Below are positions 1-64,000 of a DNA stretch of 64,000 nt, piece by piece. A model generated the notes under the pieces. It saw nothing but the letters and a program-made list of their open reading frames with translations, ran no database searches and was not told the origin of the DNA. Position numbers and translations under genes: made by a program. This DNA is from Gemmatimonadetes bacterium bin94 (lineage in GTDB: Bacteria; Gemmatimonadota; Gemmatimonadetes; Longimicrobiales; Gaopeijiaceae): NCBI GenBank assembly GCA_002238865.1, contig MPNE01000017.1:1-64000 (forward strand). Reading direction: 5' to 3'. Numbering within the stretch: position 1 is the first letter of the stretch; every line of letters starts with the position of its first letter.

Positions 1-2
1 TG

Positions 3-866
3 GGGAGCCTGCTGCTCAAGGCGCTCGAAGTGGCCGAAGACAAGCTCTACCGCGCCGAGCGCGCCGCCGGGACCGAGGACCGGACCACGGCGGCGCAGCG
101 TCGGGCCGACGCCCTGGGGCTGTGGCTCGAAGAGCGCGTCCAGCCCCGGGTGCAACTTGTGGTGCACTCGCTCGAAGGCGACAAGCAGGGAGCAGCAGCG
201 CCGGCCACCTCTCTGGTCACCGAAGACGGCTCGAACGTTTCAGCTGAAACGTCTTCGCGGCTCGCCTGCGACGCAGAGGTCGTGCGCATCACGCGGGGTG
301 CTGACGGCTCCGTTCTCGACGTCGGGCGCCGGCAAAGGAGCGTGGGGTGGCGGCTGCGCAAGGCCCTCGACGCCCGCGACGGAGGGTGCCGCTTCCCCGG
401 ATGCGGATCACGACTGCGCACCCACGCCCATCACATCACCCACTGGGCCCACGGCGGAGAGACCGCAATGAACAACCTGGTGCTGCTGTGCCCCTTCCAC
501 CACCGCGCGGTCCACGAGGGGGGCTGGCGGGTCGAGATGGACGCGCGGGGAGTCCCGCGCTTCTTCAACCCCCTGGGTGTTCCCGTGCCCGTGGTGCCCG
601 CGCCCCCGGACATTGGCGGCCTGCTGCCCCAGGGCGCCTCTGCCGGATCAGCGGCGGACCTGTCGGCATCCCTGCCGGCGGACCGGTCGGGATCCCTGCC
701 GGCGGACGCCTCGGCACGCTCGCCGCAGGACTTCGGACTCGCCCGCTGGCACGGCCATCCAGGCATCGGTGCCCACACCGGAATGACGCGATGGCGGGGC
801 GAACGCCCCGACTGGGGCTGGGCACTGGCGTGTCTCTGGCAGGAAGGAGGTGGCCATGTATCATGA
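3..866 (+). CDS. HNH endonuclease-domain protein, DUF222/13E12-like, 5' truncated by window edge
   Basis: The frame is open to the left edge, so the N-terminus lies outside the window. The first visible residues (GSLLLKALEVAEDKLY) resemble the end of a DUF222 helical domain. A compact HNH domain follows at about nt 380-530: CRFPGC, then HAHHI, a Trp-x-x-Gly-Gly stretch, NLVLLCPFHH and VHEGGW. The paired Cys and His residues fit a zinc-bound beta-beta-alpha nuclease fold. The last ~100 residues are a low-complexity Pro/Ala/Ser-rich tail with a short repeated unit (LPADRSGS, LPADASAR). Its stop lies inside the start region of imuB, so the two are probably translated together. Proteins of this family are mostly found in Actinobacteria and usually have no known role. 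Nuclease activity is inferred from the motif only. Confidence 0.85.
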   Translation, partial: GSLLLKALEVAEDKLYRAERAAGTEDRTTAAQRRADALGLWLEERVQPRVQLVVHSLEGDKQGAAAPATSLVTEDGSNVSAETSSRLACDAEVVRITRGADGSVLDVGRRQRSVGWRLRKALDARDGGCRFPGCGSRLRTHAHHITHWAHGGETAMNNLVLLCPFHHRAVHEGGWRVEMDARGVPRFFNPLGVPVPVVPAPPDIGGLLPQGASAGSAADLSASLPADRSGSLPADASARSPQDFGLARWHGHPGIGAHTGMTRWRGERPDWGWALACLWQEGGGHVS

Positions 867-2499
867 ACGACACACCATATCCGCGCTATCGGGGACGCCG
901 GCCCGACCGGGCCCGAGCATCCCCCGCCGCATCCTCGCTGCATGGTTTCCGTGGTGGGCAACCGAAAGGCTGGCGCAGCACTGTCCCGAGGCACGCAACC
1001 AGCCCTTCGTCACCGCTGGCGAGAGCCGGAACCGTCAGGTCATCACCGCGGCCAACCCCCGCGCCACCCGTACGGGCCTCGTTGTCGGCATGCCCCTGGC
1101 CGACGGGCGCGCCATCGTGCCCGGGGTGGTCGTCCACTCCGCCGATCCTGCCGGCGACGCCCGCGCCCTTGAACGGCTGGCCCGGTGGGCGGACCGTTTC
1201 ACCCCGCGTGTCATGCCCGACGGGGTCGACACGCTTTTCCTCGACATCGGCGGCTGTGCACGTCTCTTCGGCGGCGAGGAAGCGCTGATGGCATCGCTGC
1301 GGGGTGCGCTGGAAGGCTTCGGGCTGACCGTACGGCTGGCGCTGGCCGACACTCCCGGCGCGGCGTGGGCCCTGGCCCACTATGGCGCGGACGATCCCGC
1401 GATGGCTCCGGAAGGCGTCGGGCCGCCCGGACTGGAAGAAGCGCTGGCCGAGTTGCCCGTGGCGGCTCTGCGCCTGAGCGCCGATGTCGCGGACGGGCTT
1501 GTTTCCTTCGGGTTGGACAGAATCTGCACACTATCTGTCATGGAATCTGGCAAATTGACCGAACGCTTCGGCCCGGAGCCGGTTCGGCGGCTGGAACAGG
1601 CCCTCGGTCTCCGCGAAGAGCCGCTCACGCCGTTGCGGCCCCGCCTGCTGCGGGAAGCCCATCGCGCCTTTGCCGAGCCGATTTCGGCCGCCGAGGACAT
1701 TCACGCGGCGGTGGACGGACTCCTGGACGACCTGTGTCTGAACCTGAGCCGGGCGGGTGAAGGAGCCCGGCGGCTGCGCCTTGTATGCCGCCGCGCCGAT
1801 GGCGGAACGGGCACGGTCATGATCGGTACCAGCCGTCCCCTGCGCCGCAAGAAGCCGCTCATGGGGCTCTTCTCCGAAAAGCTGAACCAGGTCGAGCCCG
1901 GCTTCGGGATCGACGAGATCGTGCTGGCCAGCGACGTGGTCGAGACCATCGACGAGGTGCAGACCGACTGGGACCCCGCTGCCGGACAGAACGGCCACCC
2001 CGGTGACGACGAGGAGCTGGCCGGCCTGCTCGACCGGCTGGGGAACCGCCTCGGCTTCGGCCGGATCGGGCGTCCGCTGCCGCAAGAGAGTTGGCTTCCG
2101 GAACGGGCGGTGGGAGGCATTGGAGATCTGGCGGCGGCCGCGCTGACGCCCGTCGCTGCCTGGCCGCAGGGCCGGGAACGACCGTTGCGTCTGTTGTCTC
2201 CGCCCGAGCCGGTCGAGGTCAGGGGTTCCGGCGTCCCGGCCGGCTCAGACGCCGTGCTCTCCCACTTCCGCCGTCGCGGACGGTTGCACCGGGTGGTCGC
2301 CGCCCGCGGGCCCGAGCGGCTGGAGTGCGAGTGGTGGCGGGAAGACGCTCCGGCCCGTGACTACTACCTGGCCGAAGACGAGGAGGGTTGTCGCTACTGG
2401 CTGTTCAGGGTGGGTGCGCGGGGTCCCGGGACGGCAAACCCGCGCCGCGGCGAGAAGGACGAGACCCCTCGCTGGTTCCTGCACGGTGTTTTCGGATAA
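856..2499 (+). CDS. imuB: ImuB, catalytically inactive Y-family polymerase-like mutagenesis factor
   Basis: About 547 aa. It begins with the ImuB-type segment AAWFPWWATERLAQ and contains DTLFLDIGGCARLFGG, where active Y-family polymerases carry catalytic acidic residues. It ends with WFLHGVFG, a typical ImuB terminus. In known systems ImuB binds the beta clamp and recruits DnaE2 for translesion synthesis after DNA damage. I chose ATG 856 because AGGAAGGAGG at 841-850 gives good ribosome-binding spacing; a GTG at 850 would overlap that site. The start lies inside the preceding HNH gene. The usual partner ImuA (RecA-like) is not between the left edge and dnaE2; it may lie outside the window or be absent. 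Confidence 0.9.
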   Translation: MYHERHTISALSGTPARPGPSIPRRILAAWFPWWATERLAQHCPEARNQPFVTAGESRNRQVITAANPRATRTGLVVGMPLADGRAIVPGVVVHSADPAGDARALERLARWADRFTPRVMPDGVDTLFLDIGGCARLFGGEEALMASLRGALEGFGLTVRLALADTPGAAWALAHYGADDPAMAPEGVGPPGLEEALAELPVAALRLSADVADGLVSFGLDRICTLSVMESGKLTERFGPEPVRRLEQALGLREEPLTPLRPRLLREAHRAFAEPISAAEDIHAAVDGLLDDLCLNLSRAGEGARRLRLVCRRADGGTGTVMIGTSRPLRRKKPLMGLFSEKLNQVEPGFGIDEIVLASDVVETIDEVQTDWDPAAGQNGHPGDDEELAGLLDRLGNRLGFGRIGRPLPQESWLPERAVGGIGDLAAAALTPVAAWPQGRERPLRLLSPPEPVEVRGSGVPAGSDAVLSHFRRRGRLHRVVAARGPERLECEWWREDAPARDYYLAEDEEGCRYWLFRVGARGPGTANPRRGEKDETPRWFLHGVFG

Positions 2500-2557
2500 G
2501 GGAGAGGGAGACGACCAACCGACCCCTACGGCGCCCGTGCCAGCAGCCGTGGCCGCG

Positions 2558-2899
2558 CTATCGCGAATTGCGTGCCACGAACGCCGCCAGCAGGAGGACG
2601 ATGATCGGCACCGCGACCTGTCCCATCTGGCCCGCCCGCAACAGCGTGAAGATCGCGCCGAGCATGACGACGAACATGGCTGCGGCTGCATGGGAGCGCG
2701 TCTTTTTCACCAGAAGCCCGACGCCGCCAGCCGTTTCGGCCACGCCGATCAGGTACTGGAACCAGGCAGGATAGCCCCACGCGCCAAACTGCTCGACCAT
2801 CATCCCGCCCAGCTTGGTCACGCCCTGGAACAGGAAGAGCAATGCCAGCACGATCGATACCACGGTCGTCAACTTCCCTGCTTTTGCCTTGTCGGTCAT
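2558..2899 (-). CDS. DoxX-like small membrane protein
   Basis: 113 aa with four hydrophobic segments, the pattern of DoxX/DoxX-like (DUF4267-type) quinone-associated membrane proteins. Visible landmarks are FLFQGVTKLGG, YLIGVAETAGGVGLL and a hydrophobic tail PIIVLLLAAFVARNSR. ATG 2899 is preceded by AAGGAG seven bases upstream; longer upstream starts have no such site and add a non-membrane, low-quality extension. It is transcribed towards imuB and divergently from dnaE2, so it shares the 2900-3052 control region with dnaE2. Function in this family is poorly defined; redox or oxidative stress roles have been reported for some members. Confidence 0.75.
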   Translation of the reverse strand: MTDKAKAGKLTTVVSIVLALLFLFQGVTKLGGMMVEQFGAWGYPAWFQYLIGVAETAGGVGLLVKKTRSHAAAAMFVVMLGAIFTLLRAGQMGQVAVPIIVLLLAAFVARNSR

Positions 2900-3014
2900 T
2901 TGGTGTACTCCTTGCGGGTCTATCAGGTCCGGACAACGTGGAGGGAAACTACTGCGTGACCGGAGCGCGGAACACGCCTGCTCCCTGGCGCGCATCACGG
3001 CCGCGCGCGTTTTC

Positions 3015-3043
3015 TTGATGTTCGGTAAATATTCGGTTATCGT
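3015..3043 (+). promoter_or_regulatory. Candidate dnaE2 promoter with TTCGGT direct repeat
   Basis: TTGATG (3015-3020) and TATCGT (3038-3043) are 17 bp apart and fit a -35/-10 pair. The hexamer TTCGGT occurs at 3021-3026 and 3032-3037, one helical turn apart, in the spacer. The predicted transcription start would fall about 3050, only a few bases before ATG 3053, so the dnaE2 message may be nearly leaderless. The repeat is a candidate operator for a damage-responsive regulator, but it matches no SOS box I can name. Confidence 0.45.
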
Positions 3044-3052
3044 TCAGGGGCC

Positions 3053-6277
<3,225 letters not shown>

Positions 6278-6340
6278 TCAGGCCGATCAGAACATGCGTG
6301 TGCCTGTTCCGCAGTCCCGACAAGCGGCTCCCTTCCTGAA

Positions 6341-6949
6341 TCACGGGTCAGCGGCACTGAACCCGCACAACGCGAACACTTCGACCCCGAGCCCCCGCAG
6401 CCGCGAGGCCCCCGGCAACTCCGGCAGGTCCACGACGAACCCCGCACCCACGACCTCCCCTCCCATCCCCCGGATCAGCTCGATCGCCGCGGCAGCGCTG
6501 CCCCCGGTCGCCACCAGGTCGTCGATCAGAAGCACCCGCGTTCCGGCACCGATCGGGGCAACCACCTGCATCTCCACACGGGCAGTCCCATACTCCAGGT
6601 CATAGTCCACGCCCCGCACCTCACCCGGCAGCTTCCCCGCCTTCCTCACGGGAACGAAGCCCACACCCAGCTCCTGGGCCACCGGGACGCCGAAGATGAA
6701 TCCGCGCGCCTCGATGCCGACGACCACCTCGGGCATCGCCTCCCGGAACCGGCGGGCCAGCGCCACGGTCGCCGCGCGGAATCCGTCGGCGTCTTCCACC
6801 AGACCCATCACATCGCGAAACCTGATCCCCGGTATGGGGAAATCGGGGACGGCACGAATCAGGGACTTGATGCGGGTGGCCAGCCCTTCCGCTCTCCCAC
6901 GAGCGCCCGGGTCAGGCGTTCCCGATTCCATCCGTCCGGGGTGTCCCAT
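6341..6949 (-). CDS. apt: Adenine phosphoribosyltransferase
   Basis: About 202 aa. It carries the PRPP-binding motif VLLIDDLVATGGS and the Apt-type segments PDFPIPGIRFRD and GIEARGFIFG. Apt converts adenine and PRPP to AMP in purine salvage. The chosen ATG at 6949 starts three bases after the stop of the upstream oxidoreductase, so the gene is the last member of a minus-strand operon. The first ~25 residues exceed the usual ~170-aa Apt, so an internal start is possible (Met-7, at MESGTPDPG). Finding a purine-salvage gene at the end of a D-amino-acid and peptide operon is unusual. Confidence 0.92.
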   Translation of the reverse strand: MGHPGRMESGTPDPGARGRAEGLATRIKSLIRAVPDFPIPGIRFRDVMGLVEDADGFRAATVALARRFREAMPEVVVGIEARGFIFGVPVAQELGVGFVPVRKAGKLPGEVRGVDYDLEYGTARVEMQVVAPIGAGTRVLLIDDLVATGGSAAAAIELIRGMGGEVVGAGFVVDLPELPGASRLRGLGVEVFALCGFSAADP

Positions 6950-6952
6950 GTC

Positions 6953-8188
6953 CTAGAACCGCCCTGCCGAGAATGCCCCCAACCCCACGCCCGGCTTCCC
7001 CTCCAGCATCAGCCCGGCGAGCGCCCACCCGCTGCTCGGACCCAGCGTGATGCCCAGCATCTGGTGGCCGGTGTTGACGTACACGTTCTCGTGCGACGGC
7101 AGCTTCCCCATCACGGGAAGCGAGTCCGGCACGACCGGGCGCATCCCCACCCAGGCGCGGCCTCCCTCCTTCGCCTCGGGTATGTCCACCTCGCGGCTCA
7201 CGATGCGTCGCAGCGACCGGACCCGCGCCGTGTCCATGCGGCGGTTGATCCCCGACAGCTCCATCGTTCCCGAGAAGCGCAGTGCACCCTTGAAGGGAGT
7301 CATGCCGATCTTGGCGCCGCCCAGGTAGAGCGGTTGGCGCAGCTGGTTCCGGGGCTGATCGATGGTGACCGAGTACCCTTTTCCGGCGGTCAGCGGAATT
7401 GGCCACCCCAGCATGCGGGTCAGGGAACCGGTATGCGCACCCGCCGCCAGCACCACGGCATCGACCGCCACCTCCTCCTTCGAGGTGACGATGGCCCTGA
7501 CACGCCCGCGCTCGCTCCTGAACCCCGTCGCCATCGTCTCTTCGTGCACCTCCACCGCACTCGCGCGCAGCGCCGCCCCCAGTCCCGCGGTCAGCGAATC
7601 AGGCCGCACATGGCGGTCCGCGCCCACGAAGAGTCCGAACCTGAAGCCCGGGCGGAGCATGGGCTCGCGCTCATACACCTCGGACTCGGTCAAATCGGTG
7701 CAGTTCGTCGCGCCGGCCGCCGTCACCAGCTTGACCTCCTTCTGCGCCGCGGCCGCCTTGTCGGAGTCGCGGAACACCATCAGCACCCCCGCCTCGTGGC
7801 ACTCGAAGTCCACACCTTCCGCGGCCAACTCGTCATAGCGCTCCATCGTGAACCGGTTGAGCGCCGCGATGGCAGCGATCCCACGCTTCTGATCGGCGTG
7901 GTTGCAGAAAGAACGGAACCGCATCAGCCACGGGGCCAGCCTTGGCAACGCCGAAGGCCTGATGTACAGCGGGCTGTCCGGCCGCAGCATCCAGCTGAGG
8001 GACTTCCATGTGAGCCCGGGCGCGGGCAGCGGGCTCGATATCGACGGGCAGACCCATCCCGCGTTGCCCCTGGAGCAGCCTGCGCCCAGGGTCCCGGACT
8101 CCACGACGACGGGGTCCGCGCCCATCTTCTTCAGGTACCAGGCGGTGGAAAGGCCGATGACCCCGCCACCCACGACCCCTACGCGCAT
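6953..8188 (-). CDS. FAD-dependent D-amino-acid dehydrogenase/oxidase (DAO family, DadA-like)
   Basis: 411 aa. The N-terminal dinucleotide-binding motif VGGGVIGLSTAWYL identifies the FAD-binding DAO fold. DadA-like features follow: CSRGNAGWVCPS, PLTAGKGYSVTI and the C-terminal NTGHQMLGITLGPSSGW. The expected reaction is oxidative deamination of D-amino acids to 2-oxo acids, probably feeding the respiratory chain. Its ATG overlaps the TGA of the D-aminoacylase gene by one base (8186-8190), so the deacylase product could pass directly to this enzyme. Exact substrate range cannot be read from sequence; sarcosine or glycine oxidase activity is an alternative. Confidence 0.88.
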   Translation of the reverse strand: MRVGVVGGGVIGLSTAWYLKKMGADPVVVESGTLGAGCSRGNAGWVCPSISSPLPAPGLTWKSLSWMLRPDSPLYIRPSALPRLAPWLMRFRSFCNHADQKRGIAAIAALNRFTMERYDELAAEGVDFECHEAGVLMVFRDSDKAAAAQKEVKLVTAAGATNCTDLTESEVYEREPMLRPGFRFGLFVGADRHVRPDSLTAGLGAALRASAVEVHEETMATGFRSERGRVRAIVTSKEEVAVDAVVLAAGAHTGSLTRMLGWPIPLTAGKGYSVTIDQPRNQLRQPLYLGGAKIGMTPFKGALRFSGTMELSGINRRMDTARVRSLRRIVSREVDIPEAKEGGRAWVGMRPVVPDSLPVMGKLPSHENVYVNTGHQMLGITLGPSSGWALAGLMLEGKPGVGLGAFSAGRF

Positions 8189-9984
8189 CAGGACGGCCTG
8201 TACCCCGGCCCCCGCACGATCCGCCCCGGCTTCGCCCCCGTGTGCTCCCCCCCGCTCAGCACCCGCACCCCGTTCACGAACACCTCCTCGACGCCGACCG
8301 AAAGCTGGTGCGGATCCTCGAAGGTCGCCCTGTCCGCGACCGTCGCCGCATCGAAGACGACCACGTCCGCGTACATCCCGGGCCTGAGCACGCCACGGTC
8401 GTGGATCGACAGCCGGGTCGCGACGGCAGAGGACATCTTGCGCACCGCGTCCTCCAGCGTGATGACCCCCTCGTCGCGCACGTACTTGCCCAGAATGCGC
8501 GGGTAGGTGCCGTACGATCGCGGGTGCGCCATCCCGGTCACGCTGTCCGGATCGAAGCCGGAAGCGTCGGTGCCGATCTTGATCCACGGCTGCCGCAACT
8601 GCAGCGCGACGTTCCCTTCGTCCATCATGAAGACGACCATCCCGGCCTGGCCTCCCGTCATCAGGATGACCTCGATGGCCGCGTCAACCCAGTCCACACC
8701 CATGCCGGCGGCGACCTCGGCGAGGCGCATGCCCACGTAGCCCCCTGCGCCATTCGGCTCCCCGTCCGGTCCCGTCTCGGCCACCGAGGTGATCAGGACT
8801 CCCTCCGGCGTGGTCAACACCCCGAGGTTCTCCCACTGCGCGGTGTCCGCCAGAACCTCGTCGTGAATGCGCCGCCGCGTCTCCGGGTCGGTCAGGTTGT
8901 CGAGGAGCGCGCCGCCTTCCGACGCCCACGGCGGCAGCAGCGCCGAGAGCCCCGTCCCGCCGGCGGTATAGGGGTACATGTTGGCCTGCACGTCCACCCC
9001 GGCCGCACGCGCCGAATCGATCTTCGCAATGGCCAGCTCCGCCTTGTGGAAGTTGCGCACGTCCGCCGCCTTCAGGTGGTAGATCTCCACCGGCACACCC
9101 CCCCGCTCCCCGATCTCGATCGCCTCGTCGATCGCTTCCAGGTACCGGTCCGCCTCGGAGCGCATGTGCGTGATGTACACACCGCCATACGGCGCGCTCG
9201 CGGCCACCACCTCCACCAGTTCGTCCGTCGACGCGAAGTTGCCCGGGGGATAGATCAGCGCGCTGGCCACCCCGAACGCGCCATCCTCCATCGCCCACCT
9301 CGTCACGGCCTGCATGGTGTCGAGCTGGGCCTCGTTCGCGGCGCCCGCCGCTTCGCCCATCGCGTAGACGCGCACCGTCGTCGCACCCACGAACGAGCCG
9401 ACGTTGGGCGATCCCCCGTTTTCCGCCATCGCGTTCAGCCACCGGTCGAAGCCGCGCGGTCCCGAGAAGTCGAGCCTTTCGCCCTGCGCTTCGGGATCGA
9501 CCAGTCCGGCACCCGCATCCGTGTTGGCGTTGGCAGGCGCATTCGTCCACCCCTCGCCCATGATCTCGGTCGTGATCCCCTGCGTGATCTTCCCCAGGAG
9601 GCGTCCGTCGCCGGTCAGCAGCGGCCCGCGGGCGTGCGACTGGATGTCGATGAAGCCGGGTGAGACGACCTTGCCGGAAGCGTCGATCCGCACCCCGGCC
9701 TCCTCGTCGGCAAGCCCTCCCGCTCGCGTGACCGCCGCGATCCGGTCCCCGCGGATGCCCACATCGCCGTAGAACCACGCCGCCCCCGTGCCATCGACCA
9801 CGCGCCCGTTCTCGATGACGACGTCCATCGGGCCACCGGCGGACATCCCGTCCCCGGCGCCCGGATCTCCATCCCCGCAGGCGCCCAACAGGGCAAGAAG
9901 GGCGACCACAACCCCCCTCGATCCCCGCGGCGGTCGCACATTCGTCCCAACCGGACATCCCGGAAGCCCCGACTTCGTCTTCAT
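8188..9984 (-). CDS. N-acyl-D-amino-acid deacylase family lipoprotein
   Basis: 598 aa from ATG 9984, one base after the stop of the upstream gene. Signal peptide with lipobox LLGAC, so probably an envelope lipoprotein. The amidohydrolase body shows DVVIENGRVVDGTGA, GFIDIQSHARGP, THMRSEADRYLEAIDEAI, EIYHLKAA and the C-terminal GVLRPGMYADVVVFD. The family hydrolyses N-acyl-D-amino acids or D-peptides to free D-amino acids. In classical members the early metal site is HxH; here that position reads Q-S-H, so metal use may differ. The overlap with the downstream D-amino-acid oxidoreductase supports a coupled D-amino-acid pathway. Confidence 0.88.
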   Translation of the reverse strand: MKTKSGLPGCPVGTNVRPPRGSRGVVVALLALLGACGDGDPGAGDGMSAGGPMDVVIENGRVVDGTGAAWFYGDVGIRGDRIAAVTRAGGLADEEAGVRIDASGKVVSPGFIDIQSHARGPLLTGDGRLLGKITQGITTEIMGEGWTNAPANANTDAGAGLVDPEAQGERLDFSGPRGFDRWLNAMAENGGSPNVGSFVGATTVRVYAMGEAAGAANEAQLDTMQAVTRWAMEDGAFGVASALIYPPGNFASTDELVEVVAASAPYGGVYITHMRSEADRYLEAIDEAIEIGERGGVPVEIYHLKAADVRNFHKAELAIAKIDSARAAGVDVQANMYPYTAGGTGLSALLPPWASEGGALLDNLTDPETRRRIHDEVLADTAQWENLGVLTTPEGVLITSVAETGPDGEPNGAGGYVGMRLAEVAAGMGVDWVDAAIEVILMTGGQAGMVVFMMDEGNVALQLRQPWIKIGTDASGFDPDSVTGMAHPRSYGTYPRILGKYVRDEGVITLEDAVRKMSSAVATRLSIHDRGVLRPGMYADVVVFDAATVADRATFEDPHQLSVGVEEVFVNGVRVLSGGEHTGAKPGRIVRGPGYRPS

Positions 9985-9985
9985 A

Positions 9986-11305
9986 TCAATCCTGTCTCTC
10001 ATGCACCAGACGTCCGCCCACGTACACGCGGCTCGCCCAGGTGCGAATGCTCAGCGGGTCGCCGTCGAAGACGACCACGTCCGCGTCCTTCCCCACTTCC
10101 AGACTCCCCAGCCGGTCCGACACCCCGAGCACCTCGGCAGGACTCAGGGTGAGCGCCCGCAGGACATCGGCCCGGTTCATCCCGTGCCCAAGCGCGATCG
10201 AAGCGTCGATCAGCAGCCACTGACCGGCAACCCCCGCACCGAACGTTCCGAAGCTCCGCGAGAAGCTCGCGAACGAGATGTGCACCCCGGCCTCGTTCAG
10301 CCACACCGCGTTGCGCTCGTCGACCCCGCCGTAGTCGCCGGGGTCCGGAATCTCCTCGCCGGAGATGTAGGGATGGGACAGCGGGCCCAGCACAACGGGG
10401 ATCCCCCGGTCGGCCAGTTCGTCCCTCATCTGATGCGCGCCCGCGCCACCGTCAATGACCAATTCGAAGCCGAACTCCTCGGCGAGCTCGATCGCCACCC
10501 GGATGTCGCGTGTCGCGTTGGCCTGGACGCGCGCCGGTACCTCACCCCTGAGCAGCCGCGCCATTGCCTCCATGCCGAGATTGCGGGGGCCCGCGTTCTC
10601 TCCGCCGGCACCCGCCTCGCCTTCGTCGCCCGCATCACCGCCCTGGGGACCGGCTCCGCTCTCCACCCACTCCCGGGCCCTCACCAGCAGCTCCCGCAAC
10701 TGGGACACGACCGCCATCCGTGTCGAAGGGGACCGTGACATGTCTCGATAGGTCGATGCCGGACGCCCGCCGAGCGTGATGTCGATGGCCGCGGGCTCAC
10801 GCACGATCAGGTCGCCGAAACGAGCGCCGGCCGTCTTCACCACCGCTCCCTGTCCCCCCAGAACGGTTGCATCGCCCGGCCCGACGTACATCGCCGTGAC
10901 GCCCCCCTGGAGCAGCTCGCGCACCCGAATCTCACCCGCATCCCCCGACCCGAAGGTGCCGAAGGGAGCAAACGCCTCGATGATCCGCAGCTCCGGCGTA
11001 AGCGGGTTCGGCACTTCGTTCATGTCTTCGCCGGCGACACCGTAGTAGCTCATCGCGTCGATGATCCCCGGCAGCACCACGCGCCCCGTGACGTCCACGA
11101 CCTCCGCACCCGCGGGAATCGCAACGTCCGCGCCGACTGCGGCGATCCTGCCGTCGACCATCACCACCGTCCCCCCTTCGATGGGGCCCGAGGAGATGGG
11201 CAAAACAAGCCCCCCGGTGAGAGCCACGGTCTGTGCCTGGACCGCTGCCCCGGCGACGCAGATCGCGACCGCCCCGAGCACGGCCCCCCTCGCCGCCCCG
11301 ATCAT
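9986..11305 (-). CDS. Amidohydrolase-like secreted protein lacking metal ligands
   Basis: 439 aa with a signal peptide ending about AAVQAQ. It has the composite-domain features of amidohydrolases (GTVVMVDGRIAAVGADV near the start, LGSLEVGKDADVVVFDGDP near the end) and is a clear paralogue of the next gene upstream. Where the paralogue has the metal-binding DNHSHIG, this one has DAMSYYG. Where the paralogue has TIHHSTE and FHTDDP, this one has VIDGGAG and FASFSR. All expected catalytic His and Asp ligands therefore look lost, although the reading frame is intact. Start ATG 11305 overlaps the upstream TGA (ATGA), so the pair is made together. A structural or regulatory subunit of the active paralogue is the simplest idea. 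Confidence 0.82.
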   Translation of the reverse strand: MIGAARGAVLGAVAICVAGAAVQAQTVALTGGLVLPISSGPIEGGTVVMVDGRIAAVGADVAIPAGAEVVDVTGRVVLPGIIDAMSYYGVAGEDMNEVPNPLTPELRIIEAFAPFGTFGSGDAGEIRVRELLQGGVTAMYVGPGDATVLGGQGAVVKTAGARFGDLIVREPAAIDITLGGRPASTYRDMSRSPSTRMAVVSQLRELLVRAREWVESGAGPQGGDAGDEGEAGAGGENAGPRNLGMEAMARLLRGEVPARVQANATRDIRVAIELAEEFGFELVIDGGAGAHQMRDELADRGIPVVLGPLSHPYISGEEIPDPGDYGGVDERNAVWLNEAGVHISFASFSRSFGTFGAGVAGQWLLIDASIALGHGMNRADVLRALTLSPAEVLGVSDRLGSLEVGKDADVVVFDGDPLSIRTWASRVYVGGRLVHERQD

Positions 11306-12576
11306 GGCCCCTCTCCTTCCCGGTCGTACGCCAGCTGCCCATCCACATACACCCGCGTCACCAGGCTGCTCACCTCGTACCAGGTCCCGCTCAGCACCAC
11401 GATGTCGGCATCCTTGCCCGGCTCCAGGCTCCCTACCCGGGCCTCCACCCCCGCGATCGCGGCGGGGTTGATCGTCACCGCTTCGAGCGCGTCCTGCTCG
11501 GTCATGCCGTATCGGATGCCCAACCCGGCGTTGCCCCTCTGCCACTTCGACCCGACCACGGGGTCATCCGTGTGGAAGGCGAAGCGCACGCCCTTCTCGT
11601 TCATCACCGTGCCCGTCGCCATGACCTCGTCGGACAGCGCCACGCGCGTGAAGAGCGGCAGCCCTACCACGTCGATTCCGGCCGCGGCGATGTCGTCGGC
11701 GACCTTGTAGGCCTCGGTGGAGTGGTGAATCGTCAGGTGGAAGTCGAACTCCTGCGACAGTCGGATGATCGAGAGGATGTCGTGCGCGCTGTGGACGTGG
11801 GAACGGATCCGATCCTCGCCGTTCAGGACGCGGACCAGCGCTTCCATGCCCAGATCGCGCGGTGGGGCCGGGCCTTCCCGGCCGCCCTCCTCCCACGCGT
11901 CCCGCTTCGCCTGGTACTCCTGCGCCTCGATGAACTTCGCGCGCAGCAGCGCGGTCACCGCCATGCTGGTCGTCGGCGACTGGTCCGGGCGCTTCCGTCC
12001 CATCGCGATCTTGAGCCCGCCGCGCTCCTTCACGATACGGTCGTCGATCGACCCGCCCCACGTCTTGATGACGATGGCTTGCCCGCTCGACACCTCGCCG
12101 CTCCCGGGGCCGGTCACGACCGTGGTCACGCCACCCTTGACCGCGCCCTTCCAGAAGTCGTCGTCGGGCGAGAGCACGTCGCGGATGCGGTGCTGCGGCC
12201 CGAACCGGGTCGGGAACTCGTTGAGGTCGCGGGAATCGGCGCCGATGTGGGAGTGGTTGTCCAGCATGCCGGGCATGATGACCATTCCGCTCAGGTCGAC
12301 CACGTCGGCATCGCCGGGCGGTGAGATGTCCGCGCCGAGCGCCGTGATCACGCCGTCCTGGAAGACGATCGTTCCGGCTTCGATGGCCGGCCCGGCCGCC
12401 GTGTGGATCCGTGCCCCGACCAGGGCGACCGGGGCGGCCTGGGCGGTCACGGGCGCGGCAGGGGCGGCGATCGCGGCAGGGGCGACGATGGCGGCGATGG
12501 CCGCGATAGCCGGGCCGCTCCGCGCCCTTCGGGGCTTCCGCAATGTCAACTTTACCTTACGTCGTGTAAATCGCAC
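11302..12576 (-). CDS. Secreted metal-dependent amidohydrolase
   Basis: 424 aa from GTG 12576, which is preceded by AAGGAAG eight bases upstream and gives a good signal peptide (basic MRFTRRKVKLTLRK, then an Ala-rich core ending VTAQA). A longer start at 12669 is possible but spoils the signal. The body carries the HxH metal motif GMLDNHSHIG, a later His-His pair (LTIHHSTE) and the Asp-containing FHTDDP, consistent with an active imidazolonepropionase/prolidase-like amidohydrolase. The gene overlaps the catalytically degenerate paralogue by four bases. Substrate is unknown; a peptide, hydantoin or lactam would fit the surrounding pathway. Confidence 0.85.
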   Translation of the reverse strand: MRFTRRKVKLTLRKPRRARSGPAIAAIAAIVAPAAIAAPAAPVTAQAAPVALVGARIHTAAGPAIEAGTIVFQDGVITALGADISPPGDADVVDLSGMVIMPGMLDNHSHIGADSRDLNEFPTRFGPQHRIRDVLSPDDDFWKGAVKGGVTTVVTGPGSGEVSSGQAIVIKTWGGSIDDRIVKERGGLKIAMGRKRPDQSPTTSMAVTALLRAKFIEAQEYQAKRDAWEEGGREGPAPPRDLGMEALVRVLNGEDRIRSHVHSAHDILSIIRLSQEFDFHLTIHHSTEAYKVADDIAAAGIDVVGLPLFTRVALSDEVMATGTVMNEKGVRFAFHTDDPVVGSKWQRGNAGLGIRYGMTEQDALEAVTINPAAIAGVEARVGSLEPGKDADIVVLSGTWYEVSSLVTRVYVDGQLAYDREGEGP

Positions 12577-12582
12577 TTTACA
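12565..12582 (-). promoter_or_regulatory. Palindrome across the amidohydrolase start codon
   Basis: On the minus strand TGTAAAGTGCGATTTACA is a perfect inverted repeat (6-bp arms, 6-bp spacer) and contains the proposed GTG start. The arms match those of the palindromes upstream of the molybdate operon (TTTACA/TGTAA). A repressor bound here could block translation or transcription. No regulator is assigned. Confidence 0.4.
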
Positions 12583-12681
12583 TTCTTCCTTTCCGCTGTT
12601 GGCCAGGACCGCGCGGGCGACGGCCCGTGAGGGGGTGAATCGGCCGCAGGATCGGCCCCGCCCAGCCATTCCATCGCCCGC

Positions 12682-13971
12682 TCACACCGTCCATATCTCC
12701 CCCAGCACCCGCTGGAAGTTGCCGCCCAGAATCCCCCTGATGTGCTCATCCGCGTACCCCCGCCGGATCAGCGCCTCGGCCAGGTCGAACATGCGCTTCG
12801 GGTGGTCCACCCCCTCGATGTCGATCTTCTCCCGGAACGCATACGAGTCCTTGTATCCGCTCTTGAGGGCTTCGTACTCGTCTTCCGGCATGTCGTCGTA
12901 GCCCCACAGGTCGATGTCGCTCCCGACTCCCAGGTGCTCCACGCCGATCAGGTCGCGGACATGGTCGAAGTGGTCGATGTAGTCCTCGATCGTCGTCGGC
13001 TCCCTGTCCTTCACGAACATGCGCACGCCCGTGATCCCCATCACGCCGCCGGTTGCACCCATCGCCCGTATGGCCTCGTCGGTCTTGGTGCGGGGGTGGC
13101 CACCCGACAGCACCCGGCTGTTCGAATGGGTGAAAAGGACGGGCCGCGACGAGATCTCGCAGGCGTCCAGGGTGGTCCGGTCGCCCGAGTGCGACACGTC
13201 GACCACCATCCCCACCTCGTTCATCCGCTCCACGATTGCCACGCCGAAGTCCGATATCCCCCCGTCGATGCGCTCGGTGGCGCCGTTCCCGATGAGGTTC
13301 CGCGAGTTGTACGTCAGTTGGGAGACGCGCTGCCCGAGGGCGTGGAAGGCGTTCACGTCGTCTGGGCGGCGGAAATGCGACGAAGTCTGCGTCCCGATCA
13401 GGATCCCGGCGCGCCCGGAACCGTGCACGCTCGCCAGGTCCTCCACCGAGTCCACCCGCACGAAGAGGTCCGGCCGCTCGGCGATCAGCGAATTGTACCT
13501 CGACACGAACATCAGCGTGTTGTGGTACTGGTCATCGAAGTCCCGCCCCCCGATACCCACGCCGATATGGAAGACATCGATCTCGGAGTCGCGAAAGTCC
13601 TGCTCCTCCCGTTCCGTCATGCCCCACAACCCCGGACCCCACCTCTCCTGCACCGACCGGGAGATGGCCAGCGGGGACAGCATGTCGATCACAAGGGAGC
13701 CCGTCACCAGGTCGATGCAGCGTGCGGAGTACTCCTGGGCGGGTGCGGAATCCAACCGTCCGCGACGTGAGCCACCCGGACCCCGGGCATGCAGCGCGAA
13801 GCGGCCCAGATTCACAAAGGGCGCGCCCAGTGCGAATCCGGCCGCTCCGGCGACCGCCTTCACCACCGCCCGGCGGGACAACGGAGACGAGGCGGCCGGC
13901 GAACCCGGCAGCGCCGGGGTGACCGGCACGTCATCCGGTTTCGGAACGATCAAGCGAGCTTCTCTTTTCAT
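12682..13971 (-). CDS. M19-like membrane dipeptidase (renal dipeptidase family) with Tat-type signal
   Basis: 429 aa. The N-terminus has a twin-arginine segment (SRRAVVKAVAGAAGFALG), so folded export is likely. The M19 core is recognisable: GVGIGGRDF, VDVSHSGDRTT, PVLFTHSNSR and HLGVGSDIDLWG. M19 enzymes are zinc enzymes that cleave dipeptides and tolerate a D-residue at the second position, which suits the D-amino-acid neighbours. The first metal motif (HxD in typical members) reads IDMLSPLA here, so one metal site may be altered. Its ATG overlaps the vapC stop as ATGA, coupling it to the toxin-antitoxin genes. Confidence 0.85.
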   Translation of the reverse strand: MKREARLIVPKPDDVPVTPALPGSPAASSPLSRRAVVKAVAGAAGFALGAPFVNLGRFALHARGPGGSRRGRLDSAPAQEYSARCIDLVTGSLVIDMLSPLAISRSVQERWGPGLWGMTEREEQDFRDSEIDVFHIGVGIGGRDFDDQYHNTLMFVSRYNSLIAERPDLFVRVDSVEDLASVHGSGRAGILIGTQTSSHFRRPDDVNAFHALGQRVSQLTYNSRNLIGNGATERIDGGISDFGVAIVERMNEVGMVVDVSHSGDRTTLDACEISSRPVLFTHSNSRVLSGGHPRTKTDEAIRAMGATGGVMGITGVRMFVKDREPTTIEDYIDHFDHVRDLIGVEHLGVGSDIDLWGYDDMPEDEYEALKSGYKDSYAFREKIDIEGVDHPKRMFDLAEALIRRGYADEHIRGILGGNFQRVLGEIWTV

Positions 13972-14414
13972 TCGAACCTCTCATGCACCGTGTGCGCTTT
14001 TCGGGGCAGAATCTCCACGGCGGCGTAGCGGGCCGCCCGAATGAGAGCACGGTCGAGTGTAGCGAGGGGCTTCCCGCGCCGCATGGCCAATTCGAGGTAT
14101 GCCGCGTCGTAGGTGCTCAACGTCCACTCACGCGCCAACATCAGTGTTTCGCGCAGCGCACGCTCATCGGTCTCGGTATCGGTAGCGATCGCCAGCCTTC
14201 TCAAGAGATGAAGATAGGCTGCAACTTTCGCTGCGCTGATTCGCTCTTGCCGCTCGGCCCGGACCAGGACATTGCCGATTTCCAGGTGCCAGATGCCGGG
14301 AACGACGGCGCCTTCCTCCTTCAATTGGTCCAGCAACGCGTCCGTCTCGGGTGTCGCTTCGTCATCGAACAGCCAATTTGCGGCGACCGAACAGTCCAGG
14401 ACGAATCCGCTCAC
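13968..14414 (-). CDS. vapC: PIN-domain toxin (VapC family)
   Basis: 148 aa. PIN-domain acidic residues are visible: FVLDCSVAANW at the N-terminus, LEIGN in the middle, TYDAAYLELA and LATLDRALI near the end. VapC toxins are Mg-dependent ribonucleases, often cutting tRNA. The start is a GTG that overlaps the antitoxin stop (GTGA), the normal VapBC arrangement. Its own stop overlaps the dipeptidase start (ATGA), which is not normal: the toxin sits inside a metabolic operon. Confidence 0.9.
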   Translation of the reverse strand: MSGFVLDCSVAANWLFDDEATPETDALLDQLKEEGAVVPGIWHLEIGNVLVRAERQERISAAKVAAYLHLLRRLAIATDTETDERALRETLMLAREWTLSTYDAAYLELAMRRGKPLATLDRALIRAARYAAVEILPRKAHTVHERFE

Positions 14415-14650
14415 GGGCGTCCCGCGTCGCGTAGATCCTTCCAGTTCACGTCGCCGAGCACGACTCCCTTGCGCAGCGCGCGCAGCTCGCGAATCGCATC
14501 GGCTACGTCGGATCTGTCGGCCTCTTCGGCCGGCACCAGCCGGGCCACAGGCACCCCCCGTCTCGTGATCAGTACTTCCTCGCCCTCCGCTACCCTGTTC
14601 AACAACGAAGACAGGTGCGTCTTCGCCTCGAACGCGCCCACCGTGGTCAT
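14411..14650 (-). CDS. vapB: Antitoxin of the Phd/YefM-VapB type
   Basis: 79 aa. The N-terminus MTTVGAFEAKTHLSSLLNRV and the following EVLITRRGVPVARL are the DNA-binding fold of Phd/YefM antitoxins; the C-terminal part would wrap VapC. ATG 14650 has GGGAGG at good distance; an ATG two codons earlier (14656) is too close to that site. The antitoxin normally represses its own promoter, and a double palindrome lies just upstream (14705-14732). Confidence 0.9.
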   Translation of the reverse strand: MTTVGAFEAKTHLSSLLNRVAEGEEVLITRRGVPVARLVPAEEADRSDVADAIRELRALRKGVVLGDVNWKDLRDAGRP

Positions 14651-14704
14651 CGTCATTCCTCCCTCATCGTCGGCTGTCGGGCCAATCACTTCTGGCTCTT
14701 GCAA

Positions 14705-14732
14705 ACTAGTTGATCCAACTAGTATATACTAG
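14705..14732 (-). promoter_or_regulatory. Nested palindromic operator for vapBC
   Basis: ACTAGTTG-ATC-CAACTAGT (14705-14723) is a perfect 8+3+8 inverted repeat. It runs directly into CTAGTATATACTAG (14719-14732), a perfect 14-bp palindrome containing TATACT, a possible -10 on the minus strand. Binding of the antitoxin here would regulate vapBC. The stop codon of the upstream S9 peptidase (14729-14731) lies inside the second palindrome. Confidence 0.7.
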
Positions 14733-16861
14733 GACACCCGCTCCCGATACCGATCGAACCACCCCACGATGTACATGATCTTCTGCATGAAGTGACTCGG
14801 TCGCACCCGGATCCCGTGCGGCTCGCCGGGCACCTTCACCAGCACCGCCTCCACGCCCTTCAGCTTGAGCGCCTGGAAGTACTGGTCCGACTCCGACATC
14901 GGCGTCCGATAGTCCTCGACACCGGTCATCACCATCGTCGGCGTGGTCACATTGCCGACCAGCGAGATCGACGAGCGCGACATGTAGTGCTCGGGATCCT
15001 CCCAGGGCATGGCCCGAAACCAGTACTTTGCAACGGTGATCGGGATGTCCGAACTGACCGCGAAGCTGTACCAGTTGATCACGGGGTATAGAACCGCCGC
15101 AGCCCTGTAGCGGTCGGTCTTGCCGATCGACCAGGACGAAAGGACTCCGCCGCCGCTTCCGCCCGTGATGTAGAGCTGGTCCGGATCCACGTACCCGAGG
15201 TCGATCACCGCGTCCACCCCCGCGTCCAGGTCGAAGAAGTCGTCGCCGGGGTAGGAATGGTGGATCAGGTTGCCGAATTCCTCGCCGTACGACGTGCTGC
15301 CGCGCGGGTTGGTGTACAGCACGACATACCCGGCCGACGCCATCGCCTGCTTCTCGATGTCGAATCGATCCCCGTAGTTCGCGAAGGGTCCGCCGTGGAT
15401 CTCGAGCACCAGCGGGTAGCGACGGCCGGCGTCGAAACCCGGCGGCTTGATGATCCAGCCCTGGATCTCGAGTCCGTCGTGGGAGGAGGGCCAGCGGATT
15501 TCCTCGACGTCGCCGAGCGTCTTGTGCGCCAGGACGTCGTCGTTCACCGCGGTTACGACCCGCGTGTCCCCTCCGCCGCCCCCGAGCGCGACTTCGCTCA
15601 GCACCGAGGGGGTCGACACCGTGTAGGCGAACATTCCGCCGGGGCCGACCGAGAAGCTTCCGCCGCCGTACGCCGAACCCGTCCCGCCCATGTTCCCGGC
15701 CACGACGTGTACCTCGTCGCTGCCCGGTTCCACGTACGCGATCTTCGAGTTGCCATGGTCGGAGTACGAGAAGTACAGCCGCTCCGAGTCCGGCGCCCAC
15801 GCCAGACCCCCCACGGTCCGGTCAAGGTGGGCGGCCACGGCCCGAGCGTCCGATCCGTCGCGGTTGGCCATCATCAGCCCGGTGACCTGGTACCCCTGGT
15901 AGCGGTCGTCGAAACCGGCGTACGCGATCCAGCGGCCATCGGGAGAGACAGCCACGCCGCCGTCGGGTCCCTTGCGGTCCGTCAGGGCACGGATCTCGCC
16001 ATCGAGGGAGACTTCGTAGACCTCCGTGTTGCGGTTTTCCAGCTCCCAGTCGGGGTGACGGTTCGCCGTGATCAGCACCGATTGGCCGTCGGCGGACCAC
16101 ACCGGCCGGCCACTGCCCGCGCGCCCCACGTACCCGCCGTGGTGAAAGTCGCCGCTGGTGATCCGCCGCGGCGTCCCCCCTTGAGAGGGCATCACGAACA
16201 CGTGGGTGAAGCCGTGCTCCAGATCGCCCGCTCCGTCGAAGCGGTGGACCAGCTCGTGGATCACCCGGGCCGGCTCGGCCCACTCCGCGCCTTCGGGCGG
16301 ATCGGGCATGGAAATGAGCGCCATTCCCGCCGAGGGCACAAAGGACGAGAAGGCGATGTGACCGCCGTCCGGAGACCATGCGGGCACCCGCGGCCCTTCG
16401 ACCAGGTCTGTAACCCTCTGCGTCTGTCCGGTGTCCATCCAGCGAACGTGGATCTGGGGCGGGGTGTCCTGCATGGCGCCCCGGGCGTTCGACAGGTAGA
16501 GCAGGCGGGTCCCGTCAGGGGACCACCGCGGCCAGCTGTCGTTCTGCTTGCCCGAGGTCAGCGGGCGCAATCCGCCGCCGTCCCCGTTCATGATCCACAG
16601 GTTCGAGTAGTTGCGGTCGGTCAGCGCGTCGGACCACTGCCGCACGAAGACGACCCGGGATCCGTCGGGCGACACCTGCGGGTCGCTCACGAATTCCAGG
16701 TCGAAGACATCGTGCGCAGTAAGGACATCGAGCGCCTGCTGGGCGCCGGCAGGCCATGGGGACGCGAGCAGCGCGGCGGCGATCAGCACAGGCGCCGCGG
16801 CTCGCAACGCGCGAGCGGAGGTGCGCCCCGGCGGGGTCGCGACGGTCGGAATGCGGTTCAT
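14729..16861 (-). CDS. Secreted S9 family prolyl oligopeptidase-type peptidase
   Basis: 710 aa from ATG 16861, with a signal peptide ending about PAGAQQA. The N-terminal two thirds form a WD40-like/TolB-like beta propeller (repeated SPDGTRLLYLS and SPDGRWIAYAG units). The C-terminal alpha/beta hydrolase domain has the nucleophile in GGSGGGVLSSW (about residue 567), the acid near DYRTPMSES (about 649) and His in GEPHGIR (about 680). Such enzymes cleave short peptides, often after Pro, in the periplasm or outside the cell. It lies 28 bp after the GNAT-like gene and is followed by vapBC, so it is probably part of the peptide-breakdown operon. Confidence 0.93.
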   Translation of the reverse strand: MNRIPTVATPPGRTSARALRAAAPVLIAAALLASPWPAGAQQALDVLTAHDVFDLEFVSDPQVSPDGSRVVFVRQWSDALTDRNYSNLWIMNGDGGGLRPLTSGKQNDSWPRWSPDGTRLLYLSNARGAMQDTPPQIHVRWMDTGQTQRVTDLVEGPRVPAWSPDGGHIAFSSFVPSAGMALISMPDPPEGAEWAEPARVIHELVHRFDGAGDLEHGFTHVFVMPSQGGTPRRITSGDFHHGGYVGRAGSGRPVWSADGQSVLITANRHPDWELENRNTEVYEVSLDGEIRALTDRKGPDGGVAVSPDGRWIAYAGFDDRYQGYQVTGLMMANRDGSDARAVAAHLDRTVGGLAWAPDSERLYFSYSDHGNSKIAYVEPGSDEVHVVAGNMGGTGSAYGGGSFSVGPGGMFAYTVSTPSVLSEVALGGGGGDTRVVTAVNDDVLAHKTLGDVEEIRWPSSHDGLEIQGWIIKPPGFDAGRRYPLVLEIHGGPFANYGDRFDIEKQAMASAGYVVLYTNPRGSTSYGEEFGNLIHHSYPGDDFFDLDAGVDAVIDLGYVDPDQLYITGGSGGGVLSSWSIGKTDRYRAAAVLYPVINWYSFAVSSDIPITVAKYWFRAMPWEDPEHYMSRSSISLVGNVTTPTMVMTGVEDYRTPMSESDQYFQALKLKGVEAVLVKVPGEPHGIRVRPSHFMQKIMYIVGWFDRYRERVS

Positions 16862-16889
16862 GGAGTCCCCCCAGAGGATACGAGAGCGG

Positions 16890-17774
16890 TCAGGGGTTGG
16901 CGGTCCGGGAGACAATGTACCTGGCATGGTCCCGTCCGGAGACGAAACCGGTTATCTCGTACGGGCCGTCCAGCAGACGGGTGAAGGCGCGCCGGGTCGA
17001 CAGGCGCCACCTGAAGGCTTCCTCGAATGAGTGCTCTTCGATCGACTCGATGTCGCTCGGGATCAGCACTTCCACGACATCGGCGTCCGCGGGCACCCGG
17101 TCGCTGTCCCCGGGAACTCCGATCACGAGGCAGGATTCGCTGAAGCCGTCCCCGCCCGCCTTTCGTTCGGTCCTGCCCCGTGGTCCGCGGCTGTCGAGCA
17201 GATCCCACCTGGCGATGAATCTGTCGGTCCCGAGCTGATGGAGATCGCTGTCCGACGTCCCGTACATATCGGGCACGTACTCGGCGACCGTGGCGCCCAG
17301 GTGGTTGAGGTTGAGGTGCGCGTTACGGGCAACGAGTGGGTCGAAGGTCCAGTACATGGTGTTCACGCGGTGGACCAGCAACTGCTCCTTCTGGGCCAGT
17401 TTGAGCCGTCTTCCGATCCCCATGTTCCGCGCGTCGGACCGGACGGCAAGCATGTGGGACCAGTGTGCCAGTTCGCCGCCACGAATCCCGGTCACCCCGA
17501 AGACGACGCCGAGGAGATCACCGTCGGAACCGAATGCACCTGTGCAGATGCCGCCCATCTTGACCGTGATCTGCATCATGCTCACAGGCACGACATCGGA
17601 GAAGCCGTAGCCCCACGTCTGACGCTGAAGGTCGACGCAGGCCGCAAACTCCTCGGGCGTCGTGACCGCACGGATCTCGATCTCCGGGCGGTCCGGAAGG
17701 GTCGCAACGCTCGCTGAACCGGGGACGGTGGCCATGGCGCTTCGAGTATCGGTGGAATCGTCGGAATGAACCAA
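16890..17774 (-). CDS. GNAT-fold acetyltransferase-like protein (COG3375-like)
   Basis: About 294 aa. The acetyl-CoA-binding segment is visible as HMLAVRSDARNMGIGRRLK, followed by WTFDPLVARNAHLNLNHLGA, a hallmark of a broad group of predicted GNAT enzymes of unknown substrate. The start is TTG 17774 with AGGAT upstream, or ATG 17735; the region before the GNAT core looks unstructured in either case. It is the first gene of the minus-strand operon and faces the divergent GntR regulator across 143 bp. Confidence 0.8.
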   Translation of the reverse strand: MVHSDDSTDTRSAMATVPGSASVATLPDRPEIEIRAVTTPEEFAACVDLQRQTWGYGFSDVVPVSMMQITVKMGGICTGAFGSDGDLLGVVFGVTGIRGGELAHWSHMLAVRSDARNMGIGRRLKLAQKEQLLVHRVNTMYWTFDPLVARNAHLNLNHLGATVAEYVPDMYGTSDSDLHQLGTDRFIARWDLLDSRGPRGRTERKAGGDGFSESCLVIGVPGDSDRVPADADVVEVLIPSDIESIEEHSFEEAFRWRLSTRRAFTRLLDGPYEITGFVSGRDHARYIVSRTANP

Positions 17775-17811
17775 TCATCCTACCGCTCGAAATCGCATAC
17801 GGCAAGGTATC

Positions 17812-17855
17812 CAGATCTTGCGACAAAACTGCGATACACTGTCCGGGGTTATAAT
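17812..17855 (+). promoter_or_regulatory. Divergent control region between GNAT and GntR genes
   Basis: TTGCGACAA (17818-17826) is a 3+3+3 inverted repeat of a size typical for FCD-type GntR sites; the flanks (CAGATC ... AACTG, 17812-17831) continue the partial symmetry. TATAAT at 17850-17855 is a good -10 for the rightward gntR operon, but I see no convincing -35. The site is placed to control both directions. Confidence 0.35.
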
Positions 17856-17917
17856 AATCTACGACATAATCGAAACGCGGACTGCCTTAAGCGCGGCGGT
17901 CGCGAGGATGGAGACAC

Positions 17918-18616
17918 ATGCCCAAAGCGAAACAGAGCGCGAGCGACCGCGGGACGCAGGCGTACAACCACCTTCGGCAGCTGATCGTTCGCGGGCGTCT
18001 GGCGCCGGGCTCGCGGCTGATCGAAACGGAAGTCGCCGAGCGCCTGGGCCTCAGCCGCACTCCGGTTCGGAGCGCCCTCCAGCGACTCATGCAGGAAGGA
18101 TACATCGCGGCACCTCCGAGGGGCCGCCAGAGCCGCCCTTTCGTCGCGCCCCTCACTCAGGACGACGCCGTCGAACTCTTCTTCATCGTCGCCGAGATGG
18201 AAGGCCTGGCCGCATGGCAAGCCGCCAGGCAGGAAGACCGGCAGGCCATGATCGACGACATGAACGAAATCAACGCCCAGCTGCTCTCCGAGGCGTCCGC
18301 CGCGAGGCCTTCGCGGGAACGGATCTTCCAGCTCGACACCCGCTTTCACCGCCGCTACGTCGAGGGCGGCGCGGGGCCGAGGCTCGTGGCTCTCCACGAC
18401 GCGATAAAGCCACAGGCCGAGCGCTACACGCGTCTCTACATCGACGCCCTGCTCGACCAGCTCGCCGTCTCCGTCGAGGAACACCAGGTCATCATCGACG
18501 CGATCGAGGCCGGCGACGCCGATCTGGCCCAGACGTCCGTGCAGACCAACTGGCGCAACGCCGCGGAACGATTGAGCGGCGTGATCGAGCGCGCCGGGGA
18601 ACTCGGAAGCTGGTGA
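17918..18616 (+). CDS. GntR family transcriptional regulator (FCD subfamily)
   Basis: 232 aa. The winged-helix N-terminus is clear: AYNHLRQLIVRGRLAPGSRL followed by EVAERLGLSRTPVRSALQRL. The C-terminal helical FCD domain binds a small acid and has the metal-type residues D..H in FQLDTRFHRRYV and later EEHQVIIDAI. ATG 17918 follows GGAG by five bases. FadR/FCD regulators commonly control amino- or organic-acid catabolism, and the gene is divergent from the D-amino-acid/peptide operon and first in its own operon; control of both is inferred. Confidence 0.92.
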   Translation: MPKAKQSASDRGTQAYNHLRQLIVRGRLAPGSRLIETEVAERLGLSRTPVRSALQRLMQEGYIAAPPRGRQSRPFVAPLTQDDAVELFFIVAEMEGLAAWQAARQEDRQAMIDDMNEINAQLLSEASAARPSRERIFQLDTRFHRRYVEGGAGPRLVALHDAIKPQAERYTRLYIDALLDQLAVSVEEHQVIIDAIEAGDADLAQTSVQTNWRNAAERLSGVIERAGELGSW

Positions 18617-18624
18617 GCAGCGCC

Positions 18625-20154
18625 ATGAGCGAACGCTCCCGGTTTGGGGCGAGGCTGGTCGCCGTCACGATCCTCGCCGTGCTCGCCCTCCTCGCCCCGG
18701 TCTCCGGTGCCGCCCAGGAGCGGCTCTCCGGGCTGGAGGACACCGTGCGCGACATGATGCGCGACTGGGATGTTCCCGGCGTGGCGGTCGCGGTGATTCA
18801 GGGCGACGAGGTCACTTTCGCGCGCGGTTTCGGCGTCAGGGAAGTCGGGGGGACGGATCCGGTCGACGAGCATTCGATCTTTGCGGTGGGGTCGACATCC
18901 AAGGCCTTCACCGCGGCGGCCATGGCCATGCTCGTGGACGAGGGCAAGGTCTCCTGGGACGACCCGGTCATCGACCACCTTCCGAACTTCCGGCTCAGCG
19001 ACCCCTACATCACCCGCGATCTGCGCGTGCGCGACCTGATGAGCCACAATTCGGGGCTGATGCGCGGCGACCGCCTCTGGTACGGGAGCGGTCGCACCCG
19101 GGAAGAGGTGCTGCACCAGGTCCGGCACCAGCCGGTTACCTTCCCGCTGCGCTCCACCTTCCAGTACAACAACACCACCTGGATCGCGGCGGGCGAGCTC
19201 ATCGAGGCGGTCTCGGGAATGAGCTGGGACGACTTCCTGGCGACCCGCATCTTCCGCCCCCTCGGCATGACCCGCAGCACGACCCTGATGGAGCCGCTCG
19301 GCAGGCTGGACAACGTGGCCACGCCCCACGTGAAGACCTCGGACGGCGAGTTGCTGGTGGTGCCCTACCGCAACATCGACAACGCGGGGCCGGCCGGGTC
19401 GATCAATTCCAGCGCCATGCAGATGGCCCAGTGGGTACGTCTCCAGCTGGGCGGCGGCGAGTACGAGGGCGAACGACTCTTCTCCGAAGACGTCGCGGCA
19501 GAGATGCACACCAGCCAGATGGTGATGCGGAGCGACGGCCTGTGGGCGCTCGTCTTCCCCGACTCCGACTTCTTGACCTACGGACTCGGCTGGTTCCTGG
19601 CCGACTACCGGGACCTCAAGATGGTGTCGCACGGGGGCAACATCGACGGGATGACCGCCCTCGTGTCGATGATCCCGGAACGCGACCATGGAATCGTCAT
19701 CCTGGCCAATCTGAACGGGGCGAACGGCTTCACCGTCGCACTGAACAATCACATCATCGACCGCCTCGAGGGCTGGGAGGGCACGGCCTGGAGCGAGAAG
19801 ATGAAAGATCTGTTTGCCCCGGTCGAGGCGCAGGCGGCCGACCAGGCCCGGGAGGCGGAAGAGAGCCGCGCCGCGGGCACATCGCCCACGCTGGCGTTGT
19901 CCGAATACGCGGGCACCTACGCCAATGACATGTACGGCGAGATCACGGTGACCGAAGAGGGCGGAGTTCTCGGCGCCACCTTCGGGGCCGGCTTCGAGGG
20001 CCCCCTGGAGCATTGGCACTACGACACCTTCCGCAGCACCTGGGGCGTTACCGCCGACCAGAACGAATTCCTCCGCTTCGAGGTCGGCACGGACGGCAAG
20101 GTCTCGGTCCTGCACGCCGAGATCGAGGGCAGCATCGCGTTCGTGAAGCGTTGA
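18625..20154 (+). CDS. Secreted serine hydrolase, beta-lactamase/D-aminopeptidase fold
   Basis: 509 aa from ATG 18625, eight bases after gntR. Signal peptide ending about SGAAQE. The class C beta-lactamase/penicillin-binding fold is shown by GSTSKAFTAA (SxxK near residue 90), YNN (near 182) and HGGNIDG in place of KTG. A C-terminal lipocalin-like domain (EYAGTYANDMYGEITV) is typical of the Pab87/DUF3471 group of D-aminopeptidases and esterases. Activity on D-amino-acid peptides would suit the neighbouring operon, but esterase activity is equally possible. Confidence 0.88.
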   Translation: MSERSRFGARLVAVTILAVLALLAPVSGAAQERLSGLEDTVRDMMRDWDVPGVAVAVIQGDEVTFARGFGVREVGGTDPVDEHSIFAVGSTSKAFTAAAMAMLVDEGKVSWDDPVIDHLPNFRLSDPYITRDLRVRDLMSHNSGLMRGDRLWYGSGRTREEVLHQVRHQPVTFPLRSTFQYNNTTWIAAGELIEAVSGMSWDDFLATRIFRPLGMTRSTTLMEPLGRLDNVATPHVKTSDGELLVVPYRNIDNAGPAGSINSSAMQMAQWVRLQLGGGEYEGERLFSEDVAAEMHTSQMVMRSDGLWALVFPDSDFLTYGLGWFLADYRDLKMVSHGGNIDGMTALVSMIPERDHGIVILANLNGANGFTVALNNHIIDRLEGWEGTAWSEKMKDLFAPVEAQAADQAREAEESRAAGTSPTLALSEYAGTYANDMYGEITVTEEGGVLGATFGAGFEGPLEHWHYDTFRSTWGVTADQNEFLRFEVGTDGKVSVLHAEIEGSIAFVKR

Positions 20155-20156
20155 GC

Positions 20157-21386
20157 ATGGGCATCAGACGGCGCATCCCACCCGGTACGACGCCCGGCCC
20201 CATCCTCCTTGCCCTCGCGGTCGGCACCGCGATCACCGCGTGTGCGACGGACCCCCCCGCGGGCGAGCCGACGCGCGAGACCCTGCCGAACGGGGCGCTG
20301 CTGGTGCGGTACCCCGGCCTTCCCGCCATCGACTCCGTCGACCCCGACGTCATCGAGGCACGGGTGGATCTGCGGTTCGGGAGCCGCGAAGGCGACGACC
20401 CCAACTTCCTGTTCGGCGACGTCCGGGGCATCCAGGCCGCCAGCGACGGAACGATCTACGTGCTGGACTACCAGGCCGTCGAGGTTCGGGCGTACGGTCC
20501 CGACGGCGGGTTCCTGCGCACCGTCGCGCGGCGTGGCGAGGGCCCCGGAGAGATCAGTGAAGCCAACGGGATCTTCCTCTCCGGCGACACCCTTCTGTGG
20601 GTGCACGACTACGGGCAAGTGAGGATCATCGGAGTGGACCCCGCCGGTGAGGAGGTTCGGCGGTTCACCAAGCCGATCTTCAGTTACGGGTACATCTGGG
20701 ACGGCACGTTCGACCGGCACGGACGCTATTGGAGGCGGGTCGAGTACTCCACGGATGACAACCAGGAGATCGACACGGGTCCAATCGAGGGCAGGGAGCA
20801 CGAGTACTACAAGTCCTACGACCTGTCCACGGAGGAAGTCGACTCCGTCTATCTGGGTGAAAGCACCTACCGGGTATACGTCTCTCCACGGGCCGGCTAC
20901 CAGGTCCCCTTCAGCGCATCGGACATCCATGTCGTGAGCCCGTCCGGAGGGTTCTGGCACGTGAATACCGGCTCATACCGCCTGACGCGCACCGGCGAGG
21001 GCGGAGACACGCTCACAGTGATCGAAGCGTCGCTGCCGAACATCCCCGTGACGTCCGAAGACCGATCCGCATACGTCCAGGGAATCGTCGAGCGCGAACC
21101 GGAGGAACGCCGCGCCGCCGAGGCGGTCGCCGCGATGATGCCGGACTTCAAACCGATTCTCGAAGATCTCTTCGTGGACGACGAAGACCGGCTCTGGGTG
21201 GAAAGGGCCGTCCCGGCCGGCACTCCACCTTTCTATGACCTGTTCTCCGAAGATGGCGACCGTGTGGGTGCCGTCCGCTTCACCTTTGAACCCGGATACC
21301 GGTTCTGGGTCCGGCACGGCAACATCTACACCCGGATCGTGGACGAGCTGGGCGTCCAGTACGTGGCGAGGGCACCCGTGTCGTGA
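20157..21386 (+). CDS. Six-bladed beta-propeller lipoprotein (paralogue 1)
   Basis: 409 aa with a lipoprotein signal (lipobox AITAC). Propeller-type repeats include SDGTIYVLDYQAVEVRAYG and GEGPGEISEANGIFL, the GxGPGE motif common to bacterial six-bladed propeller lipoproteins. It starts three bases after the serine hydrolase stop and its own stop overlaps the FAD enzyme start (GTGA). A close paralogue is at 31332-32552; both share DLKLG/DLRFG, FGD(I/V)RGI and WVRHGNIYT. Role unknown; ligand binding or a scaffold at the outer membrane is plausible. Confidence 0.8.
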   Translation: MGIRRRIPPGTTPGPILLALAVGTAITACATDPPAGEPTRETLPNGALLVRYPGLPAIDSVDPDVIEARVDLRFGSREGDDPNFLFGDVRGIQAASDGTIYVLDYQAVEVRAYGPDGGFLRTVARRGEGPGEISEANGIFLSGDTLLWVHDYGQVRIIGVDPAGEEVRRFTKPIFSYGYIWDGTFDRHGRYWRRVEYSTDDNQEIDTGPIEGREHEYYKSYDLSTEEVDSVYLGESTYRVYVSPRAGYQVPFSASDIHVVSPSGGFWHVNTGSYRLTRTGEGGDTLTVIEASLPNIPVTSEDRSAYVQGIVEREPEERRAAEAVAAMMPDFKPILEDLFVDDEDRLWVERAVPAGTPPFYDLFSEDGDRVGAVRFTFEPGYRFWVRHGNIYTRIVDELGVQYVARAPVS

Positions 21387-22561
21387 ACCCGGCTCGGCGT
21401 CGCACCCCCGGCGGCGAGGGATCCACCCACACCACCGACGTGGTCGTCATCGGCGCCGGCATCGTCGGGGCTTCCTGCGCGTACCACCTCGCCGAGCGCG
21501 GCCTGTCGGTCACCGTCCTGGAACGGGAGGGCGCCCCCGCGCTCGGCTCCACGGGGCGGAGCGCGGCGGGGGTGCGGGTGCAATTCACCACCCGGCCCAA
21601 CATCGAACTCTCCATGTACTCCCTGCCCGTCTACCGCGAGTTCAGCGAGCGGCACGGCTTCGAGATCGGCTACCGCGACATCGGTTACCTCCTTCTGGTG
21701 CCGCACGACCGCTGGGACCGCCACCTGGAATCGGTCGCGCTCCAGCGCAGCCTCGGCGCTCCGGTGGAGGTGCTGGCCCCTGACGATGCGTGCCGCTACG
21801 TCCCCGTCGCGACGGACGGTCTCGCGGGAGCGACGTACGGCCCCTGGGACGGCGTCATCGATCCCCACATGGCCACCCACGCCTGGGTCACCATGGGTCG
21901 CGCGGCCACCGTGGAGTACCGTTTCAACCACCCCGTGACCGCCATCCGGCCCGAGGCCGGCGCGTGGCGGGTCGAAGCGGGCGCGGCGTCGTTCGCCTGC
22001 GGCCACGTCGTCAACGCTGCAGGTGCATGGTCCGGCGTCGTCGGGCGCCTCGCGGGGCTGGACGTCCCGGTAAGGCCCAAGCGCATCCAGATCTTTCTGA
22101 GCGCTCCCGTCGCCGACGAGCGGGTCTATCCGCTCACCATCGACCTGGGGACGGGGGTCTACCTGCGCAGCGAGGGCGAGCGCATCCTCTTCGGCCTCGA
22201 TGCCCACAACGACGACGGCTTCACCGAAGGCATCGACTGGAGCTGGCTGGAGCAGGTTTTCCTCACCGGCGTCGAGCGCTATCCGTGGTGGGAGGACCTC
22301 GGCGTGGATCGCCGGGGGAGCTGGTGGGGGTACTACGGGGTGACTCCCGACAACAGCCCCGTGATCGGATTCAACCCCGGCGCCAGCGCATGGGTCGACG
22401 CGTGCGGGTTTTCCGGCCACGGCATCATGCATTCGCCGGCCACCGGGCTCGCGGTTTCGGAACTGGTGGCCGACGGGAGCTCTGACACGCTCGACGTGAC
22501 CGCGTTTCGCCACGAGCGGTTCGCGGGCGCGCAGGCCGAGGTCGAAGTCAATATCTTCTGA
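21383..22561 (+). CDS. FAD-dependent oxidoreductase, sarcosine-oxidase-beta-like (DAO family)
   Basis: 392 aa. The FAD motif VVVIGAGIVGASCAYHLAERG is followed by TGRSAAGVRVQFTTRP, resembling the beta-subunit of heterotetrameric sarcosine oxidase and related dimethylglycine/proline dehydrogenases. The C-terminus has CGFSGHGIMHSPATG, a conserved active-site loop. It oxidises a secondary or primary amine of an amino acid. The GTG start overlaps the stop of the propeller gene. It is the second DAO-family enzyme here, distinct from the DadA-like one at 6953. Confidence 0.88.
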   Translation: MNPARRRTPGGEGSTHTTDVVVIGAGIVGASCAYHLAERGLSVTVLEREGAPALGSTGRSAAGVRVQFTTRPNIELSMYSLPVYREFSERHGFEIGYRDIGYLLLVPHDRWDRHLESVALQRSLGAPVEVLAPDDACRYVPVATDGLAGATYGPWDGVIDPHMATHAWVTMGRAATVEYRFNHPVTAIRPEAGAWRVEAGAASFACGHVVNAAGAWSGVVGRLAGLDVPVRPKRIQIFLSAPVADERVYPLTIDLGTGVYLRSEGERILFGLDAHNDDGFTEGIDWSWLEQVFLTGVERYPWWEDLGVDRRGSWWGYYGVTPDNSPVIGFNPGASAWVDACGFSGHGIMHSPATGLAVSELVADGSSDTLDVTAFRHERFAGAQAEVEVNIF

Positions 22562-22620
22562 CAGCGGAAAATCCGGGGCGGGGGCATCGGGTCGGGGCAA
22601 CCGCAACAAGGGATCGAACC

Positions 22621-23274
22621 ATGCTGAGATTCGCCGAAGAGATCATGCTTCTCCTTCTCGACGACGAACAGGAGAAGTTCATACGGGTGCCCGACTGGTC
22701 ATTGAGGTACGCGCTCGCGGGCGCGGTGCTCATGGACCTGGCTCTCGAGGACCGCGTCGACACGGATCTCGAGAAGCTGATCCTCGTCGACGGCACGCCC
22801 CTGGGGGACCCCGTGCTCGACCCGGTGCTGGCCGACATCGCCGCCGCCAGCGGGACCCATGACGCCCGCTTCTGGGTGGAGCGGGCCGCCAACCACGCCT
22901 ACGAGACCCGCGAAGCCGCCATCGACCGCCTGGTGGCGCGCGGGATCCTCGAGCGCCGCGAAGGCCGGTTCCTGTGGGTGTTCCGTGCCCGGCGGTACCC
23001 GGTGATCGACGGCAAGGCCGAGCGGGAAGTCAAGCTGCGCATCATGGAAGTGCTGTTCAGCGACCAGGTCCCCACTCCCCGCGACGTGGTGATGATCTGC
23101 CTGTCCGATGCCTGCGGGATCTTCGCGGAGCTGCTCTCGAAGCGCGAGCTCAGGCATGTCATGCCCCGCATCGAACTGATCCGCAGGATGGACCTGATCG
23201 GCCGTGCAGTCACCGCGGCGATCCGGGATATCGAGGTCTCGCTCGCGCAGGCGATCCGGCCGCACATGGCATAG
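22621..23274 (+). CDS. GPP34 (GOLPH3/Vps74-like) family protein
   Basis: 217 aa. MLRFAEEIMLLLLDDE and the following LRYALAGAVLMDLALEDRV are the signature of the GPP34 fold, known in eukaryotes as the phosphoinositide-binding Golgi protein GOLPH3. ERREGRFLWVFRARRYPV is the conserved middle strand. Bacterial members are mostly uncharacterised; membrane-lipid binding is inferred from the family. It lies 59 bp after the FAD enzyme and may be the last gene of that operon, followed by a hairpin. Confidence 0.88.
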   Translation: MLRFAEEIMLLLLDDEQEKFIRVPDWSLRYALAGAVLMDLALEDRVDTDLEKLILVDGTPLGDPVLDPVLADIAAASGTHDARFWVERAANHAYETREAAIDRLVARGILERREGRFLWVFRARRYPVIDGKAEREVKLRIMEVLFSDQVPTPRDVVMICLSDACGIFAELLSKRELRHVMPRIELIRRMDLIGRAVTAAIRDIEVSLAQAIRPHMA

Positions 23275-23280
23275 CCGCCC

Positions 23281-23306
23281 GACGGGCGCGTCGGTGCGCG
23301 CCCGTC
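23281..23306 (+). terminator. Strong hairpin after the GPP34 gene
   Basis: GACGGGCGCG and CGCGCCCGTC form a perfect 10-bp stem around a 6-base loop, seven bases after the stop. No T-run follows, so it may be a pause or a protective 3' hairpin and not a classical intrinsic terminator. Confidence 0.4.
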
Positions 23307-23341
23307 CGCGTCAGTGCGCAGCCATCGCCGATGCACTCAAT

Positions 23342-23382
23342 CTGACAACTCTGCTTTACATGATGTAATGTAGACATTACAT
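23342..23382 (+). promoter_or_regulatory. Promoter with overlapping palindromic operators before the molybdate operon
   Basis: ATGTAATGTAGACATTACAT (23363-23382) is a perfect 20-bp palindrome. A second inverted repeat, TTACA-TGA-TGTAA (23356-23368), overlaps its left edge. CTGACA (23342-23347) and TGTAAT (23364-23369) form a -35/-10 pair 16 bp apart, so a bound protein would cover the -10 and the start of transcription. The position, about 40 bp before an XRE-type regulator gene, suggests autorepression, perhaps in response to molybdate. Confidence 0.75.
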
Positions 23383-23419
23383 TTTCTCTCCCAGTGCACG
23401 ACCCCAGGCGGAGGAACCC

Positions 23420-24520
23420 ATGTCGGAGCCCACCATCGAGAACCATCTGAAGCGCCAGCGAAAGGCAGCCGGGCTATCACAGAATGCCCTGGCCGGGCTG
23501 GTCGGCGTATCGCGCCAGGCGATCCTTGCCATCGAAGCGGGCAGGAACGTTCCTTCGACCAGCCTGGGATTGAAGCTGGCGTATGCGCTGGGGTGCACGG
23601 TCGAAGACATCTTCCGGCTGGCCCCCGACCGGGGGCTGCACGCGCGTTTGGCGCCGTCGTCCGGCGGCGGGACCGGGCCGCGCGTCGCGCTCGGCAAGGT
23701 GGACGGTCGCTGGGTCGCTCACCGGCTGCCCGCCCACGGAATGACCGCCGCGGACGGCATCGTCATGTCGGAGGGCGAGGGGTCCACGGCCGTTGTTCGA
23801 CCCCTGGGCGACACCGCACACCTCGAGCGCAATGCGCTGGTGGCCGGATGCGCGCCCCTCCTTGGCACCGTGGGGCACCGGGTGGACCGGCGGTTCAGCG
23901 ATGCCCGCGTGACGTGGCTGCAAGCGGGCAACCGCCAGGCCATGGACCTGCTGGCGGCCGGACTGGTTCACGTGGCCGGGCTTCACCTGTCGGGTGACGC
24001 CGATGACCTCGCGGCTGCTGCGAGACGGGCTCTTCCGGGCAGGCGTGTCATGGTGGCCAACCTGACACGCTGGAAGCAGGGGCTGGTGGTGCCCCCCGGC
24101 AACCCGCTCGGTATCCGCACCGGCGCCGATCTGCTCCGCCCCGACCTGCGGGTGGTCAGGCGCGAAGAGGGTTCGGGCGCCCACGATCTCGCGGTCCGGT
24201 TCCTGGGCGCCGAGGGAGCCTGTCACCCGGATGGCGGACCGGCAGCGTCCAGTCACCGCGAGGTGGCGCGGATGGTGCGCTCGGGCTCCGCCGACGTCGG
24301 CATCGCGATCGAGGGCGCCGCGCTGGCCGAAGGGCTGGACTTCGTGCCCCTCTCCGAGGAGCGCTTCGACCTGGTGGTCGCGCAGGACACCGCGTCCCGG
24401 ACCCCGGTCTCGCGCCTCATCGAGACCCTGGACGACCCGGGCTTCCGCGCCGAGGTCGAGCACCTGCCCGGCTACGACGTTTCGGCGAGCGGCGAGGTGA
24501 CGACCGTGGAAGCAGCATGA
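23420..24520 (+). CDS. XRE-type regulator fused to a periplasmic-binding-protein-like domain
   Basis: 366 aa. The first ~65 residues are an XRE helix-turn-helix (RKAAGLSQNALAGLVGVSRQ, then AIEAGRNVPSTSLGLKLAYA). The rest is a substrate-binding-protein-like domain of the type linked to molybdenum-cofactor or molybdate regulators (VDRRFSDARVTWLQAGNRQA, MDLLAAGLVHVAGLHL). Good ribosome-binding sequence GGAGG precedes ATG 23420. Its stop overlaps modA (ATGA), so it is the first gene of a four-gene operon and probably senses molybdate, tungstate or the cofactor. It takes the place usually held by ModE. Confidence 0.85.
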   Translation: MSEPTIENHLKRQRKAAGLSQNALAGLVGVSRQAILAIEAGRNVPSTSLGLKLAYALGCTVEDIFRLAPDRGLHARLAPSSGGGTGPRVALGKVDGRWVAHRLPAHGMTAADGIVMSEGEGSTAVVRPLGDTAHLERNALVAGCAPLLGTVGHRVDRRFSDARVTWLQAGNRQAMDLLAAGLVHVAGLHLSGDADDLAAAARRALPGRRVMVANLTRWKQGLVVPPGNPLGIRTGADLLRPDLRVVRREEGSGAHDLAVRFLGAEGACHPDGGPAASSHREVARMVRSGSADVGIAIEGAALAEGLDFVPLSEERFDLVVAQDTASRTPVSRLIETLDDPGFRAEVEHLPGYDVSASGEVTTVEAA

Positions 24521-25395
24521 CGAACCGCTCGGTCCAGCGCGGATGCATTGCCGCGCGGACGCCGGGAAGAGCTGGTCCGCGCCACCGCACGCGCGTTTGG
24601 CGGCGCCCGACGGCTGTCGGAACCTCGGCCCTGATCCTGGTTCTCGGAGCCGCGTCTCTGGCCGGGTGCGGTCAGGACGGCACCGGGCGGCAGCCGCTGA
24701 ACGTCTTCGCGGCGTCTTCGCTGACCGAGGCATTCCAGGATATGGAGGCGTCGTTCGAGAGCGCCCATCCCGGAACCGACGTCGTGCTCGTATTCGCGGG
24801 GAGCCAGATCCTGCGGCTCCAGATCGAACAGGGGGCACGCGCGGACATCTTCGCGTCCGCCGACCCCCGGCACGCCGAGTCTCTGGAACGCGCCGGGCTG
24901 GTGGGCAAGCGAACGGTCTTCGCGAGCAACGAACTTGTGGTCATCGTGCCGTCCGACAACCCGGCGGGCATACGGTCCTTTGCCGACCTGCCCGCTTCGG
25001 AGCGCCTCGTGATCGGGATGGAGCACGTCCCGGCAGGAGCCTACACCCGTGAGGCGCTCCACCGCGCGGCCGGGGACTACGGCGCCGCCTTCGAGGCCGA
25101 TGTGCTCGGCAGCGTCGTTTCGGAGGAGAGCAACGTCCGGCTGGTGCGGGCCAAGGTCGAGCTGGGCGTCGCCGACGCCGCCGTCGTGTACAGGACCGAT
25201 GCCACCCCGGGCCGGGTACGGACGATCCCCCTGCCGCCCGGCGCCAACGTCCGCGCCCGTTACGAGATCGGGGCGGTGAGCAGCGGGGCGAACCCCGAGG
25301 GCGCGGAGCGATGGCTCGACTTCGTGGCATCGCCGGAGGGTCAGGAGATCCTGACGCGGCGGGGGTTCCTGCCCGGCTCCGCGCCCGCGCCGTGA
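24517..25395 (+). CDS. modA: ModA, molybdate-binding lipoprotein of an ABC transporter
   Basis: 292 aa with lipobox SLAGC. The mature part starts [16 protein letters not shown], a ModA signature, followed by [24 protein letters not shown] and [13 protein letters not shown]. ModA binds molybdate or tungstate outside the membrane and delivers it to ModB. The start overlaps the regulator stop and its end overlaps modB, so all four genes are coupled. Confidence 0.95.
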
Positions 25396-26210
25396 GAAAG
25401 CCGCTCTGGAGGGGGCTGTCGGGGCGGGGGGGATTCCTGGTCGCCGTGCCGATGCTGGCGATTCTTGCGGTCCCCCTGATCGCGCTGGCCGGAGCGTCTT
25501 CGCCGGCCGACATCGCGGCCGGGACGCGCCACCCCCTCTTCGGGCCCGCCCTCTGGCTGAGTGCGCGGTCGACGGTGGCCGCGCTGGCGGTCATCGTCCT
25601 GGCGGGCACACCGCTGGCCTGGTGGATGGCGGGCCCGTCGCGACACCGTTTTCGGATCGTCGAAGTGCTGGTCGACCTCCCGATCGTGATCCCTCCCGCC
25701 GTGATGGGAATCGCGCTTCTGCAGACGTTCGGGCAAAGTGGAGTCTTCGGCCCGGCCCTGTCCTCGTTCGGGATCGACGTCCCCTTTACGACGACCGCGG
25801 TCGTCATGGCCCAGGTGGTCGTCGCGGCGCCGTTCTACATCCAGGCCGCGGCAACCGCCTTTCGCGCCGTGGACGAGGACCTCCTGATCGTCGCCCGGAC
25901 CCTGGGCCAGTCCCCCACGGGCGCCTTCTTCCGGGTCGCGGTCCCCCTGGCACTGCCCGGGATGGTGGCCGGCGCGGCGCTTTCGTGGGCCCGTGCGCTG
26001 GGCGAGTTCGGCGCGACCCTTATCTTCGCCGGGAACTTCATCGGCTCGACCCAGACCATGCCGCTTGCGATCTACACCGCCCTGGAGTCCGATACCCGGG
26101 TCGCCGTCGCGCTCGCGCTGGTTCTGGCGGCGGCGAGCGCCTTGTTGCTCGTCCCCCTGCGCGCCGTCCCGGCGCTGGCACAAGCCCCGCGTCGGCACCG
26201 GGACCGGTGA
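25392..26210 (+). CDS. modB: ModB, molybdate ABC transporter permease
   Basis: 272 aa from GTG 25392, which overlaps the modA stop (GTGA). Five or six membrane segments are visible. The permease EAA-type loop that contacts the ATPase reads [24 protein letters not shown], and [23 protein letters not shown] is characteristic of ModB. It forms the membrane channel for molybdate. Confidence 0.94.
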
Positions 26211-26986
26211 GCCCCGCCGGCAACGCGGATCGGGTGAGCACCTGGAGCCTTCGCGTGTCCGTGCGCGCGGGCTCCTTCAACCTCGAGGCCGACGTGCGGG
26301 GCGACCTCGACCCGGTCGTCCTGATCGGCCCCAACGGGTCGGGCAAGACGACCCTCCTGCGGGTGATTTCGGGCGCCTACCTCCCGTTCGGCGGCCGGAT
26401 CCGGGTCGGCGAGCGCGTCCTCTACGACTCCCGGCGCCAGGTCTGCCTGGCTCCCGAGGAGCGGCGCGTGGGGTATGTCCCGCAGGGGTACGGTCTCTTC
26501 CCCCACCTGACCGTCCTCGAGAACGTGGCCTTCGGGCGCTCCTCCTCGCGGATGCGCAACCACCGCAGGGACCGCCGCGCGGCGGCGGCCGCCATCCTCG
26601 CCGAAATGGAGTGCGGTCACCTTTCCGGACGTCGCCCCGGCACCCTTTCCGGCGGCGAAAAGCAGCGCGTCGCGTTGGCGAGGGCGCTTCTGCCGGATCC
26701 GGACATGCTCCTGCTCGACGAACCGCTGGCGGCCATGGACGCTGCCGCCCGCCGGGACTTTCGCGCCTATCTGGCGGCTCACCTCGCCGATCGGAGGGTC
26801 CCCGCCATCGTGGTGACGCACGACCCCCGCGATGTCCAGGCGCTGGGAACCCCCGTGGTCTACGCCCTCGAGGGGGGACGCGTGGCGCAGAGCGGCCCGC
26901 CGGAGGCTTTGGCGACCGCCCCGGCAACCGACTTCGTTTCCGAGTTCTTCCGCGAGGGAAACGGGACTGGCCAACAGGCCCGTTGA
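26207..26986 (+). CDS. modC: ModC, molybdate ABC transporter ATPase
   Basis: 259 aa from GTG 26207, overlapping modB. Walker A is [11 protein letters not shown], the Q-loop is [15 protein letters not shown], the ABC signature is [15 protein letters not shown] and Walker B is [12 protein letters not shown]. Many ModC proteins have a C-terminal TOBE/Mop domain; this one ends soon after the ATPase domain, so feedback by bound molybdate may rest with the XRE-type regulator. It powers uptake through ModB. Confidence 0.94.
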
Positions 26987-27026
26987 CGGATCCGCACGAC
27001 CCCCGGGAGCGGTCCGTGCCCGGCGG

Positions 27027-27629
27027 CTATCGTCTCAGCATGTACCTGCCGGTGAACGAGAGAACGCCGTGCTTCACCGTGGTTCCCATGACCGACGTGA
27101 GCACCGGGCTCAGACCGGCTTCGTAGCGGGCACCGATGCCAATTCCCAGTACTTCGATCTCGCCACCCACCAGAACGCCGACATCGAAGGAATGCACATC
27201 GAGGTGCTCGACGTCCGCGCACGAAACGTTGTTTCGAGCGCAATACACCGGCAGCGCCAGCGAAATGCCGCCGAACAGACGGGGTCGCACAGCCGCGGCC
27301 CCCGGCACTTGCAGTTGCACAAGGACGGGGACCTGAATGTACGCAAACTCCAGTACATTCTCCCCTACCGCACCCGTCTCGGTTCGAACGCTGGAGCCCT
27401 TGGTCGCGACCTGGAACTCGGAGCGTATCGAGATGGTCTCTCCAACGGGGAAAACGGCTACCCCGCCACCCATGAAGGCGGTTCGCCATTCCGCGTTGCT
27501 TGCCCCGCTGCCCGAATACGTCGCAGCGGCGAACCCGGTGATGAGCCCGATGGAGGTCTGTGCCCGGGTACCCGACACAGGCGCCGCAAGGAGCGCGACC
27601 GTCATCAGTACCCCGAACCTTCTTTGCAT
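27027..27629 (-). CDS. Outer-membrane beta-barrel protein (porin-like)
   Basis: 200 aa with a signal peptide ending SGTRAQ. The mature part has alternating short amphipathic strands with Gly-rich turns (FPVGETISIRSEFQVATKG, RPRLFGGISLALPV, GVLVGGEIEVLGIGIGARYE) and ends with an aromatic/Arg terminus (FTGRYMLRR), like small eight-stranded barrel proteins. Two Cys residues in an external loop could pair. It converges with modC across 40 bp. Specific cargo or role is not visible. Confidence 0.75.
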   Translation of the reverse strand: MQRRFGVLMTVALLAAPVSGTRAQTSIGLITGFAAATYSGSGASNAEWRTAFMGGGVAVFPVGETISIRSEFQVATKGSSVRTETGAVGENVLEFAYIQVPVLVQLQVPGAAAVRPRLFGGISLALPVYCARNNVSCADVEHLDVHSFDVGVLVGGEIEVLGIGIGARYEAGLSPVLTSVMGTTVKHGVLSFTGRYMLRR

Positions 27630-27726
27630 CTGGCCTCCGATTGGATGTAACCGAATCCTAGCCGTTCGGCCGAGCCGGGGGAACATCGCTTGCCACAGGC
27701 GAGTCCGCCTCGCCAGGTTGCCGGCT

Positions 27727-29310
27727 TCAACGCCGCGCTTCCTCCAGGATCCGGCGATGACTCTCCTTCAAGGCGGCCTTCGCCACCTTTTCGGTGGGCG
27801 TCTTCGGCAGCGCGGCGAGGAATCGCACATGGGCCGGCACCATGTAGCGAGCCATGCGGCTGCGGCAATGGTCCCGCAGGTCGGCCGCGGCCAGTTGGCA
27901 TCCGGGCTTCAGGGCCACCGCCACCGCCACATCCTCTTCCGTGTATTCGCTCGGCACGCCGTACGCCGCGGCTTCCAGTACCGCGGGGTGGGCCTCGACA
28001 ACCTGCTCGATTTCGAACGCGGAGATGTTCTCGCCACGGCGTCGGATCGCGTCCTTCCTGCGGCCCTCGAAGTAGAGGTTGCCCTCTTCGTCGACGCGCC
28101 CGAGGTCGCCCGTGTGGAACCATCCGTCCCGGAAGGCCTCGCGGTTTGCGTCGGGCATGCCGTAGTACCGCGTCATCATGACGTGGCGGTTCTCGTCGGC
28201 GGCCGGCCGCACAACGATCTCGCCGATTTCGCCAGGAGGCAGGGTCCGCCCCGCGTCGTCCACGATCCGCAGCCGGTACTCGGGCACGCAGCGACCGCAG
28301 GAGCCCGGCGGAGACGCGACACCCGGCTCCTGGAAGACCATCACCCCACCCTCGGTGGAGCCGTATCCCTCCATGAGGGTCAGCCCGAACCGCGCCTCGA
28401 AGTCGGCCTGAAATGCGGGCATCGGCACGCCCCACCCCAGCCGGGCCGGGTTGTCGGCGTCGGCGGGCGCCGGGTCCCGCTTATGGAGGAAGGTCAGCGT
28501 CGCGCCCATGAAGTCGAAGACCGTGACGCCGTAGCGCTTCACGTCCTCCCAGAAGCGCGACACGCTGAACCGCTCGGTGATCACGGCGGTGGCGCCCTCC
28601 GTCAGGGCCGGGGCGACCGTCCCGATGGTGGCGTCCCAGTGAAAGACGGGATAGGGGCAGAAGAGAACGTCCTCCCGGGACATCTGCGTGGCCCGGCTCA
28701 GCAGGGCGGCCTGGACCAGAACGTACCGGTGCGACAGTTCGCACGCCTTCGAGGCCCCGGTCGTGCCCGACGTGTAGATGAGGAGGGACGCTTCGGCGGA
28801 TGAAGGCGGGACCGCGGCCGGCAAACCGTCGTCGTCGATGGCGAGCGCTTCCAGCGGGAGGGCCGCAAAGGAGCGGCCGCCACCCGAAACGGTGCCGGGA
28901 AGAGCCCCGGGGGGGTCGCGCACGAAAAGCCGTTCAACGTGCTCCAGGCGGTGGCCGATCCCGAGGACGATGTCGAGCAAGGTGTGGTCGACGACCAGGT
29001 TCCGGGAACCGGTGAGGTTGATCGCGTGGGCGAGGCCGCGACCGCGAAATCCCGTGTTCAGCGGCGCCCACACCGTGCCCGCGCGGTTCGCGGCGAACCA
29101 GAGCGAGACGGCGTCGGCGCAGTTTGGAAGCAGGGTGGGCACGATGCCCCTGACGCCGTGGCTCCGAAGCCCGGCGGCCAGGGAACGGGTCCGTTCCTCG
29201 AAGGCCGCGTAGCTCAGATCGGCCTCGCGGAAGCGGAGAAAGAGCTTCCCCGGATGGTCCTTCGCCCTCTCGGCGAGGAGAGTCACGATGGTGGGGACCT
29301 GCGACGTCAC
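27727..29310 (-). CDS. AMP-dependent synthetase/acyl-CoA ligase
   Basis: 527 aa from GTG 29310, which overlaps the MaoC-gene stop (GTGA); ATG 29334 is an alternative. The adenylation motif LLIYTSGTTGASKACE lies near residue 178, and GYGSTEGG, WFHTGDLGR and the catalytic-lysine region PKTPTEKVAK follow. The sequence resembles crotonobetaine/carnitine- or medium-chain acyl-CoA ligases. With the hydratase-like gene upstream it suggests activation of a carboxylic acid followed by hydration. Confidence 0.88.
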   Translation of the reverse strand: MTSQVPTIVTLLAERAKDHPGKLFLRFREADLSYAAFEERTRSLAAGLRSHGVRGIVPTLLPNCADAVSLWFAANRAGTVWAPLNTGFRGRGLAHAINLTGSRNLVVDHTLLDIVLGIGHRLEHVERLFVRDPPGALPGTVSGGGRSFAALPLEALAIDDDGLPAAVPPSSAEASLLIYTSGTTGASKACELSHRYVLVQAALLSRATQMSREDVLFCPYPVFHWDATIGTVAPALTEGATAVITERFSVSRFWEDVKRYGVTVFDFMGATLTFLHKRDPAPADADNPARLGWGVPMPAFQADFEARFGLTLMEGYGSTEGGVMVFQEPGVASPPGSCGRCVPEYRLRIVDDAGRTLPPGEIGEIVVRPAADENRHVMMTRYYGMPDANREAFRDGWFHTGDLGRVDEEGNLYFEGRRKDAIRRRGENISAFEIEQVVEAHPAVLEAAAYGVPSEYTEEDVAVAVALKPGCQLAAADLRDHCRSRMARYMVPAHVRFLAALPKTPTEKVAKAALKESHRRILEEARR

Positions 29311-29795
29311 GCCCCTTCCCCCGGTGTCAGCCATAGCGACAGCCACTCCCCGACCAGCGCCGGCCTGTCCCCGCCCTCGATTTCCACTCGGCATGCGAAG
29401 GTGATCAGAAGCTGTCCCGGCTTCCGCCAGGTCACGTCCTTGACCGTGAAGTGACCGCGGATGCGCGACCCCGACGGGACCGGAGCCACAAAGCGCACCC
29501 CCTCGAAGCCGTAGGACGCCGGGTAGCCGTCCTCGCGGCCGCCGTCCATCCGGTAGCGGTAGATCTGGTACATCATGGGCGTCATCAGCGACATGGTCAG
29601 GAAACCGTATGAAATCGTCCCGCCCCAGGGACTGTGCTCTGCCGCGTAGACGGGGTCCATGTGGTGGGGGTCGGGGTCCTCGGTGATGCGGCCGAATGCG
29701 CTGATGCGGTCCTGGTCGACGACGATCCAGTCGGAAACAAAGGTCTCGCCGATGGAGTCGTGGGCATTCTCGGGTGTGAGGTGTCGCGGGGTCAT
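29307..29795 (-). CDS. MaoC-like hot-dog-fold hydratase/dehydratase
   Basis: 162 aa. The hydratase motif DP(D/H)HMDP..A (here DPDPHHMDPVYAAEHSPWGG) and SYGFLTMSL identify the MaoC fold, which hydrates 2-enoyl-CoA thioesters. The start ATG 29795 overlaps the permease stop (ATGA). The end overlaps the acyl-CoA ligase start. The three genes (permease, hydratase, ligase) form one unit for uptake and degradation of an organic acid or amino-acid derivative. Confidence 0.85.
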   Translation of the reverse strand: MTPRHLTPENAHDSIGETFVSDWIVVDQDRISAFGRITEDPDPHHMDPVYAAEHSPWGGTISYGFLTMSLMTPMMYQIYRYRMDGGREDGYPASYGFEGVRFVAPVPSGSRIRGHFTVKDVTWRKPGQLLITFACRVEIEGGDRPALVGEWLSLWLTPGEGA

Positions 29796-31261
29796 GCCGG
29801 CGGGGCCTCCCGTCCCATGATCAAGGTTCGCCGCTCCGATTCGGAGACGGTTTTCCGGTGCCGGGCCGAGGCGAACCAGAACACGCCGCCCAGGGCAAGG
29901 CAGATGACGAGCAGAAGCCACACGGTGGGAATGCCGCCCCCCGGCTCGTAGGGGTCCAGCAGCGCCAGCACGACGAACAACCCCGCCGCGAGGGCAGCGG
30001 CCCCGGCCGTCGGGACCCCTCCCGGCACCTTGTACGGTCGCGTGGCGTCGGGGCGCGTACGGCGCAGCTTGATGACGCCCAGCGAAACGATCGCAAACGC
30101 GATCCCGAAGCAGATCGTCGCCGTGCCCACCAGCGGGGCGATCGCCCCTTCGCCGAGAATTACCCCCAGTCCCCCCAGGAGCCCCACGAAGATCAACGCG
30201 CCCGACGGCGACCCGTGACGCGGATGGATCGTGCCGAGAAATGCGGGCAACATGCGCGCCCGGCTCATCGCGAAGAACACGCGCGACGCCGCGATGATCA
30301 CCGCGTTCCACGTGGTCAGGATGCCGATGAACCCCGCCGCCAGCACCGCCCGCGAGAAGATCGGCGACGAGAACGCCTCCCGGAACGCGGTCGCGGCGGG
30401 AAGCCGGTCGAATTCGAGGAGTCGCTGCCACGGCACCACCATCGACGCCGATACGATGATCAGGATGTAGAAGGCTCCCGCACCCAGGACGGCCACCAGG
30501 AGCATCAGCGCGGCGGAGCGGCCGCTCGTGCCCGGAGCGCGCTCCTCCATCAGCTGGGGGATCACGTCGAATCCGGCCAGGAAGAAGGGCGCGGTCACGA
30601 ACGCCGCGATGATTCCCGGCAGGACCGAGCCGCTCTCGTCCCGCACCAGAGCGGGCCCGAGGTTCGAGGCGTCTCCAAAAAACAGGCCGGCCCCGATGAA
30701 CAGGATGCACAGGGCGAAGAACCCGTATGTGAGAACATCCTGCAAGCGCGCGGCCCTGGCCACGCCCCGGATGTTCATCCAGACCATGAACGCCATGACG
30801 CCCACGCCGAGCGCCAGATTCCCGGGCCGCACCGGCGTGTCGAAGAGCGTGTACAGAACCGGGCCGCCGAAGTTCGGGAAGAGATTCTCGGCCAGCACTC
30901 CGATGGCGATTCCCTCCCATCCGGCCACCGCCGTGTAGATGAATGCCAGAATCCACGCGGTGGCAAAGCTGGCGCGGGTGCCGAAGGCCTCGAAGGCGTA
31001 CGCGAGCTCTCCCCCGGAGACGGGGAACATGCTTGCCATTTCAGCGTAGCATAGACCTATCAGCGCGATGAGCAGCGTTCCGGCGCCGAATCCGATTGCG
31101 GCGCCCAGCGGACCGGCCGGAGCGAGCCAATAGCCCAGGTAGATGATCCAGCCGACGCCGATGATCGTTCCGAATGCGAGCGTGAAGAACTGGCCCGTGC
31201 CGACCGCTCGCCGGAGGGACGGCCGAATGTCGGCTTCGGGAGTCTTCGTGGTGGACGGCAT
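29792..31261 (-). CDS. APC-family amino-acid/polyamine permease
   Basis: 489 aa with about twelve membrane segments. The first helix has the APC signature FGTIIGVGWIIYLGYWL, and GFDVIPQLMEE is a conserved loop of the family. It imports amino acids or amines, driven by proton or sodium gradients. Start ATG 31261; the long upstream extension lacks membrane character and is not used. It is divergent from the propeller lipoprotein gene across 70 bp. Confidence 0.9.
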   Translation of the reverse strand: MPSTTKTPEADIRPSLRRAVGTGQFFTLAFGTIIGVGWIIYLGYWLAPAGPLGAAIGFGAGTLLIALIGLCYAEMASMFPVSGGELAYAFEAFGTRASFATAWILAFIYTAVAGWEGIAIGVLAENLFPNFGGPVLYTLFDTPVRPGNLALGVGVMAFMVWMNIRGVARAARLQDVLTYGFFALCILFIGAGLFFGDASNLGPALVRDESGSVLPGIIAAFVTAPFFLAGFDVIPQLMEERAPGTSGRSAALMLLVAVLGAGAFYILIIVSASMVVPWQRLLEFDRLPAATAFREAFSSPIFSRAVLAAGFIGILTTWNAVIIAASRVFFAMSRARMLPAFLGTIHPRHGSPSGALIFVGLLGGLGVILGEGAIAPLVGTATICFGIAFAIVSLGVIKLRRTRPDATRPYKVPGGVPTAGAAALAAGLFVVLALLDPYEPGGGIPTVWLLLVICLALGGVFWFASARHRKTVSESERRTLIMGREAPPA

Positions 31262-31331
31262 GTTGCCGTGTAGAATATCGGACGGGCCAGTGGCGGCCAA
31301 CTCCCCCGAGCCCTGAAACGGAGGCACCTTG

Positions 31332-32552
31332 ATGTTCCGCTCATCGCTGACACTCATTGCCGTTGCGACTGCCTGGTCATGTGGCGCGGGGTCTCCCGCG
31401 AGTGACGTCGTACGGGAGACGCTCCCGAACGGTGCAGTCGTGGTTCGGCACCTGTCCCTGCCGGCAACGGACGATTCCGGAACCGAGGTGGCTGTCGCCG
31501 AGGTGGACCTCAAGCTCGGCGTCATGGATGGCGATCCCAACTTCATCTTCGGCGACATCCGGGGCATCGAAGCGGCAAGCGACGGTACCATCTACGTGCT
31601 GGACTACCAGGCCGTCGAGGTCCGTGCGTACCTCCCGGACGGCCAGTACCTGGAGACGATCGTGCGTAGCGGCGAGGGCCCGGGTGAGATCAGAGAGGCC
31701 AACGGCATCTTTCTCGAGGCCGACAGCCTCCTCTGGATCAACGATCACGGGAAGATGGCCATCATCGGCGTGACGCCGCAGGGAGAGGAGATCGCCCGGT
31801 TCCCCTTCCCCGTCCGGAGGTACGGTTACATATGGGACGGCGTCTTCGATCACCAGGGGCGCTTCTGGATGGGCACGAGCCATTCCGACGAGGAACGCAC
31901 CTTTCCGCCCGAAACGGGACTGGTAACGGGCACGTCGCGCGGCTACTACAAGTCCTACGACATTGCCACGGAAGCCACCGACTCGGTGTACACGGGCGAA
32001 GACACCTATCGGTCCTTTATTGCCGAGACCGGGGGGGGCTACTCCTATCGCGGGATTCCGTTCGAGGCGTCCACGCCCACCATTGTGGACCCCTCCGGGG
32101 GTTTCTGGAAGGCAAACACCGCGGAGTACCGGATCACCCGGACGGCCGAGAACGGAGACACCCTGCTGGTGATCGAAGCCGCTCTTCCCGTCAGGCCCGT
32201 GACGGCCGAAGACCGCGCCGCCTACGTCGACGCCGCGGTCGAGCGCGACCCCGACGACCGCCGCGCAGCCGAAGAGGTCGCCGCTCTCATGCCGGAGGTC
32301 AAACCGATACTCAGTGGCCTTTTCGTGGATGACGAGGGCCGCCTCTGGGTCCGGAGGGTCGTCGAAAACGACGGGCCCGCCTTCTACGACCTGTTTTCCG
32401 GGGACGGAGACCACCTGGGTTCCCTGCGCCTGGGGTTCGACGCCGGGCAGTACGCCACGCTGTGGGTCCGCCACGGCAACATCTATACCTGGGTCGAGGA
32501 CGAACTGGACGTCCCCTACGTGGTGAGGGCGCCCATCCCCCGAATCCCCTGA
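31332..32552 (+). CDS. Six-bladed beta-propeller lipoprotein (paralogue 2)
   Basis: 406 aa from ATG 31332, preceded by GGAGG. Lipoprotein signal with the lipid Cys in TAWSCG. It is strikingly similar to the protein at 20157-21386: both have FGDIRGIEAASDGTIYVL-type text, YKSYD, the segment ERDPDDRRAAEEVAALMP and WVRHGNIYT. Function is unknown. The GxGPGE motif and the lipoprotein signal place it in the envelope. The divergent permease may share its control region. Confidence 0.8.
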   Translation: MFRSSLTLIAVATAWSCGAGSPASDVVRETLPNGAVVVRHLSLPATDDSGTEVAVAEVDLKLGVMDGDPNFIFGDIRGIEAASDGTIYVLDYQAVEVRAYLPDGQYLETIVRSGEGPGEIREANGIFLEADSLLWINDHGKMAIIGVTPQGEEIARFPFPVRRYGYIWDGVFDHQGRFWMGTSHSDEERTFPPETGLVTGTSRGYYKSYDIATEATDSVYTGEDTYRSFIAETGGGYSYRGIPFEASTPTIVDPSGGFWKANTAEYRITRTAENGDTLLVIEAALPVRPVTAEDRAAYVDAAVERDPDDRRAAEEVAALMPEVKPILSGLFVDDEGRLWVRRVVENDGPAFYDLFSGDGDHLGSLRLGFDAGQYATLWVRHGNIYTWVEDELDVPYVVRAPIPRIP

Positions 32553-32573
32553 GACACACGCGTCGGCAACCCC

Positions 32574-32604
32574 TTGACATGCTTCGGCCCCTATGGTTTA
32601 CAAT
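32574..32604 (+). promoter_or_regulatory. Candidate promoter for the plug-like lipoprotein gene
   Basis: TTGACA (32574-32579) is a perfect -35 and TACAAT (32599-32604) is close to the -10 consensus, but the spacer is 19 bp. A TTTACA at 17 bp is an alternative -10. The start would be about 65 bases before ATG 32677. Confidence 0.5.
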
Positions 32605-32676
32605 GGCAGCGACGGAGCGGTGGGAGTGGAGGGCCGCTCCGCCCGGGTACTGGCCGCCCATCACAAGGAGTTGGAC

Positions 32677-33066
32677 ATGCGCTTGAACCGTTCGCGAATC
32701 ACCCTGGCCTTCGTCGTCGCCTTCGGCTTGGCGACGGCCCTCGCCGCCTGCAGCAGCGGAGGGGGGTCCAGCGGTCCCCGGAGAGACCCCAACCTCATCA
32801 CCGCCGAGGAACTGGCCGACTACACCACCCTTTCCGCTCTCGATGTAATTCGGCGCCTGCGGCCTCGCTGGCTGCAGAGCCGGGGGAGCAGCAGCGCTCA
32901 GGTCATCCAGGACGGTGCGCGACTGGGGGATCCAGACAACGCACTCAGGTCGATCCCGGTGTCCGACATCGCGGAGTTGAGGTATCTCAACGCTTCAGAC
33001 GCCACGATGCGCTACGGGACCAACTACCCCGGCGGGGCAATCGAGATAACCAGCCGAGGGAGATGA
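32677..33066 (+). CDS. Small lipoprotein with TonB-plug-like domain
   Basis: 129 aa with lipobox ALAAC and AAGGAG six bases before the ATG. After a Ser/Gly-rich linker the text IPVSDIAELRYLNASDATMR and YGTNYPGGAIEITSR matches the last strands of TonB-dependent receptor plug domains. There is no barrel, so it is a free plug domain. Such short proteins recur in Gemmatimonadota genomes; their role is unknown. Confidence 0.75.
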   Translation: MRLNRSRITLAFVVAFGLATALAACSSGGGSSGPRRDPNLITAEELADYTTLSALDVIRRLRPRWLQSRGSSSAQVIQDGARLGDPDNALRSIPVSDIAELRYLNASDATMRYGTNYPGGAIEITSRGR

Positions 33067-33102
33067 CGCCTGCGGGGGAGCCAGCGATCCGGCAGCCGCA
33101 GT

Positions 33103-34269
33103 TCAACTGGCACCCCGCGGACCACCGGCAAGGAAGCATCTCGAGAAATCGGCGAGCACCCGGGCGCACGTCTCGATTTCCGACACGCGCACCCACTCGT
33201 CGGTCGTGTGGGCCTGCGCGATCGATCCCGGTCCGAAGCAGACGGCCGGCGTACCGCTCTCGTTGAGGAAGCACGCGTCCACCCACGCCGACATCCCAAG
33301 AACCGTCCCCGGGAGGCCGGCGCGCACGCATGCCTGCCGCAACCCCCGGACCAGCGCGGACGAATGGGGCACCTCGGTAGCCGCGCGGAAGAGACCGGCC
33401 TCCAGGCGTGCATTCAGCCCGGGACAACTTCGGCGCGCAGCGGCCATGACATTCTCCGCCTCGCTCATCACGCTCGCCGCCGTCTCTCCCGGCAACGTCC
33501 GCCGCTCGACGACCAGGTGGCAGCCCTCCGGGTAGATCGAAGGCGCACTGCCTCCCTGTATGGTGCCAGCGTGCAGCGATGCCGGACCCAGCAGCGGGTG
33601 GTCCGTGTCGCGGGAAAGCCGGTCCGCCTCTGCCTCGAAGGCCACCACGACGTGTGCCATGTGGGCGATGGCATCGATGCCGGCATCCGGTCGCGAGCCG
33701 TGCGCCGCACGCCCGGTCACATGCGCGTCGATCCACAGGAAGCCCTTGTGGGCCGGCATCACCGCCAGGCTCGTGGGCTCACATACGACGGCGGCGTCGG
33801 CCCTTATCCCCGACGAGACCAGGGCTTCCATTCCCACGGAGGCGTGCTCCTCGTCGGCCGTGAGCGCGACGACGAGTTCGCCGGCAAGGTCTTCGTCCGC
33901 CAGCGCCGAAGCCACATGCAGGGCACACGCCACCCCGGACTTCATGTCGGCGGCGCCGCGGCCGAACAGCCGCCCGTCGCGGATGGCTCCGGAGAAGGGC
34001 TCGGCCATGCCTTCGACCCCGACCGTGTCCAGGTGTCCGTTGAGGAGCAGCGAGCGCCCGGAACCGTTGCCGCGGCGTCCCACGACATTCCACCTGCCGG
34101 GCTCGACCTCGGTCACGACCGGATCGTAGCCGAAGTCGTTCAACCAGCTCGCCGTCAGCTCCGCCACGGCCCCCTCGCCCGCGCCGCCTTCCTCCAGCAG
34201 CGGGTTCACGGAGGGTGTCCGCACCAGATCCCGGGTCATGGTGACCGCGTCCTGTGGTAGGATTTTCAC
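33103..34269 (-). CDS. M20 family metallopeptidase/deacylase (ArgE/DapE type)
   Basis: 388 aa from GTG 34269; TTG 34338 and ATG 34239 are alternatives. M20 motifs are present: LLNGHLDTV (metal His and catalytic Asp), GRGAADMKSG (bridging Asp), TADEEHASVG (catalytic Glu pair) and CEPTS. The dimerisation domain includes GRAAHGSRPDAGIDAI. Members remove acyl groups from amino acids or cleave dipeptides. The substrate is not set by sequence; N-acetylornithine or succinyl-diaminopimelate are candidates but no arg or dap genes are adjacent. Confidence 0.88.
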   Translation of the reverse strand: MKILPQDAVTMTRDLVRTPSVNPLLEEGGAGEGAVAELTASWLNDFGYDPVVTEVEPGRWNVVGRRGNGSGRSLLLNGHLDTVGVEGMAEPFSGAIRDGRLFGRGAADMKSGVACALHVASALADEDLAGELVVALTADEEHASVGMEALVSSGIRADAAVVCEPTSLAVMPAHKGFLWIDAHVTGRAAHGSRPDAGIDAIAHMAHVVVAFEAEADRLSRDTDHPLLGPASLHAGTIQGGSAPSIYPEGCHLVVERRTLPGETAASVMSEAENVMAAARRSCPGLNARLEAGLFRAATEVPHSSALVRGLRQACVRAGLPGTVLGMSAWVDACFLNESGTPAVCFGPGSIAQAHTTDEWVRVSEIETCARVLADFSRCFLAGGPRGAS

Positions 34270-34276
34270 AATGTAG

Positions 34277-34322
34277 TCCGGAAAAGCGTACGCATTTGTC
34301 TTCCGGATATCCGTGGTCCGGA
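34277..34322 (-). repeat. Three TCCGGA repeats upstream of the M20 gene
   Basis: The palindromic hexamer TCCGGA occurs at 34277-34282, 34302-34307 and 34317-34322, just before the proposed GTG start. Spacings are 25 and 15 bp. This could be a regulator-binding cluster; chance is hard to exclude for a GC-rich hexamer. Confidence 0.35.
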
Positions 34323-34478
34323 AACCATCAGCCGCCAAAAACGTAATGGAGACAAGGGGAATCGAGTCTCCAGCAACCCCTCGACCGCCGCCGCAGCGTC
34401 ATGGCATGGATCTTGCTCTTATGATGTCTCCGTCGGGCAGCATTCACACTACCACACTTTGGGACACAGGAGGGAGCG

Positions 34479-34658
34479 ATTCGCAAGTTCACTGTCAACC
34501 TGTTGGGCGCGGCCGCACTCGCGGCCGCCGGCATCGCGCTTCTCCGGCAGGGGAACCAGCGGCTTGAGCCTGCAGAGATCAAGGTCGACGAGGTTCCTCC
34601 GGGGGAGACGATCCCCGGCCAGATCAGGCTGGAAAAGCTGAGAGAGCTGGGGATCTAG
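34479..34658 (+). CDS. Small membrane-anchored protein with an apparent ATT start
   Basis: 59 codons: a short hydrophobic N-terminus (RKFTVNLLGAAALAAAGIALL) followed by an acidic/polar tail (EIKVDEVPPGETIPGQIRLE) and KLRELGI. The frame contains no ATG, GTG or TTG between the upstream in-frame stop and the protein-like part, but GGAGGG (34469-34474) sits at ideal distance from ATT 34479. ATT is a rare start codon known from infC. A sequencing error at the start is an alternative. The 3' end is duplicated downstream and an intrinsic terminator follows. Confidence 0.5.
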   Translation: MRKFTVNLLGAAALAAAGIALLRQGNQRLEPAEIKVDEVPPGETIPGQIRLEKLRELGI

Positions 34659-34785
34659 CCTGAACGGCTCCGGGCCGGCAGCCCGGCCCGCCCAGGGGGG
34701 AGCCGCCCCCCGGCAAGATCGGGCGGAAAAAGCGGAGAGGGCGGGGGATCGAGCCTGAACGGCTCGGGCGGGGCAGCCGAGCCGT
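34613..34785 (+). repeat. Imperfect direct repeat, two ~78-bp copies
   Basis: Copy 1 (34613-34690) spans the 3' end of the small gene and its downstream GC-rich hairpin. Copy 2 (34708-34785) has the same order of blocks (CCCCGGC..GATC, GGAAAAAGC.., GAGCCTGAACGGCTC) and is roughly 80 per cent identical by eye. It looks like a local duplication of the gene end. Confidence 0.75.
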
Positions 34786-34810
34786 ACAAGGGTTGGCCCA
34801 GCCCTGAACC

Positions 34811-34847
34811 GAAGGGGGTGACCGGGATCCGGTCGCCCCCTTCTTTT
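34811..34847 (+). terminator. Intrinsic terminator
   Basis: GAAGGGGG-T-GACCGG pairs with CCGGTC-G-CCCCCTTC around a GAT loop (15-bp stem with one T-G wobble), followed by TTTT. It ends the rightward small-gene transcript; on the other strand there is no T-run before the ferredoxin gene. Confidence 0.9.
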
Positions 34848-34865
34848 GTCCGCGAACACACCGAA

Positions 34866-35099
34866 CTACCCGAAGTGGGAGATGTTCTTCTCGATGTAGT
34901 CGCTCCATTCGGGGGGAACGTCCGTGTCCGGAAAGATCGCCTGCACGGGGCACTCCGGCTCGCAGGCACCGCAGTCGATACACTCGTCCGGGTGGATGAG
35001 GTACTGGTCGCCAACCTCGTAGATGCAGTCGACTGGACAGACCTCCACGCAGCTGGCGTCCTTGGTACCGATGCAGGGCTCGGTGATGATGTAGGTCAC
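34866..35099 (-). CDS. fdxA: Ferredoxin, 7Fe/8Fe type
   Basis: 77 aa. The first cluster site is [18 protein letters not shown], in which the insertion between the first two Cys is typical of a 3Fe-4S centre; the second is [16 protein letters not shown], a 4Fe-4S centre. This is the FdxA type of low-potential electron carrier. It is monocistronic by spacing, with 168 bp to the next gene. Confidence 0.93.
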
Positions 35100-35267
35100 C
35101 TTGACACCTCAGAAGTTGCCGTTGGCTCAGCAGTCCGTTGCGGCGCCCGCTCCAGCGAGGCGGGCGGAACCCGCGCTCGAATGCCGCGAAGCACACGGAC
35201 TGTCAGGGGTCTATGATTGTCGAACGCGTTCCCACCCGCAACCCTCTCGGGAGCCCGGGATCGGGCC

Positions 35268-36134
35268 TCACCCCCGGGGCAACCGCCGGAATTGATCCAA
35301 CGTGGCCGCAATGGCCGCCTCCAGACCCGGGGTCGATTCCCGCATCGGGTGCGTGGCTTCGAACGTGTGGCCCGACCCCTCGATGACGGCCAGCTCCGCG
35401 GTGGGACCGGCCTCGTCAAGCCGCTCCGCCTCGGCTACGGGCACGGTGGCGTCTTCCGACCCGTGTACGATCAACCAGGGAACGCGCACCCTCGCCGCGG
35501 CGGCCAACACGTCCAGGCGACGGGCGTTCGCCTTCAGGTCCTCCCACAGGGTCCGGTTGAGCGGCATGTTCTGGCCGGTCCGGGCATTGGCGATGTACGT
35601 CACGCCGCGGGACGTCCAGTCCTCGGCCTGCTGCGGCGTCCAGCGGTCGAAGGTCGACACGGCCGCCCAGGTGACCAGAGCGGATATTCCGTCATGCTCC
35701 GCGGTGGTGACGACGCTCGTGCCACCCCCTCGGCTGTGCCCCAGAACCCCGACCGAAGCCGGGCGGCGGCCACGCGCCCACTCGCCCGCCAGCGTCCGGT
35801 CCACCATCCAGTGGAAATCCTCGAGTTCCCGGGACAGCGTGTTCCTCCCGAACGCTTCCAGATCCGTGAACCCCATCAGATCGGGCCCGATGCCGTTGAG
35901 CGAAAAGTTGAAGGACACGACCAGGTGACCGTCTTCCGCCAGGCGCTCACAGAGATGGGGAAAGAAGCCCCAGTCCTTGAAGCCCTTGAAGCCGTGCGCG
36001 ACCAGCACGGCCGACTCCGGGTCCGCCCCGGCCGGGTGCCGGACATCGACGCGGATGACGTCTCCGTGCGGTGGCTTCGTCTCGGCGCGTTCGTGTCTGA
36101 CCGTCACCGGACACCCCTGGTCCCGGCACGCCAC
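35268..36134 (-). CDS. Alpha/beta hydrolase (dienelactone-hydrolase-like)
   Basis: About 288 aa from GTG 36134. The nucleophile elbow is GVLGHSRGGGT, the oxyanion loop VLVAHGFKGFKDWGFF, the acid is in HGSEDATVP and the His in GSGHTFE. The start is uncertain: ATG 36191 would overlap pduO by 26 bases, GTG 36107 would be later. Substrate unknown; ester or peptide hydrolysis. It lies downstream of the adenosyltransferase on the same strand. Confidence 0.8.
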   Translation of the reverse strand: MACRDQGCPVTVRHERAETKPPHGDVIRVDVRHPAGADPESAVLVAHGFKGFKDWGFFPHLCERLAEDGHLVVSFNFSLNGIGPDLMGFTDLEAFGRNTLSRELEDFHWMVDRTLAGEWARGRRPASVGVLGHSRGGGTSVVTTAEHDGISALVTWAAVSTFDRWTPQQAEDWTSRGVTYIANARTGQNMPLNRTLWEDLKANARRLDVLAAAARVRVPWLIVHGSEDATVPVAEAERLDEAGPTAELAVIEGSGHTFEATHPMRESTPGLEAAIAATLDQFRRLPRG

Positions 36135-36165
36135 GCGAATCCCGTGGCCAATGGAAGCCGGGGAT

Positions 36166-36720
36166 TCATCGACCGGTCCGCCATTCCACATCCTCGTCGC
36201 CGGCAGCCACGTTCTCGAGACGGGCGGCTGCAAACAGATAGTCCGACAACCGGTTCAGGTACCGTACGACCTCGTTGTCGACATGCGAAATCGCGGCCAG
36301 GGTCACCACTCGCCGCTCCGCCCTGCGACACACGGCCCTCGCCACATGGAGGTGTCTCGCCCCTGCGCTCCCTGCCGGCAGGATGAATTTCCTGAGCGGC
36401 GGCGTGGCCGAGGTGGCTTCGTCGATCCACGCCTCCAGCTCCGCGACCCGTTCGGTCGGCAACTCCGGCAGCCCCGGTGCCGGGCGACCCTCGCGGGGAG
36501 GCGTGGCCAGATGGGCCCCGATCGCAAAGAGGTCGGACTGCAGGCGGTTCAACCGGCGGCGGATCCGATCTTCGGTGACGTGCCCGGCGGCTGCCCCGAT
36601 GACCGCGTTCAACTCGTCGACCGTTCCGTACGCCTCCACCCGAACATCGTCCTTCCGCGTCCTGCCACCCCCGAAAAAGCCGGTCTGCCCGTCGTCTCCC
36701 CGCCTCGTGTAGATCTTCAA
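36166..36720 (-). CDS. pduO: Cob(I)alamin adenosyltransferase, PduO type
   Basis: 184 aa. The N-terminus KIYTRRGDDGQTGFFGGGR is the ATP-binding loop of PduO-type ATR, and RYLNRLSDYLFAAARLEN is the C-terminal signature with the Arg-Asp pair. It makes adenosylcobalamin from cob(I)alamin and ATP. The start is TTG 36720, overlapping the upstream small gene (TTGA). Confidence 0.94.
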   Translation of the reverse strand: MKIYTRRGDDGQTGFFGGGRTRKDDVRVEAYGTVDELNAVIGAAAGHVTEDRIRRRLNRLQSDLFAIGAHLATPPREGRPAPGLPELPTERVAELEAWIDEATSATPPLRKFILPAGSAGARHLHVARAVCRRAERRVVTLAAISHVDNEVVRYLNRLSDYLFAAARLENVAAGDEDVEWRTGR

Positions 36721-36974
36721 CGCGATCCCAGCTTCGTGAATTTCCGGATGGCCCTGGCCTTGTCCAGAAGGCTGGACTCGTCGGGAGTGTCGTCCGGGCG
36801 GAGACCCGCGAGGCCGTCCCGCACATCGAGCAGAACCTCGAGGAGGACCTGGTCCCGCTGGAAGCCGAAGTCCAGTGCGTCCATGCGGCTCTGGTCATCG
36901 CCCGCCGCCGCCTTGTCGAACGCCTCCCGGTAGACCCCCTCGAGGCTGCCGATGATTCTGGATCTCGTGCGCAT
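36717..36974 (-). CDS. Small helical protein coupled to pduO
   Basis: 85 aa, soluble and mainly helical (EGVYREAFDKAAAGDDQSRM, QVLLEVLLDVRDGLAGL, LLDKARAIRKFTKLG). No signal peptide, no Cys. I do not recognise the family. The stop overlaps the pduO start, so the two proteins are made in similar amounts. AAGAG precedes ATG 36974. Confidence 0.7.
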   Translation of the reverse strand: MRTRSRIIGSLEGVYREAFDKAAAGDDQSRMDALDFGFQRDQVLLEVLLDVRDGLAGLRPDDTPDESSLLDKARAIRKFTKLGSR

Positions 36975-37142
36975 GTGTCTCTTCGATTCCCCCCCATGGC
37001 CGATGCTTCGACACGAACGAGTCGAATTGTACCGTGCATACATCGTATCGCCCCGTGTACCTTTAGCGGTAGCGGTGACGTTTTACCCACCGATGGCAGG
37101 ATCCGCGGGCCATGACGACATCCAGGCTGATCTGAGGGCGCC

Positions 37143-37622
37143 ATGAACCAGCTTTCCGACGACATCGTCGCACGGGCGAACGACGCGTACTGGAACTCCG
37201 AAGCGGGCGTCAACCGCCTGGCGAAGGAGTTCGATCTGTCCAAGGGAGCCCTCTACGACATCATCGCGCCGCTTCCCGCGGGCCTTCCCTGTCCACATGG
37301 CGACGGCGAACTGGTGTACACCAACCGCACGGCCCGCGAGCGCGGCCTCGTCACCTGTGCCAACTGCGGATTCGCGGAAGAGGAGTCCTTCCTGCGGGCG
37401 CGGCTTGAAGAAGCGGGCGGGATCCCCCTGCACACCACCCCGGCACCTGCCGCACCCACGGCCGACGCACCCGCGCCTGACGCACCTGCGCCCACCACCC
37501 CCCCGCCCACCACTTCCGGCTCGGCCCGGAGCCTGGAAACACTCCTTGTGGTCACCGCCCTGGCGGGCCTCGCGGCGGGCCTTTTCCTCTCGGGCTTGCT
37601 TCGCCGACGCGGAAACAAATGA
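37143..37622 (+). CDS. HTH/zinc-ribbon protein with C-terminal membrane anchor
   Basis: 159 aa. The N-terminus looks like a helix-turn-helix (AGVNRLAKEFDLSKGALYDII). A zinc-ribbon-like part follows (CPHG ... CANCG, about residues 50-79). Then comes a Pro/Ala/Thr-rich linker and one membrane helix (LETLLVVTALAGLAAGLFL) with a basic tail. The stop overlaps the RDD gene (ATGA). A membrane-tethered DNA- or RNA-binding protein is possible; no family is assigned. Confidence 0.7.
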   Translation: MNQLSDDIVARANDAYWNSEAGVNRLAKEFDLSKGALYDIIAPLPAGLPCPHGDGELVYTNRTARERGLVTCANCGFAEEESFLRARLEEAGGIPLHTTPAPAAPTADAPAPDAPAPTTPPPTTSGSARSLETLLVVTALAGLAAGLFLSGLLRRRGNK

Positions 37623-38869
37623 CCACCGACCCGCGCAGCATCGTCACGCCGGACGCCTTCTCGGTCACGCCGGACCTCCTCGGTACCCCGCTCGCCGAAC
37701 CCTGGCGCCGTTTCGTCGCGCTGATGATCGACCTCGTCCTGATCGGCTTTCTGCAACTGCTGGGCTGGCGTGTTCTTGGCGGAATCGCGGCCCTGATGCT
37801 CCTGCGCATGGCCACGCGGCGCTCCGACGGCGCCGTTTCCAGCCGGGGGCGCAAGGTCGCCATGGGCTGTGCAGGCGCGTTTGTACTCGTGGTTGCCGTG
37901 GGCATCACGTCGCTCATACCCGCCGCGCTGAGGATGGTCAACCCCGGCGGCGACAATGCCTCCGTAGCGACCGACACGGCCTCGGGCGGCGTGGCCAACC
38001 CGGGCAGCCTGGGCGGCACCGTCGCGGGAGTGCTGAGTGGCCTGACGGGCGCACGGAACCTCGCTGGAGCCGAAAACGAAGAGGAGGCGCTGGACGCCGC
38101 GGTTGAATTGGGGCGGGTCATGATCACTCTCGGGGCCGACCGGGTCGCGGTCCGCACCGCCATCGAGGACTTCGTCGACGACAACACCGACTTCGACGGG
38201 GACGACATCGCCCGCCTCGTGGACGACGCGCTGTTTGGAGAACCGGGCGCCGGGGCAGTCCTGGCCGACAGCCCCCCGGTCTCACCCCTCGAACAGGCGC
38301 TGACCGATTCCGTCACCGCGCTGCACGAGAGCCTGGCCGACGTGCGATCGGACCTGAGGGAAAGCGAGGCGGACCTCGAGGACACACGCGACGCGCTGGC
38401 CGAAGCCGAGTCCCGGTCCACCCTGTTCACCTGGATCCGTGATGCCGCCGACGAGGCCGGGCTGATCTTCGGCTGGGGCACGGTCTACCTCACCTTGTTC
38501 CTGGCGCTGTGGCAGGGGCGGACGCCGGGCAAGAAGGTGTTGGGCCTGCGGGTGGTGCGCCTGAACGGCCAGCCTCTCGGACTCTTCATGTCCCTGGAAC
38601 GCGCCGGTGGCTATGCGGCCGGCGTGGCCACCGGTCTGCTGGGGTTCGCGCAGGTGTGGTGGGACCCGAATCGGCAGGCCATTCACGACAAGATCACAGA
38701 GACCGTGGTCATACGCGAAGGGTTGCCAAACCGCTTGCACCGCGAGCGGGGTGCCGCCGAAGGGGTAGCGGAAGCGGCCGCGGGAGGTAAGGATAGGGTG
38801 TCCGGGCGTGGCCCCTCGGAGGGCCCGGCGGACCGCGTATCGGAAAAAACGGGAGGTCAACAGGCGTGA
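37619..38869 (+). CDS. RDD-domain membrane protein with large insertion
   Basis: 416 aa. The first RDD helix is WRRFVALMIDLVLIGFLQLLG (with Arg and Asp). The second half, GRTPGKKVLGLRVVRLNG and QAIHDKITETVVI, is the usual RDD C-terminus. Between them lie about 180 residues (roughly 100-280) with a hydrophobic helix, an acidic region DDNTDFDGDDIARLVDDAL and a coiled coil (ESLADVRSDLRESEADLEDT). RDD proteins are poorly understood; some act in ion transport. The end overlaps the DsbA-like gene start (GTGA). Confidence 0.8.
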   Translation: MTTDPRSIVTPDAFSVTPDLLGTPLAEPWRRFVALMIDLVLIGFLQLLGWRVLGGIAALMLLRMATRRSDGAVSSRGRKVAMGCAGAFVLVVAVGITSLIPAALRMVNPGGDNASVATDTASGGVANPGSLGGTVAGVLSGLTGARNLAGAENEEEALDAAVELGRVMITLGADRVAVRTAIEDFVDDNTDFDGDDIARLVDDALFGEPGAGAVLADSPPVSPLEQALTDSVTALHESLADVRSDLRESEADLEDTRDALAEAESRSTLFTWIRDAADEAGLIFGWGTVYLTLFLALWQGRTPGKKVLGLRVVRLNGQPLGLFMSLERAGGYAAGVATGLLGFAQVWWDPNRQAIHDKITETVVIREGLPNRLHRERGAAEGVAEAAAGGKDRVSGRGPSEGPADRVSEKTGGQQA

Positions 38870-39615
38870 ATGCACATAAGAGACAAACGGTCGCCCCGAC
38901 CGTGTTCGTGATCATGGCCCTGATCGTGCCGGCCGCGTGCGGCAGTGAGGGCGAAGCCGGTGAACCGGGCACATCGGAGGCAAGCCCCTCGCAGTCGATG
39001 CCTTCCTCGATGATTTCCGCCGGGAATCCGAGCTTCCAGGCCCCCGCCCAGGAATTCACCCTGGACGAGATCGGCTTCGACTTCGGCTCCGAGGACGCGC
39101 CCATCAGCGTGATCGAGTTCAGCGACTACGGCTGCGGCTACTGTCGGCGATTTCACACGGATATCTTCCCGACCCTCATGAAGGACTACGTCGAGACCGG
39201 GAAGGTGCGTTGGAAGTACGTGTCGTTCGCCAGCGGGCAGTTCGCGAACGGATTGGCCGCCGCCTACGCCGCTGAATGCGCGGGCGAGCAGGGCGTGTTC
39301 ACTCCGATGAGCAAGTCGCTCTACGAGCGCCAGGCGGATTGGAAGAACCTCGGCGAGCCCTACCCGGTGTTCGAGGAGCTGGCGCGTGAGGCCGGTGCGG
39401 ACGCCGACGAGTTCCAGACCTGCATCGCGGAGCAGCGGCCGAGGCCCCGGGTCCGTAGCGGGGTCCTCTCCGGGGCCCGCCTGGGAGTGCGCGGGACGCC
39501 GTCCTTCCTGGTCAACGGGGTCCCGCTCATGGGCGCTCAGCCCGTGGAGTGGTGGAACGACGCCTTCACTGCCATCGCGGCCGATTCCTCGGGGACGAGC
39601 GGCGGCGGACCCTAG
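38866..39615 (+). CDS. DsbA-family thioredoxin-fold lipoprotein
   Basis: 249 aa. Lipobox VPAAC. The active site CGYC lies near residue 88 (FSDYGCGYCRRFH) and the cis-Pro loop is GTPSFLVNG, the DsbA/DsbG-like pattern. It may introduce or isomerise disulfides in exported proteins. Start GTG 38866. The last 50 bases overlap, tail to tail, the oppositely oriented membrane-protein gene. Confidence 0.88.
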   Translation: MNAHKRQTVAPTVFVIMALIVPAACGSEGEAGEPGTSEASPSQSMPSSMISAGNPSFQAPAQEFTLDEIGFDFGSEDAPISVIEFSDYGCGYCRRFHTDIFPTLMKDYVETGKVRWKYVSFASGQFANGLAAAYAAECAGEQGVFTPMSKSLYERQADWKNLGEPYPVFEELAREAGADADEFQTCIAEQRPRPRVRSGVLSGARLGVRGTPSFLVNGVPLMGAQPVEWWNDAFTAIAADSSGTSGGGP

Positions 39616-41182
39616 TCCGGGCGGGACGCTCGTCCATGACCACTTCGAAGTCTTCCTCGTAGCCCACTTCGCCGGGGGAGGGCAGGTACCGGGATACGTC
39701 GACTTCGGCCCGGGCCAGTTCCTTGTCGAACGCATCCAGATCGCGCTTCGATGCCTCGGCGCTCGTGTCGGATGTGGCGTAGACGATCCGGCCCAGCTTC
39801 TGTTTCTGAAGCTTCAGCCGGCGCCTCATCAGCTCCGCCTCGACAAACGTCTCCCTGATCGCCGGGAAGCGGTACCGGAACCCGCTGTCGTCCGCCTCGA
39901 CCTCGGCGTCGAACTCCGCGGCAAGGGTCTCCAGCTCCTTCAACACGACCTTCGGGCTCACGTTCCAGCTTTCCAGCCGCTTGCCCACATGGCGAATCGC
40001 TTCCTCCACGGAGATCCAGCGCACGGCGCCGACGCTGCGTCCGTACACCATCCCGATCAGAATCCGGCGAACATTCCGCCGCATCCGGCCGCGGTTCTCG
40101 CCCTTCAGGCCCAGCGACCGCACCACGGGAATCCCGAAGAACATGCTGCTGAACACCGCGGGGACCACACCCAGCCCGAAGAACCAGAGCGGATCGACGG
40201 GACCGAGACCCAGGCTCGCCGACTGCACTGCGGGGCCCAGGCCCATCACGCTCGCCGCCACCAGGTTGAAGCCGTTCATGGCCCCGATCCCGAGGTTCGA
40301 CCCGGCGCTGTTGCCCGTCAGCTTCTTCGGGTATTCGAGCCGGAGCCAGGCGGGCTTGGGCTCACGTGACCGCACCCGCCCATGGGCGCTCTTCATCAGG
40401 TCGGGGAACGCGTAGACGACTTCGCCGCGATCGGAGACGCGGGGATCTCCGCCGTATGCACCGGTGAGCCTGCCCATCTCCTCCTGCGCTTCCGGCAGCG
40501 GCAAGCCCGCGTGCTCGACCAGTTCGGCCGTCGTCAGGACGCCGTTGCGGGCCCTGATCAGCTGCAGCACGCCCCTGTCCTTCTGGAGCTGGGTGGGTCG
40601 AGGCTCCTCGGGTCCGAAGATGAACGCGAACACCTTCTTGTAGAAGGGTGGCTGGGCGTCCTTGGGCAGGCGCTTCGCGTAGCTGTGACCGTAGTACAGG
40701 CTTCCCCGGTTCCAGCCCCGGCCGCCCATGAGCCAGTGCAGCAGGAAGAAGTCGCCCAGGCCGAAGCCGCCACGGCGTCCCCCGAACCCCCCGCGGTCCC
40801 CGTCCCGGTTCGCGGTCATGGCAGCGATGATCAACACCACGAAGACCACGAAGTAGACGACCAGCATCACGGCGGTCCAGACCTTGAAGCCCGTCTTGAA
40901 CGCGGACCACGCCGCCTTTCTGAAGCGGACGCCGAACGGCTCCCGGTACCGCGCGATCAGCTTGGGGTCGAACTGGTAGAGAAGATCGCCCGAGTCCGAA
41001 ACCTCCAGGTGGCCGCGGTGGGTCTCGAGGAGGCTCTTGAGGGCCGATTCGGCGTCATGCTCGGGCAGGCCGGTCGCGGAGACGAAATCCCCCAGCGTGG
41101 CCCGGCCGCCAAGTCGGCGCAGTGCGGCGGTGAGGGTCGGGTCCGGTTCGGCGGTGGCCGAGGTGGTGGCAATGTCAGGCAA
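39566..41182 (-). CDS. Large membrane protein with winged-helix-like domains, unknown family
   Basis: 538 aa from TTG 41182. An N-terminal winged-helix-like domain (LRRLGGRATLGDFVSATGLP ... GDLLYQF) is followed by a helix in the membrane (VWTAVMLVVYFVVFVVLIIAAM), a Gly/Arg-rich loop, a second similar winged-helix unit (LIRARNGVLTTAELVEHAGL), hydrophobic segments (LGIGAMNGFNLVAASVMG, LWFFGLGVVPAVFSSMF) and a long charged C-terminus. I do not recognise a named family. It lies upstream of nothing obvious in its own direction. Confidence 0.7.
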   Translation of the reverse strand: MPDIATTSATAEPDPTLTAALRRLGGRATLGDFVSATGLPEHDAESALKSLLETHRGHLEVSDSGDLLYQFDPKLIARYREPFGVRFRKAAWSAFKTGFKVWTAVMLVVYFVVFVVLIIAAMTANRDGDRGGFGGRRGGFGLGDFFLLHWLMGGRGWNRGSLYYGHSYAKRLPKDAQPPFYKKVFAFIFGPEEPRPTQLQKDRGVLQLIRARNGVLTTAELVEHAGLPLPEAQEEMGRLTGAYGGDPRVSDRGEVVYAFPDLMKSAHGRVRSREPKPAWLRLEYPKKLTGNSAGSNLGIGAMNGFNLVAASVMGLGPAVQSASLGLGPVDPLWFFGLGVVPAVFSSMFFGIPVVRSLGLKGENRGRMRRNVRRILIGMVYGRSVGAVRWISVEEAIRHVGKRLESWNVSPKVVLKELETLAAEFDAEVEADDSGFRYRFPAIRETFVEAELMRRRLKLQKQKLGRIVYATSDTSAEASKRDLDAFDKELARAEVDVSRYLPSPGEVGYEEDFEVVMDERPARTRVRRRSSPRNRPRWQ

Positions 41183-41298
41183 TGTGGTAACCGCTCTTCA
41201 AGAGGGTGGATTGCGTCACGTGGGTGTGGCAGATGATTGTACGAAGCCCTCTGGAAGATCCTTTTCGGAGGCGGTGTCACGCAACCGCAAGGGGGTTC

Positions 41299-43107
41299 TC
41301 AGCCCCCACCCACCTCCCATTCCTCCCTCAACCAATCCACCAGCAGCGCGATCTGGACATCGCTGAGGATTTCATCGGGCCCGAAGGCCGGCATCCGATC
41401 GTTGCGGTCCCCGTAAAAGCTCGGGTGGGAAGCATCGCGGATGATCGCAGTCAGCCACTCTCTCGACCCGAATCCGGTGAGCACCGGCCCCCACGGCTCC
41501 TCCACGACCCCCTGGAACTCGTGACATTCCGTGCAGCGGATCGGTGCGGAAGAGATCAGGGCGGTCCCCTCGGCAATGTCGTCGCGGTCGGCCTCGTCCA
41601 GCGCGGCCTGATACGACAGCGCCGCCTGCGCCGACAGGGCCTTGACCACCTTGGCGAGCTGCTCCCGGCGATCGGCGTCGTAGCTCGCCACCCGTCGCTG
41701 GACCATCCTCACCATGCGTCCCTGGGCGAATTCCGTCCCGCCGAAGTACTCGAGCGTGGCGACGCGGTCCGGGTCGAGCAGCCCGGCCAACCATTCCCGG
41801 CTCGCGAACCCCTTCAGATCGGCGGCCGTCTGGGGCTCCGTCACGGGTCTGCCCAGTCCGTCGTGGCCATCGTAGGTGTGACAGCTGGCGCACCTGTCGG
41901 CGAACAGGCGCGGTCCCTGCGTCAATGGGTCGGCTCCGAGCAGCGTCAGCGCACCACCCGGCGGAATCCCGTCGGGGCCGGCCGCGAGTTCGGCGACTCG
42001 TTTTGCGGCGGCCTCGGCACTGTTGTGGGCGAAGACGAACTCCTCGTCCGCGCCGTCCTGAGTGTAGGCCTGCCACGTCAGCAGCACGATACCGCCCAGC
42101 ACGGCCCCCATCAGTCCCAGGTTGAAGCGGTGGCCGAGTCGCCATCTCCCGGCCACGGGCATGAGCGCAATGAGCGTGACGACGATCCCGGGGATCACGA
42201 TCGCACCGATCACTTCAGTGCCCGCGGGGAAGTACTTCAGCCACTGGAAGAGGAACATGAAGTACCACTCGGGACGCGCGGCCGGGAAGGGTTCGCTGGG
42301 GTCCGCGGGAGCGCCCAGGGGCGCGCCGCCCGCGCGGATCACCAGGAAGAGCACGGCCGCCATGACGGCCAGGCACGCCACCGTGTCGCGCAGCGCCTGG
42401 TCGGGCCAGAACATGCCGTCGCGGCGCTTGCGGGCGGGCTCGTCGCCCACGGCGTCGCTCCCCGCGTCCGTCGTGATCCCGTGCCTCCTGAACAGGAAGA
42501 CGTGGCCCGCGATCAGGGCGATCAGGGCACCCGGCAGCACGCCGGCGTGCAGCGCGAAGAAGCGCGTCAGGGTGAGGTGGCCGTACTCCGCCCCGCCGAC
42601 GAGCACCTTCTGCAGCGCCGGGCCCACAACAGGGGTGACCGCGGCGATGCTCGTGGCCACCTTGGTCGCCCAGTACCCCTGCTCGTCCCAGGGCAACAGG
42701 TAGCCCGTCAGCGACAGCCCCATCACGATGTGGAGCAGGGCGAGGCCGAACCAGAAGTTCACCTCGCGGGGTGCCTTGTAGGCGCCCGCCACCACCACCT
42801 GCATGAGGTGCAGGACGAGCAGCACCATGGTGGCGTGGGCCATGTAGTGATGTATTCCACGCAGCATCCATCCGCCGGCCATATTGTTTTCGATATAGTA
42901 GACGCTCTCCCATGCGCCGTTGGCATTGGGACTGTACCCCGCCCACAGGACCAGCCCCGTGACGAACTGCACGGCGATGGCGAAGAGGAGGGTGCTCCCC
43001 CACACGTAGCGCCACTTCGCGCCGCCCGGAATGGATTCCACGAGGGCCTTGCGCAGAAGACCCCGGTACCCGGTCCGGTCGTCGAGCCAGCCGAGGAGTG
43101 CTCTCAC
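41299..43107 (-). CDS. Cytochrome b fused to a C-terminal dihaem cytochrome c
   Basis: 602 aa from GTG 43107, which overlaps the Rieske stop (GTGA). The N-terminal ~360 residues are cytochrome b: LRGIHHYMAHATMVLLVLHL holds two haem ligands, LTGYLLPWDEQGYWATKV is the quinol-site region, and PEWYFMFLFQWLKYFP is the PEWY motif of the Qo site. After a membrane helix, two haem c sites follow, CASCH (near 405) and CTECH (near 525). Together with the Rieske protein it forms a compact quinol:cytochrome c oxidoreductase. The fused dihaem tail replaces a separate cytochrome c1. Confidence 0.93.
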   Translation of the reverse strand: MRALLGWLDDRTGYRGLLRKALVESIPGGAKWRYVWGSTLLFAIAVQFVTGLVLWAGYSPNANGAWESVYYIENNMAGGWMLRGIHHYMAHATMVLLVLHLMQVVVAGAYKAPREVNFWFGLALLHIVMGLSLTGYLLPWDEQGYWATKVATSIAAVTPVVGPALQKVLVGGAEYGHLTLTRFFALHAGVLPGALIALIAGHVFLFRRHGITTDAGSDAVGDEPARKRRDGMFWPDQALRDTVACLAVMAAVLFLVIRAGGAPLGAPADPSEPFPAARPEWYFMFLFQWLKYFPAGTEVIGAIVIPGIVVTLIALMPVAGRWRLGHRFNLGLMGAVLGGIVLLTWQAYTQDGADEEFVFAHNSAEAAAKRVAELAAGPDGIPPGGALTLLGADPLTQGPRLFADRCASCHTYDGHDGLGRPVTEPQTAADLKGFASREWLAGLLDPDRVATLEYFGGTEFAQGRMVRMVQRRVASYDADRREQLAKVVKALSAQAALSYQAALDEADRDDIAEGTALISSAPIRCTECHEFQGVVEEPWGPVLTGFGSREWLTAIIRDASHPSFYGDRNDRMPAFGPDEILSDVQIALLVDWLREEWEVGGG

Positions 43108-43673
43108 GCGACCGGGAGCTTTTCCGCGCGGCCCGGGAGGAAGTTCCGGAACCGCACCCAGATCTGGTCCCCGTCGCGGACCTCGACGTCCAGCGCGTCC
43201 ATGTCCCGGGGACTGGGACTCGCCGGATCGTTGACGGCCCCGTCCAGGCTGAAGCTGCTCTTGTGGCAGGGGCACACGAACCGCGATCGGTCCGGGGCCA
43301 GGTTCACGAAACAGCCAGCATGGGGACACACCACGTTCAGCGCCTCGATCGTGTCACCCGTGCGGCGAAGGTAGACGGCGCCTACGGGGACGTTCACATG
43401 GGTGTTCCACGCGTCGATCTTGTCGGCCAGGATCCGAAACTTCCTGGGCACGCCGTCGGCCGGCAGGGCGGCAAGACTGGCCACCGGAACGAGATCGGGA
43501 TCCTGCCGTGTCCGGCCGAGTGGATCGAGCGCAACGCGAATCCCCGACCAGACCGGGGCCAGGAAGGCGACCCCGGCGGCGGCGATGGCCGCGATGCCCG
43601 CCAGGAAACCCCGACGGGCTGGAGGGCTCGGGTCGCTGGTTCCTTCGCCTGCCGGCAGTCTCGGGTGACTCAT
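43104..43673 (-). CDS. Rieske iron-sulfur protein of the cytochrome bc complex
   Basis: 189 aa. A twin-arginine-like signal anchor (ARRGFLAGIAAIAAAGVAFL) precedes the 2Fe-2S domain with CPHAGC (near residue 118) and CPCHKSSF (near 136), the paired Cys/His ligands. It moves electrons from quinol to cytochrome c haems. Its TGA overlaps the cytochrome b-c start. A weak ribosome site precedes ATG 43673. Confidence 0.93.
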   Translation of the reverse strand: MSHPRLPAGEGTSDPSPPARRGFLAGIAAIAAAGVAFLAPVWSGIRVALDPLGRTRQDPDLVPVASLAALPADGVPRKFRILADKIDAWNTHVNVPVGAVYLRRTGDTIEALNVVCPHAGCFVNLAPDRSRFVCPCHKSSFSLDGAVNDPASPSPRDMDALDVEVRDGDQIWVRFRNFLPGRAEKLPVA

Positions 43674-43799
43674 CGGCTGGTTCTGGTGGTTGGGGGGAAG
43701 GGGGCTGCTGTCGGAAGATAGAATATCAGCGGTCGCGCGACACCGCGACACTCCCCCCGTGGTCGATTTGCCGACCGCCTTTCAGTCCCGCCCGAACCT

Positions 43800-46700
43800 C
43801 TAGTCGACGAAGGGCGCGAAGTCGTGAGCCAGCACGGTCAATTCGAGTGACTCCGCCATCGCGCGCGCCCGATTGGCCAGCTCCGGTCGCGGGGTGGCGT
43901 TCCGGCGTGCCATTCTGACGGTTTCGAGGGCAAGGCGCATCCACGCCAGCGGGTATCGTTGGCTCGTCTCGGCCGCGCCACGTTCGAGCAGAGCCAGAGC
44001 GCCGGCGGTGTCGCCCTGGCGGGACAGCAAGCGCGCGTGAAAGACGATCAGGCAGACCGGTGCCTGGTCCAGAGAGGCGCTGAGCGGGAACTCCCTGGCG
44101 ATCCGGGAAGCCCGCTTGAGTCTCGCGAACTCCAGCAGCAGGATGCCCCCGAACGCGGCCAACCGTTCATCGAGGCTCGGGGGAGTCGGCAGCTCTGCGA
44201 CGCTTCGCTCGTGGAAGCGGTCGATGGGCCTGCCTTCGGGCGTTTCCTCCGGGTTCGCCAGGTCGAGAGCCCCGGCGAGCGCCACCTCCGCCTCGGCAGC
44301 GTCCTGTCTGGCGAGCGCCAGTTTCACCCTGGCCAGATGCCCAAGGCCCAGGATGTGCGGGCAATCCATGGATGCCGTCGCCGCACTCGCCTGCTCGATG
44401 TACTCATGGGCGAGCTCGCGGTGACCGACGTTCGTGTGCCATTCCGCAAGGTTGAGCAGAATCCGGGCGTGGGAAGCAATGTCGCTGCTCATCGGCACCG
44501 CGGCCGCGACCTCCTCGATTGCCTCGCGACCCTGTTTCGTGGCCAGCCGCCCGCAGATGATCAAGACGGAGATGCGGTGGTGAAGAGCGAGCAACAGTCC
44601 GCTGCGGAGTCCACGTTGCTTCGCGAGCCGAACCGCCGCCTCGGCACTCGCGAGGGCGGCCTGCGGATCCGTGTGGGCGGTAACCCTTGCCATCGCGCCC
44701 AGGCCGCGGCACCTGGCCACCTCGTCCGAGGCCCCTTCCAGTCGACCGATGTCGGCAGCCAGCCCATCCATGCGGCGGTGGTCCCGGGATCTCAGGATCA
44801 GCCGGCGGGCCGCAGCCAGAATGGCCGACAGGCACCTCTCCTCCCGACCGTCACGAGCCTCCTTCTCGATTTCGGCCAGCTTCTCCAGGGTCGTTTCGGC
44901 GGGGTCGATCCCCAGCAGATTCCGGGAGTCGGCCTCGATCAGGCGCACGGTCAGCGATTCGGACAGGGACAGTGCGGAAGGGTCCTCCAGGGCCTCCCTG
45001 CTGAGCGGCAGCGCGGCACCGAGCTCCAGAGACCTGTATTTCAGCCTTGCGAGCCGAACGGCCACCCGAGTCCTTCGCACCCCCCTGCTCACGTCGTATG
45101 CAAAGCGCAGCACCCGCTCACGTTCAGCAGCGGTCTTCGGGTCAGCGGCCGAGGCGGCCTCCATCGCGTAGAGATGGGCGAGTTCGTGGTCGCCGGCACG
45201 GGAATAGTGGAAGGCCACCCGTTCCAGCGGGGGATTCCCGGAGCGGGAACGAATCAGTTCGGCCATCGACGCGTGAAGCATGCTGCGCCTGGCCGAGCTG
45301 AGCGTCCGGTAGATCGCGTGACGGACGATGTCGGGTCGAGCCCGCACCTCCCTGCCGGTCCACTCCACCAGATGGAGGGTCTGCAGCTGCTCGATGGCGT
45401 CAACACACTGGTCGCTGTCATGGCCCATGATCTGTGTGAGCTGTTCCAGCGTGGTCGCGTCCTCGAGCACAACGAGCACCGAGATCATCTTCCTGGCGAT
45501 CGCGTTCAGTCGTTCGACACGCGTGTCGACCAGCTGCTGGAGCGACGGGGGCACCAGGACGGCGCCGCCCGGCGGGGGCTTGTCGCCCGTCGCCGATTGA
45601 GCCAGGAGTGCACCCAGAAACATCGGGTTGCCGTTTGCCAACGCCGTGACTTCGTCCAGCTCCGTGTCGGACAGCTTCCGCGGCGACGTGGACTCGGCCA
45701 CCTGCCTCATCTGGTGGTGCTCCATTCCCTTGAGCCGGATCGTGGTTGCCGCCGGATCCGCTTCCAGCTGCTGGAGGAGCCGGGTGACCGGATGGCCCGT
45801 TCGCAACTCCTCCGGCCGATAGGCGAGCAGCAGCGTGAAGGTGCCGGTGGACCAGCGCCTTTTCAGGAAATGCAGCACTGCGGCGGTGGCCGTGTCGGCC
45901 CACTGAAAGTCGTCCAGGAAGAGAACGACCTTCCGCGAACACGCGATCTCCGCAAGGAGCCCGAGAAACGCCTCGCAGGTGTGGCGCGGAAGCCTGTCGC
46001 GGCGCATGTCGCCGTGGGAGCCGGGACCCCGGGGCTCCCGAAGCTGCGACATCAGACTGTCGAGTGCGGGTTGCCATGACTGCTCGCTCTCGCCCCGGGC
46101 GGCTGTCGTCGAGTACTGCTTCAATCCCTCCAGGAGGGGACTGAGGGGGATGTCCCGCTCCAGTTCGGACGCCGAAGCCCGGATGATGGCGGAGCCGTGA
46201 AGACGGGCACGGTTGATTGCCGCTTCCAGCAGCCTCGTCTTCCCAAGTCCCGCTTCTCCGCCGATCGTTACCGTCTTCCACGGGACCTTGTTGCCGTCCG
46301 TCCGGGTGACCTGGCGGATCAACCGGGTCAGCTCGTCGGCTCGTCCGCTCATGGTGGCCGCCGGGGCGAGGGCGTTGGACGCCGGGGACTCCTCGCTCCG
46401 TCCCTCGACCATGGACCTCACCGCCTTGAACAGCTCCCGCGTCTCCCGCAGCGCAATCCACTGTCCCGAGGGATCCTTGCGCAGCCCGAACGCCTGGTAG
46501 CTTGCTTCCGTCTCGTTGACCTCCCCGTACATCACGTCCATTCGCATCTTCCGCTGGAGGGCGACCTCTTCGTCGGGATCGATGCGGAACAGGATCTCGG
46601 CCGCTTCCAGGGCAATCGCCCGGTTGTCCTCGGACTGGGCCTCTTCCAGGGCAACCAGGGCTTCGGTTCGCAAACGGCCGCGTTTGGCGATGAGCTGGTA

Positions 46701-47138
46701 CCCGACCCAATCCGAGAACGTGCTCTTGCCCACCTCCGGGCATGCCGAAAGGAACCCGGTTTCGATGAATGCGTACGCTCTTCGGAACTTCTTCCTCCGA
46801 ATCATGTCCGCCCAGTCTTCCAGGTCGCATCGTACGGCTTCCCGGTGGACCCGGATAAACTCTCCGTCCAGCTGGGTTACCTTGCGACCACACTTCCGGT
46901 TGGTCTGGTAGACGAGTTGGCTGAGCCTGTGCCTGACGGCCTTGCCCTCCTCGATGTCCCACAGGTTCCGCTGCACCGTTTTTCTCGGGATACGGCTCCT
47001 CGCTTCGCTGAATGCGATGGCCAGAAGGGCCGCCTGATGAGGCGAGAGTTTGACAACCTCCCCGTCGCGCCTGAGCAGGGGGCCCCCGAAGAGTTCCAGG
47101 CTCAAGTCCCTGGTATCGTGCGTCGTGGTTGCGGACAA
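43800..47138 (-). CDS. Large signal-transduction ATPase with BTAD/SARP-like N-terminus
   Basis: 1112 aa from TTG 47138, ten bases after the AraC-type gene, with GGACAGGA upstream. The N-terminus (LELFGGPLLRRDGEVVKLSP) is the winged-helix/BTAD arrangement of SARP activators. An AAA/STAND-type ATPase follows: GGEAGLGKTRLLEA (Walker A, near 291) and VVLFLDDFQWAD (Walker B, near 404). A long helical repeat region (about 600-1112) resembles TPRs. No C-terminal LuxR helix-turn-helix is seen. It is likely a transcription activator with ligand- or partner-sensing repeats; target unknown. Confidence 0.85.
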   Translation of the reverse strand: MSATTTHDTRDLSLELFGGPLLRRDGEVVKLSPHQAALLAIAFSEARSRIPRKTVQRNLWDIEEGKAVRHRLSQLVYQTNRKCGRKVTQLDGEFIRVHREAVRCDLEDWADMIRRKKFRRAYAFIETGFLSACPEVGKSTFSDWVGYQLIAKRGRLRTEALVALEEAQSEDNRAIALEAAEILFRIDPDEEVALQRKMRMDVMYGEVNETEASYQAFGLRKDPSGQWIALRETRELFKAVRSMVEGRSEESPASNALAPAATMSGRADELTRLIRQVTRTDGNKVPWKTVTIGGEAGLGKTRLLEAAINRARLHGSAIIRASASELERDIPLSPLLEGLKQYSTTAARGESEQSWQPALDSLMSQLREPRGPGSHGDMRRDRLPRHTCEAFLGLLAEIACSRKVVLFLDDFQWADTATAAVLHFLKRRWSTGTFTLLLAYRPEELRTGHPVTRLLQQLEADPAATTIRLKGMEHHQMRQVAESTSPRKLSDTELDEVTALANGNPMFLGALLAQSATGDKPPPGGAVLVPPSLQQLVDTRVERLNAIARKMISVLVVLEDATTLEQLTQIMGHDSDQCVDAIEQLQTLHLVEWTGREVRARPDIVRHAIYRTLSSARRSMLHASMAELIRSRSGNPPLERVAFHYSRAGDHELAHLYAMEAASAADPKTAAERERVLRFAYDVSRGVRRTRVAVRLARLKYRSLELGAALPLSREALEDPSALSLSESLTVRLIEADSRNLLGIDPAETTLEKLAEIEKEARDGREERCLSAILAAARRLILRSRDHRRMDGLAADIGRLEGASDEVARCRGLGAMARVTAHTDPQAALASAEAAVRLAKQRGLRSGLLLALHHRISVLIICGRLATKQGREAIEEVAAAVPMSSDIASHARILLNLAEWHTNVGHRELAHEYIEQASAATASMDCPHILGLGHLARVKLALARQDAAEAEVALAGALDLANPEETPEGRPIDRFHERSVAELPTPPSLDERLAAFGGILLLEFARLKRASRIAREFPLSASLDQAPVCLIVFHARLLSRQGDTAGALALLERGAAETSQRYPLAWMRLALETVRMARRNATPRPELANRARAMAESLELTVLAHDFAPFVD

Positions 47139-47148
47139 GGTCCTGTCC

Positions 47149-48012
47149 CTAGCTTGAGATGGCGGCCGATTGAGGTGCGCTGTCCGTGCCGGCCGGAAGG
47201 CTGACCGACTCCGGGTCGACGATGGACGGACGATTTCCGAGGAAGCGTGCGGCGACAGTGCCCCTGGCGGCTTCATGGGCCAGCCAGGTCTCGAACACCC
47301 ACTCCCATCCCAGCCTCTTGCGCGCCTCGACGGGACGGATGCCGCAGAGGCGTTTCATCTGGTTGCTGAGCGAGAAACCGTCGGTGTACCCGAGCGAGCA
47401 GGCGACGTTGAAGAGACTGGCATCCGAGTTCTGAAGCCGGATCGTTGCTCGCAGGACCCGGGCGATGTGCAGCCAGTGGGACGGAACCGGCAGCCCGCTG
47501 TTGAGAAGACGGCGTCCAAGCGCCCGCCTCGACATGTACAGGCTCTTCGCCAGCAGGGTGATGGTCCGAACCCTGGGACTCAGCTCGACGATTCGTCGAA
47601 CGATGCTCCTCGTCACGGGGTCCAGCGAGAATCCACGCCACTCCAAGTACTCCGAAACGCTGGTGGACAGCGATGTCGGAGGCCGGCGGATGACGCTCGC
47701 GATTTCGCCCGCCGCAGGGGTTCCGTGGTAGGGAAGGACGGCCTGCGGCCGCGAGCGCTCAATGGCGCGAAGGATCCGGAGGACGGCCAGGCGGTCGTCC
47801 CCGTCCGGGAGGACAATCGCGAGCGGGATTCCGGCCGGCCGGTGGGCGACCAGGTCCGCGCCGTCGCTCCAGCCCGCGTTCCCGAGGTGCCACAGCATGA
47901 CCCAGCCGCCCTCCTGGGGCAGCACGGGATCGGCGAGGTCCAACGGGGTCAGATGACGGTACGGCGGGCCCATGACAAGGACCGCGTTCGGACGCGTGGG
48001 ACTGATCGGCAT
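47149..48012 (-). CDS. AraC-family transcriptional regulator
   Basis: 287 aa. The C-terminal two helix-turn-helix units are LLAKSLYMSRRALGRRLLNS and NVACSLGYTDGFSLSNQMKR; the N-terminal ~110 residues may be a receiver-like or ligand domain (LWHLGNAGWSDGADLV). AGGAG precedes ATG 48012. The large ATPase regulator starts ten bases downstream, so the two form one unit, a combination that suggests joint control of a nearby process. Confidence 0.85.
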   Translation of the reverse strand: MPISPTRPNAVLVMGPPYRHLTPLDLADPVLPQEGGWVMLWHLGNAGWSDGADLVAHRPAGIPLAIVLPDGDDRLAVLRILRAIERSRPQAVLPYHGTPAAGEIASVIRRPPTSLSTSVSEYLEWRGFSLDPVTRSIVRRIVELSPRVRTITLLAKSLYMSRRALGRRLLNSGLPVPSHWLHIARVLRATIRLQNSDASLFNVACSLGYTDGFSLSNQMKRLCGIRPVEARKRLGWEWVFETWLAHEAARGTVAARFLGNRPSIVDPESVSLPAGTDSAPQSAAISS

Positions 48013-48266
48013 TGATGTAGCTCCTGGGCTCTGGCGGCACGCTGGGCCCGACAGGCTAGTTGGCTGTCATCATTGTCCGATCACCACCGCCCCCTCCCCT
48101 CCGCCACTCACCCGGACACAGTAGCAAACTCAACGCGCCGGAACACCGGAAACACCCGGTTTTTCGCGGCTTTACAGGGCATTCGGCCAAGTTTGCGATG
48201 CTCCTGCTCCCCCAACTGCGTCCCCGTTTGCGGGGTGACACGCCCCCCTGGTGGCCTGGAGACGGG

Positions 48267-48395
48267 CGTTGGCTGATTGCCGGCCCAAGCATCAGGCGTG
48301 GACCGAGCTACTCGCGGATGCCGGCCCTCGGGCCCAAGGGGATCTTCAACGACGTCCAGATCGCGCTGCTGGCGGACTGGGTGTTGGAGGTCGGG
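48267..48395 (+). pseudogene. Fragment of a cytochrome c C-terminus
   Basis: The translation WLIAGPSIRRGPSYSRMPAL then GPKGIFNDVQIALLADWVLE aligns with the end of the fused cytochrome b-c protein at 41299 (WLTAIIRDASHPSF ... RMPAFGPDEILSDVQIALLVDWL). No haem motif or upstream gene part remains. It lies in opposite orientation to the intact gene, so it is a duplicated or acquired remnant. Confidence 0.75.
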
Positions 48396-48510
48396 AACGG
48401 GAGACCCAACTTGCACCGGCCAGCCCTGCTCTCGCCATTGCCGGCGGCGGATACTACAGTTGGATCCAGGACGGTAAGGCGGACGGACTCGCTAGGCGAC
48501 GGTCGGGAAC

Positions 48511-48570
48511 ACCGAAATGGCGTGGCAGTCGGACAGGCCTACCAGGTAGAGCCAGCTGAGTCTTTTCGGC
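48511..48570 (+). pseudogene. Fragment of an anti-sigma factor gene
   Basis: These 60 bases match 54799-54858 inside the intact anti-sigma gene at 51 of 60 positions, counted by eye. An in-frame stop interrupts it (AWQSDRPTR, stop, SQLSLFG against ARQSDGPAGWGQLSLFG). It marks an older copy of the same sigma/anti-sigma locus on the left side of the peptide cluster. Confidence 0.75.
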
Positions 48571-49098
48571 TGACACCGGATGTACGCGCCTCGATCTCGT
48601 CGCCCCGCGCAGCGAGCGAAGGGGCTGGCGACGATCCGTGAAGCTCGAGCGCATCGTTTCTGGCAGCCGCCACTCTGGACCGCAGGCGACGGCGCGGTGG
48701 AGGACGCATCGACACGGTCTGTGGCCTAGACGCGGTCCAGGCCACAGTGGCGGGCACCCGGCGGCTTTGTGGACCGGATGCCCTATCGCGCGGACGAGCG
48801 CCGGATCGCGGAGTTCTCGCCGCGCGCCGCTGGGCGTTCCGACGGTGATGGCGATGCGTTTCTGGGTGGCCTCGGAGGCGCTCCGGATCCGCCTCGCCCA
48901 CCAGTTCGATCCTACACGGCGGTGCACGCCAACCACATCGACCAGCTCAACCGTGACCTGGATGACAGGGCCGTGCGCGTAACGGGACCGAGGCGCCCGC
49001 GCCCGTCGAAGCGTGGATCCGTAGGGTCAACACCCTCACCCAGCCCGCGCTCTGATGGTCGACGCAGCTGCGGCCCAAGAGGGACGGGGCAGAGCCCT

Positions 49099-49365
49099 TT
49101 AGTTAACCCCGCAATCCCAGTTAACGCCACAAATCAGACCATCCCCCTCCTCCTCCTCCTCCTCCCAGTAGTCCTCGATATCCCAACAGAAGAACGCGAT
49201 GCAGAATTCACCATCGGCGCAGAGACTGTATGGTCCATCGGCGCAGACCATGTTCGGCGGGGGTTGGGCAGCAAGTGCCTTGACCCCGAGAAATGTCGTC
49301 ACCCCTCCGCCTGCAAGCGCCACGATGATAGCCACCGAGGGCATCCACTTCTTGAGCATACTCAT
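49099..49365 (-). CDS. Small secreted Cys-rich acidic peptide
   Basis: 88 aa. A basic start and hydrophobic core (KKWMPSVAIIVALAGGGVTT) form a signal peptide, cleaved perhaps after ALAAQ. The mature ~55 residues have six Cys (VC, LC, FC, FC, IC, DC) and a run of six Glu. This is last in the operon of the propeller lipoprotein; 52 bp separate it from the next peptide. It resembles, in layout only, the short exported peptides (NVEALA type) found beside six-bladed propellers in Bacteroidetes. Confidence 0.7.
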   Translation of the reverse strand: MSMLKKWMPSVAIIVALAGGGVTTFLGVKALAAQPPPNMVCADGPYSLCADGEFCIAFFCWDIEDYWEEEEEEGDGLICGVNWDCGVN

Positions 49366-49417
49366 CGGAATTATGTCCCCTTTCCTCAGGATTGGATTGC
49401 GACCCGCCCGCCGTTGT

Positions 49418-49666
49418 CTATCCTCCCGGACCGGGAGGCGGACCTTCGGGAGGATAATAGTAGTGAAAGTCGATGCAGAGCGAGATCAAGTTGCCGACCC
49501 AGTCGAAGCAGAACTTGTCAGGACCCGCGTGGTCCTCGCATACATCGTCTCCCGTGTTCGGACAGGAAGCCGCCCCCAGCGACTTTGGAAGCATTGCATT
49601 GGTGCCTGCTACGACAATCAACAAGACACCAACAAGGTATGCAACCCGTACACGCAACAATTTCAT
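49418..49666 (-). CDS. Small secreted peptide with four Cys
   Basis: 82 aa. Signal sequence LRVRVAYLVGVLLIVVAGTN, then a mature part with SCPNTGDDVC, FCFDW and SLCID (four Cys) and a Tyr/Pro/Gly tail (HYYYPPEGPPPGPGG). GGGGAG precedes the ATG by seven bases. The ATG overlaps the propeller stop (ATGA), so peptide and propeller are translated together. Confidence 0.75.
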   Translation of the reverse strand: MKLLRVRVAYLVGVLLIVVAGTNAMLPKSLGAASCPNTGDDVCEDHAGPDKFCFDWVGNLISLCIDFHYYYPPEGPPPGPGG

Positions 49667-50682
49667 TGATCTACTCCCCTTTTGGGTGTGATAGCCGTGA
49701 TGACTGGGTACAAATCGGCAGTCATCACTGTGAATACTCTCCCACTATGTCCCACTACTGCTCTATTGGCATAATGTGGCAGTCTGTCGGTTACCACGTA
49801 TCGACCTGTGTTCAGGTTGTATTTGTCAATAACTCTGCCGCCGTACTTAGTGCCTCCGAATAGCACAAAAAGAGTGTCCCCGCGAACCGACAGGGATCGC
49901 CCCGATGATGGGGGCCGGGTCACCATTCGCGTCACTCTCGCGAGACCCTCCCTAGCCTGGCGCACTGCGGGGAATTCGGTAGCCTCCACATATGGATACA
50001 TTCCGACTACCGTGGCACCATCCAGCACTGCCCAGCCATTTCCGTACGCAAATCCAAACACCCACCTCTCGTCACTCCATGATACCGTCCGTCCTTGGTA
50101 CTGTACAAACGATAGATTGGCGAACCCAGCAGGCAGCACAACGCTTTGAACGCCCTGATCAGGATCCCAGACCCCAAGTGCAGGCACTTTTCCATGAAAT
50201 GCTACTTTGCCGTCGACAAGTGCAGACACGGAATGCAGCGTGCGGGCCGACAACTGGCTCTCATCGATCACGTCTCCGTTGGCGCTTATCGTTAGGATGC
50301 GCTGATTACCAGCATCACCAATTATAATGGAGCCATCGTCTTTGACGTCAAGGCTTCGAACATTCTTGATTTCCCCGGGTCCCTCACCGGCCTGTCCCCA
50401 AGACCAAAGCATCGCACCCTCGGCGCTGACGCGGTACACCTTCCGATTGTGATAGTCATAGAAAACCAATCCGCCGTCCCCATACGGACGCAGCATTGAT
50501 GGCATCGCCAACAGTGTATCGGAAGGTCCGCCCATCACCCATGCTGTATCGAAGACGGTGGCGGTAAATCTACGCTCAGCGTCAATGGGCAGAACGACCT
50601 GCGACGACGATCCAGCGGTCTCACCACACGCGACAATTAGTGTGAGCGTGAAGACAATACCAATATTTCTATGCTGCGGCAT
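49663..50682 (-). CDS. Six-bladed beta-propeller lipoprotein of the peptide locus
   Basis: 339 aa with a lipoprotein signal (lipobox-like LIVAC). Repeats such as WGQAGEGPGEIKNVRSLDV and GSIIIGDAGNQRILTIS mark a six-bladed propeller. It is more divergent and less GC-rich than the two propellers at 20157 and 31332. Its start overlaps the thioredoxin-fold gene by 14 bases. A role in binding or displaying the small peptides is an inference from the operon. Confidence 0.8.
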   Translation of the reverse strand: MPQHRNIGIVFTLTLIVACGETAGSSSQVVLPIDAERRFTATVFDTAWVMGGPSDTLLAMPSMLRPYGDGGLVFYDYHNRKVYRVSAEGAMLWSWGQAGEGPGEIKNVRSLDVKDDGSIIIGDAGNQRILTISANGDVIDESQLSARTLHSVSALVDGKVAFHGKVPALGVWDPDQGVQSVVLPAGFANLSFVQYQGRTVSWSDERWVFGFAYGNGWAVLDGATVVGMYPYVEATEFPAVRQAREGLARVTRMVTRPPSSGRSLSVRGDTLFVLFGGTKYGGRVIDKYNLNTGRYVVTDRLPHYANRAVVGHSGRVFTVMTADLYPVITAITPKRGVDQ

Positions 50683-51124
50683 TCGTCAGCGCCTCCACAA
50701 GGTCGTTCACACTGAGCCCACCTACGTTTAGTACGGCAGACACCTCGCCGGAAGGTGTTACTACAACAGCCAAGGGTGTGTTCCGGTAGCCCAAGTGGGT
50801 GAATACAGCGGCGGCGTGGGGCGACAGGGATTGATGAGGGAACACCTGGTTGGCAATGCTGATTGCCTCAGCATGGGATGATCCTCGGATGACTGCACCC
50901 CTTACGACGATACCGAGTCCATGAAGCTGCCTCGCTACGGCATCAATGGGAGATGAGGACGAAATACAGTCGGCGGGATTCCGAATGAACACCACGCCAC
51001 CGCCCTGCTCTGCAAGAGTGCGCCGAAGGCCTGCGAACTCACCCAGTCCGCGACCAGTCAGCACGTCAGCGGTGGCCAGAAGCGCGCCGCCGACCGTCAG
51101 CCCGATTATCGCGAGCACCCACAA
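50669..51124 (-). CDS. Membrane-anchored thioredoxin-fold protein, single Cys
   Basis: About 151 aa from a TTG at 51124; the frame is open up to 51358 and the true start is unclear. One membrane helix (WVLAIIGLTVGGALLATADV) precedes a thioredoxin-like fold: GGGVVFIRNPADCISSSSPI, with a lone Cys where CxxC is expected, and the cis-Pro-like loop RNTPLAVVVTPSGEV. A short ATG frame just upstream (MDISLRDRG) would join after a shift in a G-rich stretch, so a frameshift is possible. Together with the propeller it forms an operon. Confidence 0.6.
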   Translation of the reverse strand: MWVLAIIGLTVGGALLATADVLTGRGLGEFAGLRRTLAEQGGGVVFIRNPADCISSSSPIDAVARQLHGLGIVVRGAVIRGSSHAEAISIANQVFPHQSLSPHAAAVFTHLGYRNTPLAVVVTPSGEVSAVLNVGGLSVNDLVEALTNAAA

Positions 51125-51260
51125 GCGACCCGCCCCCGATCCCGCAAGGAGATGTCCATGTCGTAGGCCGTCTCCCTGGTGTTGGCGATTCTCGTATGGC
51201 CGGGCCAGGTCACCTGGTAGATGGCCCGGCCGCGTCAGATGAGGGGTTCGATCATCTAGA

Positions 51261-51294
51261 GAACAGGGCTCACCCGGAAAACGTGCAATCTCGG
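51261..51294 (-). repeat. Repeat, copy 1 (upstream of thioredoxin-fold gene)
   Basis: Minus-strand text GAGATTGCACG..TTCCGGG..GAG..CTGTT also occurs at 52881-52914. Read in one frame both copies give EIARF-x-x-E-x-C, with several synonymous differences between them. Confidence 0.65.
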
Positions 51295-51392
51295 TTCCCC
51301 GAACATCCTCTTCATTGAAGGGATCTTCGGATGTTCGAAGGGCCCCACCCCTGGTCACGATCTGGAACGAGGCGGTCAGGGCCTCGCTCAGA

Positions 51393-52169
51393 TCAACCCG
51401 GTTCCCCCAGCAGCCCCAGACACCCCTCCGCGCTCAAGGCCCCACCCCACCCCTCCACCACCCTCCCCAGCATCCCCGTCACGTTCGCGACCGCGAAGCT
51501 GATCCCGTTCAGGTTGCGCTCCACCGGCACACCCGGAATCGGCCTCGGGTACGGCGCGGCGGCCACCACCAAGTCGCGGCCCGCTCCCCCCCGCACCTCC
51601 ACGCACCCGCGCGGACAGTCCTCGTCCATCACCACCCCAACGGCTGCCGGCAGGGAGCCCGGCCACCACCGCTGCCCGTCGGCTTCCGCCGCCGCCACCA
51701 CCACGCCCCCCACCGCAGCCAGCCGCCCCACCGCGGCATCGAGCATCTCCGCGTGCTCTTCCCGGACCGTGCCCAGGCTCAGGTTCACCACCCGCGCCCG
51801 CCGCTCGGCCGCCCAGTCGATCGCGGCCACCAGCGCACGCACACTCGTCCGGAGCCTGTCCTCGAAGACGCGCACGGCGTACAGCTCCGCTCCCGGGGCC
51901 TTCTCCTGGATGGCGGCGAAGACCGCGGTTCCGTGTCCGATTCGGTCGACATGGTCCCCCGACACATCGCCCGTGAGGTCGATCCGCACCCCGCCGGCCA
52001 CCTTGCCCACATGCGGGTGTTCCGCGTTGACCCCGCTGTCGATCACGGCGATGGAGACGCCCCGGCCCAACAGGTCGCGCAGGGCGGGTGAATCCACGCA
52101 GATCCGTCCCGGGAACGGGGACTCGGGAGTGGGCTCGGTCATGACCAACACACCTATCTTGGGCTCCAT
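51393..52169 (-). CDS. Compact S8 subtilisin-like protease without signal peptide
   Basis: About 258 aa from ATG 52169 (GTG 52208 and ATG 52142 are alternatives). The catalytic triad is visible: Asp in AVIDSGVNAEHP, His in RIGHGTAVFAAI and Ser in NGISFAVANVTG. There is no signal peptide and no long prodomain, so it is probably cytoplasmic or works inside a complex. Subtilases of this kind mature modified peptides in some RiPP clusters. It directly follows the TlpA-like gene on the same strand. Confidence 0.85.
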   Translation of the reverse strand: MEPKIGVLVMTEPTPESPFPGRICVDSPALRDLLGRGVSIAVIDSGVNAEHPHVGKVAGGVRIDLTGDVSGDHVDRIGHGTAVFAAIQEKAPGAELYAVRVFEDRLRTSVRALVAAIDWAAERRARVVNLSLGTVREEHAEMLDAAVGRLAAVGGVVVAAAEADGQRWWPGSLPAAVGVVMDEDCPRGCVEVRGGAGRDLVVAAAPYPRPIPGVPVERNLNGISFAVANVTGMLGRVVEGWGGALSAEGCLGLLGEPG

Positions 52170-52188
52170 GTCGGGGTACTGGAAAAGT

Positions 52189-52779
52189 CTAACCCACGGG
52201 GGAGGCACCGGTCGATGCGCGGATGGGAGGCTTCCCCCGCGCCAGGATCATCTCACGAAGTTTGGAGCCCTGTCCCTCCGCCACTACGCGGCCCGCTCCA
52301 TCCACCGCGAAAACCCAGGGCGTCCGTTGTGTGAGGGCCAAACTGACTCTCAAGGAGGGATCCCTCTCAACGGACCCGACCCGGACCGGCCAGTCGACCT
52401 CCTGGGCGTAGGCGATCGCTGCCGCGAGCGGCCCGGGCGAAATGGCGAGAACGGATTGCTCCTCAAGATCAGCCGCGTTGAGCCAGGACGACCACTCCGA
52501 GGCGATCCGACGAGAGTGCTCGCAGGTCGGATCGAACACCAGGACGAGGGTGGGTTTCCCGGCTCCGAGGCTGGATACGGTGCCGTCTGCGAGCCTGACG
52601 GATATCGACGACAAATCGGAGCCAACCGGCGTCGCTTGAAGGTGATCCCGGTTACCAAGCGTTCGAACCCCGAGGCTGACCGTCTGGGCAGCGGCCAGCA
52701 GGGCCAAGACCACAAACAAGGCCCTGAGGGCCCCGCTACTTCCGGCACGGGCAGATCCACGATCGCGCAGCAGTGTCAC
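52189..52779 (-). CDS. TlpA-like thioredoxin-fold membrane protein, single Cys
   Basis: 196 aa from GTG 52779. One N-terminal membrane helix (LRALFVVLALLAAAQTVSLG), then a redoxin fold: KPTLVLVFDPTCEHSRRIAS carries TCEHS in place of CxxC, and QRTPWVFAVDGAGRVV is the cis-Pro loop. The start overlaps the stop of a 12-codon micro-ORF (GTGA). A monothiol redox or peptide-binding role is inferred; the end is 20 bp before the subtilase start. Confidence 0.8.
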   Translation of the reverse strand: MTLLRDRGSARAGSSGALRALFVVLALLAAAQTVSLGVRTLGNRDHLQATPVGSDLSSISVRLADGTVSSLGAGKPTLVLVFDPTCEHSRRIASEWSSWLNAADLEEQSVLAISPGPLAAAIAYAQEVDWPVRVGSVERDPSLRVSLALTQRTPWVFAVDGAGRVVAEGQGSKLREMILARGKPPIRASTGASPVG

Positions 52780-52814
52780 AGGCAGCTCCGAATCTCATTG
52801 TTGACGTTGGTCAC
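52776..52814 (-). CDS. Possible 12-codon micro-ORF coupled to the TlpA-like gene
   Basis: GTG 52814 with AGGAG upstream encodes MTNVNNEIRSCL and ends in a TGA that overlaps the next GTG start. The same stop/start overlap is used by real gene pairs throughout this window. It may be a leader peptide for translational coupling, or chance. Confidence 0.4.
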   Translation of the reverse strand: MTNVNNEIRSCL

Positions 52815-52880
52815 TTGAGTCTCCTGGCGCACGGATCCCCGGTTGGACGCGGTCGGGGATTCAATGCAGTCACGGTCAGA

Positions 52881-52914
52881 AAACAGTTCTCATCCCGGAA
52901 CCGTGCAATCTCGC
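52881..52914 (-). repeat. Repeat, copy 2 (upstream of TlpA-like gene)
   Basis: Partner of the repeat at 51261-51294. The frame continues to a stop at the codon after ARRLK and spells EIARFRDENCFLTVTALNPR, but has no usual start codon. It could be a coding remnant, a leader or a shared control element. Confidence 0.6.
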
Positions 52915-53019
52915 CCTTTGCACGTTTCCCTCCTGTGAGCTGTTATCTCAGTGTTGGAGGGGCTCTCAGAGGATCCCCGTTGTGACCAGCAAGCCCATAA
53001 ACTCAGGAGCACGAAGAGA

Positions 53020-53214
53020 TTGCGACTCGCGACGGTGCTACTTATCCTGCTGAATCTGCTTTTGGCAACGGCTCATTTATCCCACCGGCGATCGACCAGG
53101 GACGCGACGCGGGACTGCTGTCGGGGCGAAGGGCCGGAAGCGTATTGTTGCCGCGATTGTTGCGTGAATGGGAGGCTCTGTCGCTCCGATGGCGACTGTC
53201 AAAGCGCCTACTAA
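53020..53214 (+). CDS. Membrane-anchored or secreted 8-Cys peptide
   Basis: 64 aa from TTG 53020, with AGGAG ten bases upstream. A hydrophobic N-terminus (LATVLLILLNLLLATAHL) is followed by a short basic linker and a Cys-rich end with pattern CC-X8-CC-X2-CC-X5-C-X5-C, eight Cys in about 28 residues. That density suggests four disulfides or a metal site. The spaced CC pairs recall granulin/knottin motifs, without proof of relationship. AAGGAGG for the next gene overlaps its stop. It faces the TlpA-like gene across about 200 bp. Confidence 0.65.
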   Translation: MRLATVLLILLNLLLATAHLSHRRSTRDATRDCCRGEGPEAYCCRDCCVNGRLCRSDGDCQSAY

Positions 53215-53229
53215 GGAGGCAGCTGACCA

Positions 53230-54045
53230 TTGGGGAGTCCAACGATGACCATGTGGCCTGAGCGACCCAAGATACGTGTCGCGGTCGCGGTCGCACGGGC
53301 GGTGCTGCCGTGGCTTCTGCTATTCGTCGCGGCACGACCCCTGGCTTCTTTTCACTGGCCCCCCTTCGAGTGGTCGGGAGGTTTGCTTAGCTGGCTGTCG
53401 TTCGTCGTGGACGACACCGCGTTCGTCCTTCCATTCCTGCTATTCGCGGGCGGTGTAGCGGTGAGGGATACTTTGGGATACTCTCGGCAGGTCATCCGCG
53501 CCATCGTCCTGGTGGGCGTCGTCGCAGGCACCATGTGCTACCTCCTGTCAGCTTGGGCGGCACCTGCAGTCGAGCATCGAGCGCTGGCTCGCCTTGGGTC
53601 CGAGACCGAAACCGCACGGCAGTTCGGCGCCCAAACGCCGGTGGGTGTTCTCCGGAATCTGCGGTTCGTAGAGGCGAACCCGCCTGACGAGTACACCCTG
53701 AGGGTGAGCAGTCCCCATCGCTTCCCTCCGAACCTGCTCCTCTGGCAACTGCATCGCCCTCCAGCCATGGCCGTCTTCGGCTTCATCAATGTGGTCCTTG
53801 GAGTGATCGCCGCTCAGTTGACCGTCGATCTCAAGCGCGGGCGACGACGAAATGCCCGCTTGGCGATCGGCCTCCTGGGCGCGATCGCTTTCCTCGCGCT
53901 TGAGCGCTTTGTCGAGCCCACGCAAGCCTTTCTCGAGAGTGGGGCGCTGCGCTCCGGCATCGTCGCCGCCTGGGCTCCCATGTCGTTCCCCCTGGCCGAG
54001 GGTCTCCTGCTGTTCCATCTCGTGCGAGGACGTCGGTGGGAATGA
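53230..54045 (+). CDS. Polytopic membrane protein, LptF/LptG-like in part
   Basis: 271 aa from TTG 53230 (ATG 53245 is alternative), with AAGGAGG ten bases upstream. About six membrane segments, for example AVLPWLLLFVAARPLASF, FVLPFLLFAGGVAV, AIVLVGVVAGTMCYLLSAW and AVFGFINVVLGVIAA. Layout (two helices, soluble middle part, further helices) recalls half of an LPS-exporter permease, but the match is weak. Its TGA overlaps the sigma-factor start. Export of the Cys-rich peptide is a guess from position. Confidence 0.65.
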   Translation: MGSPTMTMWPERPKIRVAVAVARAVLPWLLLFVAARPLASFHWPPFEWSGGLLSWLSFVVDDTAFVLPFLLFAGGVAVRDTLGYSRQVIRAIVLVGVVAGTMCYLLSAWAAPAVEHRALARLGSETETARQFGAQTPVGVLRNLRFVEANPPDEYTLRVSSPHRFPPNLLLWQLHRPPAMAVFGFINVVLGVIAAQLTVDLKRGRRRNARLAIGLLGAIAFLALERFVEPTQAFLESGALRSGIVAAWAPMSFPLAEGLLLFHLVRGRRWE

Positions 54046-54623
54046 CCATCGACAAGAACGACACGGAAATCGACTTCGAAGCCTTTCGGCGTGGCGATCC
54101 AAGAGAATTCGAGAAGGTACTGGACCGCGTCTCTGGCCTGGTTGGGGACATCGCGGCTTTGTACACAGACAACCCCGACGACCAAGAGGACGTATACCAG
54201 GAGATATGCGTCCGCATTTGGGGGCAGCGGCACCATTACGATGACCGGGGCGTGCTAAGTTCGTGGGTCTACAAGTTGGGGCATCGCCACGGCTTCAACT
54301 GGCGTGCGAAGAGGGTGTCTCAGAACGGGACCATCGCCCGGTACTCGGTCGGGCACGTCCCCCGCGAGCACATGGGCAGGCTAGTGGGTGACCCGCGGAG
54401 GCTATTGAACTACAATCAATTCCTGGATGCCCTGGAGAGGGCCTTCGAAGATCTCCCACCGCGCCAGTGGGAGGCGTTCGAGCTGGTCGTTCTGGAGGGA
54501 AACAGCCCCAAGCAAGCAGCACACAAGTTGGGCGTGACGGACACGACCGTCCGGTCCCACGTGCGCCATGTCAGGGCGAGACTTCGGGAACTACTTGAGG
54601 AGTGCAAAGATGACCTGTCCTGA
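54042..54623 (+). CDS. ECF-type RNA polymerase sigma factor
   Basis: 193 aa from ATG 54042, overlapping the membrane-protein stop. Region 2 includes DNPDDQEDVYQEICVRIWGQ and SSWVYKLGHRHGFNWRAKR; region 4 is LPPRQWEAFELVVLEGNSPK with GVTDTTVRSHVRHVRARLRE. It should direct transcription of a small set of genes, probably this peptide locus. It overlaps the anti-sigma gene by 14 bases. Confidence 0.92.
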   Translation: MTIDKNDTEIDFEAFRRGDPREFEKVLDRVSGLVGDIAALYTDNPDDQEDVYQEICVRIWGQRHHYDDRGVLSSWVYKLGHRHGFNWRAKRVSQNGTIARYSVGHVPREHMGRLVGDPRRLLNYNQFLDALERAFEDLPPRQWEAFELVVLEGNSPKQAAHKLGVTDTTVRSHVRHVRARLRELLEECKDDLS

Positions 54624-55074
54624 TCTATCCGACCTCGCGCGAGTCGGCACTCCGAGAGCGGACCCCGCCGTAGTGGAGCACCTCCAGACATGCCATTCCT
54701 GTTGGCTGGACTGGCAGATTCAGCAGGGTGCGCGCTACTTGCACACCGGCATGCGGAACGATCCGCAGGACTTGAACCAAAGGGTAATGGCCGGCATCAC
54801 CGAAATGGCGCGGCAGTCGGACGGACCCGCCGGGTGGGGCCAGCTGAGTCTTTTCGGGTTACTGACTGCGGTGGCGCTCTTGATCTTCTTCATCATGAGG
54901 ATGGGCGGCATGGCTACGGTGGCCACTGGTAATATGGCGATCCTTGCGGGCGCAAGCGCCATCGCCGCCATCGTGTACTGCTGGAGGCGAGATCGGGAAG
55001 CGGACTCTGGCGCGGGATCGCTGACGGAGCCCGACCAGACTTGGGGAATGGGCCGCGATGGGCGCGCTCGGTGA
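54610..55074 (+). CDS. Anti-sigma factor with zinc-binding HxxxCxxC motif
   Basis: 154 aa from ATG 54610 with GAGGAG upstream. VEHLQTCHSCWLDWQIQQGA carries the HxxxCxxC of ZAS-domain anti-sigma factors. Two membrane segments follow (LSLFGLLTAVALLIFFIMR, NMAILAGASAIAAIVYCW). It should hold the ECF sigma inactive at the membrane until a signal arrives. A decayed partial copy is at 48511. Confidence 0.88.
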   Translation: MTCPDLSDLARVGTPRADPAVVEHLQTCHSCWLDWQIQQGARYLHTGMRNDPQDLNQRVMAGITEMARQSDGPAGWGQLSLFGLLTAVALLIFFIMRMGGMATVATGNMAILAGASAIAAIVYCWRRDREADSGAGSLTEPDQTWGMGRDGRAR

Positions 55075-55577
55075 TCTGGCTTTTCGCGAGATCCTCCCGT
55101 GGTCCCGGTGTACTCGGTCAGCGGACGGGGTTCCCCTCGCCAGCGGGGGCAGCACTCGCTTCGTGCCGTGGCCGGTGTCAGCGGGGCGTTCGGTGACGTT
55201 GGTTAGCGGGCTCAACGAGCGCCGGGCTGTCGGGCGGGAGGGATTACGTTGCCGAACGCCTTTGCTGCCAGCGATGGGCCCGCCGCGAGGCTCCGGGAAG
55301 GTCACTTCCGCTGGGTCGTCGACGCGACTTCCGGTCCTGGCAACCGCCCCAACGTCTGAGCTGACCGTCCGACTGGTCGAACTGGTGCGCCTTATAAGAC
55401 TGCCTGGTGCCCCGATGCTCGCCGCGCGTCGGGGCCTCTTGCCTGTGCAGCATGCGCATTCGAGCGGCTCTCAAGGGCCATGCGCGTAGCTTTCGGACTC
55501 CCGACGAAGTTATGCCATCGCACCCACCACCGGACCTAGGTCGAACGGATCGTGGCCCGGGCCCAACTGGGAGCAGT

Positions 55578-55746
55578 AGGCTGCTCCGCCAGGTGTGGGG
55601 GCGGCGGAGATCGGACGACTCCGACCGCGTCCGCACCGCCGTCAAGAAGCTCCGGCAGATGCTCGGCGACGACGCGGCCGCGCCGGCGTACCACCTTCAC
55701 CGAGCGCGGCGTCGGCTACAGCTTCGGAGACCCCGGCACGGCATAG
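55578..55746 (+). pseudogene. Remnant of an OmpR/PhoB-type winged-helix domain
   Basis: LLRQVWGRRRSDDSDRVRTA then VKKLRQMLGDDAAAPAY is the end of an OmpR-type DNA-binding domain. Near 55690 the frame shifts by one base and continues TFTERGVGYSFGDPGTA, the usual last strand, before a TAG. No receiver domain is found upstream. Confidence 0.75.
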
Positions 55747-55914
55747 GAGACCGCCGGGTCCACGGGAAGGGTGTTCATCCACAGGTGCGTTCGCTCCGCC
55801 ACCCTGCGGAACGCCGCTTGTCGGTACTGGCCGGGGGCAGCGCTGATGGATTGGTGATGAGACCATCGTATCTTCGGGGACCTCAGCCCCCCCAAGCCCC
55901 GAGGACCACCCCTC

Positions 55915-56064
55915 ATGACGACCATCGAGCAACTCCGCGCCGTGGCCCGAGAACTGGCTGGCGACGCTCGGGACCATCACCGCCGCCGACTCCCCGCGCA
56001 GGCGCATGTCCGCCGCGTAGCCGCCAAAGCGGTGATGAAGCAAGCGGATGCCATCCAACTGTAG
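55915..56064 (+). CDS. Possible small charged protein
   Basis: 49 aa: TTIEQLRAVARELAGDARDH, RRRLPAQAHVRRVAAKAVM and KQADAIQL. Helical and Arg/Ala-rich, with only a weak GAGGA upstream of ATG 55915. No family recognised; may be a chance frame. Confidence 0.35.
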   Translation: MTTIEQLRAVARELAGDARDHHRRRLPAQAHVRRVAAKAVMKQADAIQL

Positions 56065-56210
56065 GACGCCATGTTCGACGATCCGCCGACGGGGTACGGC
56101 TGACCCCAAGGCAGCGGGCAACTGGTAGTTTGGCCCTTCTCCGAAGGCCCGTTACCTTTGCTTCGGGAGTCTCGGGAAATCCATATCTTGCCCCCAACCC
56201 GGGAAAACGG

Positions 56211-56937
56211 ATGGCAAAGAAAAAGAAGCCACGGCAAACGAGCGGACGAAAAGCAATCTTTGAGCGGGTACGCCGGGGCACGCTGGCGTTCGTCCACGTC
56301 CAGTCGAAGAAGAATGGCGACGAAAGCAAGCTAACGGTTGTCGGGTCTGGATTTCCGATCAGGGACGCGCGGGGTATGGTGTTGACAGCGCGGCATGTGC
56401 TCAAACCCCAAGATAGTACCAAGACCCCCACCCACGTGATGATGGTGAGGCGCGCCACGCCGAACAACGGAGCGGTGGACTACGAGGCCAAAATCCTCGT
56501 GCTGGCAGACGCCCTCAACGTCACTACCGCTGACAACATGGACTTCGCAGCAGTAGAGTTCAACCATACGTTTCCGCCGGACAGCGTGTTGACCATAGCT
56601 AAGCGAAACGGTGCCCTGGGCGGGACAGCATGTGGGTGCTAGTGGTTGGCCGCAGGTGACAAATCGACTCATGAAGGAGCCCGTTCAAGTACCGTCGATC
56701 CTGGCGGGAGTGATCAGTGCCGTCTACCCGCACCCGGATCTTCCCTCGGTTCGTATCGGGGCCTACTTGACGCAGCTACCTGTCCACGGAGGGCACAGCG
56801 GAGGACCCGTGTTCGACATCGCTTCGGGTAGGGTCCTTGGGGTGGTATCTGGGCGCGTGAAAGGCAACTCTGGAGTCCGCGTTGGCTTGACGAGAGTGGT
56901 TCCGCTTGTGAACATGACCATTGCCCGACCACCCTGA
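56211..56937 (+). pseudogene. Trypsin-like serine peptidase, frameshifted
   Basis: The first part (from ATG 56211) has a Lys-rich start, then VVGSGFPIRDARGMVLTARH with catalytic His and NMDFAAVEF with catalytic Asp. The frame ends in a stop at 56642. The next frame continues from about 56611 with AGQHVGASGWPQVT and the catalytic Ser in PVHGGHSGGPVFDIASGR. All triad residues survive, so one shift near 56610 (mutation or sequencing error) separates an otherwise normal ~240-aa HtrA-like or S1 protease domain. A small gene follows 18 bp later. Confidence 0.8.
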
Positions 56938-56955
56938 TGACTAGGAGAGAACCTG

Positions 56956-57147
56956 ATGGCGAACCCTAACCGTAGCGAATCGAAGCCCGTTAAGCACACG
57001 CCGGTGACCGTCAATCTCGGCATCAGTCGCCGCACCGCTGATCTGACCGAGGCCGCCATAGAGGCTGCGACGGGAGTTCCACGCGAGCAACAGGTCGGGT
57101 ACGTTGCCCCTTCGGAGCCCCAGTCGAAGGGAACCTCCCGAGGTTGA
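56956..57147 (+). CDS. Small protein behind the trypsin-like peptidase
   Basis: 63 aa: MANPNRSESKPVKHTPVTVN, LGISRRTADLTEAAIEAATG and VPREQQVGYVAPSEPQSKG. Polar, with no signal or Cys. AGGAGAG sits just upstream at normal distance. The frame stays intact although its neighbours are broken. Probably co-transcribed with the peptidase, perhaps as a partner or substrate; no family recognised. Confidence 0.5.
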   Translation: MANPNRSESKPVKHTPVTVNLGISRRTADLTEAAIEAATGVPREQQVGYVAPSEPQSKGTSRG

Positions 57148-57495
57148 ACCGCTAGAGGTCCCGGCTTCTGGCACCGCCACGATGGTTGCGCCCGCGCGAC
57201 CACGCCGAAGACACGCGCATCGTATTGGGAGGACAAGTTCCGGAAGAACGTCGTCCGGGACCGCAGGAACCTTGCGGGGATCATTGCCTGCAAATCGTCT
57301 ACCGGTTCCGCGGTAGTAGACCTGGACCCGGGCGAGCCACTCCTTCTCGACTCCAGTCGTCGTCGAGGAACTGTGAACCCGGCTCGACGTTCGTTCCCGC
57401 GACGAACCGCTACCTCGGTATCGCGCGACGCAAGGGTCGTACTGAGTGGATAACTGTCAGGGGCGCGAACGCACCGGCGCGTGCCGTCGCCCTGC
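57148..57495. other. Intergenic stretch with a Vsr remnant
   Basis: 348 bp between the small gene and the leftward HNH gene. Apart from the Vsr-like piece at 57163-57273, I see no start site, repeat or stable hairpin. Confidence 0.5.
57163..57273 (+). pseudogene. Fragment of a Vsr (very short patch repair) endonuclease
   Basis: 37 codons read GFWHRHDGCARATTPKTRAS then YWEDKFRKNVVRDRRNL. FWHxHxC, TPKT and YW..KF..N..RD...N are core Vsr motifs. Stops lie just upstream, and the usual WE-containing end is missing. Vsr repairs T:G mismatches made by cytosine-5 methylation, and a cytosine methyltransferase gene lies 4 kb away. Confidence 0.75.
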
Positions 57496-58221
57496 TCAGT
57501 AGTCGCTCCAATTCACCTCGGTCGCGAAGTATTCGGAGAGCACGGACCTGACGACTATCCCGCAGCGCTGCTGCACGCGGAACCGGTAGACACCGTCCTG
57601 TACGATGACCCAGCCGTCACGCATGTCCTGCCCGGTGAGCCCGCGCGTCATCATTCGACTGCCCACTTCGGGCGAACCTGCCAGTTCCTCGACTACGCCG
57701 TCGTATTCGAATTCCTCGCGCTCAGACGCCGACATCGCCGTTAGGGTCTGGGTCCAGACGCGTGTCGCTTCACCCAGCATCGGTTCGCCGTATTCGTAGC
57801 AGACGTGGCCGCGCGCGTTCTTCACCACGATACGCTCCACTCTCTTCTTTTCGAGCTTCCAGACGCAACGCGTCTCGCCGGCAATGGTCCGGTACTCCGT
57901 CTTCGATCGCTCGATCCTCGCGCGCAGTTTCTTGTGGCGCTGTAGTGCCCGCGCGATCTTGGCGTCCGAGTGGCGCTCCGGGTCCGTGGAACCAATGAGC
58001 ACGCAGTGCAGGAAGAGGCGCAGGTACTCCTCGTCCGGCGAAAACCTCTTGTTGCAGGCGACGCAGGTGTCGACGACGGGAAGGTTCTCCGGGTAGGGCT
58101 TGCGCAGGAGAGCCTTGGACGGCACGTGGTCCCGGTTGGTGGCCACGTCCCCGAGCTGATCGCCGCACTGGATGCACCACGCCTTCTGCCGTTCGTCCAC
58201 GAATTCTCTGATTTGGTCCAT
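57496..58221 (-). CDS. HNH-like zinc-binding endonuclease-type protein
   Basis: 241 aa. The N-terminus has CIQCG, RDHVPSKALL and CVACNKRFSPDEEY, two CxxC pairs around an Asp-His, a layout seen in HNH-type nucleases. The rest is basic and helical with ARIERSKTEYRTIAGETRCV and then strands. It starts at ATG 58221 and is divergent from the GHKL/methyltransferase operon. It could be the nuclease part of a modification-dependent system, but its activity is untested here. Confidence 0.75.
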   Translation of the reverse strand: MDQIREFVDERQKAWCIQCGDQLGDVATNRDHVPSKALLRKPYPENLPVVDTCVACNKRFSPDEEYLRLFLHCVLIGSTDPERHSDAKIARALQRHKKLRARIERSKTEYRTIAGETRCVWKLEKKRVERIVVKNARGHVCYEYGEPMLGEATRVWTQTLTAMSASEREEFEYDGVVEELAGSPEVGSRMMTRGLTGQDMRDGWVIVQDGVYRFRVQQRCGIVVRSVLSEYFATEVNWSDY

Positions 58222-58921
58222 CCGTCGCTTCTGGGCTTGATTGGTCTTTGGTGAGCTTCGCCCCCCCGCGCGGCATCCCCGTACGATAACGCACCAGTCA
58301 CGAGGCGGGCGATGTTAGCGCGACCCAAGGCGCCGTCCCCAAGCGGGCAACCGAGTCTTGCCAGCCCGGCCATCGTTGACGTTATTGACTGGTCATGAAC
58401 CTCATGTCCCTCGTTCGATTGCTGCGCGCCGGACTCCCGGTCGCCATGCTATCCGGCTCGGCGGGCGTCACGCGGCCGGACCCGCCCTCGACCGCGTGCA
58501 CCGTCGGACAGCCAACCTCTACGCGTGGCCTTCTACGCGTTCTTCGCGCCCGCCGACTACAGCGCCGACGAGGACTCACATCGCCGGGGTTCGGCGCGCC
58601 TCCCGACTCGAAGCATGGCTCCAACCACCCTTGGGTCGGCCCGCCGAACGGGTGCACGCGTCGGACGAAGGAGGTCAGGCTGTCTGATCTGCAGCTAAGC
58701 GAGTCGACCTTGACTTTGACTCACCGTCATGCCACCGCTTCGTGCGAAGGGTCCGGGCGGTCATCGCTCGGACGCCCGCAGGAACTCAGCAGCGTTCAGG
58801 TGGGTCCTTTGACAGCGACCGACGCTCTGTCCCGAGACTCCGCCGAGGGATCCTCGCAGCGAGAAGGAGGAGCACCGACTTTGGGCTCATACGTCAGCCA
58901 CTTGAAGGAGCAATCCAAAAC
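58222..58921. other. 700-bp region before the GHKL ATPase gene
   Basis: No complete gene found. Around 58480-58580 two frames give protein-like text (DRVHRRTANLYAW, then FYAFFAPADYSADE after a shift), so a decayed gene is possible. The control region of the operon must lie here; AAGGAG at 58902 serves the ATG at 58922. Confidence 0.5.
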
Positions 58922-60289
58922 ATGGTAGTGAACACACGTGGGGACAAGGTCGATGCAAGCCCGACCAAGGGGTTCTTTGTCAACATGATCACTCGCGATA
59001 TCACCTTGGAAGACACGATTCTTGACTTGATCGACAACAGTATAGACGCCGCTTGGCACAACGAAGGTGGCCAAGCGATGGAGCTTGCCGACACCGTGGA
59101 CCTCTCCGCCTACCGGATCTCCATCTCTGCGTCGCCTGAGCGGTTCTCGATCAGGGACAATTGCGGGGGCATGACCCTTGATGACGCCGTGGAGCATGCC
59201 TTCAGTTTTGGCAGGCGCGGCTCACAAGAGCTGGAGGAGTACAGCATTGGCGTCTATGGCATCGGCATGAAACGGGCGGCATTTAAGCTTGGCACGAACA
59301 TACGGGTGCGTAGCACCTATACGGATTCCGATGGAGCCAGGGAGGCGTTTGCAGTACCTATCCTTGTGGACGAATGGATGAAGAACGACAACCCACCTTG
59401 GGATTTCGATATAGATGAGGACCACGAATTGGATGACGATGGTGTCGAGATCGTTGTCGAGAGTCTGAGGGAAGGCACCAAAGCCGAGTTCGGGAATCCT
59501 GCGTTCATCCGTAACCTTAGACGCATGATCGCCCGAGACTATTCGCTTCACCTGAATCGCGGGCTCAAGATCGCGGTTGGTGGAAAAGCCGTCGAGGGAT
59601 TGCCCATCGAGCTTCGCCAGGGCGGCGGCTTCGCGCCGGTGCGGGTCGAATACAAGGATCAAGCAGGCGAGGACGAGGTCATGGTGGAGATCATCGGGGG
59701 CATGGCCGCGCCGCCGCCAGAGAGCATCGACCCGGATGACGCTAAGGATGGCGACAGAAGGTTTGGATGGTACGTCGCGTGCAATGGACGCATTGTGCTC
59801 GCTGCAGACAAGACCACGGTCTCCGGATGGGGTACCTCGGATTGGCCGCAGTGGCACCGGCAGTACTCTGGATTCATCGGGATCGTTCTCTTCACCGCAG
59901 CGAATGCCGCCGACCTTCCGCTCACGACCACCAAACGGAGCGTCGATGCGTCTTCGGGAGTCTACTTGCGTGCGCGCCGTCGCATGCGGGACATCTCCAA
60001 AGAGTGGATCGCTTATACGAACGTCAGAAAGCAAGCTCTGGCCGAAGCGAAGAGAAGAGAGGCGGTTCCCGAGGCCGTGCCGATCCAACACGTGAAGAAA
60101 CGACTTTCGATCGCGCTCCCGAAACTCGTTCGGGTAAAGACTGAACCTGTGGCCAACGTAAACTACTCGGTTCCTGTATCTAAGATGAAGCGCCTCGCGA
60201 CCGAGCTCGGAAACGTAAACATGACGTACCGCGACGTGGGATTGAAGTCCTTCGACTATACGTACGACGATCACGTCGGAGACGGCTGA
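58922..60289 (+). CDS. GHKL-family ATPase (HSP90/MutL/MORC-like)
   Basis: 455 aa from ATG 58922 with AAGGAG ten bases upstream. The Bergerat ATP-binding fold is clear: N-box EDTILDLIDNSIDAA (residues 30-44), G1 box RDNCGGM (78-84) and G2 box YSIGVYGIGMKRAAFKLG (107-124). A distal TTKRSVDAS segment supplies the catalytic Lys loop. The C-terminal part has no other recognised domain. Prokaryotic MORC-like GHKL ATPases are known to occur beside restriction-modification genes. The stop overlaps the next start by one base (TGATG), so the proteins are made together. Confidence 0.9.
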   Translation: MVVNTRGDKVDASPTKGFFVNMITRDITLEDTILDLIDNSIDAAWHNEGGQAMELADTVDLSAYRISISASPERFSIRDNCGGMTLDDAVEHAFSFGRRGSQELEEYSIGVYGIGMKRAAFKLGTNIRVRSTYTDSDGAREAFAVPILVDEWMKNDNPPWDFDIDEDHELDDDGVEIVVESLREGTKAEFGNPAFIRNLRRMIARDYSLHLNRGLKIAVGGKAVEGLPIELRQGGGFAPVRVEYKDQAGEDEVMVEIIGGMAAPPPESIDPDDAKDGDRRFGWYVACNGRIVLAADKTTVSGWGTSDWPQWHRQYSGFIGIVLFTAANAADLPLTTTKRSVDASSGVYLRARRRMRDISKEWIAYTNVRKQALAEAKRREAVPEAVPIQHVKKRLSIALPKLVRVKTEPVANVNYSVPVSKMKRLATELGNVNMTYRDVGLKSFDYTYDDHVGDG

Positions 60290-61233
60290 TGGCTTCATTC
60301 GACATTGTGAACTACAGTCTCAGGCCCAGCAAAGGCATTCAGAGACAGATCATCTTCGACGGCATCCGCATGCTCAAGTCGCGGCTGGAGTTAAGCGATA
60401 TGATCTATGTCGGGCTTGGTTCCATCTGGTTCTCAGATTTCGTTCAGGCTCACAAATCGCTCGACATACGCCGGATGGTGTCCATCGAGGCGGATGATAC
60501 TGGTTATTGTCGCGCACGCTTCAATAAGCCATATGCAACCGTGCAGGTGCGACACGGTCATTCGTCGGCAGTTCTCGCCGAGCTCCACGATGACGATGAC
60601 TGTCAAGCCCATCCGTGGGTGGTATGGTTGGATTATGATGGACGTCTAAGCGAAGCTATGGTCGGTGACATTCGGGCGGTCATCGAAAGGTCCCCTAGCG
60701 ACACTATACTCCTGACGACGTTCAAAGCGCGTGCGACAAGTTACGGGCGCCCAGAGCAGAGAAAGGAACGGCTGCGCGACCTGCTTGGAGATGTCGTCCC
60801 GGACGACCTTTCCAAGGCGGGATGCAAAGGGGATCGGATGCAGGAGACGCTGGCCGATTTGGTCACGGATTTCATGAAGGCGATTGGAGTGGAGTCGGCG
60901 AGACCAGGTGGATTCATACCGGCGTTTCGGATTATCTACAAGGACACGATGGAAATGGTGACGGTCGGCGGAATCGTCCCGGCCCCAGGGAACGTGAGCA
61001 GTGCTACAGACGTCATTAGCGACGAACGCTGGCGATGTCGCCCGCAAAGGCGAATCGTCGCTCCGCTTCTCACGATTCGGGAAGCGGTCACCTTGCTGTC
61101 GTTGCTCCCGCGTGACGACGAACTCACACGGGAACAGGTCCGCGTGTCGGGCTTCGACCTCGAACAGGAGCAGATCGAGGCATTTGAGCGCTACTACCGA
61201 GAGTATCCGATGTTCGCCCAGATTGTCGCGTAG
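60289..61233 (+). CDS. Rossmann-fold putative O-methyltransferase-like protein
   Basis: 314 aa. The N-terminus FDIVNYSLRPSKGIQRQIIF is followed by YVGLGSIWFSDFVQAHK, a glycine-rich loop that could bind S-adenosylmethionine, and VSIEADDTGYCRARFNKP with an acidic residue for the ribose. HPWVVWLDYDGRLSEAM follows. The layout fits a family annotated only as putative O-methyltransferase. No DNA-methyltransferase catalytic motif (PPC or DPPY) is present, so the substrate is unknown. It is fused by overlap to the ATPase gene and lies 105 bp before the cytosine methyltransferase. Confidence 0.75.
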   Translation: MASFDIVNYSLRPSKGIQRQIIFDGIRMLKSRLELSDMIYVGLGSIWFSDFVQAHKSLDIRRMVSIEADDTGYCRARFNKPYATVQVRHGHSSAVLAELHDDDDCQAHPWVVWLDYDGRLSEAMVGDIRAVIERSPSDTILLTTFKARATSYGRPEQRKERLRDLLGDVVPDDLSKAGCKGDRMQETLADLVTDFMKAIGVESARPGGFIPAFRIIYKDTMEMVTVGGIVPAPGNVSSATDVISDERWRCRPQRRIVAPLLTIREAVTLLSLLPRDDELTREQVRVSGFDLEQEQIEAFERYYREYPMFAQIVA

Positions 61234-61338
61234 AGCCGGTGACCCGATATGCGACTGACGTGATTCAGAGAGGATGAAACCTCCGGTGCCCTCGCTGATG
61301 GACCCTCGGACCGCGGCAAGGCCAGGTGTGAGTCGGTC

Positions 61339-62415
61339 ATGAGGGTGGTCGATCTCTTTTGTGGAGGCGGTGGGCTGTCACTCGGAGCCCATCAGGCCGG
61401 TTTTTCGATCGCTGCCGCAATCGACAACGACCCGATCTTGGTATCTTCGTACGCATACAACTTTCCCGACACAAAACTGGTGCTTGAAGATGTGACGAAA
61501 CTCGATGGCGAAGCCGTTCGGGAGGCCGCGGGTGGGCAAGTACACGCGATCGTCGGCGGCCCACCGTGCCAAGGGTTTAGTGCAATCGGTAGGCGTAACC
61601 CGGACGATCCGCGGCGTCGCCTGTTGGACGATTTCTTCAGGATCGTGGGAGAGGTTCAACCCGTGTTCTTCGTGATGGAGAACGTACTTGGTCTTGGCTA
61701 TGCAAACGCTAGATATATCCTTGATGAGGCCCTCCGACACACCAAAGGATACGGAACCTTGGGTCCCGTCGTGTGGAATGCCGCAGAGTTCGGAGCGGCA
61801 ACGAATCGTGCCCGGCTCTTCGTCGTAGGGATTCATGAGGACTACGGTGACCCGTTGAAGGCTGAAGACTTAGACTTTCTTAAGCAGCCGGCCGCGTCGG
61901 TTCGAGCTGCCATCGTAGACCTCGAGAATGCTTCAGCGCTGGCGGATGAGGACGACTTCGATACTTGGCGCATCACGCGTGTCGGCCGGCCGACTGATTA
62001 CGCTCGCGCCCTCCGGTCCGCGGATGGGCATTTTACGGGACACCGGAAAACCCGCCACTCGGAGTCGGTTGCACGTCGATTCGCGGGCGTTTCGGCAGGG
62101 GGCGTCGACCGGATCGGACGGCATCCGCGTTTGTCGTGGTCCGGACAGAGTCCCGCAATTCGGGCTGGGACGGGAGCTGATCGAGGTTCCTACCAGGCAG
62201 TACGGCCTATACATCCACAACATCCCCGCGTAATCACCGTTCGGGAAGCAGCCCGTTTGCAGGGGTTCCCGGACCGCCACCGCTTTCATCCGACGATCTG
62301 GCACTCGTTCAGGATGATCGGAAACAGCGTATCTCCGATCATGGCACGGGCCATATTCCAAGGGATCAGCAACAGGCTCCGCGAGTCCGGCCATCAAGGC
62401 CAAAGCGCTGAGTGA
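61339..62415 (+). CDS. DNA (cytosine-5-)-methyltransferase
   Basis: 358 aa. Motif I DLFCGGGGLSLGAHQAGF, motif IV GGPPCQGFSAIGR with catalytic Cys near residue 77, motif VI FVMENV, motif VIII (TNRARLFVVG), motif IX (REAARLQGFPD) and motif X (IGNSVSP) are all present. The target-recognition region is short (GGVDRIGRHPRLSWSGQSPA and RAGTGADRGSYQAVRPIHP). Target sequence cannot be predicted. Same strand as the ATPase and methyltransferase-like genes; no dedicated restriction enzyme is adjacent. Confidence 0.93.
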   Translation: MRVVDLFCGGGGLSLGAHQAGFSIAAAIDNDPILVSSYAYNFPDTKLVLEDVTKLDGEAVREAAGGQVHAIVGGPPCQGFSAIGRRNPDDPRRRLLDDFFRIVGEVQPVFFVMENVLGLGYANARYILDEALRHTKGYGTLGPVVWNAAEFGAATNRARLFVVGIHEDYGDPLKAEDLDFLKQPAASVRAAIVDLENASALADEDDFDTWRITRVGRPTDYARALRSADGHFTGHRKTRHSESVARRFAGVSAGGVDRIGRHPRLSWSGQSPAIRAGTGADRGSYQAVRPIHPQHPRVITVREAARLQGFPDRHRFHPTIWHSFRMIGNSVSPIMARAIFQGISNRLRESGHQGQSAE

Positions 62416-62509
62416 TTCCAGGGCGCCTTCCCGTGGCTGGCTCCGGTGTGGGTCGCCACTCGTACTTCGCTTACCGGTTGACGATACCCTCAGGATAGGA
62501 GAATCAGCG

Positions 62510-62773
62510 ATGACCAAACCAGACTCGCCAACCTTGTACTGGGCTGGCGGACCGTTTCATGTGTTCCTGCAATACCCTAGTAACATGTCGGATAGCGTTG
62601 TCAATGGTGCGATAGCCAGTCTTGACGCCTTCCGCTCAGATTGCCAAAGGCAGTTCTGTGCATTCTCTGGGACAGTCAACGGCCGCATCCTTGCTTCCAG
62701 TACATGGAAACCCCCGACACCCGTAACGATAAGATGGCGTTGCTATCGTGCAGTGCTGATTGAACTTGCGTGA
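62510..62773 (+). CDS. Small protein of unknown family
   Basis: 87 aa: TKPDSPTLYWAGGPFHVFLQ, YPSNMSDSVVNGAIASLDAF, with two Cys and a Trp/Arg-rich end. AGGAGAAT precedes the ATG. It follows the methyltransferase by 94 bp on the same strand and may be a further, possibly truncated, member of that operon. I recognise no domain. Confidence 0.45.
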   Translation: MTKPDSPTLYWAGGPFHVFLQYPSNMSDSVVNGAIASLDAFRSDCQRQFCAFSGTVNGRILASSTWKPPTPVTIRWRCYRAVLIELA

Positions 62774-62828
62774 TTCCTTGTCGTGATTCGGGCCTCAGGT
62801 ATTCTTTACCGCACTTGCACAGTCCGGA

Positions 62829-64000
62829 TCAACCCAACAGATGTGGCAAATCCGTTTTGAGTCTTGACGACAGCGGATGCGTTGGGAACAATCGTATCGC
62901 TTCTTTCCAAATCGACACGGCAGCTGTGTGGTTTCCAGAATTCCAGTAGGCACCGCCGAGGTTGAACCATGCGCGATCGTACCCTTCATCCAGCGCCAAA
63001 GCCTGCTTGTAAGCGTCGATGCATCCGTGGACATCTCCGATTCCTTCGCGGGCGACAGCTAGCTGAAACCAACTCATAGCGTCCGGTTGATGCTCAGTCG
63101 CTTGTGGCAGCAACACGGCGATGGCTTCCTCATACCGATGCAGAAAGTTCAGCGCCGTACCTAGGCAATAGCCGTATTCATTCGGCGACAGCTGAAAGGC
63201 TCTGCGAAAGCACGTCTCGGCCTCCTGCCAGTCTTCCGCCATCTGGGCCCAGTGCCCGGCACGATCCCAAAGTAAGGCCGCGTCCGGGTCTCCGTCAGCG
63301 GCTAAGGTCTCGGCCGCTTTTCTGAACCGTTCGTAGTCCCATCCGGTGCGCTCACCGCGATCGTGAAGGTAATAGACGCAAAGGAGTATCTCCTTCCTCG
63401 CTGGAAGATCGTCCCTGAACTCCTCTAGGTACGCGCCCCAGAATGAGATCGAGAACTGCGTGGCCTCGACAGATGATTTGCCGTATATGGACACCAGTCT
63501 TGCGCACCATGGCCATACCCATGCCGCCGAAGGCGCACCGTGAAGTAGTGCGCGAACCTCCCGAATAGCCTCCCTAGTCCTTCGTTGCCTGAACAAGATC
63601 TCGGCGCGCCAACCCTGCACGGCCAGCAAGGTTCCGGCAGAGCCCCTAGGCCATACAATCGCGTCCAGATGGTCCAAGGCGCGGTCGAGATCGGCATGCT
63701 TGTGTCTGTAGTGCCAAAGGCCTAGCGCGAAATGTGCTTCTGCAAGGTTTGGATCGAGCTCCAGCGCCCGCTCGTAAAGCGATCGGGCCGCATCGGGGTG
63801 GTTCAGCTTCTCCAGAGCCGTCCCCAGATTCTTGCTGCACCGTGCGGCAGCGCCCTTGGACTCGTCTAGAAGGAGCAGGGCCGAATTGTAGGCATCCCTT
63901 GCCTTCTTGAACTCCTTGAGTGCAAGCCACCCGTTGCCAATGCTGTAGAGGACCGAGCCTGGGGAGCTTTGGCCTCCATGGATGGTGTTGTGTAAGGCGT
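62829..64000 (-). CDS. TPR-repeat protein, 5' part beyond the window edge
   Basis: The frame is open from the right edge to a TGA at 62829-62831, about 390 codons. TPR units are plain: NLGTALEKLNHPDAARSLYE, RALELDPNLAEAHFALGLWH, NLGGAYWNSGNHTAAVSIWK. The middle part (EEFRDDLPARKEILLCVYYL) is non-repeat helix. It would act as a protein-protein scaffold. A TTG at 63677 could be an internal start, but the TPR pattern continues upstream, so the gene extends past 64000. It converges with the methyltransferase operon. Confidence 0.88.
   Translation of the reverse strand, partial: ALHNTIHGGQSSPGSVLYSIGNGWLALKEFKKARDAYNSALLLLDESKGAAARCSKNLGTALEKLNHPDAARSLYERALELDPNLAEAHFALGLWHYRHKHADLDRALDHLDAIVWPRGSAGTLLAVQGWRAEILFRQRRTREAIREVRALLHGAPSAAWVWPWCARLVSIYGKSSVEATQFSISFWGAYLEEFRDDLPARKEILLCVYYLHDRGERTGWDYERFRKAAETLAADGDPDAALLWDRAGHWAQMAEDWQEAETCFRRAFQLSPNEYGYCLGTALNFLHRYEEAIAVLLPQATEHQPDAMSWFQLAVAREGIGDVHGCIDAYKQALALDEGYDRAWFNLGGAYWNSGNHTAAVSIWKEAIRLFPTHPLSSRLKTDLPHLLG

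What the first reader, a model, noticed from the sequence alone, without database searches (positions are those of the whole stretch)
58922..62415. GHKL (MORC/MutL-like) ATPase, Rossmann methyltransferase-like protein and cytosine-5 methyltransferase as a candidate defence system
The ATPase has all Bergerat-fold boxes, and its stop overlaps the start of the methyltransferase-like gene. A full m5C methyltransferase follows after 105 bp. GHKL ATPases are known beside restriction-modification genes (reported as MutL homologues related to eukaryotic MORC). The middle protein has no DNA-methyltransferase catalytic motif and no assigned role. No classical restriction enzyme is next to it, which leaves open how attack on foreign DNA would occur. 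The HNH gene at 57496 is divergent and a possible nuclease.
Basis: partly seen in the sequence, partly recalled or inferred. Interest (0 to 1): 0.8.

Follow-up and report, generated by a model that had tools for sequence, protein, structure and literature searches.

The report
MORC ATPase–methyltransferase defence cassette, likely nuclease nearby
This bacterium carries a cluster of genes that occurs again and again in phages and defence islands of unrelated bacteria (a MORC-like ATPase, an always-paired methyltransferase-like protein and a DNA-cytosine methyltransferase, with a probable HNH nuclease beside them), and it is probably an unrecognised immune system that tells self from foreign DNA by methylation.

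Summary
In detail: ATPase (58922-60289), overlapping methyltransferase-like gene (60289-61233), and m5C methyltransferase (61339-62415, the only one found in this genome). The middle gene is Pfam Methyltransf_35 (PF20553). In 117 related loci, found by searching with the middle gene, the ATPase lies directly upstream in 110. The two proteins co-diverge (distance correlation r=0.87); the m5C gene co-diverges only weakly (r=0.25) but is present in 37 of 41 complete, non-redundant chromosomal loci. The pair therefore looks like the core, the m5C gene a swappable partner.

The trio is phage cargo: a Pseudomonas filamentous phage, and 21 P2-like prophages exactly between portal and replication genes, a published defence hotspot. 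There it carries no nuclease. Elsewhere it sits with PD-(D/E)XK, HNH or Vsr nucleases, and the pair alone is embedded in 23 type-I DISARM loci. The divergent HNH gene at 57496 is probably a fourth member: homologues sit in or beside the cassette elsewhere, with about 1000-fold enrichment.

The ATPase carries the published MORC motif; the partner has a Trm1-like SAM-methyltransferase fold. Neither matches any PADLOC model. Most likely: an m5C-guarded, ATP-driven anti-phage system of the MORC/restriction-modification kind, with an undescribed obligate partner. Function is inferred, not tested.

The parts
57496..58221 (-). HNH endonuclease gene (241 aa; CxxC...RDHVPS...CxxCN), divergently transcribed; probable nuclease partner
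   Evidence: Weak Pfam HNH_5. Homologues lie in the same cassette in L050 (ATPase-OMT-HNH-m5C, one strand), beside m5C in L026, divergent beside the ATPase in L070, and near DISARM-type copies L060 and L066. Strong homologue in only one other genome of 248 in the phylum sample. GC 0.625, higher than the trio.
58222..58921 (.). intergenic region between the divergent HNH and ATPase genes; presumed promoter region for both
   Evidence: Position only; no promoter was tested.
58922..60289 (+). MORC-type GHKL + S5 ATPase (455 aa)
   Evidence: HATPase_c_3; N, G1 and G2 boxes and lysine finger K338 conserved; MORC motif GWYVACNGRIV at 282-292; AF2 model pLDDT 91.3, Foldseek to TRAP1/Hsp90, SMCHD1 and MORC3.
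60289..61233 (+). Methyltransf_35 protein (314 aa): Trm1-like Rossmann SAM methyltransferase fold, obligate partner of the ATPase
   Evidence: PF20553 296.8 bits; AF2 pLDDT 93.6; Foldseek and VIA best match Trm1 3axs, Z 16.8; invariant Y9 R12 K15 R19 Y40 G42 G44 D50 F51 E67 R75 W113 D115 D219 M223 E265.
61339..62415 (+). DNA (cytosine-5) methyltransferase (358 aa); predicted self-marking enzyme
   Evidence: PF00145, TIGR00675 and PADLOC MTase_II; only PF00145 match found in the genome; nearest relatives sit in the same three-gene order in L008-L012.

Best explanation
It is a horizontally acquired restriction-like anti-phage/anti-plasmid cassette. Inferred mechanism: (1) the m5C methyltransferase marks the host genome; (2) the MORC-type ATPase, a GHKL-S5 machine that in known relatives dimerises into an ATP-driven clamp, works in a fixed complex with the Methyltransf_35 protein, which is the DNA- or SAM-binding partner; (3) the complex acts on DNA lacking the mark; (4) DNA is then inactivated, in this genome most likely cut by the divergent HNH nuclease, elsewhere by exchangeable PD-(D/E)XK, HNH_2, Vsr or DISARM nucleases. 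Because 21 prophage copies carry no recognised nuclease, the pair itself must do part of the job, by DNA clamping/compaction, by methyl transfer, or by recruiting a host nuclease. Shown by sequence: gene content, obligate pairing, co-divergence, exchangeable m5C and nuclease partners, defence-hotspot location. Inferred: all of steps 1-4. Component confidences: defence role about 0.85; m5C as self mark about 0.7; HNH as partner here about 0.6; any particular effector mechanism below 0.4.
For: Pairing: ATPase directly upstream in 110/117 loci. Distance correlation between partner and ATPase r=0.868 (n=57, 0 of 2000 permutations as high); between partner and m5C only 0.254. m5C density 54 within 5 kb against 2 beyond; 37/41 complete loci have m5C. 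Phage cargo: PfAC20 ATPase-OMT-m5C; 21 P2-like prophages with exactly these three genes between portal and replication gene, which PMC9519451 describes as a P2 defence hotspot. Nuclease partners: L014 has a PADLOC type II restriction enzyme (E 1e-132) and L019 an HNH restriction-enzyme match; HNH_2 in L019 and L086, NERD in L058. DISARM: 23 loci with the pair between DrmMI and DrmA. HNH: 5 of 80 genome loci against 0.002-0.006 expected; operonic in L050. Foreign origin: GC 0.57-0.59 against 0.66 for the window; partner 56% identical to proteobacterial copies but 29% to the only other copy in the phylum sample.
Against: No phage or plasmid test exists for any copy. The HNH gene is on the other strand, 700 bp away, has a GC nearer the host's, and its homologues also occur in restriction islands without the pair, so it may be a neighbour rather than a component. 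The best-defined copies (P2-like, Pf) have no recognised nuclease, so cleavage is not universal. Four of 41 complete loci lack a nearby m5C gene. The m5C target sequence is unknown.
Confidence: 0.6

Rival explanations
1. Anti-restriction or DNA-modification cassette: m5C and the second methyltransferase modify the DNA of mobile elements so that they escape host restriction, with the ATPase helping to load the enzymes. It would protect the element rather than attack others.
For: Carried by temperate and filamentous phages; two methyltransferase folds in three genes; no nuclease in those copies.
Against: The pair lies inside type-I DISARM and beside type II restriction enzymes, sits in a hotspot known for defence genes, and its association with m5C is loose while its association with the ATPase is tight.
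Confidence: 0.15
2. Abortive-infection system: the ATPase senses foreign or unmodified DNA and the Trm1-like protein methylates tRNA, rRNA or protein to halt growth; m5C acts as the immunity mark.
For: Closest fold is the tRNA-guanine methyltransferase Trm1, Z 16.8 with the next family at 13.9; nuclease-free copies need an effector; four loci carry a second, longer GHKL ATPase with a C-terminal extension that in one case weakly matches PD-Lambda-5_A.
Against: Fold similarity to an RNA methyltransferase does not give the substrate; sequence similarity to Trm1 is not detectable; many copies have DNA nucleases beside them.
Confidence: 0.15
3. Ordinary orphan m5C methyltransferase next to an unrelated two-gene unit of housekeeping or regulatory function; the association is only defence-island clustering.
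For: m5C co-diverges only weakly with the pair; four complete loci have no m5C nearby.
Against: Exactly three genes, with the m5C end overlapping the partner's end, in 21 prophages that have room for little else, and the same trio in an inovirus; the pair is patchy and absent from nearly all relatives (2 of 249 genomes).
Confidence: 0.08

Closest known systems
Prokaryotic MORC / paraMORC restriction-modification neighbourhoods (Iyer, Abhiman and Aravind 2008, PMC2292703)
   Same: GHKL + S5 ATPase with the MORC motif, next to m5C methylases, Vsr and HNH nucleases, laterally mobile.
   Different: That paper stresses SF-II helicases (about 70% of neighbourhoods) and, in the parts read, names no Methyltransf_35 partner; here no helicase is present and the Methyltransf_35 protein is the near-constant partner.
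HEF_HK / Response_reg_2 + m5C module (PMC8011034)
   Same: A paraMORC-like ATPase tightly linked to a Rossmann-like partner and often to an m5C methylase; the closest known design.
   Different: Different families: the partner is a REC-like protein (PF19192), of which this genome has no match; Methyltransf_35 has a methyltransferase fold.
Type I DISARM
   Same: 23 loci carry this same ATPase-partner pair between DrmMI and DrmA, with m5C and Vsr upstream in most.
   Different: The window has none of DrmA, DrmB, DrmC or DrmD; the pair is not among the components named in the passages read of the DISARM structural paper (PMC9142583), although 'additional auxiliary genes' are mentioned.
VcSduA / Shedu type I-D (paraMORC3; PMC12137116)
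   Same: A GHKL ATPase protein with experimentally shown anti-phage activity.
   Different: There the nuclease (DUF4263) is fused to the ATPase; here no nuclease domain is seen in any of 64 ATPases.
MZA system (MzaB ATPase)
   Same: GHKL ATPase in a multi-gene anti-phage system.
   Different: MzaB model scores 14.6 bits against a cut-off of 850.
Trm1 tRNA guanine-26 methyltransferase
   Same: Closest solved fold to the middle protein (Z 16.8, 222 residues, rmsd 4.0).
   Different: 10% identity, no sequence match, no family match; substrate unknown.

Membership tests
Prokaryotic MORC ATPases (Iyer 2008) | All four GHKL ATP-binding motifs | tested here: met
   Conserved in 64 homologues; the N-box catalytic Glu position is Asp in 98%.
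Prokaryotic MORC ATPases (Iyer 2008) | C-terminal S5 domain with basic finger residue | tested here: met
   AF2 model aligns over GHKL plus middle domain to TRAP1, SMCHD1 and MORC3; K338 invariant.
Prokaryotic MORC ATPases (Iyer 2008) | GhXhhpXXRhl motif in the S5 domain | tested here: met
   59 of 64, at one position; 0.34 expected in shuffles; 0 of 122 control proteins. Caveat: four second ATPases (paraMORC-like by my reading) also match, so the motif may be less exclusive than stated.
paraMORC3 / Shedu type I-D | C-terminal PD-(D/E)XK (DUF4263) domain | tested here: not met
   No such Pfam match in any of 64 members.
Methyltransf_35 (PF20553) | Score above Pfam gathering cut-off | tested here: met
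   296.8 bits, cut-off 27; all 71 homologues match.
Trm1 (PF02005) | Match to the family model | tested here: not met
   No match in the genome, although the model finds Trm1 in control genomes; fold similarity only.
Type II restriction-modification system | Sequence-specific DNA methyltransferase | tested here: met
   PF00145, TIGR00675 and PADLOC MTase_II. Sequence specificity itself not tested.
Type II restriction-modification system | Cognate restriction endonuclease for the same site | tested here: inconclusive
   HNH gene 700 bp upstream on the other strand is a candidate; specificity unknown; 21 prophage copies have none.
DISARM | DrmA helicase and DrmB | tested here: not met
   No ORF of that size in window 50000-64000; DrmA present in 23 related loci.
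HEF_HK / Response_reg_2 module | Response_reg_2 (PF19192) partner | tested here: not met
   No match in this genome.
MZA | MzaB above its curated cut-off | tested here: not met
   14.6 bits against 850.
Any PADLOC 2.0 defence system | Match of ATPase or partner to a model | tested here: not met
   No match at E up to 1; newer collections not available here.
Anti-phage defence system | Reduces phage plating or plasmid entry | not testable with these tools
   Needs experiment.

The most novel reading that the evidence does not exclude
The ATPase-Methyltransf_35-m5C trio is a free-standing immune system that needs no nuclease: a MORC clamp with an obligate methyltransferase-fold partner recognises DNA lacking the m5C mark and silences it by topological trapping/compaction or by a second methyl mark. 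That would be a bacterial counterpart of MORC silencing of methylation-marked elements in eukaryotes; nucleases and DISARM parts are optional add-ons.
Probability: 0.22. Interest if true: 0.88.

Novelty: new variant of a known kind. Interest (0 to 1): 0.66.

Why it matters
MORC proteins silence transposons in animals and plants, and their bacterial ancestors were predicted from gene neighbourhoods in 2008; I found no experimental test of a bacterial MORC proper, though the related paraMORC3 protein VcSduA has been tested. This trio is compact, portable on natural phages, and present without a recognised nuclease in a known defence hotspot, so the question 'what can a MORC ATPase do to unmarked DNA by itself' becomes testable with three genes. 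It also suggests a role for PF20553, annotated only as 'putative O-methyltransferase', draws attention to a gene pair inside type-I DISARM, and suggests that a Pf phage reported as carrying an incomplete restriction system (PMC11878078) carries a whole cassette.

Tried and rejected
PADLOC and NCBIfam gave no family for the ATPase or partner. Rfam and tRNA scans of the window: nothing. Sequence search of the PDB with the partner profile: one chance hit; single sequence: none. Trm1 membership: rejected. Idea that the partner is a Response_reg_2 relative: the three proteins fetched are 528-608 aa, look REC-like, and neither they nor the other ORFs of those three loci match the ATPase or partner profile; kept only as an analogy. 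A nuclease hidden in the ATPase C-terminus: no Pfam nuclease match in 64 members and no conserved acidic cluster. Search of viral contigs for the HNH protein: no relatives. Attempt to use a named locus as centre for a background count of HNH in other classes was not accepted, so the background comes from plasmids and the window's phylum. Literature searches for the trio found no description, but only open-access papers are held.
Full report
WHAT IS THERE. The three genes exist at the stated coordinates. The ATPase gene runs 58922-60289, its TGA shares one base with the ATG of the next gene (60289-61233), and the m5C methyltransferase gene (61339-62415) follows after 105 bp. Pfam gives HATPase_c_3 (E 9e-13), Methyltransf_35 PF20553 (E 2.6e-88) and DNA_methylase PF00145 (E 5e-56). 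The m5C gene is the only PF00145 match found in the whole genome. No Rfam family or tRNA lies in the window.

THE PAIR IS REAL AND OBLIGATE. The middle protein was used to fetch loci from one-genome-per-species contigs and from viral contigs, with further hits among phages, plasmids and the phylum. In 117 loci the ATPase lies immediately upstream on the same strand in 110, and in 57 of 63 loci after 70% redundancy removal; the commonest gaps are -4, -1 and +3 bp. Because the search started from the middle protein, its presence is by construction, but the ATPase and m5C associations are independent observations. Pairwise distances of the two proteins correlate with r=0.868 over 57 divergent loci (0 of 2000 permutations as high), whereas partner and m5C correlate with only 0.254 over 51 loci. 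The pair is the inherited unit; the m5C enzyme is exchanged.

THE m5C PARTNER. m5C genes cluster at the pair: 54 within 5 kb and 2 further out in the non-redundant set. Among 41 complete, non-redundant loci outside P2-like prophages and DISARM, 37 have an m5C gene nearby. One of the exceptions, L038, has an N6/N4-type DNA methylase gene just upstream of the pair instead. The window's m5C enzyme is closest to those in the same gene order in L008-L012 (59-66% identity).

MOBILE CARGO. In the Pseudomonas filamentous phage PfAC20 the first three genes are ATPase, 'hypothetical protein' and cytosine methyltransferase. The paper reporting that phage counted the methyltransferase as an incomplete system (PMC11878078). 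In 21 P2-like prophages exactly ATPase, partner and a convergent m5C gene lie between the portal gene and the replication gene. PMC9519451 describes precisely this place, between replication endonuclease and portal protein, as a P2 defence hotspot that holds tin, old and other systems. None of the 21 has one of the nuclease families scored here. PHROGs hold ATPase and partner as phrog_20521 and phrog_19983, both of unknown function.

NUCLEASE AND DISARM PARTNERS. Of the 41 loci above, 22 have a nuclease among those scored: Vsr, PD-(D/E)XK, HNH_2 or the window-type HNH. The PD-(D/E)XK protein of L014 matches a PADLOC type II restriction enzyme at E 1e-132, and the HNH protein of L019 a PADLOC HNH restriction enzyme; L086 also has HNH_2 and L058 a NERD nuclease. 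In 23 loci the pair is inside a type-I DISARM operon between DrmMI and DrmA. The nuclease is thus exchangeable, and absent in the most compact form.

THE HNH GENE AT 57496. Its family is rare: one other strong homologue in a 249-genome phylum sample and 10 of 72,556 plasmids. Yet 5 of 80 genome loci found through the middle protein contain it, against 0.002 to 0.006 expected. In L050 it starts about 9 bp after the partner's stop, in the order ATPase-partner-HNH-m5C on one strand; in L026 it adjoins the m5C gene; in L070 it is divergent next to the ATPase as in the window. In four of six plasmids examined it lies among m5C, Vsr, Z1 or ATPase genes. The window protein keeps CxxC, RDHVPS and CxxCN. 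I take it as a probable fourth member. Against this: it is on the other strand, its GC (0.625) is higher than the trio's (0.565-0.594), and it occurs elsewhere without the pair.

THE ATPASE. All boxes are conserved; the N-box base is Asp in 98%. The published MORC-defining motif GhXhhpXXRhl (PMC2292703) is met by 59 of 64 members at one site, with 0.34 matches expected in shuffled sets and none in 122 unrelated proteins. Four second GHKL ATPases found in some loci also match, so the motif may be broader than claimed. The AF2 model (pLDDT 91.3) matches GHKL plus middle domain of TRAP1/Hsp90, SMCHD1 and MORC3. No nuclease domain was found in it.

THE PARTNER. The AF2 model (pLDDT 93.6) is a Rossmann methyltransferase. 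The nearest solved fold is Trm1, tRNA guanine-26 methyltransferase (Foldseek E 3.5e-8; VIA Z 16.8 against 13.9 for the next family), without sequence similarity. Invariant residues include a GxG loop, Glu67 after the second strand, W113 and D115 (with Y116 in 91%) at the end of the fourth strand, and an N-terminal YxLRPxKxxxR motif. It therefore looks competent to bind SAM; its substrate is unknown.

ORIGIN. The trio has GC 0.565-0.594 in a window of 0.662. PF20553 occurs in 2 of 249 genomes of the phylum sample, the other copy being only 29% identical, while proteobacterial copies reach 56%. The flanking TPR gene and the HNH gene have no full-length match in 22 other genomes of the genus, whereas the subtilase gene at about 51.4-52.1 kb is conserved there. 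This is most simply a horizontally acquired island.

READING. A restriction-like, m5C-guarded system with a MORC ATPase/Methyltransf_35 core explains the pairing, the exchangeable m5C and nuclease genes, the DISARM insertion and the phage cargo. What the core does to DNA is not known. The DNA looping proposed for MORCs in PMC2292703, topological trapping as reported for a eukaryotic MORC (abstract of PMC8277788), a second methyl mark, or effector methylation of RNA or protein are all open. I put defence at about 0.85, m5C as self mark at 0.7, HNH as partner here at 0.6, and no single effector mechanism above 0.4.

NOVELTY. MORC/paraMORC genes in restriction neighbourhoods are known, and a paraMORC3 with fused nuclease is experimentally anti-phage (PMC12137116). 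I found no description of the Methyltransf_35 pairing, of its presence in type-I DISARM, or of the nuclease-free trio in phage hotspots; the literature search covers open-access papers only. Hence: a new variant of a known kind, with a real chance that the nuclease-free form is something new.

Noticed in passing
window 55407-56937 (+): A trypsin-like protease appears split over two overlapping ORFs (N-terminal half in 55407-56642, C-terminal half in 56611-56937): a frameshift, pseudogene or assembly error; a stretch with a weak Trans_reg_C match lies upstream in the first ORF.
   Followed up: no
L029:6369-8117, L048:6828-8468, L057:1021-2853, L070:11593-13338: A second, longer GHKL ATPase (546-610 aa) with a C-terminal extension lies by the m5C gene in loci that also hold the pair; one extension weakly matches PADLOC PD-Lambda-5_A, and they too carry the MORC motif.
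   Followed up: partly
L097:10944-10993 and equivalent sites in 20 other P2-like prophages: The convergent m5C gene overlaps the 3' end of the partner gene by about 50 bp in the prophage copies, a fixed antisense overlap.
   Followed up: no
L050:6533-13626: Two ATPase-partner pairs face each other around one HNH and one m5C gene, as if sharing them.
   Followed up: no
L038:7763-8575 and L034:3368-8599: Pairs without m5C: L038 has an N6/N4-type DNA methylase upstream; L034 (Paenibacillus) has a 1744-aa protein with a HerA-like domain upstream.
   Followed up: partly
L006:5671-10816: On a Sinorhizobium meliloti symbiotic plasmid a transposase-like ORF (7965-9647) lies between the ATPase and the remaining partner fragment, so this copy is probably broken.
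   Followed up: no
ATPase alignment A4, window residue D35: The GHKL N-box general base, Glu in most relatives (from general knowledge), is Asp in 98% of this family; this may tune ATP turnover.
   Followed up: no
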